A stretch of DNA of 32,614 nucleotides from a virus. The translations under genes and the position numbers were made by a program. Each line of letters opens with the position of its first letter. Positions within the stretch are counted from its first letter, which is position 1. The stretch is from the IMG/VR virus record IMGVR_UViG_3300037010_004170, positions 1 to 32,614 of that record. One strand, 5' to 3'. Below, piece after piece: positions 1 to 32,614 of the stretch. A model generated the notes under the pieces. It did not search any database. It was not told where the DNA came from and worked only from the letters and a program-made list of their open reading frames with translations.

Positions 1-1396
1 TCACACCACAATAGACGTTCATCAAACTTTCTACGATCAATATATTGGTTGCGCTTTTCGGCGTGTAGGACGTAGTTAATACCTGGAATCCCTCGGTTAT
101 CTGTGGAATCGTATTATCGTTTGGGATTTGGACTGTCCCACTGACGACAGTAGATAGGACCACCATGGTTTCGTTGACGACTTTCCCGCCCCCGCTTCCG
201 GCAGGACCCACCAGCGAAGTCCCCGCAGGCCACGTGCCCGCCGCTTTGGGGCCGAAAATGAAGTGACTCGTGGTGTTGATGTAGAAATCGCCATCCACGC
301 CATCCGTCGCCGTGGGATCCGCAGCGCCGTAGCGGATGGTTTTCCCGTCCAGGCCGTTGGTGCCGTTGGTTCCAGGTGTGCCGGGTGCGCCCTGGGGCCC
401 CACCAGCGAAGTCCCCGCAGGCCACACACCTGCCGTCTTGGGGCCAAAGAGGTAGTGGCTCGTCGTGTTGATCCAGAAGTCCCCATCCACGCCATCCGTC
501 GCCGTGGGATCCGCAGCGCCGTAGCGGATGGTTTTCCCGTCCAGGCCATTGGTTCCATTGGTTCCATTGGTTCCATTGGTTCCATTGGTTCCATTGGTTC
601 CAGGTGTTCCAGGAGCGCCTTGAGGCCCCACCAGCGACACGCCAGAAGGCCACACGCCCGCCGCCTTCGGCGCAAAGACTGTCCAGGCCACGGTGTTGAT
701 CGCGATGTCGCCATCCTTGCCGTCGGTGGACACCGGATCCCGAGCCAGGGTCAGGATGGTGTGACCGTCCAGGCCAGTGGGCCCCTGTATCCCACTGGGC
801 GTCACCTGCTCCTGGGGAAGAATCTCGAAATCCAGGTTGATCGGGCCAGAGTAGCCATTCTCCATGTTAGTGACGGCGAGGTAGGCCGTAGGGCCAAGGA
901 TGTCATCCAGGTTGTCGAAGAACGGCACGGGCGACCAGGAGGTGGTGAGATCATCAGGCGGGTAGGGCCATGCCTGACCAAAGAGCCCCTTCCCGGGGAG
1001 AGGAGGCTGCGTGGGTGTGCGGAGGGCATCAGCAGCACGGGCCGCGGCGCTTCCGTAGATTCGGATCCAGCACTCATGATCCACCGTGCTTTTGATGAGG
1101 TCACAGGACTCGCTGAAGGCCACATCCAGGTTGGCCGTGGCGTAGAACCCCAGACTGGGCGTGGTGGCTAGGACGTGCTTCCGACCCTTGGCGGCGGTGT
1201 TGATGATCGTTGTGGTTCCGCCTCCCCCACCTGTTCCGCCCCCGCTGTCCGCCACGGCCTCCACGGCCGCCTGTTTGATCTGGTAGCTGATGGCCTTCGA
1301 TGGCCCCTTGTTGGTCTTGAGGGCGGCAATCGCCTGGTCCAGCTCCATGAAGGCGGATCGGATGGCGGCAAGATCAAGGGAACCAGGTAGGCGCAT
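1..1396 (-). CDS. Collagen-like tail fibre protein (3' end beyond window)
   Basis: An open frame starts at ATG 1396 and runs without a stop to the left edge (465 codons visible). Residues 1-50 are helical, followed by a Gly-rich linker. From about residue 205 there are collagen-like stretches (GPQGAPGTPGTNGTNG) alternating with a module containing GLDGKTIRYGAADPTATDG, DGDFxINTTSHxxFGPK and WPAGTSLVGP. The last visible part (VQIPNDNTIPQITEGFQV) resembles a C-terminal domain common in phage fibres. It is the last visible gene of the late operon, 12 bases after the nozzle-like gene. By family it should form a trimeric receptor-binding fibre; the receptor cannot be inferred. The tip domain lies outside the window. 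Confidence 0.85.
   Translation of the reverse strand, partial: MRLPGSLDLAAIRSAFMELDQAIAALKTNKGPSKAISYQIKQAAVEAVADSGGGTGGGGGTTTIINTAAKGRKHVLATTPSLGFYATANLDVAFSESCDLIKSTVDHECWIRIYGSAAARAADALRTPTQPPLPGKGLFGQAWPYPPDDLTTSWSPVPFFDNLDDILGPTAYLAVTNMENGYSGPINLDFEILPQEQVTPSGIQGPTGLDGHTILTLARDPVSTDGKDGDIAINTVAWTVFAPKAAGVWPSGVSLVGPQGAPGTPGTNGTNGTNGTNGTNGTNGLDGKTIRYGAADPTATDGVDGDFWINTTSHYLFGPKTAGVWPAGTSLVGPQGAPGTPGTNGTNGLDGKTIRYGAADPTATDGVDGDFYINTTSHFIFGPKAAGTWPAGTSLVGPAGSGGGKVVNETMVVLSTVVSGTVQIPNDNTIPQITEGFQVLTTSYTPKSATNILIVESLMNVYCGV
209..628. repeat. Duplicated fibre module (192-nt unit)
   Basis: The segment from 209 recurs from 401 at an exact 192-nt offset (64 codons), with about 60 identical bases around 300-358 and 492-550. 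A third, more diverged copy begins at 629, 228 nt further on. The extra 36 nt in the 401-628 copy equal four additional 9-nt collagen triplet-pair units. The duplication lies in frame within the fibre gene. Confidence 0.85.
546..601. repeat. 9-nt tandem repeat coding Gly-Thr-Asn
   Basis: Six tandem copies of GGTTCCATT (plus strand) encode six consecutive Gly-Thr-Asn triplets in the minus-strand fibre gene. The neighbouring module carries only two. The repeat length is a multiple of three, so slippage would change fibre length without a frameshift. Confidence 0.9.
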
Positions 1397-1408
1397 GATG
1401 GTCCAGGG

Positions 1409-4087
1409 TTAGGCGGGAAGCGTGCCGGGAGCTGGGCGGTCCACGAAGACCACGATGGGGTGCGTGTTGGTGTAGGGGGAGCTCACCGCCGGGATGAGGC
1501 TCGGTGGATCGGCCTCGGCTCGAACCGAACTCGGAAGAAGCAGGTAAATGTCTCCCCCCTCGCTCGTGATGGCATAGGGCTGCAACCCCAAGTGGAGAAT
1601 GGCGCCAGTCTTCAGGTCAATGGACCATGTGCCAAAGGCCTCTGGTGCCTCGTGCGCTGGCACAAAGAGCAGGTATTTCCCCTGAACGAAGGCGCCCACG
1701 GCCCTGCTGGCGTAGACGGTATCGCCCTCATCCACGAGGCCGAAGAGTCCATCTTGAGCCAGGGCCCCCTGGACCGAGGCTGACTCCATGAAGGCAACCC
1801 AGGCCATGCCCTTCCCGGCGCTGGAATCCAGGATCCGGCCATCCGGCAAGAAAAGGCCCCCAAGGGTCAAGCCATCGGGACCGGCCTGACGCTTGGGAAA
1901 GAAGTGCCAAGCCCGCATGCGCTCTTCGGTGATGTTCTTCGAGGTGTGGCCATTGGTGAGGACAACCCCGCGAGAACCCAGGTAGGCCACCCCGTAGGGC
2001 GTGTTCACCACGCTGCGTGGGGCCAGGATGCCCTCCTCGATCTCGGTCTTCTGGAGGGTCAGGGAGAACGGATCGCCTCCGTCCAGGCGCATGCCTCCTG
2101 TCGAGGTAAGAACGAGGAGTCCCATTTCGGTGCTGCAGAGGGCCCGGGGGGATGGAACCATGGCCTGGAATTGTTCAGGCCAGGCATTTGGCGCACCCCT
2201 TCGGGTCCAGCGCACGGTGTTGCCCTTGATGCCAGCGAGGAACTGCTCGTGCAGGACCAACCCCTTGAGCCCCGGAGGAGGTGGCATGTCGATGATCTCC
2301 ATGCCCGAGGGAGAGGTGGTGATGCTGGTGGGCGGCGCGCCGAGGGTGGTGGTCGAAGCGGAGTCGCAGAAGAGGTCTGCGGCAAGGTCGGCTTCTCCGA
2401 CCGAAAGGAACTCTCCCGTGTCCCCTACGCGGTAGACGGCGCGCGCCCGGATGCCGTTGTTCATGGGGTAGTAGTCGAGGCTCAGGCCCGAGATACCCGT
2501 GGCCAAATCCAGGTTCTCAAGGCCATTCGTGTCGGTCTGAATGAAGAGGGTTGCTGGAGAGAGGAAGGCGCGGCCGTAGCGCTTCACGTCCCCAAAGGCG
2601 GGGTGAGAGAACCGAACAAAGGTCCCATCCTCAATGTCCCGAAGGGCCCAGGCCTGCTCCCAGGTCAGCCCCAGAATGAGGCCTTCGGGGGCCCAGGCGA
2701 TGGTCTGCCCAGCCGCCCAGGCCCACCTCATTTCCCCCGTGAACCAGGCGAAGTTGCCGACCAGGTTGGACCGGAAGGAATCCAGGACGCAGCGGTTGGT
2801 GACAGTGGTCCCACCTGGGGCATCCAGTTGCATGAAAAGGATCTTCTGCCCGGTCCCGACCGAGTTGGGGCCAAGGTCCACATTGAGCCCCCCCTTGATC
2901 GCGTCGAAGGAGAAGCCGGCCACGACACCCCCGTTCACCATCGCAACCGAAGTCACGTCCAAGGGGAAGTCTGCCGAGTCGAGGATCTGGGCCACGGGCC
3001 GTGCCTGATCGACCACGCCATCCCGCGTCCAGGCCAGGCGGTATTTCCCGAAGAGACTCGTCCCCGCATAGAAAGAGACCCCCTGGCTGCCCAGGTAGGG
3101 CATCGTTTGCCAGATCGAGCACAATCCGCCGTGCATGGTCCGTGAGGCCTGCTGGGCCGTAGGGGTGAGGGGGAAGACATCCGACCGAAGGTTGGGCTTC
3201 CTGGAGGCCACCAGGGGGCCCCTGACGTAGGTCGCGCTGAGGCCATCCAGGCGGAGAAGCCCGGGCTGTTCCCAGAACCCATCGTTGAGAATGTCGAACT
3301 TGAGGAGGGTGGCGCCCACAGTAGGAATGGGGTCGCTCACCGCCGAGGGGCCACTCTCGAAACCGTCCGCCTTGAAGGTGTAGAGATACTGGCAGGCCTT
3401 TGCGATGGGTTCGTAATCGGCGGCCAGTTCGGTTCCCTCGGGCAGATTGTAGTCCTGAAAGACGAAGACCTGATTCGAGGTGCCAATGAGCCGCTCCTTG
3501 CCCATCGCCTCATCACGGAAGATCATCACGCCTTGGATGGGCAGGCTGAAGCTGCCCCGCGTGAAGGCGATCTCGATGTAGCAGCCCTCAGTCGCCGGGG
3601 TGTCCACCCGGTAGGACCGGGAAGGGGCGAAGGTGCCGAAGGGGCTGATGAAGACGAAGCGGTAGTAGTAGGTCTTTCCGGCCGGGAAGGCGGTACTTCC
3701 AGTCTTCGTCGTGAGGGTGATATTCAGGAGGTTGGCCGTGCCCGCTTTGGGCGCCTTGAGGGGCTTGGCCAACCCCAAAGGAAGGTTCCTCCGGCCCACG
3801 AGTTTCCGTGGGCCGGCCCCCTCCTCGGTCCAGGCAATGACTTGATCGACCCCCTGATGGGAGATCGCATAGTTCCGCCAACCAGCCGCCAGGTGGTTGC
3901 GCCCCCGGTATCGCCACAGGTGTCTGGCTGCAAGGGGCGCCAGGTCTCCATGGTCCACATCGGGCAGGGCACAGGGCCGGATCTTGTTGTGCACGAAGAC
4001 CGCATCGTTGAGCAACCGGGCCTCGCCCCGCTCGGGACGCCCAAGGAACCGTCCACCCGCCGCGAATGTCCACCTGGAAACACGCAT
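1409..4087 (-). CDS. Large nozzle-like tail structural protein
   Basis: This 892-residue protein is the largest in the window. It begins MRVSRWTFAAGG and continues with RLLNDAVFVHNKIRPC, a beginning reminiscent of podoviral beta-propeller tail proteins that list ordered loci near the N-terminus. Around residues 120-230 lies a fibronectin-like beta region (GKTYYYRFVFISPFGTFAPS, then IQGVMIFRDE). The remainder is beta-rich with many Gly/Asp turns (VAYLGSRGVVLTNG, IWQTMPYLGSQGVSFY). Size, fold type and position just before the fibre match the tail tubular protein B (T7 gp12-like nozzle) role, but no diagnostic motif proves it. It lies 8 bases after the 302-residue structural gene and 12 bases before the fibre. 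An alternative is another tail hub or stabilisation protein. Confidence 0.6.
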   Translation of the reverse strand: MRVSRWTFAAGGRFLGRPERGEARLLNDAVFVHNKIRPCALPDVDHGDLAPLAARHLWRYRGRNHLAAGWRNYAISHQGVDQVIAWTEEGAGPRKLVGRRNLPLGLAKPLKAPKAGTANLLNITLTTKTGSTAFPAGKTYYYRFVFISPFGTFAPSRSYRVDTPATEGCYIEIAFTRGSFSLPIQGVMIFRDEAMGKERLIGTSNQVFVFQDYNLPEGTELAADYEPIAKACQYLYTFKADGFESGPSAVSDPIPTVGATLLKFDILNDGFWEQPGLLRLDGLSATYVRGPLVASRKPNLRSDVFPLTPTAQQASRTMHGGLCSIWQTMPYLGSQGVSFYAGTSLFGKYRLAWTRDGVVDQARPVAQILDSADFPLDVTSVAMVNGGVVAGFSFDAIKGGLNVDLGPNSVGTGQKILFMQLDAPGGTTVTNRCVLDSFRSNLVGNFAWFTGEMRWAWAAGQTIAWAPEGLILGLTWEQAWALRDIEDGTFVRFSHPAFGDVKRYGRAFLSPATLFIQTDTNGLENLDLATGISGLSLDYYPMNNGIRARAVYRVGDTGEFLSVGEADLAADLFCDSASTTTLGAPPTSITTSPSGMEIIDMPPPPGLKGLVLHEQFLAGIKGNTVRWTRRGAPNAWPEQFQAMVPSPRALCSTEMGLLVLTSTGGMRLDGGDPFSLTLQKTEIEEGILAPRSVVNTPYGVAYLGSRGVVLTNGHTSKNITEERMRAWHFFPKRQAGPDGLTLGGLFLPDGRILDSSAGKGMAWVAFMESASVQGALAQDGLFGLVDEGDTVYASRAVGAFVQGKYLLFVPAHEAPEAFGTWSIDLKTGAILHLGLQPYAITSEGGDIYLLLPSSVRAEADPPSLIPAVSSPYTNTHPIVVFVDRPAPGTLPA

Positions 4088-4095
4088 GGGACCTC

Positions 4096-5004
4096 CTACT
4101 GGACGGCAAGAAAGGCGACAATGAGGCTTGGGGGCGGAAAGGCCTGGTAGTCGGGCGCGTCTGTTTGCAACATGAACGCGCCAAAGGCATTGCTCAGGGC
4201 GTTGCTTTGGGGGCGGGGGTCAGTCGGGAGCCCATATGAGGGATTCAAGGCGGCCATGAATGCCAAGGGATCGCGGGAAGCCGTGTCACTGAACGACGCT
4301 TTTCCGGTGGGTTGGGCTTGCCAGTTTCCATCTGGGTTCCGGTCCGTCCAGCTCGATTCCCACCCCGGATACGGCTCAGGGAAGGTGGAATCCTTGTTGA
4401 TCCAGTTGATCGGAGTAGGGGGAGTTAGCGCAGAGTAGGTGGCAGGGTATTTCCAGTTGTCCTTGGTGAAAAAACTGAGTCCGCCCCAGGTCCGAAGGCG
4501 CATGTTGACGACGCCAACCGTACCCTTGGGGGTGGAAGACCCGAAGACTATCTCTGCCTCATAAGCGACCCTTTTCCAGACTCCACCATCGAGAAGGACC
4601 TCGATCCAGCGGGAGCGCCAGATGGTTCCCGAAACGAACCCCATAAAAAGCATCTTGCCGTTGGCGATGACCGGCGTTCCATCGGTGAACTTGAAGTCGT
4701 CGTCGGTGGGGAGTAGCGCAAGACCGTCGGGTGTGAAAAGAGCCGTGGCCTCCGTGAGGGTGATGGGCATTTCCACTACCCGAAAGGCGATCCGTTGAGC
4801 CATGGGTTTCCCCGAGGCATTGTTCACCGGAACCGTATTGTCGGGAGAGAGCGTCATCCCAAAGATTCGCGCCATGACCGACTGCTGAAGGGCGGCATCC
4901 ATGTCCCGGCGCAAAGCGTTCAGGTCTGCCCGAAGTACAACGGGAACCCCCTCAATGAGGGCGCCGCGCTGGAAGTTGGGCCGGAGGATGGGGCTGAAGG
5001 CCAT
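4096..5004 (-). CDS. Structural protein, paralogue of the 5009-5809 product at its N-terminus
   Basis: The 302-residue product has no recognised family. Residues 10-34 (PNFQRGALIEGVPVV, then ADLNALRR) match the same position of the adjacent 266-residue protein (PDFREGASVDGEPVA, then NDLAELRR), so the two share an N-terminal element. The rest is beta-rich with Trp/Tyr-rich C-terminal segments (WKYPATYSALTPPTPINWIN). No signal peptide or membrane segment is seen. The gene lies 4 bases after the 266-residue gene and 8 bases before the nozzle-like gene. It is probably a virion tail or spike component attached through the shared N-terminal element; this is inference from position and similarity. 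Confidence 0.6.
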   Translation of the reverse strand: MAFSPILRPNFQRGALIEGVPVVLRADLNALRRDMDAALQQSVMARIFGMTLSPDNTVPVNNASGKPMAQRIAFRVVEMPITLTEATALFTPDGLALLPTDDDFKFTDGTPVIANGKMLFMGFVSGTIWRSRWIEVLLDGGVWKRVAYEAEIVFGSSTPKGTVGVVNMRLRTWGGLSFFTKDNWKYPATYSALTPPTPINWINKDSTFPEPYPGWESSWTDRNPDGNWQAQPTGKASFSDTASRDPLAFMAALNPSYGLPTDPRPQSNALSNAFGAFMLQTDAPDYQAFPPPSLIVAFLAVQ

Positions 5005-5008
5005 GGCG

Positions 5009-5809
5009 CTACCTCACCGCCAGGGCGTAATACCCCATCGAAAACGGCAGAAGTATTTGCTCCTTGGTGATTGTAGGCTGTGGTCCCAGGGCGATGTTGA
5101 TGTCCGACAGCACGAGGTCAAGGTTGATTTGTCCCACAAAGTGTTGATCGGGACTTTTTGTAGGAATCTGGCGAAGATCAGTGGCCCAGTTGACGTTGTC
5201 GGAGGAGGCTCCAGACACGAGGGGATTCGATGGACACGGGTTATTCAACCAGCGGGAATAGTCAAGGGTGGTGGCGTAGGAAACCTTATCCGCGTTGAGG
5301 GTGAAGTTGAGAACCGTCTCGCAGTAGTTGTAGCTAGTGGTCGTCGTGGGAACCGTAGAGGTGACGGTCACTAGCACCCAGCGCCGAACAATCTTTTTGC
5401 TGGTAAGTCCGGCCATCCGGATCTTGGACGTATCCTGGTTCGTGGTCCCGAAGTTGGTGATGACCGAGGTCATGGAGTCCAAGAAGTGGAAGTCGTCGGC
5501 CTCAGCCTGGGACGTGAAGACCGGGAAGTTCGTCCCGAGGGCTGCGTCCCCAAGATAGGTGTGGTAGATCGACTTCGTGTGAAGGGCCACTTGGTTGTAT
5601 AGGTCGCTGGGCATCACCACGCCACCGCTGCCGCTACCGGGCACGATGGCGCCATTGTTGAAGACGAGCTCTTGGATCCGCAGACCAATCGTGTCCAGGA
5701 AGAACCGACGAAGTTCCGCCAGGTCGTTCATGGTGGCCACGGGTTCACCATCAACCGAAGCCCCCTCGCGGAAGTCCGGCATTTCCAGAGGTGCGTAGGG
5801 ATTAGACAT
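5009..5809 (-). CDS. Structural protein sharing an N-terminal element with its neighbour
   Basis: The 266-residue product begins MSNPYAPLEMPDFREGASVDGEPVA and then NDLAELRRFFLDTIGLRIQ, closely resembling the N-terminus of the following 302-residue protein. The remainder is Thr/Ser-rich and beta-prone (VRRWVLVTVTSTVPTTTTSY), typical of tail spikes or accessory virion proteins, with no catalytic motif. The start overlaps the end of the adaptor-like gene by 8 bases, implying translational coupling. A virion role is inferred from operon position; the exact function is unknown. Confidence 0.6.
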   Translation of the reverse strand: MSNPYAPLEMPDFREGASVDGEPVATMNDLAELRRFFLDTIGLRIQELVFNNGAIVPGSGSGGVVMPSDLYNQVALHTKSIYHTYLGDAALGTNFPVFTSQAEADDFHFLDSMTSVITNFGTTNQDTSKIRMAGLTSKKIVRRWVLVTVTSTVPTTTTSYNYCETVLNFTLNADKVSYATTLDYSRWLNNPCPSNPLVSGASSDNVNWATDLRQIPTKSPDQHFVGQINLDLVLSDINIALGPQPTITKEQILLPFSMGYYALAVR

Positions 5810-6392
5810 TGGGGCTCCCCTTCACGGCTTCCTCGAATTGCTTGAGGTAGGCGGTGGCCTTCCCGAGATCCTGGTTGTCGCTGGCCTGAAGGAAGAGATA
5901 CCCCGTGGCGCCAAGGTGCAAGGCCTGAAGAACACTGGCCGGGATGCGTGGATCCACGGGGTCCGTGTCCTGCCCCATCGGCAGAGGCGCCTCGATCACC
6001 TGGGCGCTGTACGTGGTGTCGGCCGGGACACGCCGATTGAGGCGGAGCATGTTCCCGGACTCCTGGAACCAGCCAGTCGGAATCCCCATGGCATCGCGCC
6101 AGGCTGGATTCATCAGGTCCTCAAAGGCCTCGGTCGTGGGAAGCAGGCGAGACAGGGTCATGGTGTTCCTCACATTCAGGACGAGCAGCGGGGTCGGGGT
6201 CAGGAGCAGGCCCGAAGTCCCAGAGGGCAACGTCACGTCAGCGGTCCAGTTCGAGCAGAAGCGAAGCAACATGGCCGCCTTCTGGGAGGCCCGGTCCAAG
6301 GCCTCACAGTAGTCGGCCCGGCTCCACTGGCCGGGCCAGCCCAGGCCCTCGGCCTGGAAGGTCGTGCGTTGCAGCACCTCACCCACCAGCAT
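5802..6392 (-). CDS. Head-tail adaptor-like protein
   Basis: The 196-residue product has an N-terminal helical segment (QWSRADYCEALDRASQKAAMLLRFC), a middle beta region (TLPSGTSGLLLTPTPLLVL) and a C-terminal helical part (SVLQALHLGATGYLFLQASD). The aromatic/acidic pattern of the first helix followed by a beta insert and terminal helices resembles podoviral connector proteins that dock beneath the portal (gp4/gp11-like, DUF6682-type). Its start codon shares one base with the stop of the preceding 80-codon gene (TGATG). The role is assigned from architecture and position between capsid and nozzle genes. Confidence 0.55.
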   Translation of the reverse strand: MLVGEVLQRTTFQAEGLGWPGQWSRADYCEALDRASQKAAMLLRFCSNWTADVTLPSGTSGLLLTPTPLLVLNVRNTMTLSRLLPTTEAFEDLMNPAWRDAMGIPTGWFQESGNMLRLNRRVPADTTYSAQVIEAPLPMGQDTDPVDPRIPASVLQALHLGATGYLFLQASDNQDLGKATAYLKQFEEAVKGSPNV

Positions 6393-6634
6393 CAGACCTC
6401 CAGCGAGAAGCGATGAAGTCCAAGGCCAGGATCGGCGAGCACCACCAGATTGGTTCCGGCAGGCACGGTTCCCACATGTTCAGCCGTAGTCAGGGCAGCC
6501 ATGCGGCAAGCCTCCGTCAGGGCCCACCGAATCGCCTGGTTCAGGTTCTCATCAGCGAACCGCTTGATGAGGGGATCCCCAATCGTCTTCCGCAGTTCAG
6601 CCCTGAGTTCTCCGAGGGTGGCCGGGGCAAGCAT
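6392..6634 (-). CDS. Small adaptor-like structural protein
   Basis: The 80-residue product reads LGELRAELRKTIGD, then FADENLNQAIRWALTEACRMA, then a short beta C-terminus (PAGTNLVVLADPGLGLHRF). The central FADENLNQAIRWAL pattern resembles the first helices of DUF6682-like head-tail adaptors, so this could be one short member or half of a split adaptor whose other half is the next gene. It sits 3 bases after the 246-codon gene and shares a base with the following start. No frameshift is evident. Confidence 0.5.
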   Translation of the reverse strand: MLAPATLGELRAELRKTIGDPLIKRFADENLNQAIRWALTEACRMAALTTAEHVGTVPAGTNLVVLADPGLGLHRFSLEV

Positions 6635-6637
6635 GGT

Positions 6638-7378
6638 TCACCTCACCCGGAAGTTGAAAGGGTTGGACCCCATCCGGCCGCCAAGGTCGCCCGACTGGCC
6701 GATCCGGTTCTGGCCCTTGAGGCGGCCACAGAGGTTGAGGGCTGCCGAACGCTGAGCCACGGCACGGCCCGGATCCCGCCCGCGGCCCTGGGCGTCCAGA
6801 ACTTCAGACAGGGCCATGGCCAGGAGGGCATCCTCGGAATCAGCAGGCAGGTCGGGGATCTCCATGAACTCGCTATCAGCGGTCGGCGCCACGACGGCGG
6901 TGGCCACCAGTTGATCTCGGGCCACTAGGTCCCAGCTCGGAGCCAGGAAGAGGTTTCCCATCCGATCCGAGTAGATCTCGGGAGTTCCGGGATCTGCGAT
7001 GCCGCCTCGGGCCAGGAGGAGAAGGTAGTCCTGGTAATCCAGACCGGACTTGGCTTTGAGGATGACGGGGGGCACGGTGGCATCCCCGTTCTTGCGGAGG
7101 GAAAGGCCCTCCCAGCGAAGCACCTCCAGATTCACGTCCTTGTCCCAGCCCTGGGCAATCCCGGCCGTAAGGGGCCCAGGCAGGAAGCGACAATCCCCGT
7201 AGGGGCCGGTTGCGATCTGGCTGGCCACCACGGTCTGGACGATGGGCATGGTGAGGAGGTGCGTCTCTCGAATCACCCGCCTTGCCGCCTTCTGCACCAG
7301 CAAGGTCACGCGCCGACTATCGGCGGTCAGGTCCGGGCGCTGCCCCAGGACCTCGGCAAGGAAGGGTTGGAGCTTCAT
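6638..7378 (-). CDS. Putative head-tail connector protein
   Basis: The 246-residue product starts MKLQPFLAEVLGQRPDLTA and has a Lys/Arg-rich first helix (VQKAARRVIRETHLLTMP). A mid-section (YQDYLLLLARGG, YSDRMGNLFLAPSWDL) and an Ala-rich helix (DALLAMALSEVLDAQGRGRD) follow, then a basic tail. This alternation is typical of phage connector or head-completion proteins, but no defined family is recognised. It starts 2 bases after the stop of the HeH-like gene. Assignment rests mainly on its place between the major capsid and tail genes. Confidence 0.5.
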   Translation of the reverse strand: MKLQPFLAEVLGQRPDLTADSRRVTLLVQKAARRVIRETHLLTMPIVQTVVASQIATGPYGDCRFLPGPLTAGIAQGWDKDVNLEVLRWEGLSLRKNGDATVPPVILKAKSGLDYQDYLLLLARGGIADPGTPEIYSDRMGNLFLAPSWDLVARDQLVATAVVAPTADSEFMEIPDLPADSEDALLAMALSEVLDAQGRGRDPGRAVAQRSAALNLCGRLKGQNRIGQSGDLGGRMGSNPFNFRVR

Positions 7379-7380
7379 GT

Positions 7381-7836
7381 CTACTCCCGGGGGTCCAGCG
7401 CCAACGGCGCGGCCAGGCCGGCATCAGCATAGGCCGCGGTCAGGAGGGCCTCTGTGACCTGGAGGCGCGTCTTGCCGTCCACGACCACCTGGTAGCTCTT
7501 CGCCAGGGCGCGGAGGGTCTGGTAGTGGAGCGCCTCAAGCGACTCCCGCGTCATGGGCTGCCCATCCTTGAGGGTGGGCACACTGGATTCCTTGTCGCCA
7601 CCCTTGCCCTTTACAGGATCCTTGACCTCGCGGGGGTCGTGGTCCAGCAGTTCCATCTGGTCCTGGTGGGCGTAGGCATAACGGACGTGGCGGCTCCAGG
7701 GGTCCTCCTCGCCGGGCTCCATCTGCCCAATGGCGAGAGATTCCGGGGTCATCACGAGACCCGTGATTTTGTTGCGGATGGCCTTGGTGCGCGCGGGGAG
7801 GTTGCCGAGGTCCGGCATCCCGTCGTCAATGGGCAT
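7381..7836 (-). CDS. Small head protein with HeH/SAP-like C-terminus
   Basis: I chose ATG 7836 (MPIDDGMPDLGN, 151 residues) because GGAG lies at a good distance upstream; a longer reading to 7929 would overlap the capsid gene. Residues 1-90 are polar and charged. Residues about 107-140 (LRALAKSYQVVVDGKTRLQV) match the short helix-extension-helix pattern seen in SAP/HeH/Rho-N domains (helix, xVxGKTK/R, helix). Similar mini-domains occur in proteins encoded beside phage coat genes. The function is unknown; a capsid-interior or packaging-related role is inference. Confidence 0.6.
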   Translation of the reverse strand: MPIDDGMPDLGNLPARTKAIRNKITGLVMTPESLAIGQMEPGEEDPWSRHVRYAYAHQDQMELLDHDPREVKDPVKGKGGDKESSVPTLKDGQPMTRESLEALHYQTLRALAKSYQVVVDGKTRLQVTEALLTAAYADAGLAAPLALDPRE

Positions 7837-7894
7837 GGTTTCTCCGATGGAGATGGGAGGGGCGGGGGGGCCGAAGCCCCCCCGCAGCTCACGT

Positions 7895-8809
7895 CTAGGC
7901 GATCTTGCAGGTCCAGAGGCCGATGCCATCCGGGTAGAGCGGGCCGAAGCCGAAGGTGTTCAGGGCGCGGATACCGTCGCCGTAGTAGTCCTGCAGCTTG
8001 ATGCCGGACTCCATTTCCGTGACCTGGCGACCGAAGCCGATGGCGCCGTTGAAGCCGGCCAGGCACTTGAAGGCGGAGGCAGTGGAGAGGCCATCGCCGG
8101 GGACGAACTCCGACACAACGATGTCGAAGCCGCAGACCTTGACGCCCCACTCACCATCCTCGATGGCCTTCTTGTTGCCCTCGCCATTGATGGAGAAGGT
8201 GGCCTGATCGGACTGAATCAGGATCTCCTCCACCTCGGGCGGGACCACCAGGAAGCGGCCCTTCTTGGGGGCGCGGCGCCGGTTGAAGGCGGTGCGGAGC
8301 TTGGCGATCTGCGCGATGGCGTAGGTCGCAGAACCCCGGGTGCCCGTGATGGCGCCGGTTCCGGTGAGGTCGATCATGTTGAGGGGGTTCATCGTCATCA
8401 AGGGCATGACGTTGAAGAAGACCTCAGCCTCCTTCTCTGCATGCTTCTTTGTGATGCTGTCTGCGATGCGCTGCATCACGGGCAGGCTGCCCAGCTGGGC
8501 CTTGTCCATCCTGTCGAGCCGGTGGGCCGCGCTGTACGCGAAGTCCACGCTGATCTGCCGTTTGTCGCCCTTCATGGACTGCCAGGCGATAGGCTGGTCC
8601 TTGATGTGCGGGACAACCGTGGCTTCGGGCTCGATGCGGAAGTTGATGATCTGGCCGACGTTCTTGATCTTGTCCAGGGTGCGGGTGTTGGTGATTCGGG
8701 GCAGGGGGCTCTCGGCGTACCAACGCTCGAGGAACATCCCGTCCCAGACCTCCTCGATCCAAGAATCCTGATTCAAGAGAGAGGCGGGATTCGTGCGTGC
8801 AATCGTCAT
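7895..8809 (-). CDS. Major capsid protein
   Basis: The 304-residue product has coat protein character: an N-arm (LNQDSWIEEVWDGMFLERWY), a beta region with paired charged residues (GQIINFRIEPEATVV), a long spine-like helix with VMQRIADSITKKHAEKEAEV, and a domain containing AKLRTAFNRRRAPKKGRFLVVPPEVE, where the last stretch is typical of the A-domain in HK97-fold coats. It is followed by a fit-to-class C-terminus (GFGPLYPDGIGLW). It lies ten bases downstream of the decoration-like gene and follows scaffold and portal, the usual order. Assignment is from family resemblance and gene order; no search was possible. Confidence 0.8.
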   Translation of the reverse strand: MTIARTNPASLLNQDSWIEEVWDGMFLERWYAESPLPRITNTRTLDKIKNVGQIINFRIEPEATVVPHIKDQPIAWQSMKGDKRQISVDFAYSAAHRLDRMDKAQLGSLPVMQRIADSITKKHAEKEAEVFFNVMPLMTMNPLNMIDLTGTGAITGTRGSATYAIAQIAKLRTAFNRRRAPKKGRFLVVPPEVEEILIQSDQATFSINGEGNKKAIEDGEWGVKVCGFDIVVSEFVPGDGLSTASAFKCLAGFNGAIGFGRQVTEMESGIKLQDYYGDGIRALNTFGFGPLYPDGIGLWTCKIA

Positions 8810-8819
8810 GTCGCGCCTC

Positions 8820-9383
8820 CTAGATCAGAGAGCCGTTGGCCAAGCTCGCTTTGAGCTCGGGCAGCATGTTGGTGAAGGGAATGATGACCTCGAAGATGCC
8901 GTCCACAGGGAGGTCGTTGGCCGCATCCACGGCCACGAAGCCAAGGATCAGGGCGTCGTCGGCCGTGTCATACGACACGGGCGTTCCGCTCAGGGCCACC
9001 GGGGTGAGCACCGTAGAAACGGTGCCGCCAGAGGCCTGCATCTTGATCGTGCCCGCCGCGGCAAACTTCGTCGCGGTGGTCGTGTCGCCCAGGGTGAACA
9101 CCTGGCCGGTGGTCTTGGCGGTTGCGGTGCTGCCGAGCTTGTTCGCCATGATCTTGCCCGACAGGAGGTTCATGCCTCGGCTGAGGGGGCAAATGGCGAT
9201 CTTGTCGGTGGCGGTGATGCCGACGCCAGAATTGGAAGCCTTGAAGGCCGCCAACGCCTTGGCGATGTCCACGGTGACTTTCATCACCGCGTTGATCGGG
9301 TCATGCTGGATCGTGGGCTTGTATGAGCCCGAAGCGGCAGCGGTGTACCCGGTCAGGGGGCCGATGAGAGAAATGCTCGCCAT
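8820..9383 (-). CDS. Capsid decoration-like protein
   Basis: The 187-residue product is small, Ala/Thr/Gly-rich and beta-prone (TGQVFTLGDTTTATKFAAAG, then GTIKMQASGG) with repeated short strands and no catalytic motifs. It sits directly before the major capsid gene and after the scaffold, the common place for head decoration or auxiliary coat proteins. GGAG lies six bases before ATG 9383. The decoration role is inferred from position and composition; a minor coat protein is equally possible. Confidence 0.5.
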   Translation of the reverse strand: MASISLIGPLTGYTAAASGSYKPTIQHDPINAVMKVTVDIAKALAAFKASNSGVGITATDKIAICPLSRGMNLLSGKIMANKLGSTATAKTTGQVFTLGDTTTATKFAAAGTIKMQASGGTVSTVLTPVALSGTPVSYDTADDALILGFVAVDAANDLPVDGIFEVIIPFTNMLPELKASLANGSLI

Positions 9384-9407
9384 CGGGGTCTCCTTTCAGG
9401 TTGAGGG

Positions 9408-10535
9408 TTAGGGGTTGAGCGTCAGCGCCACGCGGCGCATCAGCTTTCCGAGCGCAACCGGATCGTGGGCAACGGCCGCCTTCATGCGGGAGAAGTCCAT
9501 TTGTTCCTGTTCGCTCAGGGGAGCCAGGGCGGCGGGGTCCATCTGGCCTCCTCCCACACCCGAGGGGCCCAGGCTGGGGGCGACTCGTGGAGCAGGAGGA
9601 GCGGCCGGCGCTGGAGGCGTCGTCTCCTGGTTGTAGAGGTCGAGCACGTAGATGATCGAAGCGGGGTCCGCGTTGGCAGAGTCCTGGAAAATGTCGCGGA
9701 TTGCCCCTTCCCGTAGCACGGGCGGTTTGGCATTCAGCCAGGCCTGGAACTTGGGGTCCGAAGTCCTGGCTTCCACGTCCGGATACTTGGCCTTCACCGC
9801 AGCCAAGACCCGTTCATAGCGATTTTCGTAGTCCGCCTCGGCTGTCGAAGCCCGCATCCCCTCAAAGGTCTGCTTGAGTTCGTGAATCGGCTGAACGGCC
9901 TGGTTGACCAGCTGGCCAGCCTGCTCCTGAACCATGGCGATCATGGCCTCATAAAGATCAGGGCTGGCTTTCCGCAGGGCCTCCACTCGCTCCGAGGCGA
10001 TGGAAGGCGCGGCCTGGACCGGCTTGGCAGGAGGGGCGGCGGTTTCTGCCAGGCGCGCCTCAAGCTGCTTGCTGAGTTCCTGCACCCTGGCGATCTCGCC
10101 ATGGAGCTTGGTCTGCAGGGCGGAGAGCTTGCGCTGCTCTTCGCGGACGCCCTCTTCTCGGCGAAGGATCCGCTGGTCCTGCATGGTGGCAGGGGCCGGC
10201 GGGGGGGCCTCGGGCGCCAGGGGGGCCGCCGGAGCGGGAGCTGCGGGTTCGGCGGGGGCGGCGGGGGTGGCGGCAGGGGCAGGAGCGGGGGCGGCGGGGG
10301 CGGCGGGGGCGGCGGGGGCGGCAGCAGGGTCGGGCGACGAAGAGGGCTGGCCCATGCTGGGGTTCGGGTTGCCGCCGAGTTTCGCCTGAGCCTCCGGCGT
10401 CAGATTGAAGTTCCCGTGCTCGTCGGGGATAACGCCCAGGTCTTTCAATCGCTTTCGGTTCTCTTCGCGCGCATCCACAGGAGCCTCCCTTGGCGAGTTG
10501 TCCCAGCGAGGGACCGCCTGTCCCTGTTTTTGCAT
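9408..10535 (-). CDS. Scaffold protein
   Basis: I chose ATG 10535 (MQKQGQAVPRW, 375 residues): the longer reading to 10601 would sit inside the preceding small gene, and GGTG lies just upstream. Residues about 60-115 are a long Ala/Pro linker (repeated PAAP units), followed by a coiled coil (RREEGVREEQRKLSALQTKL, then QELSKQLEARLAE). The C-terminus is helical and ends EQMDFSRMKAAVAHDP. Long helices, flexible linkers and position between portal and coat genes fit a P22-like capsid assembly scaffold. Sequence similarity alone would not prove it, since scaffolds diverge fast. Confidence 0.7.
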   Translation of the reverse strand: MQKQGQAVPRWDNSPREAPVDAREENRKRLKDLGVIPDEHGNFNLTPEAQAKLGGNPNPSMGQPSSSPDPAAAPAAPAAPAAPAPAPAATPAAPAEPAAPAPAAPLAPEAPPPAPATMQDQRILRREEGVREEQRKLSALQTKLHGEIARVQELSKQLEARLAETAAPPAKPVQAAPSIASERVEALRKASPDLYEAMIAMVQEQAGQLVNQAVQPIHELKQTFEGMRASTAEADYENRYERVLAAVKAKYPDVEARTSDPKFQAWLNAKPPVLREGAIRDIFQDSANADPASIIYVLDLYNQETTPPAPAAPPAPRVAPSLGPSGVGGGQMDPAALAPLSEQEQMDFSRMKAAVAHDPVALGKLMRRVALTLNP

Positions 10536-10539
10536 CTCA

Positions 10540-10782
10540 TCACACCTTGAACAAGTCCAAAAGTGATTGGATTTCCAAGAATCTTCCCTTGATCCTATCA
10601 ATCTGGGTCATGTCGGAAGCCTGGGCGCAATCCATCCGATGCGAGATCATGCGCTCATACAAATAACTTCTCACATCGGGATGCAAGCCTACGCTCTTCG
10701 CACGTTCTTCGTACTGCGTGACGATGTTCTGGTGGGCATCAAACGATATTTCGATGAGGGATGGTTTGGCTTCGTAATCCAT
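10540..10782 (-). CDS. Small protein between portal and scaffold
   Basis: The 80-residue product (MDYEAKPSLIEISFDAHQNI, then DVRSYLYERMISHRMD) is charged and helical with no recognised family. It starts 3 bases after the portal stop, with AAGGAGAA about eight bases upstream of ATG 10782, and ends 4 bases before the scaffold start. Tight spacing on both sides supports a real gene. It has no membrane segment or cysteine pairs. A virion assembly accessory role is inferred only from position. Confidence 0.65.
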   Translation of the reverse strand: MDYEAKPSLIEISFDAHQNIVTQYEERAKSVGLHPDVRSYLYERMISHRMDCAQASDMTQIDRIKGRFLEIQSLLDLFKV

Positions 10783-10785
10783 TTG

Positions 10786-12996
10786 CTATTCTCCTTCCTG
10801 GCCCGAAAGCCGGGTGGCATCCGGAGCGAGGGTTTGGGTTTCGGGCTTCTCGTTCGGACTCGCTCCATCGGATTGAGGCCCCATTCCAAGGGCGGGCTGG
10901 CCGTCCTGACCGGGCAGGGCCATGTTGGCCCCGCGGGGACGGTAGTCGGGGTCCAGGTCGAGGATCTTTTGTGGGTGGAAGCTCTGCATCACGGCAGACC
11001 ACTCCTGGCCCATGCCGGCCCCACCCTTGGCCAGCACGTCGGCCTGCATGTTCAGGGCCCAGGCCTGAAGGGCGATGTAGATCGCCGGCGTCATGGCGCC
11101 TTGCGCCTCCATGGCCTGCTGGAAGGTGGGACCCCATGCAGGGTTGCTGTCGTCCTTGATGGATCGGAGGATGGTGAGAAGCGCATCGGCGCGGCTGGCG
11201 CTGGCTCGGATGCCGTGGCTCACGGCTTGTTCAGCCAGGGTGGTCATGCCGGCCTTCATGGCTTCGTGCTGGCTCTCCAGCTGCATCTTCGCGGCCACCT
11301 GGTCTGGGCTCAACACGTACCCCTCGTCCTCCAGGCCCAGGGCAGGAAGAATGTCATAGAGGATCTTGGGGTTGTTTAGGTAGGGCGCCAGCTCTGGGTC
11401 TCCCGCGAGTTGCCGCAGGAGGCCAGCGTTCTGTGCAATCTGTTCCCGCCGCACCGCACCATAGACGCCCAAGGCCACCGGCTGCAGGTCGCCCTTCACG
11501 GAGTCGTCCTTCCCGTACCCCATTTCCCAGTTGAAGAGGCGGCCGATCCAGACCACCCAACCGAACTCATCGTTGTTCCCCACCACATTCCGGATGAACC
11601 CTTCGGCTGTGGAGTAGGCCCGGGTTTGCATGCCGTCCGTCCGTACCCCGCTGCCCATGGCGCCCGGGTTCTCCACCACCGGCATGCTGGACACCACCGG
11701 CATCAGGCTCTCGAAGAGCTGCCAGGCCTGCAGGATCTGGCCGGAATTGTTGGGGGGGAGGTAGAAGTCCACCGCCCGCATGCCCTTGGCCAGTTCGTTC
11801 GGACGCTTCAGCCAGGTCTTCCCGGCTTTCCAGCGGGGGTCGGTCCCGGGATCCAGCTGGGTCATGTCCAGTTCCACCTGGGGAATCGAGGAGTCCGCCA
11901 GGTTGTTGTGGAGAGCCCGGCCCAGGGCATTCTCCATGATCTGAATGTCTTCTACGTGCTCAGCCACGCCGGAGCCATAGATTGACCCGTCCGCCTGTTC
12001 ATAGGGGATCCAGTCGAACGGAAGCTCGTGCTCATACATGGGATCCACGAAGAGCGCCAGCGTGAAGGGGCCGCAGGTCCAGCTGGAGACGAAGCCCGTG
12101 GTCGTCTCGTCGAGGCCCCATTCCTCCTGCTTGTCCTGGTCCACGAGACCCCACCGCTCGTACACCGCCCAGCGGGGTTCCTTGGGCGTTTGGAATGCCA
12201 GCTCGGTTTCCCAGTACTCGCGGACGTAGTTCCCCTTCGGCAAGGCCTGGAGAAGAAGGTCAATCTGCGTGGGGTCGAATCCCTGGACGCGACCCAACTC
12301 CACCAGCTGCTTCCGGTTCAGGACGCGGCGCCAGATCGCAGAGGCTACCCGCTCCTTCTTGGCCACCATGGGGTCGGTATAGAGCTCCCAGATTGGAACA
12401 TGCTGAATGTCGGGGCGAACCTCCTGTGGAAGGGTGATGCCGCGGATTCGGGCCCATGCCGGATTGGGGTCGGTCACGCCTACGGGGCCGTAGGTGATGC
12501 CAGTTCCGAAGAGGCACTCATCCCAGACCACATAACGCAGGGTCTTGTTGAACTGCATGTTGGCCAGGTGATCCCGGATCGCCTGGCGCATCCCAGCCAC
12601 GGCTTGTTTGGGATCGGTTCCGAAGGGGTTCTGGGGCCTGGGGCTGACGCGAAGATCCCAGGGATCGCCCACCATGGGCAGGATCAGCTTCATCAGCTTG
12701 GTGAAGGCCGTGCTCACGCGCTCTCGGGTTCGCTTGATGAACAGGTCCGACTGGCCTTCCTGGGCCGTGAACTCCTCGCCATAGATGCCCAGGAAGTGCC
12801 GCCTGAAGCGCACCCACCGCTTATGCAGGGGCGTCATGCAGGTCTTGAAAAAGGCGAACTCCTCCTCCACGAAGCCGGCGAGGCCCGGGGCGCGGGAGAG
12901 CAGGACGAGGGTTGGGTCCGCCTGGGGTGCTTCCACCTTGGGAGCCTGGGGGGCCAGGAGAATGTCGGGTTTCCCGGGTCGGATTTGAACAAGCAT
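10786..12996 (-). CDS. Portal protein
   Basis: The 736-residue protein has the size of P22-like portals (about 725 residues). It contains AFFKTCMTPLHKRWVRFRRHF near residue 50, then a wing-like region and DECLFGTGITYGPVGVTDPN near residue 170. The motif DGSIYGSGVAEHVEDIQIMENALGRAL near residues 340-370 is characteristic of the helix and tunnel-loop region of podoviral portals. The C-terminus is low complexity (GQDGQPALGMGPQSDGASP). The ring would form the DNA entry vertex and dock the terminase and adaptors. It starts 2 bases after the terminase stop. The assignment is secure as a portal; the P22-like subclass is inference. Confidence 0.85.
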   Translation of the reverse strand: MLVQIRPGKPDILLAPQAPKVEAPQADPTLVLLSRAPGLAGFVEEEFAFFKTCMTPLHKRWVRFRRHFLGIYGEEFTAQEGQSDLFIKRTRERVSTAFTKLMKLILPMVGDPWDLRVSPRPQNPFGTDPKQAVAGMRQAIRDHLANMQFNKTLRYVVWDECLFGTGITYGPVGVTDPNPAWARIRGITLPQEVRPDIQHVPIWELYTDPMVAKKERVASAIWRRVLNRKQLVELGRVQGFDPTQIDLLLQALPKGNYVREYWETELAFQTPKEPRWAVYERWGLVDQDKQEEWGLDETTTGFVSSWTCGPFTLALFVDPMYEHELPFDWIPYEQADGSIYGSGVAEHVEDIQIMENALGRALHNNLADSSIPQVELDMTQLDPGTDPRWKAGKTWLKRPNELAKGMRAVDFYLPPNNSGQILQAWQLFESLMPVVSSMPVVENPGAMGSGVRTDGMQTRAYSTAEGFIRNVVGNNDEFGWVVWIGRLFNWEMGYGKDDSVKGDLQPVALGVYGAVRREQIAQNAGLLRQLAGDPELAPYLNNPKILYDILPALGLEDEGYVLSPDQVAAKMQLESQHEAMKAGMTTLAEQAVSHGIRASASRADALLTILRSIKDDSNPAWGPTFQQAMEAQGAMTPAIYIALQAWALNMQADVLAKGGAGMGQEWSAVMQSFHPQKILDLDPDYRPRGANMALPGQDGQPALGMGPQSDGASPNEKPETQTLAPDATRLSGQEGE

Positions 12997-12998
12997 GG

Positions 12999-14447
12999 CT
13001 AGAACCCCTTCATGCAGGTCTTGAGGTGGAAGGTCTTAACGACAACCGGGCGGCGGAAAGCGGAGGGCGGGCGAGCGCGGGAGAGCATTTGGATTCCGTA
13101 GCCCAGCGTGTCGGGGTAGTCGTCGTTCACTTCGGGCAGCTTCCCCTTCTTCGTGTAGGCGTAGCCCTGGACCTCCTCGAAAAGCACGGGGTCCAGGTCA
13201 TCGAAGAACCAGAGGGTTCCTTCATCCAGGCGCTTCTGCACCATGTCGTTGCGGATCTGGGGCGTCCGGGGAGCGTTCACGATGGCGCGCTCCTCGGGGG
13301 GGACGGATTCCCAGCCTGGATGCAGGTCATTCAGATACGTGTGCAGGAGCTTCTCGCCATTGGCTCGGTCTGGCTGTTCCGCAGAGGGATCCCCGAAGAA
13401 CTGGATCCCCTTCTCCCACCAGGGCCGCATGATCTTGACGATCTGCCAGTACTTCGTCTCGGTGAAACGCCAGGCTCGCTCCACGAACACATCGTCCGTG
13501 CGGGGATCCTTGGCCAGGATCACGAGGCATGTGGGATGCGTCCAGCCGTAGTCAATGGCGCCAAGGCGGGGCCAGGCTGGGGGGATCTCGAACCGAGGGA
13601 TTCGGAACTCGCTCCAATTCGCGTTCCAGACGAGGCCTGTGTTCACATCCGGCAGGCCATAGAGGCGCGCCTTGAGGGCGGCCGGGTCGTTCTTGAGGAG
13701 CCGCTTCCACTTCTCGATGTGGCCTGGGCCCAGGTGGGTCGCCTCCTCGGCCGACAAGAGGAACACACCCACGTCCGGGTTGTCTTCCCAGAGGGTCTTG
13801 ACCACCTTCGTCTTGCCCTTCAGGGGGGTGAAGCAGATTGTCGTGTAGCCGTCCCCCTTCTCGGCGGCCTCCGAAATACGCATCATCAATTCCTGCCACT
13901 CCTCCCAGGGTGGCTCCTCGTCAATCAGGAGGCGCTGGATGGTGGCGGACTGGAGGCCGACGCGGCCCTGGGCGTAGTTCTTGAAGGCACAGGCTGACGT
14001 GCCACCGGACACATGGGGCACCAGGAAGTAGTCGATGGCCCCACCGCCGTTCTGCTTGTACACGGGCTTCGATTTCAGGTAGCGTCGGGAGAGGATGCCG
14101 CCCTTGCCGGGGTTGTACAGGTCTGGTCCCAGGAGCTTCTTCTGCAGGCCGTCTCGGGTCAAGTCCGAGGTCTCACCCACGATCCAGGCATTGATGGCCG
14201 TCAGGGTGCGGGGGCCCTCATACCATTCGGGGTAGATGCCCGTCAGATCCCAGGCCATGCGCCGCAGGCCGGTGACGGATTTTCCCGCCTGGTTCGCCCC
14301 GAAAAGCGCGGTGATCTGATGGGAGCTCTGGCATGCGTCCTTCTGGGAGGGGTAGATCGTGGGCCAATAAACGAGGGCCTGGTCCTCCCGTCGGCGCTCC
14401 AGTTCCGCCATGGCCTCCACGGTCTCCTGGAGAATCTCGATGCTCAC
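12999..14447 (-). CDS. terL: Terminase large subunit
   Basis: I start at GTG 14447, which overlaps the stop of the membrane gene (GTGA), giving 482 residues. Residues 50-57 are the Walker A motif (GANQAGKS) and 172-180 the Walker B (RLLIDEEPP with catalytic acids). The C-terminal nuclease has DYGWTHP around D299 and FFGDPSAEQ around D353, the acidic residues of an RNase H-like metal site. It pumps DNA into the prohead and cuts concatemers. The longer N-terminal reading (to 14567) lacks a typical start and overlaps two genes. Confidence is high. Confidence 0.93.
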   Translation of the reverse strand: MSIEILQETVEAMAELERRREDQALVYWPTIYPSQKDACQSSHQITALFGANQAGKSVTGLRRMAWDLTGIYPEWYEGPRTLTAINAWIVGETSDLTRDGLQKKLLGPDLYNPGKGGILSRRYLKSKPVYKQNGGGAIDYFLVPHVSGGTSACAFKNYAQGRVGLQSATIQRLLIDEEPPWEEWQELMMRISEAAEKGDGYTTICFTPLKGKTKVVKTLWEDNPDVGVFLLSAEEATHLGPGHIEKWKRLLKNDPAALKARLYGLPDVNTGLVWNANWSEFRIPRFEIPPAWPRLGAIDYGWTHPTCLVILAKDPRTDDVFVERAWRFTETKYWQIVKIMRPWWEKGIQFFGDPSAEQPDRANGEKLLHTYLNDLHPGWESVPPEERAIVNAPRTPQIRNDMVQKRLDEGTLWFFDDLDPVLFEEVQGYAYTKKGKLPEVNDDYPDTLGYGIQMLSRARPPSAFRRPVVVKTFHLKTCMKGF

Positions 14448-14599
14448 CGGGCACCCCCGAGAAGCAACAGCCCCACGAAGAGGAACCAGGTCGTGCCCAG
14501 CCAAAGGGCCGTCATCTCCACCAGGAAGAGGATCCGCTGCTTCCTTCGCCGCTCCTGAGCCAACCATGCGGCCCGGTGGTTGTCCTGCAGGGGCCTCAA
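14444..14599 (-). CDS. 51-residue single-pass membrane protein between terminase genes
   Basis: From TTG 14599 the frame encodes about 21 polar, basic residues (LRPLQDNHRAAWLAQERRRKQ) followed by one hydrophobic segment (VEMTALWLGTTWFLFVGLLL) and a short tail. The start overlaps the small terminase stop (TTGA) and the stop overlaps the large terminase start (GTGA); GAGG lies 7 bases upstream of the TTG. Such double coupling supports translation. The charge distribution places the basic N-terminus in the cytoplasm. It could be a holin-type or accessory membrane protein, but there is no family evidence, so the role is open. Confidence 0.6.
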   Translation of the reverse strand: MRPLQDNHRAAWLAQERRRKQRILFLVEMTALWLGTTWFLFVGLLLLGGAR

Positions 14600-15309
14600 G
14601 TGTCCGCCTCGACGGCTGCCAGCTCGCCCTCGATGGCCTGCTGCTGCCGGGCGGCGAGGACCATGGCCTGCACTTCGGCCACCTTCTCGGGCGGGAGGAT
14701 CTGCTTCAGGCGAGGGGCCAGCTGCTCCATCATGGCCGGTGCGGCGAGGAGCCCAGCGACGATGCGGTTGATGAGGTCCCGCTCGCTGGCGTTGGCCAGC
14801 GGATCCGCCAGGTCTGGCGTCTCCCCCTTCTCGGACCACTTCTTCCGGTCCAGCCGTTCGGCCATCCAGTTGCATTGCTTGATGTAGAGCTCGTCGCCCT
14901 TCACCCCAACCATGTCGCCCCCGCCTGCGCTCCGGGCCCGGGCCTGGGCGTTGTCCGCCATGACCAGGGCCTGGCATTCCTCGGCCAGCTTCCTGGCCTT
15001 CTGCCATTCCGGGTTGTGGTTGATCCAGCCCACCAGGGTCGGAAGGCTGGGCATCCCGGGCTTCGCGCAAATGAATGGGAGTCCTCGTTCGCCTGTGGCC
15101 AGGGCGTCCAGGGCATAGGCCACCACCTGGTTCTTGGTCAGGGTCTTCCCCTCCACCGTCCAGGTCTTTCCGCCCAGCTCCCGGCGGTCCAGCCGCTGGG
15201 CTAGGGTCAGGTCATCCGGGCCCTCCAGCCGATGCCGCAGGCGCAAGGCCGTCCGGGCCTTCTCCACCAAGGTCCGTGCCCGCATCGCATTCTTCGCTGG
15301 CGCCTGCAT
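14596..15309 (-). CDS. terS: Terminase small subunit
   Basis: From ATG 15309 the product is 237 residues. Residues about 85-110 (ERGLPFICAKPGMPSLPTLV, then GWINHNPEWQKARKLA) match the helix-turn-helix of phage small terminases (GxxLxxIxxxxGMPSxxTVxxWL). The N-terminal half is basic and the C-terminus helical, fitting oligomerisation. It recognises phage DNA for packaging. The gene overlaps the winged-helix gene by about 98 bases in another frame; ATG 15285 is an alternative start with weaker support. It is coupled to the 51-codon gene. Confidence 0.8.
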   Translation of the reverse strand: MQAPAKNAMRARTLVEKARTALRLRHRLEGPDDLTLAQRLDRRELGGKTWTVEGKTLTKNQVVAYALDALATGERGLPFICAKPGMPSLPTLVGWINHNPEWQKARKLAEECQALVMADNAQARARSAGGGDMVGVKGDELYIKQCNWMAERLDRKKWSEKGETPDLADPLANASERDLINRIVAGLLAAPAMMEQLAPRLKQILPPEKVAEVQAMVLAARQQQAIEGELAAVEADT

Positions 15310-15625
15310 AGAGAAGGGTTTCCTCGAAGTAGCGCAGGTTGTCGCCGCGCTCGGACAGCCGCCCACGGTAAAACACCCTGCCATTTACCATCCAAAGGCG
15401 GCCCGTTCTTGCGATCAATCCCTTTTCTTTCAGCCGGGTCAGATAGCGGTAGGCCGTCCGCTCGCTCACCCGCATCACCTTCGCCAGGTCCGCGGCGGTC
15501 CAATCCACCGTATTTCCGTTCTTCAGGCCATCAGCCAGATGCAACAGCGCCCGAAACGATCTTGTCCCCACCAGGTCCCACGCCACCCGCAGATTCTCCG
15601 GGTAGGCCACCACGAACCGCTCCAT
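15212..15625 (-). CDS. Winged-helix DNA-binding protein at head of late operon
   Basis: ATG 15625 (MERFVVAYPEN, 137 residues) has GGAGG four bases upstream; ATG 15643 has GAGG only one base away. Residues 20-35 (RSFRALLHLADGLKN) are helical, followed by a winged helix: AADLAKVMRVSERTAYRYLTRLKEKGLIA, then wing RLWMVNGRVFYRG. The pattern ALxxLxxxxxTxxxLAxxMxVSxRTxxRxLxxLKEKGLI plus the RVFYRG ending resembles RepL-like and related regulators. It is the first gene of the late operon, near two palindromic operators, and overlaps terS. A regulatory role is inferred, not shown; a replication or packaging function is also possible. Confidence 0.6.
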   Translation of the reverse strand: MERFVVAYPENLRVAWDLVGTRSFRALLHLADGLKNGNTVDWTAADLAKVMRVSERTAYRYLTRLKEKGLIARTGRLWMVNGRVFYRGRLSERGDNLRYFEETLLYAGASEECDAGTDLGGEGPDGLAPAASAGGPG

Positions 15626-15681
15626 GCCGCCTCCAAATTCCATGCCTCAACAGGTAATTCCCACAACCTCTCGGGAATAAC

Positions 15682-15698
15682 TGTCAGAGATCATGACA
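15682..15698. promoter_or_regulatory. Palindromic operator 1 (TGTCA-N7-TGACA)
   Basis: TGTCAGAGATCATGACA is an inverted repeat with 5-base arms (6 with the flanking C/G) and a 7-base spacer. It lies about 57-73 bases upstream of the winged-helix start. A second site with identical arms and spacer lies 26 bases away, suggesting a dimeric regulator. Which protein binds is unknown. Confidence 0.55.
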
Positions 15699-15707
15699 GC
15701 CAAGGGG

Positions 15708-15724
15708 TGTCAAAAACACTGACA
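15708..15724. promoter_or_regulatory. Palindromic operator 2 (TGTCA-N7-TGACA)
   Basis: TGTCAAAAACACTGACA has the same arms and 7-base spacer as the site at 15682-15698. On the minus strand its edge reads TTGACA, a perfect -35-like hexamer, but no good -10 lies 17 bases downstream. Binding here could occlude or activate the late promoter. Confidence 0.55.
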
Positions 15725-16266
15725 TTCCCACGGTGGCCAATTCCCCTGGCGAGATAACTCATCAATAATCTCATCTACCCTGATTTTCTGTGATCTCCCT
15801 CTTCTATGATCTATCTCCTTCCCAGACTTCTGCCCTCTGAACAGGCTCCCATGACGACCCCGCCCTATCCCTCTGCCCCCTGAACCAGGACGCCCCCTGG
15901 ACCCCTCCCAGGCCCAGGGCGAGGCGTTCTCGTGGCCGGGCGAAGAGGAAGGGCCGTGTGCGTGGGCTCTGCTCACAAGGGAGTATTCCTCCAAACCGGG
16001 GGGTGGCATGTGTCTTCCCCCCCCAATGGCCTCGACCCACTCCATCGCGGCTTTGCCTGCCTGCTCGTTCCTCGCCAGGCAGGGCACCGCCTCCCGCTCC
16101 CCGACCCTGCCCCCGCACCCACGGCCCGGCAGGGCACGGGGCGGCACGGCAGCACAAACAGGAACCCGCACGACCAGCCGGGAGGGAAACGTTTTGCCCG
16201 GCAGCATGCAGCGGGCGGCTGCCGACTCAGGCGCGCGGCCAGATAAGGGGCGGCGGCGAAGTGAAC

Positions 16267-16371
16267 GCTCCCCACCGTCCTCACCGCTTTCCGACTTCTC
16301 AGCTCCCCACCGTCCTCCCTGCTTCCCAGCTTCTCGGCTCCCCACCGTCCTCCTCCTTCCCTGGTTCGTGC
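16267..16371. repeat. 35-bp tandem repeat, three copies
   Basis: GCTCCCCACCGTCCTC starts at 16267, 16302 and 16337, an exact 35-bp period. Copies 1 and 2 also share GCTTxCCxxCTTCTC in their second half; copy 3 diverges after its first 16 bases. The repeat is in non-coding DNA 160 bases before the first early gene. Binding-site array or slippage product are both possible. Confidence 0.75.
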
Positions 16372-16435
16372 TGCTCGGTGAGGGGCGACCCAGGTCTCGT
16401 GTCCCCGTCATGCCGCCGACCCACTCCATCGTGGA

Positions 16436-16472
16436 TCACCCCTCCCCCGCTTCGCTTGAGGGGAGGGGATGA
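16436..16472. repeat. Palindromic 37-nt repeat, copy 1
   Basis: CCCCTCCCC (16439-16447) pairs with GGGGAGGGG (16460-16468) around a 12-base loop CGCTTCGCTTGA. An identical 37-nt copy lies at 17293-17329. Its flank also shares an ACCCACTCCATCG-like segment with the second copy. The form resembles chromosomal REP-type intergenic palindromes. Confidence 0.85.
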
Positions 16473-16527
16473 TCCTCCCTGCCCATCCATTTCCCGGGCC
16501 ATGCCTGGGCCAGCATCGAGGGGTTCC

Positions 16528-16794
16528 ATGGCAAAGATCAGGGTTCAGTGTCCGCGCTGTATTCATTGCGGCGAGAGCAGCGTGTTGGAGGTGGAGGAAA
16601 GCCAGTGGCAGCGGCGTCAAGCTGGCGAGCTGGTGCAGCGGGCTTTCCCTGACATGGCGCCAGGCGACCGGGAGATGCTCATCACCGGCACACACCCGGC
16701 CTGCTGGGAGGCCATCTTCAAGGGACCGGACGCAGAGGACGACGGCCTGAGCGATGACGCCGAGGCGATTCAGGAAAGCCGCGGGCAGGACTGA
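16528..16794 (+). CDS. Small zinc-ribbon protein, first early gene
   Basis: ATG 16528 (MAKIRVQCPRC) has GAGGGG four bases upstream and gives 88 residues. CPRCIHCG at 8-15 provides three cysteines and HPACW near 62 offers another cysteine and histidine, a plausible zinc site. The C-terminus is acidic (DAEDDGLSDDAEAIQE). It is the first gene rightward of the divergent region, so it may be an early regulator or host-takeover protein, but no family is recognised. A longer frame extends upstream into repeats and is not supported. Confidence 0.65.
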   Translation: MAKIRVQCPRCIHCGESSVLEVEESQWQRRQAGELVQRAFPDMAPGDREMLITGTHPACWEAIFKGPDAEDDGLSDDAEAIQESRGQD

Positions 16795-16800
16795 GGGGAG

Positions 16801-16812
16801 GGGCTTCGGCCC
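16801..16812 (+). terminator. Weak UUCG hairpin after first early gene
   Basis: GGGC-TTCG-GCCC starts 7 bases after the stop codon, with a possible outer GGAGG/CCTCC extension. Only TT follows, so termination would be partial. The fold matches the stronger UUCG hairpins further on. Confidence 0.4.
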
Positions 16813-16973
16813 TTGCCTCCAGCCCTAAACTGGCATTAGGCTGTGCAGCGCCCGGCAATGAGAGAGCCAAAGCTGTGACGGTGGACCGATCACCACCGAC
16901 GAAAAAGAACGGGACAGCCCGACCGGAAGGGCGCCACCCCACCATGGCGACAAATGGTGCCGGATGCTTGATG

Positions 16974-16994
16974 GCCCAGCTTCGGCTGGGCTTT
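16974..16994 (+). terminator. UUCG-loop hairpin upstream of second zinc-ribbon gene
   Basis: GCCCAGC-TTCG-GCTGGGC forms a 7-bp stem followed by TTT. It lies 37 bases before ATG 17031, so it could act as an attenuator or terminator between the two zinc-ribbon genes. Confidence 0.55.
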
Positions 16995-17030
16995 CAGGCT
17001 GTACCGGCACGGAGCCGGATGGAGGCAGCC

Positions 17031-17273
17031 ATGGCAAGGGTTGAGACCCCGGCGTGTCCGGGTTGCGGGATGAAGGCTCAGGTCTTCGTCCCGTTCGAGG
17101 AACTGCGGGCCCTGAGGACGAAGACCATCCCACCGCGAAAGGCTGCGCCTTCCCTGACGCCTGGTGATCTGCGCCAGGTCGTGACCGGGTGGTGCCCGAC
17201 CTGTGTGCAGGCCCGAGAGGTGGCGGACCTCCTGGCTGAGATCCGAAGGATCCCCGCCCTCGTTCTCGTGTAG
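17031..17273 (+). CDS. Small zinc-ribbon protein
   Basis: ATG 17031 (MARVETPACPGCGMK) has GGAGG five bases upstream and gives 80 residues. CPGCG near residue 9 and CPTC near residue 61 form a typical two-knuckle zinc ribbon, separated by a charged helical stretch (FEELRALRTKTIPPRKAAP). Earlier in-frame ATGs would extend into the hairpin region and are less likely. It lies between two copies of the palindromic repeat. No family is recognised; nucleic-acid or protein binding is plausible. Confidence 0.65.
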   Translation: MARVETPACPGCGMKAQVFVPFEELRALRTKTIPPRKAAPSLTPGDLRQVVTGWCPTCVQAREVADLLAEIRRIPALVLV

Positions 17274-17292
17274 TAACCCACCCCATCGGGAC

Positions 17293-17329
17293 TCACCCCT
17301 CCCCCGCTTCGCTTGAGGGGAGGGGATGA
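17293..17329. repeat. Palindromic 37-nt repeat, copy 2
   Basis: Identical to 16436-16472, including the 9-bp CCCCTCCCC/GGGGAGGGG stem and the CGCTTCGCTTGA loop. It lies 20 bases after the zinc-ribbon stop. The position suggests a transcript end or processing site; there is no T-tract. Confidence 0.85.
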
Positions 17330-17424
17330 GTCCAACTCCCTCGCCCATTCAGGGCACGGTCCCGGCCTGCCGTTCCAGGCCGATGCACGTTCATGCTCCA
17401 ACCGGAGCTTTCAAGGAGGCCATC

Positions 17425-17961
17425 ATGGCCATCATCAACGGATTCTTCACACAGCAGGCCGTCGCCGCCCGGAACCGCCAGGAGGGCCAGCAGCACCGCA
17501 TCGCCATGGTCTGCCAGGTCTGGAAGAACTCCCGGAAGGTGTTCACCCCGGAAAACGGGAACCCCTTCGTCACCTTCCGCGCCCGCATCGCGGAGATGGA
17601 CGCGGAGAAGGGCGCGGCCCTGGGCATCACCAAGGGCGAGAACGTCCGCCTGCGGTTCTTCGAGGACACGCCCATCAGCTCCACGGGCGGGCTGGACCCC
17701 TTCGCCAGCAAGCAGTACTACCTGGCCTGCTGGGTCCAGCTGGACAGCGAGAAGTTCCAGGGCAAGGCCTACGAGGTGGTGAACGATGAGACCGGCGAGG
17801 TCATGGAAAAGACCCCGGAACCCGTGACCCAGGGCAGGATCCGCGGCGGCGCGTTCGGCAGCACGGTGGAGGAGGCCCTGGCCAACATGGACCAGCTGGC
17901 CGCCGAGCTGAAGGCCATCCGTCACGCCAAGGCGGAGAAGAAGGAAGAGGTCCCCTTCTGA
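17425..17961 (+). CDS. SSB-tailed early protein, possible OB-fold
   Basis: ATG 17425 (MAIINGFFTQQAV) has GGAGG 7 bases upstream and gives 178 residues. The body has alternating strands (HRIAMVCQVWKNSRKVFTP, FVTFRARIAEMD, YYLACWVQLDSEKFQG) compatible with a beta-barrel. The final residues KKEEVPF resemble the acidic DDIPF tip by which SSB recruits RecO, RecQ, PriA and other partners. The true SSB gene further on ends DDDIPF. The role as an SSB substitute or as a competitor for tail-binding host proteins is inference; the domain family is not recognised. Confidence 0.65.
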   Translation: MAIINGFFTQQAVAARNRQEGQQHRIAMVCQVWKNSRKVFTPENGNPFVTFRARIAEMDAEKGAALGITKGENVRLRFFEDTPISSTGGLDPFASKQYYLACWVQLDSEKFQGKAYEVVNDETGEVMEKTPEPVTQGRIRGGAFGSTVEEALANMDQLAAELKAIRHAKAEKKEEVPF

Positions 17962-17981
17962 GGACTGGAGGGACCACCGGG

Positions 17982-18001
17982 AGGGGGCTTCGGCCCCCTT
18001 T
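17982..18001 (+). terminator. Rho-independent terminator with UUCG loop
   Basis: AGGGGGC-TTCG-GCCCCCT forms a 7-bp stem followed by TT, 20 bases after the stop of the 178-codon gene. It separates that gene from the RadC-like gene. Confidence 0.75.
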
Positions 18002-18107
18002 CGGCGTGTACCGATCACCAAGGGGTGTGATCGGGGGGCCCGACGCCCGCCAGGAATCGTCCTGGCTGGGGGAGCCGCCGGGCCCAAGTCCCCATGAAGG
18101 AGGAACC

Positions 18108-18695
18108 ATGCTCATCCGGGAGACCGTCCGGCTCTACGGAGCGGACAGCGTGAAGACGGAAGACCTGCTTCGAGTCCTCGGCATCCCCGAGCCCTACGGC
18201 ATCGTGGACGTGATGGCTGGCAACACCGCCGGGATGCCGCCGGAAGCTCAGATCAAGGCCGAGGCCCTGGCCCAGCTCATCCGGACGCCCCGCGCCTGGG
18301 AGAAGCCGCAGCGCATCACTAGCCCCCGGGCCGCAGGCGACTACCTGCTGCCCAAGACTCAGGGCTGGACCGAGGAACGCTTCGGCTTGCTGGCCCTGAA
18401 CGCCAAGGGCGACCTGCTGGCGGATCGCATCCTTTCCAGGGGCACGGCCACGGCCACCATGATTAGCCCCCGCGAGTTCTTCCGGGAGGCCCTGCGCCAC
18501 GGCGCCACCACGGCCCTAGCCTTCCACAACCACCCCAGCGGAGATCCAACCCCCAGCGACGAAGACCGGAAGCTCACCCGTCGTCTTCGGACGGCCGGCG
18601 ATTCCCTGGGTGTGCCCCTGTCGGACCACCTCGTTCTCGGCAACAACCGCTACTTCAGCTTTCGGGCCGCCGAGGGCTGGGACCGGGAGTCGTAA
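18108..18695 (+). CDS. radC: RadC/JAB-domain protein
   Basis: ATG 18108 (MLIRETVRLYG) is preceded by AAGGAGGAACC, giving 195 residues. The C-terminal JAB/MPN-like domain has the metal site HNHPSGDPTPSDED (H140, H142, S144, D153) followed by a DHLVLGNNRYFSF ending. The preceding ALNAKGDLLADRILSRGTAT segment is typical RadC. RadC is common in mobile elements and phages; its reaction is not settled, and roles in DNA repair or anti-defence have been proposed. Its stop shares a base with the next start (TAATG). The gene stands just before the recombination block. Confidence 0.85.
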   Translation: MLIRETVRLYGADSVKTEDLLRVLGIPEPYGIVDVMAGNTAGMPPEAQIKAEALAQLIRTPRAWEKPQRITSPRAAGDYLLPKTQGWTEERFGLLALNAKGDLLADRILSRGTATATMISPREFFREALRHGATTALAFHNHPSGDPTPSDEDRKLTRRLRTAGDSLGVPLSDHLVLGNNRYFSFRAAEGWDRES

Positions 18696-18829
18696 TGAAC
18701 GCAGTTGAGGACGCCCTCATCTTCCTCGGCATCGTTTGGGCCTCGCTAGGCCTGGCCGTGATCGTCACCCTCATCGTGAAAGATCCTGCCGTGAAGCAGT
18801 ATTTTCGCCTGACCCGCTGGCGCCGCTGA
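18695..18829 (+). CDS. 44-residue single-pass membrane protein
   Basis: ATG 18695 shares one base with the radC stop. The product MNAVEDALIFLGIVWASLGL continues hydrophobic (AVIVTLIV) and ends with a basic tail (KDPAVKQYFRLTRWRR). A single membrane span of about 20 residues is clear. Coupled translation supports it. The function is unknown; basic C-terminus and small size resemble phage membrane modulators. Confidence 0.6.
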   Translation: MNAVEDALIFLGIVWASLGLAVIVTLIVKDPAVKQYFRLTRWRR

Positions 18830-18850
18830 CCCCTGACGAAGAAGTACGCA

Positions 18851-18887
18851 ACCGGATGCTGGAAAATCTCTGGCATCCGGTATTTTT
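18851..18887 (+). terminator. Strong rho-independent terminator
   Basis: ACCGGATGC pairs with GCATCCGGT across a 13-base loop, followed immediately by ATTTTTT. It closes the radC and membrane-protein unit. Confidence 0.85.
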
Positions 18888-18899
18888 TGTCCGTATGAT
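18870..18899 (+). promoter_or_regulatory. Possible promoter for the recombination operon
   Basis: CTGGCA (18870-18875) and TATGAT (18894-18899) are separated by 18 bases. The -10 is good and the -35 weak. It overlaps the terminator and precedes the 18942 gene, so a new transcript may start here. Confidence 0.35.
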
Positions 18900-18941
18900 T
18901 GCCCTGCCTGGGCGTCATACCCACTTAAAAAGGAGGAACCC

Positions 18942-19322
18942 ATGGGTTCCGAGGAAACCAAAATCAAGCTGACCCGCTGGGTCAGGATCGAATCGGCTGG
19001 CGGGGACTACCTCAAGGGGGCCCGCATCCATGTGATCGCCTCCCTCGTGGTTGACGATGGCATCGAGGAAGAGCTGGCCAGCGGCCACGCCTCCGTCAAC
19101 CTGGGCAAAGAGGTGTCCATCCTGGAGGTCATGGACGCGCAGACGTTCACCACCGAAAGCGAGGTGGGCATGAAGCTCTGGATGAAGGCGGTAGAGAAGC
19201 TCTACGCCGACCTGAAGAAGAAGCAGGACCTGCTCGAGGTGCAGACCCATCTGGCCCTGGCCGAGTTGCCCACGGTTCAGCACGTCAAGGGCGAACGCCC
19301 CAAGATCACGGTCGAGGCATGA
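18942..19322 (+). CDS. Unknown protein opening the recombination operon
   Basis: ATG 18942 follows AAAAAGGAGGAACCC, an excellent ribosome site, giving 126 residues. The N-terminal half is beta-prone (KIKLTRWVRIESAGGDYLKG, then RIHVIASLVVDDG), and the C-terminal half helical (MKLWMKAVEKLYADLKKKQD). No family is recognised. Its end overlaps the start region of the first ERF gene. Being first after a terminator, it may be regulatory or a DNA-metabolism accessory; neither is shown. Confidence 0.65.
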   Translation: MGSEETKIKLTRWVRIESAGGDYLKGARIHVIASLVVDDGIEEELASGHASVNLGKEVSILEVMDAQTFTTESEVGMKLWMKAVEKLYADLKKKQDLLEVQTHLALAELPTVQHVKGERPKITVEA

Positions 19323-19324
19323 CG

Positions 19325-19747
19325 ATGCTCAAACACACCGAAAGCATCGCCGCACTCAGCGAGGCGATCTCCCAGGCCCAGGCCGAAGCGAAGAAAACCA
19401 CGAAGGGTTCTGTGAACCCGGCCTTCAAGTCCAAGTATGCCGACCCGACAGAGGTGTTCAACACGGTTCAGCCAGTCTTCTTGAAGCATGGTATCTCCAT
19501 CACCCAGAACCCACAGATGGACAACGGAGTGGTCACGGTAAGGATACTCCTCTCCCACAAGGGCGGGGAGTGGATCGCCTCGGAATGCTCTGCGCCTGTG
19601 AGCAAGCACGACGTCCAAGGGGTGGGTTCAGCCATCACCTATTGTCGCGACTACGCCCTAGCGGAAGTCATGGATCTCCTGGTCGTCCCGAAGGAGAGCC
19701 GCGGCAAGACAGCCGTGGCCCAGGCCTTCGCGCCGGCGAGGAAATGA
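19325..19747 (+). CDS. Degenerate ERF-family annealase paralogue
   Basis: The 140-residue product begins MLKHTESIAALSEAISQAQA; ATG 19325 has GAGG 7 bases upstream, better than ATG 19319. Over residues 1-113 about 91 positions are identical to the full ERF protein encoded at 20909-21559, including GSVNPAFKSKYAD and GVGSAITYC. After this it diverges: the second arginine of CRRYALA is aspartate here and the ERF acidic motif (QEDDDGN) is absent. The reading ends at RGKTAVAQAFAPARK. It may be a decayed copy, or a modulator that mixes into ERF rings; neither is proven. It overlaps the next gene. Confidence 0.75.
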   Translation: MLKHTESIAALSEAISQAQAEAKKTTKGSVNPAFKSKYADPTEVFNTVQPVFLKHGISITQNPQMDNGVVTVRILLSHKGGEWIASECSAPVSKHDVQGVGSAITYCRDYALAEVMDLLVVPKESRGKTAVAQAFAPARK

Positions 19748-19890
19748 TGCCGCCCTACCTCGTCATGACCACGATTGCCGTGGTGTTTTTCCTTGCTGGA
19801 ACCCTCAAGCGTCGGCCCCTTCTGGGGCTGGCGCTGGGGCTTCTGGCCGCCTCTGCCTTCTACTTGGGCCTCGTCGGCCCCACCCCATGA
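19747..19890 (+). CDS. Small two-span membrane protein between ERF and exonuclease
   Basis: ATG 19747 (or the adjacent ATG 19744) overlaps the ERF-like stop (ATGATG), with GAGG 5 bases upstream. The 47-48 residues are hydrophobic in two segments (YLVMTTIAVVFFLAGTL and LLGLALGLLAASAFYLGLV) separated by KRRP, so a hairpin with its basic loop in the cytoplasm is likely. The stop overlaps the exonuclease upstream ATG (ATGA). The function is unknown. Confidence 0.5.
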   Translation: MPPYLVMTTIAVVFFLAGTLKRRPLLGLALGLLAASAFYLGLVGPTP

Positions 19891-19898
19891 GGAACACC

Positions 19899-20909
19899 AT
19901 GATCCACAGCTTCATCCCCAACAACCGGGAGGCCTGGCTGGCCGTTCGGCGCCAGTACATCACCGCTACGGACGTCGTGGCCATCGAGGGCCTGTCGTCC
20001 TTCGCCAGCGCCCACGAGGTTCTGCTTGACAAGAAGGGCCTCCTGCCCAGAAAGCCGGGCAACCGGGCCATGGCCATCGGCAACCTCCTGGAGCCGCTCA
20101 TCCGGGCGGAGTTCGCCCGGAAATACGACGTGCAGGCCTGGGAGAGCCAGGGCGAACGGATCTACTGCGACGACGCCCGTCACCTGGCGGCTACGCCGGA
20201 TGGGCTCTTCCTTCAGGGCGAAGACCGCCTGATTCTGGAGATCAAGACCTCCATGAACAACTGGCGGGAGATCCCGGCCCGGGTGCTCCTCCAGGTGAAG
20301 CATCAGGCCGTGCTGGGAGAAGCCAGCAAGGGCTTCATCGCTCACCTTCATGTGCCCGAGGAGGCCCAGGAGGAGATCCTGGTCCGGGCCGCCCTGGGCC
20401 AGCCCCTCAGCCTGGAGGGCCTGGGCGCCATCGAGACCTATCCCTTCTCCTTCGCGGTGGAGGACCTCGAAGCTCACGCCCAGCGTTATCACGTCTGGTA
20501 TGAGAACCACATCCTCTTCGGGGCGCCGCTGCCCGAGCAGATGCCCAGCCCCAAGCCGGAGCTCACCCAGAGCGTGAGTGATGACCAACTGGTGAGCGCC
20601 TGGTTCGAAAAGAAGCGCCTGGCCGACGAACACGAGGAGCAGGCCAAGGCCTACAAGGCCCAGAGGAAGGAGATCGAGGACCAACTGGTGGCCCTCTATC
20701 CCGATGCCAAGAAGTTCCTGGGCGGCGGCAACGCCGTGTCCCGGTCGTTCACCGCCGGGGCGATGAAGGTGGACAACGAAGGCCTGTTGAACGCCATCGT
20801 CCTCAAGCATCCCGAACTCAACCCCGAGGTCCGCTCCCTGGAGCCGAACTTCATCACCTATGGGTCCGGCTATTCGCGCTGGATCCCATCCAAGAAAAAG
20901 GAGGCATGA
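19899..20909 (+). CDS. YqaJ-type recombination exonuclease
   Basis: ATG 19899 has GAGG six bases upstream, giving 336 residues; ATG 19887 is an in-frame alternative. The PD-(D/E)XK nuclease fold shows E65 in GNLLEP, D101 in ATPDG, and E114/K116 in LEIKTS, the expected metal-site residues. LLQVKHQAVLGE follows as usual for YqaJ. The enzyme resects DNA ends 5' to 3' so that a partner annealase can load, here the adjacent ERF protein. C-terminal residues are helical and charged. It ends within the start of ERF. Confidence 0.88.
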   Translation: MIHSFIPNNREAWLAVRRQYITATDVVAIEGLSSFASAHEVLLDKKGLLPRKPGNRAMAIGNLLEPLIRAEFARKYDVQAWESQGERIYCDDARHLAATPDGLFLQGEDRLILEIKTSMNNWREIPARVLLQVKHQAVLGEASKGFIAHLHVPEEAQEEILVRAALGQPLSLEGLGAIETYPFSFAVEDLEAHAQRYHVWYENHILFGAPLPEQMPSPKPELTQSVSDDQLVSAWFEKKRLADEHEEQAKAYKAQRKEIEDQLVALYPDAKKFLGGGNAVSRSFTAGAMKVDNEGLLNAIVLKHPELNPEVRSLEPNFITYGSGYSRWIPSKKKEA

Positions 20910-21559
20910 TGCTCCAGCACACCGAAAGCATCGCCGCACTCAGCGAGGCCATCGCGCTCGCCCAGGCCGAAGTGGAGAACGCCACGAAGGGCTCGGTGAA
21001 CCCGGCCTTCAAGTCCAAGTACGCCGATCTGGCAGAAGTGCTCAACACGGTTCGGCCGGTCTTCTCGAAGCACGGCATCGCCATCACCCAGCACCCGCAG
21101 CTGGACAACGGGGTGGTCACGGTGACGACACTTCTCTCCCACAAGAGCGGAGAGTGGATGGCCTCCGACTGCTCCGCGCCCGTGAGCAAGCATGACGCCC
21201 AGGGAGTAGGCTCGGCCATCACCTACTGCCGCCGCTACGCCCTGGCCGCCCTGACGGGCGTTGCCCAGGAGGACGACGATGGCAACAGCGCCGTGGGCAA
21301 TGCCGCGAAGGGCGGATCCGGGCAGCAGGTAAGGCCCGCGATTCCTCTGCCTCCGCCGTCGGCCCTGGCTGCCGCCAAGGAACGCTACAAGGAAGCCAAG
21401 GAGAAGGCCTTCGCCAAACTCCTGACGACCATGGACGAGCCCACGGCCCGGGAGCACCTCGGCAACATCGAGAGCGCCACGGCCGAGCAGGAGAAGGATC
21501 CCGCCAAGCGCGCGGAACTCCTCATCGCGGCCATGATGGCCATCGTGAACCGGGCCTAG
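20909..21559 (+). CDS. ERF-family single-strand annealing protein
   Basis: ATG 20909 has AAGGAGG four bases upstream; ATG 20906 overlaps the exonuclease stop but is too close to the site. The 216-residue product contains KGSVNPAFKSKYADLAEVLN, then GVGSAITYCRRYALAALTG and QEDDDGN, the ERF superfamily hallmark. Its C-terminus is a charged helical region (KERYKEAKEKAFAKL). ERF proteins form rings on single strands and anneal complements. The upstream exonuclease would supply the strands. Confidence 0.9.
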   Translation: MLQHTESIAALSEAIALAQAEVENATKGSVNPAFKSKYADLAEVLNTVRPVFSKHGIAITQHPQLDNGVVTVTTLLSHKSGEWMASDCSAPVSKHDAQGVGSAITYCRRYALAALTGVAQEDDDGNSAVGNAAKGGSGQQVRPAIPLPPPSALAAAKERYKEAKEKAFAKLLTTMDEPTAREHLGNIESATAEQEKDPAKRAELLIAAMMAIVNRA

Positions 21560-21560
21560 C

Positions 21561-21998
21561 ATGAAGGATTGGCCCAGCCTGAACCAGGTCACGCTCATCG
21601 GCAAAGTGGCGCGATGCCAACGGATTCAATGGTCCGACGGCAGCGCCACGGCCTGGTTCAGGCTGGTCACGCGCAAGGTGGTGGCTACCCCCAAGGGTTT
21701 CCAGCCGGGATACGACTTCCATGAAGTCGAGGTGAGCCCTGCCGACCGCTTCTTCTCGAAAGCATGGGAAGGGGCGGTCGTCATGGTTCGTGGCGAGTAC
21801 GAGAGCCATGCCTGGACCCCGCGGGGGGCCACCACGTCTTTCGACCGGCACACCCTGGCGGCCCGTGCCTTCCAGCTGATCTTGCCTTCCGACAAGCCGC
21901 AGGTTCCAATCCCAACCCTCTTCCGGGCGCATCGCCAGGAGATCGAACCAACCACACGAGGACATTCCCATGAGCGAACCGAATCCCCCGAGGGATAA
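21561..21998 (+). CDS. SSB-like OB-fold protein
   Basis: ATG 21561 starts 1 base after the ERF stop, giving 145 residues. Residues 1-110 have an SSB-like pattern: LNQVTLIGKVARCQRIQWSD, then ATAWFRLVTRK, DFHEVEV and VVMVRGEYESHAW. These correspond to the strands of an OB-fold. There is no DDIPF-like tail; it ends with a polar stretch (TTRGHSHERTESPEG) where the next gene overlaps. It likely binds single-stranded DNA during annealing, as a second, tailless paralogue of the SSB at 22596. Confidence 0.65.
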   Translation: MKDWPSLNQVTLIGKVARCQRIQWSDGSATAWFRLVTRKVVATPKGFQPGYDFHEVEVSPADRFFSKAWEGAVVMVRGEYESHAWTPRGATTSFDRHTLAARAFQLILPSDKPQVPIPTLFRAHRQEIEPTTRGHSHERTESPEG

Positions 21999-22281
21999 AA
22001 ACTTCGGAATGGTGAGAGATGCGAAGGGCGTCTGCCCGGTCTGCAACCGGATCTTCTTGACCTTCCGCAGGCCCGAAGATCCGGAGCATGTGATCCAGCC
22101 AACCAACCGCCCGCGAACCACCTGTGGGCGCATAGAGTGCATGGACGCAGAAACTGCACGCTTCCTGAGACCCGAAATGGAACGCATCTGGGCCCGAATT
22201 GATGAAGCTCAGAGGCGAGAGCGCCAGAAAGCGGAAGCGAAGCAGCAGAAACAGCTCCGGAAACTCGGAGAACTTCTATGA
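21970..22281 (+). CDS. Small zinc-knuckle protein
   Basis: The 103-residue product overlaps the OB-fold gene by 29 bases. GVCPVCNRIFLTF and TTCGRIECMDAET give CPVC and C-x4-C pairs for one zinc site, and a basic coiled helix (RIDEAQRRERQKAEAKQQKQ) closes the protein. GAGG lies upstream of ATG 21970. No family is recognised; it could bind nucleic acid or act as an adaptor in the recombination module. Confidence 0.65.
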   Translation: MSEPNPPRDKNFGMVRDAKGVCPVCNRIFLTFRRPEDPEHVIQPTNRPRTTCGRIECMDAETARFLRPEMERIWARIDEAQRRERQKAEAKQQKQLRKLGELL

Positions 22282-22556
22282 GCACGAAGCATTTCAAGAA
22301 AATCAGGCTCTGGATCGAGGACCAGGATCGCCCGGTTATCGCCACCTACCCAGCGGAGGAATCCCCAATCCAGCCCCTCGAGACGACCCCGGACTTCGTG
22401 CGGATCCGCAACGTCCGCGGGGGGGACTGGATCCTCCCTAAGGTGAAGATCTTGAAGGCCCGGATCGAGGAACTGAACGAGGACGACCGGGAGGCCCTGG
22501 ATCGCGCCCTGGAAGTCGTGTCTCTTCGGGGGACGGGAACCACCGTCACCCTTTAA
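22278..22556 (+). CDS. Unknown small protein before SSB
   Basis: The 92-residue product overlaps the zinc-knuckle gene by four bases (ATGA). It has a beta N-terminal half (FKKIRLWIEDQDRPVIATY) and a charged helix (VKILKARIEELNEDDREALD). No family is recognised. A short hairpin follows its stop. Coupling to both neighbours supports expression. Confidence 0.6.
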   Translation: MSTKHFKKIRLWIEDQDRPVIATYPAEESPIQPLETTPDFVRIRNVRGGDWILPKVKILKARIEELNEDDREALDRALEVVSLRGTGTTVTL

Positions 22557-22560
22557 CCCC

Positions 22561-22578
22561 CCCCTCCAGGCGGAGGGG
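22561..22578 (+). terminator. Hairpin between two genes, no T-tract
   Basis: CCCCTCC-AGGC-GGAGGGG forms a 7-bp stem, four bases after the stop. No T-tract follows and the SSB ribosome site begins a few bases further on. It may attenuate or stabilise rather than end transcription. Confidence 0.4.
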
Positions 22579-22595
22579 CAACCAGGGAGGCCATC

Positions 22596-23039
22596 ATGGC
22601 CGGCAGTTTGAACAAGGTCCTTCTCATTGGCAACCTCGGGCGAATACCCGAAGTAAAGTCAACACCCAGCGGGCAGACCGTGTGCCGCTTTTCCGTAGCC
22701 ACCACGGAGAGCTGGAAGGATCAGAAAGGCGAGAAGCAGACCAAGACCGAATGGCACAACGTCGTGGTCTGGGGCAAGCAGGCCGAGGTGGCCGGGAATT
22801 ACCTCCACAAGGGCAGCCTCGTTCACGTCGAAGGTCGCATCCAGTACCGCGAATACACCGACAAGGCTGGCGTGAAGAAGACCGCCTGCGACATTCGATG
22901 CGACAACTTCGTGATGCTGGACCGGAAGCCCGAAGGCGAGGGCGCCCAGCGCCAGTACGGCCACCCTGCCGACGACCAGGACGGCATGCTCCCCGCGGCC
23001 AGCACTAGTTCCTTCCTCGACGACGACATCCCGTTCTGA
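22596..23039 (+). CDS. ssb: Single-stranded DNA-binding protein
   Basis: ATG 22596 has GGGAGG at a good distance, giving 147 residues. LNKVLLIGNLGRIPEVKSTP, EWHNVVVWGKQAEVA and VHVEGRIQYREYTDKAGVKK are canonical SSB OB-fold motifs. A low-complexity linker leads to the C-terminal DDDIPF tip, which binds host repair proteins. It protects single strands during replication and supports the adjacent ERF/exonuclease pair. Confidence 0.95.
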   Translation: MAGSLNKVLLIGNLGRIPEVKSTPSGQTVCRFSVATTESWKDQKGEKQTKTEWHNVVVWGKQAEVAGNYLHKGSLVHVEGRIQYREYTDKAGVKKTACDIRCDNFVMLDRKPEGEGAQRQYGHPADDQDGMLPAASTSSFLDDDIPF

Positions 23040-23050
23040 GGGAGGCCAGC

Positions 23051-23134
23051 ATGCAAGAGCGTCGCAGGAAACACCTCCTTCCCCGGATCTTCTACATCGA
23101 AGTCCGGGCCCTCTGGGAATGGCTCTGGAGGTAA
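23051..23134 (+). CDS. 27-residue peptide gene
   Basis: ATG 23051 lies 11 bases after the ssb stop with GGAGG five bases upstream, then MQERRRKHLLPRIFYIEVRA and LWEWLWR. It is basic at its N-terminus and Trp-rich and amphipathic at the C-terminus, compatible with membrane or protein binding. A terminator follows 21 bases later. The ribosome site and position support translation; the function is unknown. Confidence 0.45.
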   Translation: MQERRRKHLLPRIFYIEVRALWEWLWR

Positions 23135-23155
23135 GGGCTGAACACCGTGAATCAT

Positions 23156-23179
23156 GGGCCCCTTCGGGGGCCCGTTTTT
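23156..23179 (+). terminator. Rho-independent terminator with UUCG loop
   Basis: GGGCCCC-TTCG-GGGGCCC forms a perfect 7-bp stem followed by GTTTTT. It ends the recombination unit. Confidence 0.9.
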
Positions 23180-23190
23180 AAGGAGAACGC

Positions 23191-23463
23191 ATGAAGCGCA
23201 TCGTCCGCATTGCCGAAGAGCAAGACCTGACGGATTTCGCCAAACGGGCCGCCCTGGCCTTTCAGGACAATCCCGCGCAGTATTCCTATTCCGAAGCGGT
23301 AGATCGCCCTGGTGAGGGCACCGACCTGCATGCAGAGGACCTCCTGGCCCTGCGCTGGAACAGCATGAGCGTCCTGGTCTGCCGGTTGTCCGATTTCGAG
23401 CCGAGACTCTATCCGGTGCACCAGTTCATCAAGGGCGCCCTTCCCAAAGCGGAGAACGAATGA
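23191..23463 (+). CDS. Unknown early protein (90 residues)
   Basis: ATG 23191 has AAGGAG 7 bases upstream and is the first gene after the terminator. The product begins MKRIVRIAEEQDLTDFAKRA and has LVCRLSDFEPRLYPVHQFIK near the end. Its mixed alpha/beta character matches no recognised family. It overlaps the next gene by 4 bases (ATGA). Confidence 0.6.
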   Translation: MKRIVRIAEEQDLTDFAKRAALAFQDNPAQYSYSEAVDRPGEGTDLHAEDLLALRWNSMSVLVCRLSDFEPRLYPVHQFIKGALPKAENE

Positions 23464-23885
23464 GCGAGTTGGCGATCCACACCGAAGATGGAAAGGCCCT
23501 CATCGAGGCCTATCGCAAGACCCACGACGATCCCGAAGAAGACTTCGAGACAACCCTGGGCGACTATCTGGCGGACCTCATGCACGGAGCCGACGCCCTG
23601 GGCGTGGACTTCGAGGAAGCCTTGCGCCGAGGCTATGCCCACCATGCCGAAGAGAAGAAAGAACAGCCCGAGGCCACCCCTGATCCCCACATGGACCAAG
23701 GCGTCCGACTCCGCCGTCTCGCGCCTGGAACCCTTAATGTTCCCAAAGGAGTCGAGGGTACCGTCAAGGCGATGGGTCTTGGCCCCGAGGCTGACTTCAT
23801 GGTGGATTGGGACAACGGATTCACGGGGGACACCTACGAGTGGTCGGACGTAGACGTGCTTATCGAAGTGGTGGAGGCGCCATGA
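23460..23885 (+). CDS. DUF4314-like protein
   Basis: The 141-residue product has a helical N-terminal half (GKALIEAYRKTHDDPEEDFE) and a C-terminal beta half. The C-terminal part (VRLRRLAPGTLNVPKGVEG, TVKAM, FMVDWDNG) resembles the DUF4314 pattern with P-x-G-x-x-G-T-V followed by WDNG, a small beta-barrel common in phages and mobile elements. The exact role is unknown. The gene overlaps both neighbours by ATGA. Confidence 0.55.
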   Translation: MSELAIHTEDGKALIEAYRKTHDDPEEDFETTLGDYLADLMHGADALGVDFEEALRRGYAHHAEEKKEQPEATPDPHMDQGVRLRRLAPGTLNVPKGVEGTVKAMGLGPEADFMVDWDNGFTGDTYEWSDVDVLIEVVEAP

Positions 23886-24346
23886 CCACGATTGAGCCCC
23901 CAGAGGAAGAGGTCTGTGGCCTCGAATGTGAGGATGAGCCAGAGCCAGAACCTTTCGTGCCCATCGCCTGGAAGGCCGGAGAGAAGCCTGTCACGACCTG
24001 CGGGAAGAACGTGCCCGAGAAGCTGCTGCGCCACCTGGCCAGGCTGAATCTTCCCGTGGGGGTCCACACCCTGCGGGGCGACCTGGTGGAGCGGGAGAAG
24101 CTCCCCTCGCCCTGGATGTGCGCGGTCGATCAGCGGGGATACCCCGGCCTCATGGTGGAGGTTGACGAGAGCGCCATCCACATCTACGAGTCCCATGTTG
24201 CCGGCGAGGCAGGCCGCCACACGGGCGGCGCCATGGCCAGCTGCATGTCCTCGGATGAAATCACGAAACACCTCGCCTGGATTCTCGAAGCCCACGACCG
24301 CAAGGTCATGGCCAGCTTCGCCCTTTTCCCTGAAGAGTTCAACTAA
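23882..24346 (+). CDS. Unknown early protein (154 residues)
   Basis: ATG 23882 overlaps the preceding stop (ATGA); an earlier in-frame start would sit inside the previous gene. The N-terminus is acidic (EPPEEEVCGLECEDEPEPEP), followed by a CGKNVPEKLLRHLARL segment and a C-terminal helix (ITKHLAWILEAHDRKVM). No conserved motif was recognised. Being in the same operon as the DUF932-like gene suggests an accessory early role. Confidence 0.6.
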   Translation: MTTIEPPEEEVCGLECEDEPEPEPFVPIAWKAGEKPVTTCGKNVPEKLLRHLARLNLPVGVHTLRGDLVEREKLPSPWMCAVDQRGYPGLMVEVDESAIHIYESHVAGEAGRHTGGAMASCMSSDEITKHLAWILEAHDRKVMASFALFPEEFN

Positions 24347-24375
24347 GCATCCACACCACCCTGCAAGGAGACACC

Positions 24376-25716
24376 ATGCACACCTTTTCCAACCTGATCC
24401 GCCGCAACGAGAACCCCAAGCCAGTGGTAGCCATGGCCGACCCGCCCGAGAACGTGATCCTGGGCGAGCCCCGCTCCGTCTCCCTGAACCCCGAGGCCCG
24501 CGTCCAGGTGTGCGCAAGGGAAGAGGCACCCCAAACCTCGACCTTGGACACGCGGGTCCATCAGCACCAGGTCAATGGCCCAGGCGATGCCCCTCCAGAA
24601 ACGGAGGGCGCCTTCCGGGAGTGGCTGCGCAAGCTGAAGCCCATCACCAAGCTCCAAGAGGAGAGCGAGACCTGGCGGCCCTACGAGGACAGCATCTTCA
24701 TCAACCCGCATTTTGAACTGGATGACCGCGGTCAGCTCCTGGTGCATGACGGCCGCACGATGCGGGACAAGACCCTCATCCTGGACCCCTTCAGCAAGGC
24801 GGAGCGTCAACTGGCCAGCCGGTTCGGTCTGCCCTCTGCCCTGCCCGAGAAGCTGCGGGGCATTGGCGCCACGGAAGAACTGGCCCGGATCTTCGACAAG
24901 GCCGCGAGGCAGGGCCCCGAGGAGACCCTCTTCCGGGCCACGGAGGGCGGCGTCTTCGCGGCCCTGTCGCCCAGCTATCTCCGAATGGACAACCGCATCA
25001 TCCTCGGCCCCATGCTCTCCACCCTGGATCCCGACGCCTGGGGAGCCAGGAACCTGCACTTCGCGGACCCGAGCTTCTCGAGCTGGAGCCTGGTGCACCG
25101 GGAGAGCGCCCGGATGGTGGGCGGCGACCGCCTGATGGTTGCCCTCACCGGCAGCAACAGCGAGGACGGGGGCGGCAGCCTGCGGTGGTCCGTCGAGATC
25201 CTTCGCCTGGCTTGCCTCAACGGCTTGCTCCTGCCGATGCAGAGCATCGTTTCCACGAAGATGGTCCACCGCGGCCGGCGCATCGCAGAAGAGGCGCTGG
25301 CCATGGCCCACCTCCCGGCGAAAGTGCTGGACATGGTTCCGGACGAGGACGGGATGTTCAGCACGGCGGAGAACGCCTTTGGGCGCATCGAGCGGGCCCA
25401 GGAGATCACCATGGGATTCAACGAGGAGGAGCTCATCCAGGGGATCGGCGCCTGGGCGGGCATGACCATGGGTGAGCGCAATAACTTCCGAGCCTTCAAG
25501 CTGGAGAAGTATCGCCAGGACAGCGTGTGGCATTGGTCGAACGCCATCACAGAGCTCGGCAAGAGCGAGAAGAACCCGCGCCGGAACATGGAGATCCAGA
25601 CCAAGGCCTGGGAGTTCATGTGCAAGGCCACGGAAGAAAACGCCTTCGCCTTCGCCTGGAAACTGGCTTCCGATGGACGCGACCGGCTGAACCGATTGGC
25701 GCTGGCCGAACGGTAG
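24376..25716 (+). CDS. DUF932-like protein
   Basis: The 446-residue product starts after GGAG. Its first 150 residues are Pro-rich and variable. The middle and C-terminus show ALTGSNSEDGGGSLRWSVEI, RLACLNGLLLP and KMVHRGRR, a form of the conserved DUF932 core (SNSExGxxxLRxxxFxxRLVCxNGM), a family widespread in phages and plasmids with no established biochemical role. A further 100 residues are helical and charged. A 13-bp hairpin follows 16 bases after the stop. It is the last large gene of this operon. Confidence 0.6.
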   Translation: MHTFSNLIRRNENPKPVVAMADPPENVILGEPRSVSLNPEARVQVCAREEAPQTSTLDTRVHQHQVNGPGDAPPETEGAFREWLRKLKPITKLQEESETWRPYEDSIFINPHFELDDRGQLLVHDGRTMRDKTLILDPFSKAERQLASRFGLPSALPEKLRGIGATEELARIFDKAARQGPEETLFRATEGGVFAALSPSYLRMDNRIILGPMLSTLDPDAWGARNLHFADPSFSSWSLVHRESARMVGGDRLMVALTGSNSEDGGGSLRWSVEILRLACLNGLLLPMQSIVSTKMVHRGRRIAEEALAMAHLPAKVLDMVPDEDGMFSTAENAFGRIERAQEITMGFNEEELIQGIGAWAGMTMGERNNFRAFKLEKYRQDSVWHWSNAITELGKSEKNPRRNMEIQTKAWEFMCKATEENAFAFAWKLASDGRDRLNRLALAER

Positions 25717-25732
25717 CAATGGGTGGGCCAAC

Positions 25733-25767
25733 GGGAAGGGTCACCTCCGAACGGGGTGATCCTTCCC
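25733..25767 (+). terminator. 13-bp hairpin after the DUF932-like gene
   Basis: GGGAAGGGTCACC pairs with GGTGATCCTTCCC around a 9-base loop, one pair being a G-U wobble. No T-tract follows, so it may end transcription weakly, attenuate it or protect the 3' end. Confidence 0.5.
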
Positions 25768-25915
25768 CGAACAAGTGCGGTTCATCACATCCAGTTTTTC
25801 AATCTACCATTGGGTGCATGTGTATGATTAGCTTTGAAAATCGTAATGCCTGGAGGGATCTTGCTTGCGCTGGTTGGGAACACCATCACCCCCGTGAACT
25901 GTTTTTTTGCGCATG

Positions 25916-25927
25916 GGTCAATTGACC
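25916..25927. promoter_or_regulatory. Perfect 12-bp palindrome GGTCAATTGACC
   Basis: A perfect 12-bp palindrome lies 29 bases before the start of the next gene. It includes TTGACC, a -35-like hexamer, but no clear -10 was found. It could be an operator. Confidence 0.35.
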
Positions 25928-25956
25928 ACCTCGTTAAAACTCTAGTGACCTTGGTT

Positions 25957-26271
25957 ATGTCTTCCCCGGGGCCTGCGGATCGGATCCAGATCCTGAAGTT
26001 TCCCATCCACCTTCTTCCCCATCAGCAGGCGAAGGCAGCCCTGATCGCCGCGAAGGCCTTGATCCAAGAGGGCAAGCCCCTGAACACGAAGACCGTCACG
26101 GAACGGGCGGGCCTGGAGGTGCTCCTGGCTTTCCCCGTAGGCGAGGAAGTGCTTTCCGCAAGGCTGGAGTGCGTGCGCTGCCGGCTGGAGCAGGAATACA
26201 ATGGACCACCCGTTCCGGAGGAACCATGGCAAGCGCGATTGGACCTCGAGGAGTGCAGCCTGCCCGAGTGA
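25957..26271 (+). CDS. Small protein with possible helix-turn-helix
   Basis: I use ATG 25957 (MSSPGPADRIQILKF, 104 residues), but the start is uncertain: TTG 25834 and ATG 25846 are in frame, and none has a good ribosome site. Residues 25-55 (KAALIAAKALIQEGKPLNTK, then TVTERAG) resemble a compact helix-turn-helix. A CVRC pair follows. A GGTCAATTGACC palindrome lies just upstream. A regulatory role is possible, not shown. It overlaps the next gene by 46 bases. Confidence 0.5.
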   Translation: MSSPGPADRIQILKFPIHLLPHQQAKAALIAAKALIQEGKPLNTKTVTERAGLEVLLAFPVGEEVLSARLECVRCRLEQEYNGPPVPEEPWQARLDLEECSLPE

Positions 26272-26483
26272 CCTGGCATTGGGATGAGGGCTGGGAGAAG
26301 GCGCATGCTCGGGTGATGGGTGAGGACGGGGCCCTCTGTGGATTCATCCCTGAACGACCACCCATGATGCGCCCCCCGTTGATGGAGGCACGTTGCCGCG
26401 CCTGCCTGGAGAGGCTGGGAAACGCCGTATCGGTGTTCCCCAACCTCTACCGGCCGACCAGCCTGGGCGCGACCCAGGACTAG
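26226..26483 (+). CDS. Small Cys-containing protein, last plus-strand gene before helicase
   Basis: ATG 26226 has GGAGG 4 bases upstream (85 residues). The product contains VTWHWDEGWEKAHARVM and ends with RCRACLERLGNAV, a CxxC-like pair. No family is recognised. Its stop codon overlaps the stop of the opposing helicase gene, so the two transcripts converge with no space for a terminator. Confidence 0.6.
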   Translation: MASAIGPRGVQPARVTWHWDEGWEKAHARVMGEDGALCGFIPERPPMMRPPLMEARCRACLERLGNAVSVFPNLYRPTSLGATQD

Positions 26484-27850
26484 GCTCTTCGCGTGAGCTG
26501 AGGGGCCGCTGCGGTCGTCCGGTCCATTTCCCGGTAGCGGAACGAGGGACCGTCAAAGTGCAGATTGATGCTGCCGAGGCGGCCATCCCGCTGCTTGGCC
26601 ACGATGAGCTCGGCGGCTGAATCCTCGGCCTCGCCTTCCCGCAGCGCGACCATGCGCCGATGAATGAAGGCCACCAGGTCGGCATCCTGTTCGATGGTAC
26701 CGGAATCCCGCAGGTCGGACAGCTGGGGGCGGCCATTCTGGCGATGCTCCACCTCCCGGTTCATCTGGGAGAGCAGGAGAACCGGGAGGCCCAGGTCCTT
26801 CGCTAGCAGCTTCAGGCCACGGGTGATTTCTCCGATCCGGACCGCCTCGTTCTGGACCTTACCCCGCTCCGGGGAGGACAGCAGTTGCAGGTAGTCCACG
26901 GCCACGAAGTCCAGGCGCCCCTCCTTGGCGATGATCCGTTCCGCCTGGGCACGGATCTCCCGTACCGTGATGGTGGCTCGATCCGCGATGAAGATAGGCA
27001 GATCCGCCACCTCGGCCTTGGCCTGGGCAATCCGATCTACTACGTCCTGGTCGTACCCGTTGGCGATGGCTTCCTTCAGGTTGATCTGGCCATGCGTTGA
27101 GACCAGTCGGCCAAGAACCTCCTCCTTCGACATTTCCAGGATGAAGGCGGCGCAACGGTTCCCCCGCTGCGCCATGTATAGCAGCCAATTCAGGAGGAGG
27201 GCGGTCTTGCCAATGCCGGGCCGGGCCGCCAGGACAATGAGGTTCCCAGGTTTGAAGCCCTGGGTCATCCGGTCAAAACGACTGAACCCCGTCATCAACC
27301 CCTTGGGGGTCCGGCCATCCATCCGTGCCACCAGGTCCGCCATCCAGTCGTCTGCGAACTCGTAGACCTCCTGGAGGTTCCCCTTGCTCCGTGTCTGGAC
27401 GAGGGCGGTAAGCCCCCGGGAGGCCTCTTCCACGAGGGCGGCCGGGGCCAGGTCCTCCGCTGCCGCACGGCGCGCCAGCTCCATGCCCAGGTGGACAAGC
27501 CGACGGAAGCTGGCCTTCTCCCGAAGATGCTCCCCCAGCCGATGTGGCCGTCCCACGTCCTCCCCGGCCAGCAGCTCCACCAGGCCGGGGTACCCCCCCA
27601 CCAGATCCATCTTGCCCTGGTTCTCCAGGGCGATCTTCAGGGTGAGGGAGTTGACCTCCTCCCCTCGCCCCAGGAGGTGTAGCAGGGCCTCAAAGACGGC
27701 CCGGTGGGCCGGATGGACGAAGACCTCGGGCGTCATGTCCAGGCAGCACTCCGCGGCCAGGGCCTCGGCGCCCGGGGCGCAGCAGGTCGCCAGGAAGGAT
27801 CGCTCGGCGTCCAGATCCTCTGGTAAGCGTTCAGGCAGCCACTCAGCCAT
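26480..27850 (-). CDS. dnaB: DnaB-type replicative helicase
   Basis: ATG 27850 has GGAGG 6 bases upstream (456 residues). The N-terminal domain carries MTPEVFVHPAHRAVFEALLH, typical of DnaB. The RecA-like domain has Walker A ARPGIGKTA (209-217), a FVAVDYLQLL Walker B, then LLLSQMNREVEHR and SDLRDSGTIEQDADLVAFIH, all conserved DnaB motifs. It unwinds the fork and would be loaded by the upstream protein, whose gene it overlaps by 8 bases. Use of a phage helicase suggests an autonomous replication system. Confidence 0.95.
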   Translation of the reverse strand: MAEWLPERLPEDLDAERSFLATCCAPGAEALAAECCLDMTPEVFVHPAHRAVFEALLHLLGRGEEVNSLTLKIALENQGKMDLVGGYPGLVELLAGEDVGRPHRLGEHLREKASFRRLVHLGMELARRAAAEDLAPAALVEEASRGLTALVQTRSKGNLQEVYEFADDWMADLVARMDGRTPKGLMTGFSRFDRMTQGFKPGNLIVLAARPGIGKTALLLNWLLYMAQRGNRCAAFILEMSKEEVLGRLVSTHGQINLKEAIANGYDQDVVDRIAQAKAEVADLPIFIADRATITVREIRAQAERIIAKEGRLDFVAVDYLQLLSSPERGKVQNEAVRIGEITRGLKLLAKDLGLPVLLLSQMNREVEHRQNGRPQLSDLRDSGTIEQDADLVAFIHRRMVALREGEAEDSAAELIVAKQRDGRLGSINLHFDGPSFRYREMDRTTAAAPQLTRRA

Positions 27851-28817
27851 GGAGGGCCTCCGCCAGCAGCGCGCCCGTTTCCTCGGCCACAGCTGAATTG
27901 ACCCGTTCCCGGGCGGCCGGAACGTACTCCTCCCACATCTTGAGCTCAGCACTCCAGAACTTCGGCAGGTTCACGATGCCGGAGGTGATGTTCTGCTCCT
28001 GATCGCGTTCCTGTTGATCCAGATACACGAAGAGACAGGTCTTCAGGATGCGGGGGGTCAGCTCCGGGTGATCCAGAAGGATCTCCTTCCAGGCCCTTCG
28101 TGTTTGCTCAGGAGTGCCTGGCAGGCAGCGTGACGACGAGCCATCCCGGTGCCGCCGCAGGGCGTTGCTCGGATAGCCCTTCCGGGCGGCTTGCATCTGC
28201 GCCTCGTGGTCATGGGTCCAGTCGAACTCCGCGATGGACAGCTCCCGGGCCTGGGCTGGCGTGATGACCCGCGACTTCCGTGGTTTCTTCACCCGGTCCC
28301 CAGCAGCAGCCAGAACCCCCTCGCCAGAGGGGGGGCTGAAAGAAGCTTTTTCTTTTGTACTAGAAGTACTTACTCCGTACGCGCGAGGGCGCGCGTCACG
28401 CGCGGGTTCCAGATCATGCGCGAGGGGCTCGGAAACCTGGACGAAACCTGGAGCTAACCTGGATGGAACCTGGCCGGTTTCGTCTAGGTTCTTTCCAGGT
28501 TTCGCGGGACGACCACCCCGGGCTCCATTTGCCCGGCGAGCATCATCGGCTTTTTCCTGCTGGAAGAGGAGCGCCTCGAGGGTGGAATCGGTGAGGCTCT
28601 CCCCGATGGCTGTGAAGAAGCCTTGCACCTGGTCCCACCAGCGAACCATGTCCGAGGCCTGGGCCTGGGCCAGCGCCGCCGCGGCGCGAGGATCGTTCGG
28701 CAGGTAGCCGTGGCGCAGGTAGCCCGCTCGGCAGCGAAGCACCAGGGCTTGAACCGGAAGGGGGGCCGCCGCCAGGTCGGGTTCCCCCAGGAAGGCGTAG
28801 AGATTTTTCAGATTCAT
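27843..28817 (-). CDS. Replication initiator or helicase loader (DUF1376-like)
   Basis: ATG 28817 (MNLKNLYAFLGEPDLAAAPL, 324 residues) was chosen by the domain start; a longer frame to 28916 lacks support. Residues 1-95 (YLRHGYLPNDPRAAAALAQA, then ARRANGARGG) resemble the DUF1376/YdaU domain in phage replication proteins. A low-complexity linker (100-180) overlaps the origin-like DNA. The C-terminal part has KEILLDHPELTPRILKTCLF and EQNITSGIVNLPKFW. Just upstream of a DnaB gene it fits an initiator/loader. The initiator role is inferred from the iterons within the gene. Confidence 0.65.
   Translation of the reverse strand: MNLKNLYAFLGEPDLAAAPLPVQALVLRCRAGYLRHGYLPNDPRAAAALAQAQASDMVRWWDQVQGFFTAIGESLTDSTLEALLFQQEKADDARRANGARGGRPAKPGKNLDETGQVPSRLAPGFVQVSEPLAHDLEPARDARPRAYGVSTSSTKEKASFSPPSGEGVLAAAGDRVKKPRKSRVITPAQARELSIAEFDWTHDHEAQMQAARKGYPSNALRRHRDGSSSRCLPGTPEQTRRAWKEILLDHPELTPRILKTCLFVYLDQQERDQEQNITSGIVNLPKFWSAELKMWEEYVPAARERVNSAVAEETGALLAEALHG
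28340..28504. other. Candidate replication origin inside the initiator gene
   Basis: An AT-rich tract (28340-28373, about 30 percent GC) with the palindrome GTACT-AGA-AGTAC lies next to four AACCTGG repeats starting at 28434, 28445, 28456 and 28467, exactly 11 bp apart. Three inverted versions start at 28473 (GCCGGTT), 28484 (CTAGGTT) and 28495 (CCAGGTT), also 11 bp apart. Three pairs are symmetric about 28473, forming a 63-bp imperfect dyad (28442-28504). An 11-bp period is not a codon multiple, so protein repetition does not explain it. Iterons plus an AT-rich tract in the initiator gene is the lambda-type layout. Confidence 0.65.
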
Positions 28818-28989
28818 GGTTTCCCTTGTCAAAGGGGGATTTGGACGGCACACTGTCTGCGCGGTTGGAGGTCTGTCGTCAGCAGAATCTCGCCGCCACA
28901 GAGGGGCCAGAGCCAACTGGCGCCCTCGCCCTGTACCGGGTAGGCAATGGCAAGCCTACGGCTACGGGGTCAGTCTGTCAAGCAATCCT

Positions 28990-29021
28990 GAAAGCAAGCC
29001 CAGCCGGGCTTCTCTGCTTTC
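28990..29021 (-). terminator. Terminator-like hairpin left of the candidate centromere
   Basis: AAGCCC-AGCC-GGGCTT with an outer GAAAGC/GCTTTC arm forms a stable hairpin; the minus strand reads GGGCTTGCTTTC at its end. It would end the parA-parB transcript before the replication genes. Confidence 0.5.
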
Positions 29022-29040
29022 CGTGTGGATGAACCATCAC

Positions 29041-29150
29041 ACGCACGTACGCAGAGACGTGCGCGTGTGTGTCTCCGTGGAGAGACGTACACATGGACGT
29101 GCGTACGCACGTACGCACACACACCCATGCGTACATGCGCTCATGTTGAT
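29041..29150. repeat. ACGTRCGCA-type repeat cluster, candidate centromere
   Basis: The motif ACGTACGCA or close variants starts at 29045, 29057, 29085, 29097 and 29109, with palindromic TGCGTACGCA and CATGCGTACATG elements around them and GAGACGT repeated at 29054 and 29082. Located right after the putative ParB-like gene, it looks like a partition site. Simple CA/GT runs could inflate the pattern. Confidence 0.5.
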
Positions 29151-29168
29151 GGCAGCCGGACTGGCCCC

Positions 29169-29609
29169 TTAGTGCCGGTCGCGCAGCCGTTGGAGCATTT
29201 CCTCGGCCTTCTGGGGCCGGAGGGTGGGATCCACGATGAGGCCCAGGGCGATGTTCTGGAGCTCGGCAAAATGAATCCCCATGTCGTCCGCCAACTGCAT
29301 GGCCGCCGACCGAACCACGGGATCATAGAGGCTGTTTCCCGGGAGCCAGCCCCGGGCCCGGAGCGAGGCTCCCTTGGCGCTGCGCCCCTCGGAAAACCGG
29401 AAGGGCTCTGGCAGGGCTGGGGACGCATTTCGGGGCTCCTCGTCTCGAGGGGAGGCCGCCTGGAGGGGCGCGGCCGGCAAAGGAGCTTGCGCCTCCGCGG
29501 GGGCGGGCGCGGGGATTGTCCGCCGCATGGTGGCCGCGAAGTCCAGCTCCCCCTCCCGGACATGGGCCATGAGTCGGGCCCGTTTCTCCTCGAAGGTCTC
29601 CTTAGGCAT
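29169..29609 (-). CDS. ParA partner, possible centromere-binding protein
   Basis: ATG 29609 (MPKETFEEKRARLMAHVREG, 146 residues) overlaps the parA stop by 8 bases. The N-terminal helix and an Ala/Pro linker (PAPAPAEAQAPLPAAPLQA) lead to a C-terminal helical domain (YDPVVRSAAMQLADDMGIHF). No ParB domain is recognised, but plasmid partition partners are often small and divergent. Position after parA and beside the repeat cluster supports the assignment, which is inference. Confidence 0.55.
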   Translation of the reverse strand: MPKETFEEKRARLMAHVREGELDFAATMRRTIPAPAPAEAQAPLPAAPLQAASPRDEEPRNASPALPEPFRFSEGRSAKGASLRARGWLPGNSLYDPVVRSAAMQLADDMGIHFAELQNIALGLIVDPTLRPQKAEEMLQRLRDRH

Positions 29610-30261
29610 GTCGCCGCACCTTCTCCCGGGAGCCGCGGGTGGCCTCCAGGAAGCAAACCAGGTTCCGCATTTCCTCGGCACCTGTTGACTTCGGGGCGAA
29701 GTCCCAGACCGGGACGCCCGCCTCCACCGCCTCGGCGTATTCCTTCCGCTCCCACATGCGGCCGATGTACTCCCCCTTGTCGGAGGATTGAAGTGTGCCC
29801 ACGAAGATTTTGGCGACCTCGGTATTCCGGAAGAAGTTGCAAATGTAGAGCAGGGGGATGGGCTCCTGGCGGGCCGAACTCGCGTCCTTCACCGCGAGGT
29901 TCACGCGACCGATGGCGTAGACATCGTTGGGACCGGGGCGCGTGGGGCACAGCACGGCGTCGCAGGTCAGGAGGGCAACCTGGGTCAGGTAACTGGAGCC
30001 TGGCGGACAATCCAGCACCACGCTGCGGCCGTCCTTGCGGAGCTGAGCCACCAGATCGAAGACCTCCTCCGGGCTGGCGTCGTGCATTCGATGGGTGTCG
30101 AGGCCTGCCCGCAGGCCGAAGCGGGCGCTGTCCCCGTTCTGATCCAGGTCAATGAGGCTGGCGCCCAGGTGCGCCGCCAGGTGGACGGCCACGGTGGACT
30201 TGCCCACGCCGCCCTTGTAGTTGGCAACAGCCGTGACAAAAGGATTCGCTTTGAGCGTCAT
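29602..30261 (-). CDS. parA: ParA-family partition ATPase
   Basis: The 219-residue protein has the deviant Walker A KGGVGKST (16-23), LIDLDQNGD (36-44, Walker A') and VVLDCPPG, a Walker B. The small size (no N-terminal HTH) matches type Ib ParA. It moves DNA by ATP-dependent patterning on the nucleoid. AAGGTGG precedes ATG 30261. In phages, ParA proteins mark prophages kept as plasmids. A different role in DNA positioning cannot be excluded. Confidence 0.9.
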   Translation of the reverse strand: MTLKANPFVTAVANYKGGVGKSTVAVHLAAHLGASLIDLDQNGDSARFGLRAGLDTHRMHDASPEEVFDLVAQLRKDGRSVVLDCPPGSSYLTQVALLTCDAVLCPTRPGPNDVYAIGRVNLAVKDASSARQEPIPLLYICNFFRNTEVAKIFVGTLQSSDKGEYIGRMWERKEYAEAVEAGVPVWDFAPKSTGAEEMRNLVCFLEATRGSREKVRRHA

Positions 30262-30276
30262 GGGGCCACCTTCGCG

Positions 30277-30310
30277 TGTGTTGATGGCTTTATATCACCA
30301 TGTCAACACA
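30277..30310. promoter_or_regulatory. Inverted repeat in the parA promoter region
   Basis: TGTGTTGA (30277-30284) and TCAACACA (30303-30310) form an 8-bp inverted repeat around 18 bases containing TTTATA. On the minus strand the right arm supplies TTGACA. It lies 16 bases before the parA start; an autoregulatory operator is likely. Confidence 0.5.
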
Positions 30311-30339
30311 GAAGTTATGACCCCCTGTAATGGATAGTT

Positions 30340-30351
30340 TTAACTTGTTAA
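30340..30351. promoter_or_regulatory. Palindrome TTAACTTGTTAA
   Basis: TTAAC-TT-GTTAA is a 12-bp palindrome in the divergent region between parA and the zinc-ribbon gene, which starts 64 bases on. It may be an operator for one or both directions. Confidence 0.35.
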
Positions 30352-30414
30352 TGAACTCAACCGTTTTTCGTTGAAAGTCGGTGTGATTTGCAATACTTTG
30401 TTCGGGAGGTTCCC

Positions 30415-30861
30415 ATGAGCACCAAAGCGAAAAGACGCGGCAATGCCCAGAGTGTCCAGCGCATCCTTGCGTCGGGCCGCTGCCGGGATTGTGGCGGAAC
30501 CCGGGAGGAGGATCGCCGAGACCGGCAGACCTGCCGGAGTTGCGGAAAGAAACGCTCGGAGTACAACGCCCGCATACTCCACGAGAAGCGACGGGAGGCC
30601 ATCGCCAAGGGGTGGTGTGCCGTGTGCTTCGATCGTGAGCCCGTCGAGGGGAGGTTGACCTGTGCCGCCTGTGCCGAGGCGCAGGCCGAGATCACGCTGC
30701 GGCACCGGGCCAACAATCGCAAGCGGGGCATCTGCACCCGCTGTTCCACCCACCTGACGCCCGAGGAGCGGGCCCAGGGCTTCAGTCGCTGCGCCTACCA
30801 CCGCCGGAAGAGCCAGGCCTACCGGCTCGCCACAAAGACCCGCCAACCCTCTGCTGCCTAG
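30415..30861 (+). CDS. Triple zinc-ribbon protein
   Basis: ATG 30415 (MSTKAKRRGN) has GGGAGG 5 bases upstream (148 residues). Cysteines occur as C23/C26/C40/C43, C68/C71/C83/C86 and C107/C110/C126 with H129, three zinc-ribbon-like units separated by basic helices (KKRSEYNARILHEKRREAI; AEITLRHRANNRKRG; HRRKSQAYRLATK). The basic helices suggest nucleic-acid binding. No family is recognised. It is the first gene of the rightmost operon, divergent from parA, which fits a regulator. Confidence 0.7.
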   Translation: MSTKAKRRGNAQSVQRILASGRCRDCGGTREEDRRDRQTCRSCGKKRSEYNARILHEKRREAIAKGWCAVCFDREPVEGRLTCAACAEAQAEITLRHRANNRKRGICTRCSTHLTPEERAQGFSRCAYHRRKSQAYRLATKTRQPSAA

Positions 30862-30870
30862 GAGCACCGC

Positions 30871-31053
30871 ATGCTTTCCGAAATCGAAGACATGAACGAA
30901 CACCAGCTCCGCCGCGTGGTGGAGCGCCAGGACAAGGAGCTGAAGCAGCTCCGCAACGAGGAGCGGGAGCGCATCTACCTCCAGATCCTTGAGACTCCCA
31001 CCGTACTCGTGACCCTGCCAGCCACGCTGCACGAAATCATCTTTGGAGAGTAG
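30871..31053 (+). CDS. Small charged helical protein
   Basis: ATG 30871 has GGAG upstream (60 residues). A coiled-coil-like segment HQLRRVVERQDKELKQLRNE is followed by a hydrophobic tail (TPTVLVTLPATLHEIIFGE). It lies 9 bases after the zinc-ribbon gene and 2 bases before a membrane gene. The function is unknown. Confidence 0.55.
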   Translation: MLSEIEDMNEHQLRRVVERQDKELKQLRNEERERIYLQILETPTVLVTLPATLHEIIFGE

Positions 31054-31055
31054 GC

Positions 31056-31226
31056 ATGCCAAGGATCAACCCGCGCCACCTGGAAGCGGTACTCGTCACG
31101 TTGTTCTTCCTGCTCGTCATGGTTGACCTAGCCCCGGTGGCCTGCGCGATGAGGTCTGGTGAGATCGCATCCTACCGGATCGAAGACCTGGAACCATTGC
31201 CTACAGATGAGGCGCCCAATGCTTGA
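31056..31226 (+). CDS. 56-residue membrane protein
   Basis: ATG 31056 starts MPRINPRHLEAVLVTLFFLL and continues VMVDLAPVACAM, one clear membrane segment after a basic N-terminus. The acidic tail (RIEDLEPLPTDEAPNA) would lie outside. Its end overlaps the next start by 8 bases. The stretch through ACAM could also be read as a signal peptide with a lipobox-like ending, but this is weak. Role unknown. Confidence 0.55.
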   Translation: MPRINPRHLEAVLVTLFFLLVMVDLAPVACAMRSGEIASYRIEDLEPLPTDEAPNA

Positions 31227-31365
31227 CGCCAACTTCGAATATCAGCTCTGCCTCTTCTTCCTCTTCATCCTCGGCCTGGTGACGATCCTGCTGCTACCCC
31301 CGCCCGACGAGCGGCGCAGCGGGCCTCGCACCCACGACACCACCAAGACCCGGAGGATGCCATGA
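31219..31365 (+). CDS. 48-residue single-pass membrane protein
   Basis: ATG 31219 (MLDANFEYQLCLFFLFILGL) has GAGG 6 bases upstream and continues VTILLLPPPDERR, one membrane span and a basic cytoplasmic tail. It overlaps the preceding gene and its stop overlaps the next start (ATGA). It could pair with the 56-residue membrane protein. The function is unknown. Confidence 0.55.
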   Translation: MLDANFEYQLCLFFLFILGLVTILLLPPPDERRSGPRTHDTTKTRRMP

Positions 31366-31733
31366 CGATCCACCCCGCAAAGACACCGATGGAAGGCGGG
31401 TTCAGCCTGGAGAAGTTTATGCCGAACACAGACCCCGAAACAGCCCAGGTCTTAGATGATGTCCTCGACGCACTAGAGAAGGAGCGAAAGTTGAAAGGCT
31501 GGATTCCCTGCGCTGACCGCCTCCCCGAGAAGGGTCAGGAAGTGCTGATCTATCTGGATGAGAACGAAGGCGGCATGCTCGAACTTGGATACACCAGCCT
31601 CATCACCATCGCCACATACACCGGGGAAGGTGATGAGTGGTCCCGTGATTGGGAAGCCGATGCCAATGCGCCCATCGAGGACGGTTGCCAGCCGACCCAC
31701 TGGATGCCCCTCCCTGAACCCCCGACCGTCTAA
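31362..31733 (+). CDS. DUF551-domain protein
   Basis: The 123-residue product has the DUF551 pattern in its C-terminal half: GWIPCADRLPEKGQEVLIYL at its beginning and THWMPLPEPP at its end, with the expected spacing. The N-terminal 40 residues are polar. DUF551 genes are common in phage accessory regions; no function is established. It overlaps the upstream gene by 4 bases. Confidence 0.85.
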   Translation: MTIHPAKTPMEGGFSLEKFMPNTDPETAQVLDDVLDALEKERKLKGWIPCADRLPEKGQEVLIYLDENEGGMLELGYTSLITIATYTGEGDEWSRDWEADANAPIEDGCQPTHWMPLPEPPTV

Positions 31734-31769
31734 CAAACACCAAGCTGTAGATGCCCAGAGGCACCCCAC

Positions 31770-32000
31770 ATGACTGACCTTTCAACCCTCGAACAATGCC
31801 TGCTGACCTGTGATGCCCCCGAGTCCGTATGGCGTCCCGCCCTGGATTCCCTGCGGGATGACTTGGAACAAGCCAGGAAGGACAACGCCAGCGCCTTCGA
31901 CCTGATCTCCCGTATCAGGTTTGCCCTTGGCGACAACGGTAAGCGGATGCAGGACGAACTGATCGAGTACTGCAAGGAACTGGCGGCGAGGACGGCATGA
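31770..32000 (+). CDS. Small helical protein
   Basis: ATG 31770 (MTDLSTLEQCLLTCDAPESV, 76 residues) follows the DUF551 gene by 36 bases. It is helical and charged (LDSLRDDLEQARKDNASAFD), with no membrane segment. It ends in an ATGA overlap with the next gene. No family is recognised. Confidence 0.55.
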   Translation: MTDLSTLEQCLLTCDAPESVWRPALDSLRDDLEQARKDNASAFDLISRIRFALGDNGKRMQDELIEYCKELAARTA

Positions 32001-32191
32001 GCCAGCTTTCTCGCGATGTTTACCGGTGTATCGGAACGACCTGCGGCAAGCGCGATACCTGCGCCTGTTTCATGGACTGTGAGGCAGACGATGGCAGGGG
32101 GCTTGGACACCTCATCTTTGCCGACCTGAGCCCCACAGCACCGCCGTTCTACTGCCCGTTCTTCATCGAAAATCCACCAATGTCCACCTAG
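31997..32191 (+). CDS. Cysteine-rich small protein
   Basis: The 64-residue product contains CIGTTCGKRDTCACFMDCE and a later FYCPFF, six cysteines in all, suggesting a compact metal-binding or disulphide-rich fold. It starts in an ATGA overlap with the previous stop. No family is recognised. Confidence 0.55.
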   Translation: MSQLSRDVYRCIGTTCGKRDTCACFMDCEADDGRGLGHLIFADLSPTAPPFYCPFFIENPPMST

Positions 32192-32198
32192 TGGAACC

Positions 32199-32531
32199 AT
32201 GAAGCGTCGATTCGGCCCATCCCCCGCAGGATATATCACATGGCATGACTGGGCAGAGGCTCAGATCAAGGCTGGGAACAAGCAGCGGAAGTGCCCAAAA
32301 TGCCTCCGCTGGTTCTTCCCCTCCGAAAAGCACGACGAAGAAAACTGCTCTCAACTCCGAGAACATGCACAGCCCCAAGGGCCCGGGTCGAGCAAATGCC
32401 CATGGTGTGGTGGTCCTGCCGACAACGGGCATGACCACAGCATCACGCCGAATACCAACCTGTGCTCGAAATGCGCCAGTTCAGATCGAGCCAAGCGAAA
32501 CCTCGAATACAACCTGCTAATGGAGCAGTGA
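32199..32531 (+). CDS. Zinc-ribbon protein (110 residues)
   Basis: ATG 32199 starts 7 bases after the previous stop. CPKCLRWF, then EENC, then CPWCGGPADNG and CSKC provide two or three paired zinc sites. The first half has a basic helix (AEAQIKAGNKQRK). The ribosome site is weak. The function is unknown. Confidence 0.6.
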   Translation: MKRRFGPSPAGYITWHDWAEAQIKAGNKQRKCPKCLRWFFPSEKHDEENCSQLREHAQPQGPGSSKCPWCGGPADNGHDHSITPNTNLCSKCASSDRAKRNLEYNLLMEQ

Positions 32532-32548
32532 CGCATGAAAGGAGAAGC

Positions 32549-32614
32549 ATGAGAGAGGAAGATGACAACGTCCGACTTGAGCGACAGGTTAGGCGCTTGA
32601 CGGACGATGAATGC
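32549..32614 (+). CDS. Start of a further small gene (runs off window)
   Basis: ATG 32549 has AAAGGAG 5 bases upstream. The 22 visible codons begin MREEDDNVRLERQVRRLTDD, a charged helix. The remainder is beyond the right edge. Confidence 0.6.
   Translation, partial: MREEDDNVRLERQVRRLTDDEC

Follow-up and report, generated by a model that had tools for sequence, protein, structure and literature searches.

The virus record studied here (IMGVR_UViG_3300037010_004170, positions 1 to 32,614, called the window) is 32,614 nucleotides long and is that of a tailed phage. The structural arm lies on the minus strand and carries the terminase, portal/head-tail adaptor, major head and internal-virion genes. 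The recombination/replication arm lies on the plus strand. A direct repeat of 68–73 nt (16419–16486 and 17276–17348, 89% identity) sits between the two arms around CACCCCTCCCCCGCTTCGCTTGAGGGGAGGGGATGA, a sequence that can be read as a strong hairpin; this repeat is a candidate terminator, regulator or origin element. Directly upstream of the recombination operon is a RadC-like JAB-domain gene (18096–18695; PF04002, 126.7 bits). A terminator-like hairpin (18851–18899; 13 pairs, then ATTTTTTG), with a weak promoter-like site overlapping it, is located just 5′ of the first gene of the operon and likely marks its border.

The recombination genes form a chain on the plus strand. The first is an ORF of 126 aa (18942–19322), which was not assigned to a family and whose TGA overlaps the start of the next gene (ATGA). 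This next gene, ERF1 (19319–19747, 142 aa), is a truncated and diverged paralogue of the ERF annealases; it scores 67.7 bits against PF04404 (cut-off 25 bits) and belongs to PHROG 2324. An alternative in-register ATG is found at 19325, and a preliminary description of the locus had used this start. A hydrophobic ORF of 48 aa follows (19744–19890), with ATGA overlaps at both ends. Two possible membrane spans can be read from its sequence, and neither a family nor a relative was found for it. The chain continues with a YqaJ/lambda-exonuclease-type recombination nuclease of 340 aa (19887–20909; PF09588, 58.9 bits, cut-off 22; PHROG 434) and ends with ERF2 (20906–21559, 217 aa; PF04404, 96 bits). 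ERF2 is a full ERF annealase with the RRY motif, the EDDDGN motif and a helical C-terminal domain. All four junctions in the chain are clean ATGA stop–start overlaps. The arrangement given in the preliminary description, two ERF genes flanking a YqaJ exonuclease, is borne out by these coordinates and by the Pfam hits of all three genes.

Downstream of ERF2 there is a weak SSB-like (OB-fold) gene (21561–21998, plus strand; PF00436, E = 1.3e-4, below the cut-off) and, further on, the clear SSB gene of this arm (22596–23039, plus strand; PF00436, 5.6e-38; PHROG 44). The two SSB-like genes, one diverged and one clear, may be another pair that arose by duplication and divergence within this arm. 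None of the PADLOC defence families matched ERF1 or its neighbours. The exonuclease, annealase and SSB set is the same as in the two-component Exo-SSAP recombination operons (lambda Red type; YqaJ + Erf + SSB), but here an extra, truncated annealase gene is placed ahead of the exonuclease.

Sequence comparison of ERF1 and ERF2

The 5′ part of erf, approximately 345 nt from the GAGGCATGA start region to codon ~116, is present a second time upstream of the exonuclease. The homologous stretches are 19324–19664 in ERF1 and 20908–21248 in ERF2, with a nucleotide identity of ~84–85%. BLASTN aligned the two genes with 84% identity over 349 nt (E = 6e-109), which rules out chance similarity. At the protein level, 91 of the 113 residues between positions 3 and 115 of ERF1 are identical to ERF2 (80.5%, 22 differences), and the hand count of about 80% in the preliminary description was therefore accurate. 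Only two ERF1 losses in the homologous part, L43P and R111D, fall at sites that are at least 90% conserved over all relatives. The second of these affects the invariant second arginine of RRY. Codon 111 of ERF1 is GAC (Asp; 19649–19651) and codon 110 of ERF2 is CGC (Arg; 21233–21235), just as had been noted for the CRRYAL arginine.

The homology ends sharply on its 3′ side. Nucleotide identity is ~0.85 and then falls to the background level from codon ~116. The in-register identity is 0.73–1.0 before the breakpoint (0.73–0.87 at codons 98–112), drops between codons 113 and 118, and is 0.27–0.4 from codon 118 on. Beyond the breakpoint is an unrelated-looking tail of about 27 codons (19665–19747), for which an identity scan and shuffle tests gave no demonstrable homology to ERF2; the residual likeness of the two tails is marginal (p = 0.04 for the protein shuffle and 0.16 for the nucleotide shuffle). 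The acidic motif of ERF2, E122-D123-D124-D125, is encoded at 21269–21280. EDDDGN is missing from the ERF1 tail, which at its best alignment to the motif reads KESRGK, and ERF1 also lacks the ~85 C-terminal residues of ERF2. The drop in identity at codon ~116 and the marginal likeness of the tails mean that the C-terminal domain and the acidic motif were cut off or replaced at the breakpoint. The absence of QEDDDGN from ERF1, claimed earlier, is confirmed; point changes did not visibly produce it, and the two genes place the loss at a breakpoint near codon 116. A compensatory charge swap (R111D together with EDDD → KESR, forming an orthogonal oligomer interface) was considered and dropped, as the homology of the tail is not significant and AF2 gives a pLDDT of ~50 there. 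Positive selection for the excess change in the tail was also rejected, since the breakpoint accounts for the excess.

The ERF1 frame is intact, with no in-frame stop or frameshift, in agreement with the preliminary description. This carries little weight because a second reading frame over ERF1 is also open in this high-GC DNA.

Both proteins can be compared with the ERF annealase family (PF04404, PHROG 2324/155; phage P22 Erf, phage D3 Erf and Gp77). ERF2 is a member by its PF04404 match and by the conserved RRY and EDDDG motifs; it has all the conserved columns and the Rad52-like core. ERF1 is a member by score and has the core sequence and predicted fold, but it is without the invariant RRY arginine, EDDDGN and the C-terminal domain. 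Judged by these features, ERF1 is an ERF by descent, and this does not imply ERF function.

Conserved positions and relatives

The arginine at R110 (ERF2 numbering) has a frequency of 1.00 in 140 other ERFs. In the same proteins, D123 and D124 are Asp at a frequency of 1.00, E122 is conserved at 91% and D125 at 99%, with the qualification that the ERF2 search was seeded partly with the peptide AQEDDDGN and its set leans to intact motifs; the ERF1 search was made without that seed. A second comparison again gave near-invariance at these positions.

The nearest ERFs elsewhere are ~67% identical to ERF2 and 48–50% identical to ERF1. Searches with ERF1 and ERF2 found no close relative beyond a second record of the same virus, and those with the YqaJ exonuclease and the 126-aa protein matched only this second record. 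A scan of genome contigs gave one locus, an ERF of Pseudomonas luteola with 59% identity. When viral contigs were searched for the RDY pattern, 21 loci matched, and the sole ERF among them was that of this virus. The ‘two recombinases’ of Salmonella phage SB28 were discarded as a second case; the two annotated CDSs overlap beneath a single split tblastn match and are read as one erf that has been split, not as a duplication. A relative's ERF (L078; record G069, 23315–23689) has a TAA within the matched stretch and is possibly a truncated, broken or recoded erf.

The second IMG/VR record measures 55.4 kb and contains the window in full; there are two differences between them, of which one falls at a synonymous site in ERF2 (window position 21172). 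Since both ERF copies are present in this record too, an assembly accident is an improbable source of the arrangement. The frequency of ERF pairs was examined by a PF04404 check of 100 records: this virus, one Pseudomonas genome (two ERFs on different contigs) and 98 other viral records. A second ERF was present in 2 of the 98, G084 (L167 and L168) and G096 (L169 and L170). In both, unlike in the window, the copies are far apart (~31–34 kb), and each copy keeps RRY/RRF and the acidic motif, which ERF1 does not. The G084 copies are 78.5% identical to each other. These two records may be real two-ERF phages, or chimeras or joined genomes of two phages. A pair with a truncated member, such as ERF1/ERF2, was found in none of the 98 other viral records and was seen only in this virus (two records). 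Among the records checked, two ERFs seldom occur together, and no other operon was seen to contain an ERF paralogue lacking the motifs.

The preliminary description had held that relatives with only one copy would speak against its reading. Nearly all relatives do have a single ERF, but the best of them is only 67% identical. At this distance, their single copies imply no more than a recent or lineage-specific duplication.

Substitution pattern and constraint on ERF1

The pairwise ω between ERF1 and ERF2 is 0.095 over codons 3–110. When the amino-acid differences in the core were polarized by the 20 closest relatives, 14 were placed on ERF1 and 1 on ERF2, with 6 unclear. In the tree, ERF2 is the sister of ERF1, and every listed relative is nearer to ERF2 than to ERF1. 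That the first copy is a degenerate duplicate, as claimed earlier, is supported by 14 of the 15 polarized differences falling on ERF1 and by the conservation of R111 (100%) and EDDD (91–100%) in the 140 ERFs. ERF1 changes fall at sites conserved in close relatives 8 times against 7.2 expected, and at sites conserved across all 140 relatives once against 2.9 expected (p = 0.16). Going by these counts, ERF1 changes hit conserved sites as often as chance would have it, which is the look of relaxed constraint.

Branch models with a shared clock gave an ω of 0.18–0.29 for ERF1 and 0.07–0.09 for the background; ω = 1 was rejected (2ΔlnL of 15–26), a rejection that holds only under this clock, which presumes that both copies have been in one genome since the duplication. 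Fits without the clock were dropped. Their estimates swung from 0.16 to above 5 and were compatible with neutrality of ERF1. This instability arises because synonymous sites are saturated against the relatives, which leaves no way to apportion synonymous change between the ERF1 and ERF2 branches. In simulations, strict neutrality over the whole history of ERF1 had a P of about 0.01–0.17. Strict neutrality throughout is thus disfavoured, and without a clock it is still compatible with the data. Nonsynonymous changes cluster after residue 115 of ERF1 (scan p = 0.0005), and relative to synonymous changes they are more frequent in the tail than in the core (p = 0.011).

The description of ERF1 as decaying is therefore only partly upheld: the relaxed pattern agrees with it, but the clocked ω, with ω = 1 rejected, speaks against it, and neutrality is compatible only once the clock is removed. 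We infer that ERF1 was constrained for most of the time and that the constraint was lost late, perhaps with the truncation. Continued selection of ERF1 for an altered role would account just as well for a clocked ω of 0.2–0.3 and for the lack of stops and frameshifts.

Predicted fold and possible roles of ERF1

The AF2 models of ERF1 and ERF2 have a common core of α1, α2, three strands and a long α3, with a pLDDT above 90 in most of it. In ERF1, the pLDDT is above 90 in most of residues 11–118, and the tail (~50) is unstructured in the model. Structural comparison of the models with Gp77 (PDB ID: 9y6u, 9y6u_IA) gave Z scores of 14.7 for ERF2 and 14.0 for ERF1, far above any other match. RAD52 and Mgm101 come next (Z of about 5.6–6.9), a level that is not decisive alone. 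Both models show the elements of the Rad52-like core fold (three strands, α2 and α3), and the Rad52 SSAP fold has been described for Erf (PMC9870868). On the strength of its model, ERF1 probably folds as a Rad52-like core.

Basic residues of α3 in RAD52 and LiRecT hold the inner ssDNA strand, and charge reversals or double mutations are needed to break this binding (PMC9772228). By motif alignment, rather than by residue-level superposition, R109-R110 of ERF2 would correspond to K152-R153 of RAD52. This alignment places the pair in the groove, and R111D therefore puts a negative charge in the presumed ssDNA groove of ERF1. Because the change reverses the charge on α3, ERF1 alone is unlikely to bind or anneal ssDNA, and from its sequence it probably cannot do so by itself.

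We favour, with a probability of roughly 0.55, the reading that ERF1 is a partial ERF paralogue that has been truncated, is under relaxed constraint and lies in an operon with translational coupling. It is probably inactive alone and was once constrained. On this reading, the tailed phage carries the usual exonuclease, ERF annealase and SSB genes for recombination and, in addition, a partial second erf. The extra erf copy would long have been a working ERF under constraint before it was truncated, and would now be evolving under relaxed constraint. ERF2 would perform the annealing on single strands made by the exonuclease, and ERF1 would most likely be a passenger in the ATGA-coupled chain upstream of both. 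Its open frame may be kept in part because a stop or frameshift in a coupled chain could be polar, a polarity that we deduce from the overlaps.

Alternatively, as the preliminary description also suggested in proposing a regulatory subunit that poisons or tunes the rings, ERF1 could be a retained modulatory subunit whose core joins ERF2 in mixed rings and lowers, gates or recycles ssDNA binding, much like a Rad59-type paralogue acting alongside Rad52. Such subunits are proposed to act through the missing groove arginine, acidic tail and C-terminal domain. We hold this to be rather doubtful on the present analysis, and give it some weight because the core fold of ERF1 is predicted to be intact (Z of 14.0 to the Gp77 core). 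The clocked ω, the place of ERF1 in a coupled operon beside the exonuclease, and the Rad59 precedent of an annealase paralogue binding its partner (PMC3496973) are also in keeping with it. The clustering of nonsynonymous changes after residue 115, with a tail ratio above that of the core, could be added, but the breakpoint accounts for this clustering. In addition, the changes in the ERF1 core do not spare conserved sites, and no relative has kept such a truncated form. The likeness to yeast Rad52/Rad59 is one of functional analogy only: there, too, two Rad52-fold annealases are paralogous and one is shorter. Rad59 itself binds and anneals ssDNA, whereas ERF1 is known here from sequence and model. 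Conservation across related genomes would also be expected of a Rad59-type paralogue, and the ERF1 form was found only in this virus. A further possibility, which seems unlikely, is a division of the annealase between a functional ERF and a shortened one with reversed groove charge, the latter entering the same rings to set how firmly they grip ssDNA; the phage would then be making a recombinase subunit that is dominant-negative or has a tuning effect.

It is quite unlikely, in our estimate, that ERF1 was captured rather than duplicated in place, as the 5′ portion of an erf that recombination introduced from a related phage of lower GC, with most of the divergence predating its arrival. The GC3 of the ERF1 core is 0.76–0.77, compared with 0.88–0.89 for ERF2, 0.88 for YqaJ and 0.53–0.80 for the relatives, and the unclocked branch fits give unequal synonymous change on the two branches. 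Nevertheless, GC3 may also drift under relaxed selection, and no donor nearer to ERF1 than to ERF2 was found; the listed relatives are nearer to ERF2, which is the sister of ERF1 in the tree.

That ERF1 acts as a decoy or shield is very improbable. The systems concerned would be those of hosts or satellites that sense phage annealases (Stl2-type inhibitors, or sensors binding ERF rings). Phage annealases do serve as targets: Stl2 binds the C-terminal domain of Sak (PMC11846896), Exo-Erf licenses Gabija (PMC12407980), and the nearest solved ERF, 9y6u, is by its PDB title a RAZR:Gp77 complex. However, ERF1 is without a C-terminal domain, the part of Sak bound by Stl2, and would be a poor decoy for the Stl2 type; no target system is known for the host of this virus, and there is no sign of recurrence in other phages. 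An assembly artefact or chimera is scarcely credible. The record is metagenomic, and misassembly can occur between repeats spaced 1.6 kb apart, but the DNA of the two copies diverges by 15%, the four ATGA junctions are clean, and the 55-kb second record shows the same arrangement with 2 differences over 32.6 kb.

The ERF1 finding is a rare but small variation on the known theme of the ERF operon. If ERF1 is a fading duplicate, as we favour, it documents the duplication of part of a gene within a recombination operon. Were it instead a subunit of the ERF2 ring, it would mean that phages tune their own recombinase, and it would offer a tool to ask how many ring subunits must hold ssDNA for annealing.

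Follow-up and report, generated by a model that had tools for sequence, protein, structure and literature searches.

A general description of initiator-borne phage origins was reportedly given by Weigel and Seitz in 2006 (cited in PMC6669507). The arrangement is already known and found in many phages, and the locus described here very probably adds another example. In lambdoid and Stx phages, the origin lies midway along gene O and combines iterons with an AT-rich tract; in lambda, O dimers bind the iterons, each of which is a 19-bp imperfect inverted repeat (PMC7466680). The Rep protein of pSK41, 319 residues in length, binds four boxes located centrally in its own gene, in the part that codes for a linker (PMC5703833).

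The present locus lies in a 32,614-base IMG/VR record (the window, meaning the whole stretch of DNA that was analysed), which sits inside the 55,442-base contig IMGVR_UViG_3300035661_000078 of the same phage with 2 mismatches. It is composed of the following features:

27843–28817, minus strand: putative replication initiator P0002 (324 aa), an orphan gene with an array-bearing linker between its N- and C-terminal regions
26480–27850, minus strand: DnaB-type replicative helicase (DnaB_C, 263 bits; DnaB N-terminal domain; phrog_19)
28432–28473, plus strand: direct iterons, four exact AACCTGG cores (CCAGGTT on the gene strand) at 11-bp steps
28473–28503, minus strand: three inverted units at 11-bp steps, strong as bare DNA and moderate given the protein
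28442–28504: 63-bp imperfect dyad with arms 28442–28470 and 28476–28504, 23 of 29 positions paired, a 5-bp spacer and its centre at 28473
28340–28373: AT-rich tract that may act as the unwinding element, on the 3′ side of the array with respect to the gene, 10 of 34 positions G+C

The locus resembles the lambda/Stx origin in having iterons and a 3′ AT-rich tract in the middle of a putative initiator gene, in the order of its replication genes, and in iterons built from inverted half-sites. Unlike the 19-bp iterons of lambda, its units are single 11-bp half-sites, four pointing one way and three the other. P0002 also differs from the lambda initiator in giving no match to the Phage_rep_O profile (PF04492), and the phage carries its own DnaB. 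With the pSK41-type RepA_N proteins, P0002 shares a nearly equal length (319 versus 324 aa) and a comparable layout, in which an N-terminal domain of about 120 aa, DNA-binding in RepA_N and putatively so here, is followed by an origin-encoded linker and a C-terminal domain. It departs from them in the absence of a RepA_N match, in the sequence of the repeats and in the adjacent helicase gene.

Architecture of the repeat array

The AACCTGG cores occupy 28434–28440, 28445–28451, 28456–28462 and 28467–28473, with the exact 11-bp steps that a sequence-only reading of this DNA had described; the coordinates of that reading are also right. The direct units, which are GAAACCTGG-like, start on the plus strand at 28432, 28443, 28454 and 28465, and match at 9, 9, 7 and 8 of 9 positions, respectively. 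The inverted units lie at 28473–28481 (7/9), 28484–28492 (6/9) and 28495–28503 (9/9). Their number and their 11-bp spacing are as previously described, but they do not continue the grid of the direct units: they follow a grid of their own, shifted by 8 bp. The mirror symmetry about 28473 that had also been proposed is confirmed by the 63-bp dyad. As single-stranded DNA, the dyad could form a hairpin (DNA fold z −5.6).

The array is positioned at 0.36 of the P0002 gene, more than 300 bp inside it, between the parts encoding the helical N-terminal domain and the C-terminal region. No other exact tandem array of the window has a period indivisible by 3. The AT-rich tract falls within the lowest 0.04% or below of G+C content among the 34-bp windows of the 55-kb contig. 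Earlier placed alongside the array, this tract is real, but it lies about 58 bp away with a GC-rich stretch between, near the array rather than abutting it. The GC skew, suggested earlier as a check, shows no inflection at the array site.

The P0002 gene is located directly upstream of the DnaB helicase gene. The helicase ORF is open from 27952, and its likely start is the ATG at 27850, which overlaps the P0002 stop codon. In the collections searched, the only relative of P0002 is found in contig IMGVR_UViG_3300035661_000078, that is, in the same phage, and a terminase scan again gives this contig as its sole match. Elsewhere in the window, on the opposite strand, a recombination module at 19887–21559 (+) consists of a RecE-like/YqaJ exonuclease followed by an Erf-like annealing protein. 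A 192-bp tandem duplication at window positions 207–602 overlaps six exact CCATTGGTT 9-mers and represents a coding-phase repeat near the record end. Positions 4906–14838 of the 55-kb contig hold an ORF of 3310 aa, very large for a phage contig of this size.

Chance and coding constraints

In dinucleotide shuffles of the whole window (n = 300), three exact 7-mers on one grid appear in 1/300 and four in 0/300. Synonymous shuffles of the P0002 gene yield three gridded 7-mers in 0/20,000 cases, and recodings of the direct half that preserve the protein yield four CCAGGTT in 0/50,000. The peptide encoded by the array, QVPSRLAPGFVQV, is not repetitive. The direct array is explained neither by chance nor by the protein sequence and, because the shuffles and recodings fail to reproduce it and the encoded peptide is not repetitive, the array has been under selection, or was recently amplified, at the DNA level. 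The earlier statement that protein repetition cannot account for the 11-bp array is upheld by these recodings, and the array ignores the reading frame.

For the inverted half, none of approximately 200,000 random 66-bp segments of the contig compared with the left arm exceeds 17 of 29 paired positions, against the 23 observed, so that as bare DNA it lies far outside chance. When recoding preserves the amino acids and the direct repeats, however, 935 of 50,000 sequences (1.9%) pair at 23 or more positions; therefore, a single inverted copy out of the three is strong, and the full match is confined to the outermost copy (28495–28503). Under this protein constraint, support for the inverted half falls below that for the direct half.

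Arrays upstream of other phage dnaB genes

From 80 phage dnaB loci, 52 non-redundant loci with at least 1.2 kb of upstream sequence were scanned, an array being defined by a TRF value of at least 45 and a period of 8–30. Arrays are present in the 1.2 kb upstream of dnaB in 27 of the 52 loci, an upper figure that includes a few low-complexity coding repeats or arrays of only two copies. Inside dnaB they occur in 3/52 loci and downstream of it in 2/45, and shuffled survey sequences contain an array in 2% of cases. The periods are mostly 11–12 or 20–23 bp, corresponding to one or two helical turns, with 11 bp being common. In the 18 loci measured, the arrays are centred on 0.46 ± 0.07 of the gene length, and the 40 bp just 3′ of them show a mean GC drop of 0.11.

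Where whole loci were read, the array falls in a low-complexity linker of a gene next to or near dnaB. The array-bearing genes belong to the Phage_rep_O family (the lambda O family, L053), DUF1376, Phg_2220_C, and Lin1244_N with DnaB_2, some of them recognised initiator families, as well as to unnamed ones. The annotated initiator gene of Pseudomonas phage U2 likewise carries a 22-bp array in mid-gene. Helical-turn arrays just upstream of phage dnaB are thus common across several unrelated initiator families and, therefore, origins and initiators can be called from raw sequence, even for proteins without a known family.

The P0002 locus shares with the DUF1376, Phg_2220_C and Lin1244_N phage initiators (L017, L046, L083, L015 and others) the gene position upstream of dnaB, the array in the linker, a period of one or two helical turns and an AT-rich dip following the array. 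Those arrays are mostly unidirectional, and P0002 itself is weakly DUF1376-like, under the Pfam cut-off. The 11-bp step is not unusual in itself, as it is also found upstream of dnaB at the same position in L028, L046, L067 and L070. The size of the dyad had been singled out earlier as unusual. No other array in the set has a facing layout as complete as its 4+3 one, and this convergent layout is mildly unusual, but some inverted copies also occur in other arrays (L014, L026, L065 and L108), and the dyad is weaker than the direct array given the protein.

A scan of viral contigs with the CCAGGTT-array motif gives 9 matches, of which only one, L098 (IMGVR_UViG_3300020215_000152), is informative. 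In this different, unrelated phage, CCAGGTT recurs at 11-bp steps immediately behind a GGRP motif, as at the P0002 locus, and the gene that carries the array lies directly upstream of its dnaB and abuts it. The L098 product resembles Pseudomonas phage proteins annotated as replication initiation or replisome organizer protein. Unlike the P0002 array, the main array of L098 has three units only, each a near-palindrome, AACCAGGTT; the ORF is shorter, and no protein homology between the two putative initiators is detectable over their full length. Two scrambled-motif controls on viral contigs give 8 and 2 matches to 11-bp arrays as well. Because scrambled motifs find such arrays too, the number of matches is no evidence, and the L098 match is supporting, not decisive, and alone proves nothing. 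Further AACCTGG arrays with an 11-bp step lie in unrelated viral contigs, at 2790–2850 of L094 and at 486–514 of L091 and its near-identical contigs, and are not covered by an ORF of at least 100 aa.

The P0002 protein

P0002 consists of an N-terminal helical domain (residues ~1–105), the linker with the array and a C-terminal region (~186–324). Searches with P0002 against Pfam and PHROG, relaxed limits included, give no match; against DUF1376 (PF07120), the score is below the curated cut-off. Its N-terminus is weakly and collinearly DUF1376-like: residues 28–119 can be aligned to a DUF1376-like initiator profile (hhalign, 78%), and this alignment beats 5000 of 5000 shuffles, but another window frame scores 6.1 bits. 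The similarity is no more than suggestive. The full-length AlphaFold model is unusable (pLDDT 39). The model of the N-terminal domain is of moderate quality (pLDDT 74) and helical over residues 3–100; a fold search with it gives no structural match, and a PDB sequence search with P0002 gives no match.

The array as a probable replication origin

The array very probably represents the core of a lambda-type theta origin inside a putative initiator gene. This reading is favoured because the DnaB gene follows, the repeats ignore the reading frame, an AT-rich tract follows the array, and the same layout recurs in the survey. As in lambda, the iterons lie in an initiator-like gene, with an AT-rich tract 3′ of them, across the gap of about 58 bp, and the helicase gene directly downstream. 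The lambda-style origin within a replication gene that the sequence-only reading had put forward thereby emerges as the best-supported interpretation. Counting against it are the failure to find a P0002 homologue outside its own contig, the missing matches of P0002 to curated families and of its N-terminal model to known folds, the GC skew without an inflection, the gap between array and AT-rich tract, and the arrays recovered by the scrambled-motif controls. For a phage without close relatives in the collections searched, the locus supplies an origin and an initiator that are both probable.

In the proposed mechanism, the N-terminal domain of P0002 would bind the CCAGGTT units. Since the units are 11 bp, or one helical turn, apart, the bound copies of P0002 would be arranged on one face of the DNA, forming a wrapped nucleoprotein complex. 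The facing half-array could allow this complex to build from two directions or to loop. Strain, combined with direct contacts, would then melt the AT-rich tract at 28340–28373, and the C-terminal domain of P0002, directly or via a loader, would place the phage’s own DnaB on the melted DNA, so that replication would begin at the array. The array presumably falls where the gene encodes the linker because constraint on the protein sequence is lowest there. An unlikely extension of this model is that the mirror-symmetric 4+3 array forms a built-in bidirectional origin, with two facing initiator assemblies each loading one helicase; if this were true, the direction of the forks would be written in the orientation of the 11-bp half-sites.

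Alternative functions of the array

Further features upstream of the initiator gene bear on other functions of the array:

29602–30261, minus strand: ParA-like partition ATPase (219 aa; phrog_164, 3e-23; AAA_31, CbiA), two genes upstream of the initiator
29169–29609, minus strand: small ORF in the ParB/adaptor position, no family match
29037–29142: intergenic cluster of ACGTACGCA/TGCGTACGT repeats, direct as well as inverted, that separates the initiator gene from the par-like genes; a candidate centromere or operator

These genes raise the question of whether the array is the partition (centromere) site of the ParA system, bound by a ParB-like protein. Partition sites can also be iteron-like, as upstream of parM in phage B83 (PMC6669507). 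The array nevertheless lies within the initiator gene and near the AT-rich tract, the survey arrays track dnaB and the initiator gene, and the ACGTACGCA/TGCGTACGT cluster, separate from the iterons and directly behind the par-like genes, is the better candidate, which makes a centromere at the array quite unlikely. Iteron initiators often autoregulate, and the array could instead be an operator or copy-control site at which the initiator shuts down the operon that encodes it, without any direct role in starting replication. On the strand of the P0002 gene, a predicted sigma-70-like site lies just ahead of the gene (28832–28803), and the mRNA strand folds better than shuffles do (z −3.4). However, the array is placed far into the gene, away from this predicted promoter; all Rfam matches at the dyad and at the intergenic repeats are far below gathering scores, and terminator prediction calls none at the dyad. 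As the operator function also leaves the AT-rich tract and the survey unexplained, it is considered very unlikely. Coincidence, in the sense of a repetitive coding stretch with no function as DNA, draws on the 1.9% of same-protein recodings that reach the inverted half, but none reaches the direct half, an 11-bp step cannot encode a repeated peptide, and the position and context of the array fit the survey. It is highly improbable for the array as a whole, and for the direct array it is excluded.

The sequence-only reading had raised a telomere-resolution site as its own alternative, while noting that no protelomerase was seen. In favour of the dyad acting as such a site in an N15-like linear plasmid prophage are its length of 63 bp and the nearest named phage matches of the ParA protein, which include phiHAP-1, a phage with an annotated protelomerase. 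Against this, the dyad is imperfect and made of 11-bp units, the contig is continuous through it in both records, and the recombinase that is present is an ordinary 393-aa PF00589 protein. The absence of a protelomerase holds: the 55-kb contig, a record that may be incomplete, gives no match to the ResT/TelK-type family (PF16684), and the phiHAP-1 protelomerase used as a query gives a match at chance level only (E 5.3). The telomere-resolution site is therefore rejected, its probability being close to nil. Relative to all of these alternatives, the lambda-type origin remains the preferred reading of the array.

The ParA-like gene and the small ORF behind it suggest that the phage may persist as a plasmid (a phage-plasmid). 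However, besides ParA this phage also encodes the 393-aa tyrosine recombinase, integrase-like or dimer-resolving, outside the window at 19540–20721 of contig IMGVR_UViG_3300035661_000078.

Follow-up and report, generated by a model that had tools for sequence, protein, structure and literature searches.

A putative type Ib-like partition locus in a phage genome that extends to a tyrosine integrase

ParA and its overlapping partner

A gene for a small ParA-type ATPase, a small ORF overlapping its end and a repeat patch directly after that ORF lie beside phage replication genes in the window studied here (Table 1). By the window we mean the whole stretch of DNA that was analysed, which is the entire IMG/VR record IMGVR_UViG_3300037010_004170; this record has 32,614 bases and is classified as linear, so it may be a fragment. 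A scan of viral contigs with ParA identified one contig encoding an identical protein, IMGVR_UViG_3300035661_000078 (55,442 bp, hereafter G001), and the whole window aligns with its positions 22829-55442 with 2 mismatches (99.99% identity). When ParA, the partner, terminase and portal were compared with viral contigs, close relatives were found in this same phage only.

Table 1. Features of the partition locus, its neighbourhood and the adjoining part of the longer record; positions are those of the window unless G001 is named
Feature	Position	Strand	Description
dnaB	26480..27952	-	DnaB-type replicative helicase of phage type (Pfam, PHROG)
324-aa ORF between patch and dnaB	27843..28817	-	no Pfam match; from its position possibly a primosome/initiator-type phage protein
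Alternating purine-pyrimidine repeat patch, after partner gene	29041..29150	.	candidate centromere
16-bp perfect palindrome inside patch	29097..29112	.	P about 0.03 given the patch's own make-up
Partner ORF	29169..29609	-	146 aa; ATG at 29609, stop at 29169
parA	29602..30261	-	219-aa ParA/ParF-like ATPase (Pfam, PHROG, motifs, alignment)
Short inverted repeat GTGTTGA..TCAACAC, upstream of parA	30278..30309	.	seen by eye; weak candidate for an operator
Half of attC-like site	32570..32596	.	cassette array and integrase continue beyond the window in G001
Tyrosine integrase	G001 19540-20721		393 aa, open frame; 2.1 kb past the window's right end

Judged by its sequence, ParA is of the small plasmid type Ib, ParF-like kind, and the type Ib-like ParA recognised in a preliminary description of this DNA is borne out. 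The 219-aa product matches Pfam AAA_31 (E 3.8e-11) and CbiA (E 4.8e-9) as well as PHROG 164 'ParA-like partition protein' (E 3.1e-23), and residues K16, G17, G18, G20 and K21 of its deviant Walker A motif (KGGVGKST) are invariant in an alignment with five plasmid homologues. An N-terminal HTH is a feature of type Ia ParA; it can be ruled out here because the Walker A already starts at residue 16, and a small ParA with a deviant Walker A and no such HTH is what type Ib loci encode. Among solved structures the protein matches Soj, MipZ and ParF chains, and among plasmids 990 records were matched, every one at less than 60% identity. ParF/ParG-type pairs are found among the nearest plasmid ParAs whose neighbours are annotated: in the five plasmid neighbourhoods that were read, an annotated ParG stands beside ParA in two (Tolypothrix, Leptospirillum), a small unnamed gene holds the same position in two others, and annotation is missing in one. 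The inverted repeat earlier placed at the parA promoter is visible by eye, but it is short and falls outside the 25 longest of 77 inverted pairs.

The small partner gene was likewise correctly described as overlapping, its ATG lying across the parA stop with an 8-nt overlap, and a small gene following or overlapping parA is again in keeping with type Ib. To place this layout among phages, the alignment of ParA and the five plasmid homologues was used to scan viral contigs, which gave at least 158 relatives among the 600 matched stretches listed; the best 80 were kept, one of them being the phage itself, leaving 79 other loci. In one of these ParA runs to the end of the locus, so that 78 were usable. 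The overlapping-partner layout is the usual one among these best-matching relatives, because an ORF of 50-220 aa overlaps the ParA stop in 60 of the 78; an ORF starts within 200 bp in a further 15, and none was found in 3.

In sequence the partner is an orphan. No usable match emerged from the phage collection, Pfam, PHROGs or PDB sequences. When the partner and the replication, recombination and structural proteins were compared with the 79 viral ParA loci (from the best 80 of at least 158), no homologue of the partner came to light. A profile was built from 48 of the viral partners, excluding those above 145 aa, identical copies and, by hand, L041, L045, L055, L080 and L083. This profile recovers its own left-out members well (44 of 48 above 10 bits), whereas the present partner scores 0.2 to 3.0 bits. 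Shuffled sequences did as well in 820 of 2000 cases with the trimmed profile, 98 of 2000 with the untrimmed profile and 2450 of 5000 with the ribbon-helix-helix part alone, and a ParG-like ribbon-helix-helix protein was accordingly not recognised, the partner fitting the profile of 48 no better than many shuffles. Single-sequence structural models, all of low confidence, place a basic helix at the N-terminus, a disordered Pro/Ala-rich middle and a three-helix region at the C-terminus. Searched with Foldseek, such a model had no match at E <=0.001, and a CopG chain at E 8.2 carries no weight; with models of this low confidence, a ribbon-helix-helix relation may exist at the level of the fold. 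A ParB_N domain (PF02195) was found in neither of the two records searched (window and G001), while the control matched in 10 of 14 genomes, and the locus thus lacks in these records the ParB with ParB_N domain that marks a canonical ParABS system of type Ia. The partner is an orphan in adaptor position, and an adaptor role is predicted from that position.

The failure of every search to relate the partner to another protein could also mean that the locus is a decaying or non-functional remnant, in which ParA persists only accidentally and the partner ORF does not encode a true adaptor. The open frames of both genes, their tight overlap and the intact ATPase motifs make such decay, however, highly improbable.

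The repeat patch and the replication neighbourhood

The patch is set apart by its purine/pyrimidine alternation, which reaches 0.80 over 110 bp; the window averages 0.449 (sd 0.052) and elsewhere does not exceed 0.591. It had been reported as a cluster of ACGTRCGCA repeats following the partner gene; the patch is indeed exceptional, but the exact motif occurs only twice in the window (29045 and 29109), a count reached by 3 of 100 shuffles. The looser motif RCGTRCGYR, picked after the patch had been seen, matches the window at 10 places, every one of them within 29040-29117; a count of 10 was not reached in any of 100 shuffles. The patch is more aptly seen as a set of alternating words that overlap one another and surround a perfect palindrome of 16 bp. 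A reading of the patch as a strong hairpin was dropped (z -1.88, equalled by 7 of 200 shuffles).

Centromere repeats upstream of parA are a defining feature of type Ib partition loci. Here the repeats follow the partner instead: the 300 bp beyond the partner contain 4 copies of GTACGCA (P 0.005), and repeat enrichment was absent from the 300 bp before parA (P 0.075). The same flank test was applied to those 53 of the 60 loci with overlapping partners (from the best 80 of at least 158) that had sufficient flank and a usable start, and enrichment at P <=0.02 was seen downstream of the partner in 3 and upstream of parA in 7 of them. The patch is real, and its role would be that of a centromere. 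Of the complete partition locus previously claimed, the ParA, the overlapping ORF and the repeat patch are present; 'complete' goes too far, the partner being a putative DNA binder.

The patch may alternatively be a phage replication origin, with initiator sites for the 324-aa ORF and DnaB, in which case ParA and its partner would serve replication control or genome positioning. Its situation between the partner gene and the replication genes agrees with this, as does the low number of relatives with enrichment after the partner. The position directly after the partner gene is, on the other hand, also that of sopC after sopAB in the F plasmid, as described in PMC9178275, and we find an origin rather unlikely.

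The locus was also said to adjoin replication genes as on plasmids. A DnaB gene is close by, but it is of phage type, and a Rep_3 plasmid initiator, the only initiator family searched individually, was found in neither of the two records (window and G001). An HTH_3 family repressor was likewise found in neither. Elsewhere in the window there are two Erf-like annealing genes (19319-19747 and 20906-21559) sharing 336 bp at about 84.5% identity, which amounts to a duplication, and two SSB-like genes close together (21561-21998 and 22596-23039), one typical (Pfam SSB, E 5.6e-38) and one weak (E 1.3e-4).

The integrase and cassette module beyond the window

Past the right end of the window, G001 holds in order a cassette array, an integrase, MazG, a tRNA-Met, a weak spanin match, an ORF of 3310 aa and a weak M15 peptidase match. 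The integrase is of the tyrosine type (Pfam Phage_integrase, E 6.6e-20; arm-binding domain, E 2.3e-13; PHROG 1, E 4.6e-63). Among its catalytic residues R, HDLRH and Y are kept, and the LGH histidine aligns with Q. The tRNA-Met gene, the sole match in an Rfam search, is complete (G001 excerpt L003, 16630-16703), lies 2.8 kb from the integrase and may mark attP or be a phage tRNA. The 3310-aa ORF (L003, 4906-14838) has no Pfam or PHROG match, and its first 2698 aa had no match in the phage collection.

The array beside the integrase consists of integron attC-like sites between small minus-strand ORFs (excerpt L001 5560-7700, G001 about 20740-22880). Two full sites (L001 6079-6137 and 7339-7398) beat 2998 and 2999 of 3000 shuffles when aligned with aadA-type attC. 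Two more are present in excerpt L094, from a further phage, IMGVR_UViG_3300035182_000244, which has head, portal, terminase and DnaB genes and in which a PF00589 integrase was not found. For each of the four, alignment with the aadA-type plasmid attC outdoes at least 2998 of 3000 shuffles in one direction and not in the other. The attC assignment rests on alignment and not on folding, because DNA folding of the sites gave no low z-score. The cassette ORFs of G001 run against the attC direction, and one of them encodes a pentapeptide-repeat protein (Pfam E 3.5e-39). The integrase next to the sites is of phage type, with its arm-binding domain.

A second, independent record, IMGVR_UViG_3300036715_000784 (25,453 bp, hereafter G053), repeats G001 16938-23924 at 99.943%, integrase included. 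The two thus share a 7-kb module of MazG, integrase and cassettes, and the break falls inside a homologous gene. Past the shared stretch the sequence of G053 is that of a different phage, which encodes a tail protein, RecT and a DnaC-type loader but lacks the window's ParA. Further attC-like half-sites and small ORFs were noted by eye in G053 (excerpt L098 17616-18230), just outside the module. The sharing reflects either a recent module exchange or an assembly join. The link between integrase and ParA rests on G001 and on a 1.1-kb overlap of G053 with the window, while G053 joins the module to a phage without ParA, and G001 may contain an assembly error. Sequence composition is informative in this regard. 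Both far flanks of the integrase in G001 resemble the ParA side (correlations of 0.53 and 0.63) more than G053's own segments (0.28-0.32); the module itself correlates at 0.36 with the ParA side and at 0.12 and 0.30 with G053. Positions 44000-55442 of G001 correlate with G053 at 0.53 and 0.56, which counts against the association. The composition of both integrase flanks ties them to the ParA phage and supports G001 as a single phage; G001 as a chimera of two phages was rejected, the far flank being nearer in composition to the ParA side than to G053's own part.

The preliminary description suggested a phage-plasmid. Its remark that no integrase was found in the window holds to the letter, but this record is a fragment and the integrase of G001 lies just past its end. 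It had also proposed examining the longer genome, and had named an integrase and chromosomal att junctions there as evidence to the contrary; the integrase, one half of this, has been found. The phage-plasmid call is not established, because it rested mainly on a missing integrase that is now located in G001. Phage-plasmids carry partition loci and typically lack integrases, as PMC12977533 describes them, and this phage holds one in its longer record. A true phage-plasmid could still be imagined, with a prophage normally episomal by means of its par locus and an integrase that most genomes lack, that is inactive or that came in recently as a passenger of the cassette module. The integrase module is mobile, perhaps recently so, because two different phages share it at 99.94%, and the Q in place of its relatives' LGH histidine could point to inactivity. 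The open frame of the integrase with R, HDLRH and Y in place speaks against this, as do the phage-type DnaB and the Rep_3 result given above, and we judge a true phage-plasmid unlikely.

With slightly more confidence than doubt, we read the region as part of a temperate phage that has both a type Ib-like partition locus and a tyrosine integrase of its own. The partition half of the earlier description is plausible on sequence grounds. Points against the combined reading are the partner's poor fit to the ribbon-helix-helix profile and its lack of a ParB domain, the downstream placing of the patch, the Q at the LGH histidine and the HTH_3 repressor not found in the two records. ParA-ATP would coat the nucleoid, the putative DNA-binding partner would bind the repeat patch just after its own gene, and its basic N-terminal helix would stimulate the ParA ATPase. 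Copies of the phage genome could thereby be moved apart and not be lost while extrachromosomal, be it before integration, after excision or as an occasional episome. We infer DNA binding by the partner, a centromere in the patch, a working locus and a working integrase. The phage may be episomal part of the time; in a pattern scan of genome contigs no related integrase or ParA was found, and no host att junction either. Going further, one may picture a dual-lifestyle phage whose partner represents a centromere-binding protein of a new class, made of helices only, with a palindromic centromere of alternating purines and pyrimidines after its own gene as its target. A mobile integrase-cassette module beside it, swapped among unrelated phages, would let a single recombination event switch between integration and episomal life. 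We put this forward as a decidedly doubtful proposal.

Relation to known systems

When a contig is a fragment, the lack of an integrase in it is poor evidence for a phage-plasmid. If binding of the patch is true, the orphan partner adds an unrelated adaptor to type Ib-like partition. The near-identical integrase and cassette module in two phages suggests that phages exchange the integration function along with integron-type cassettes.

The locus resembles type Ib loci such as ParF/ParG of TP228 and relatives in its small ParA without an N-terminal HTH and in its small overlapping partner ORF. It differs from them in a partner that falls outside the ribbon-helix-helix profile and in repeats that are placed after the partner, with none enriched before parA.

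ParA and an integrase in one phage are already known together and, among the relatives examined, not rare. A PF00589 integrase was found in 16 of the 50 related viral ParA records searched out of the 79 loci (from the best 80 of at least 158), a lower bound since many records are fragments, and Bellas et al. 2015 (PMC4490671) describe phage CY1_63_1964 as having an integrase and ParAB. That phage is similar to ours in this combination; it has a ParB and CRISPR-Cas, whereas in the present phage the partner is an orphan and the cassettes are of integron type. In mycobacteriophages of cluster A the integration cassette gives way to parABS, and the likeness to those with parABS (RedRock, Miko; PMC7157519) is that of a temperate phage with ParA and repeat sites near the replication region. 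Unlike RedRock and Miko, the phage studied here has an integrase, and a ParB_N domain was not found in its two records.

CALINs are clusters of at least two neighbouring attC sites that lack an integron integrase, and the present array is a candidate for one. Phage-borne CALINs have already been published (Qi et al. 2023, PMC9892861). They share with the present array attC sites and small ORFs in a phage, with an integron integrase not found beside them. The present array is distinguished from those CALINs by its place beside a phage integrase, by ORFs running against the attC direction and by its presence in two different phages.
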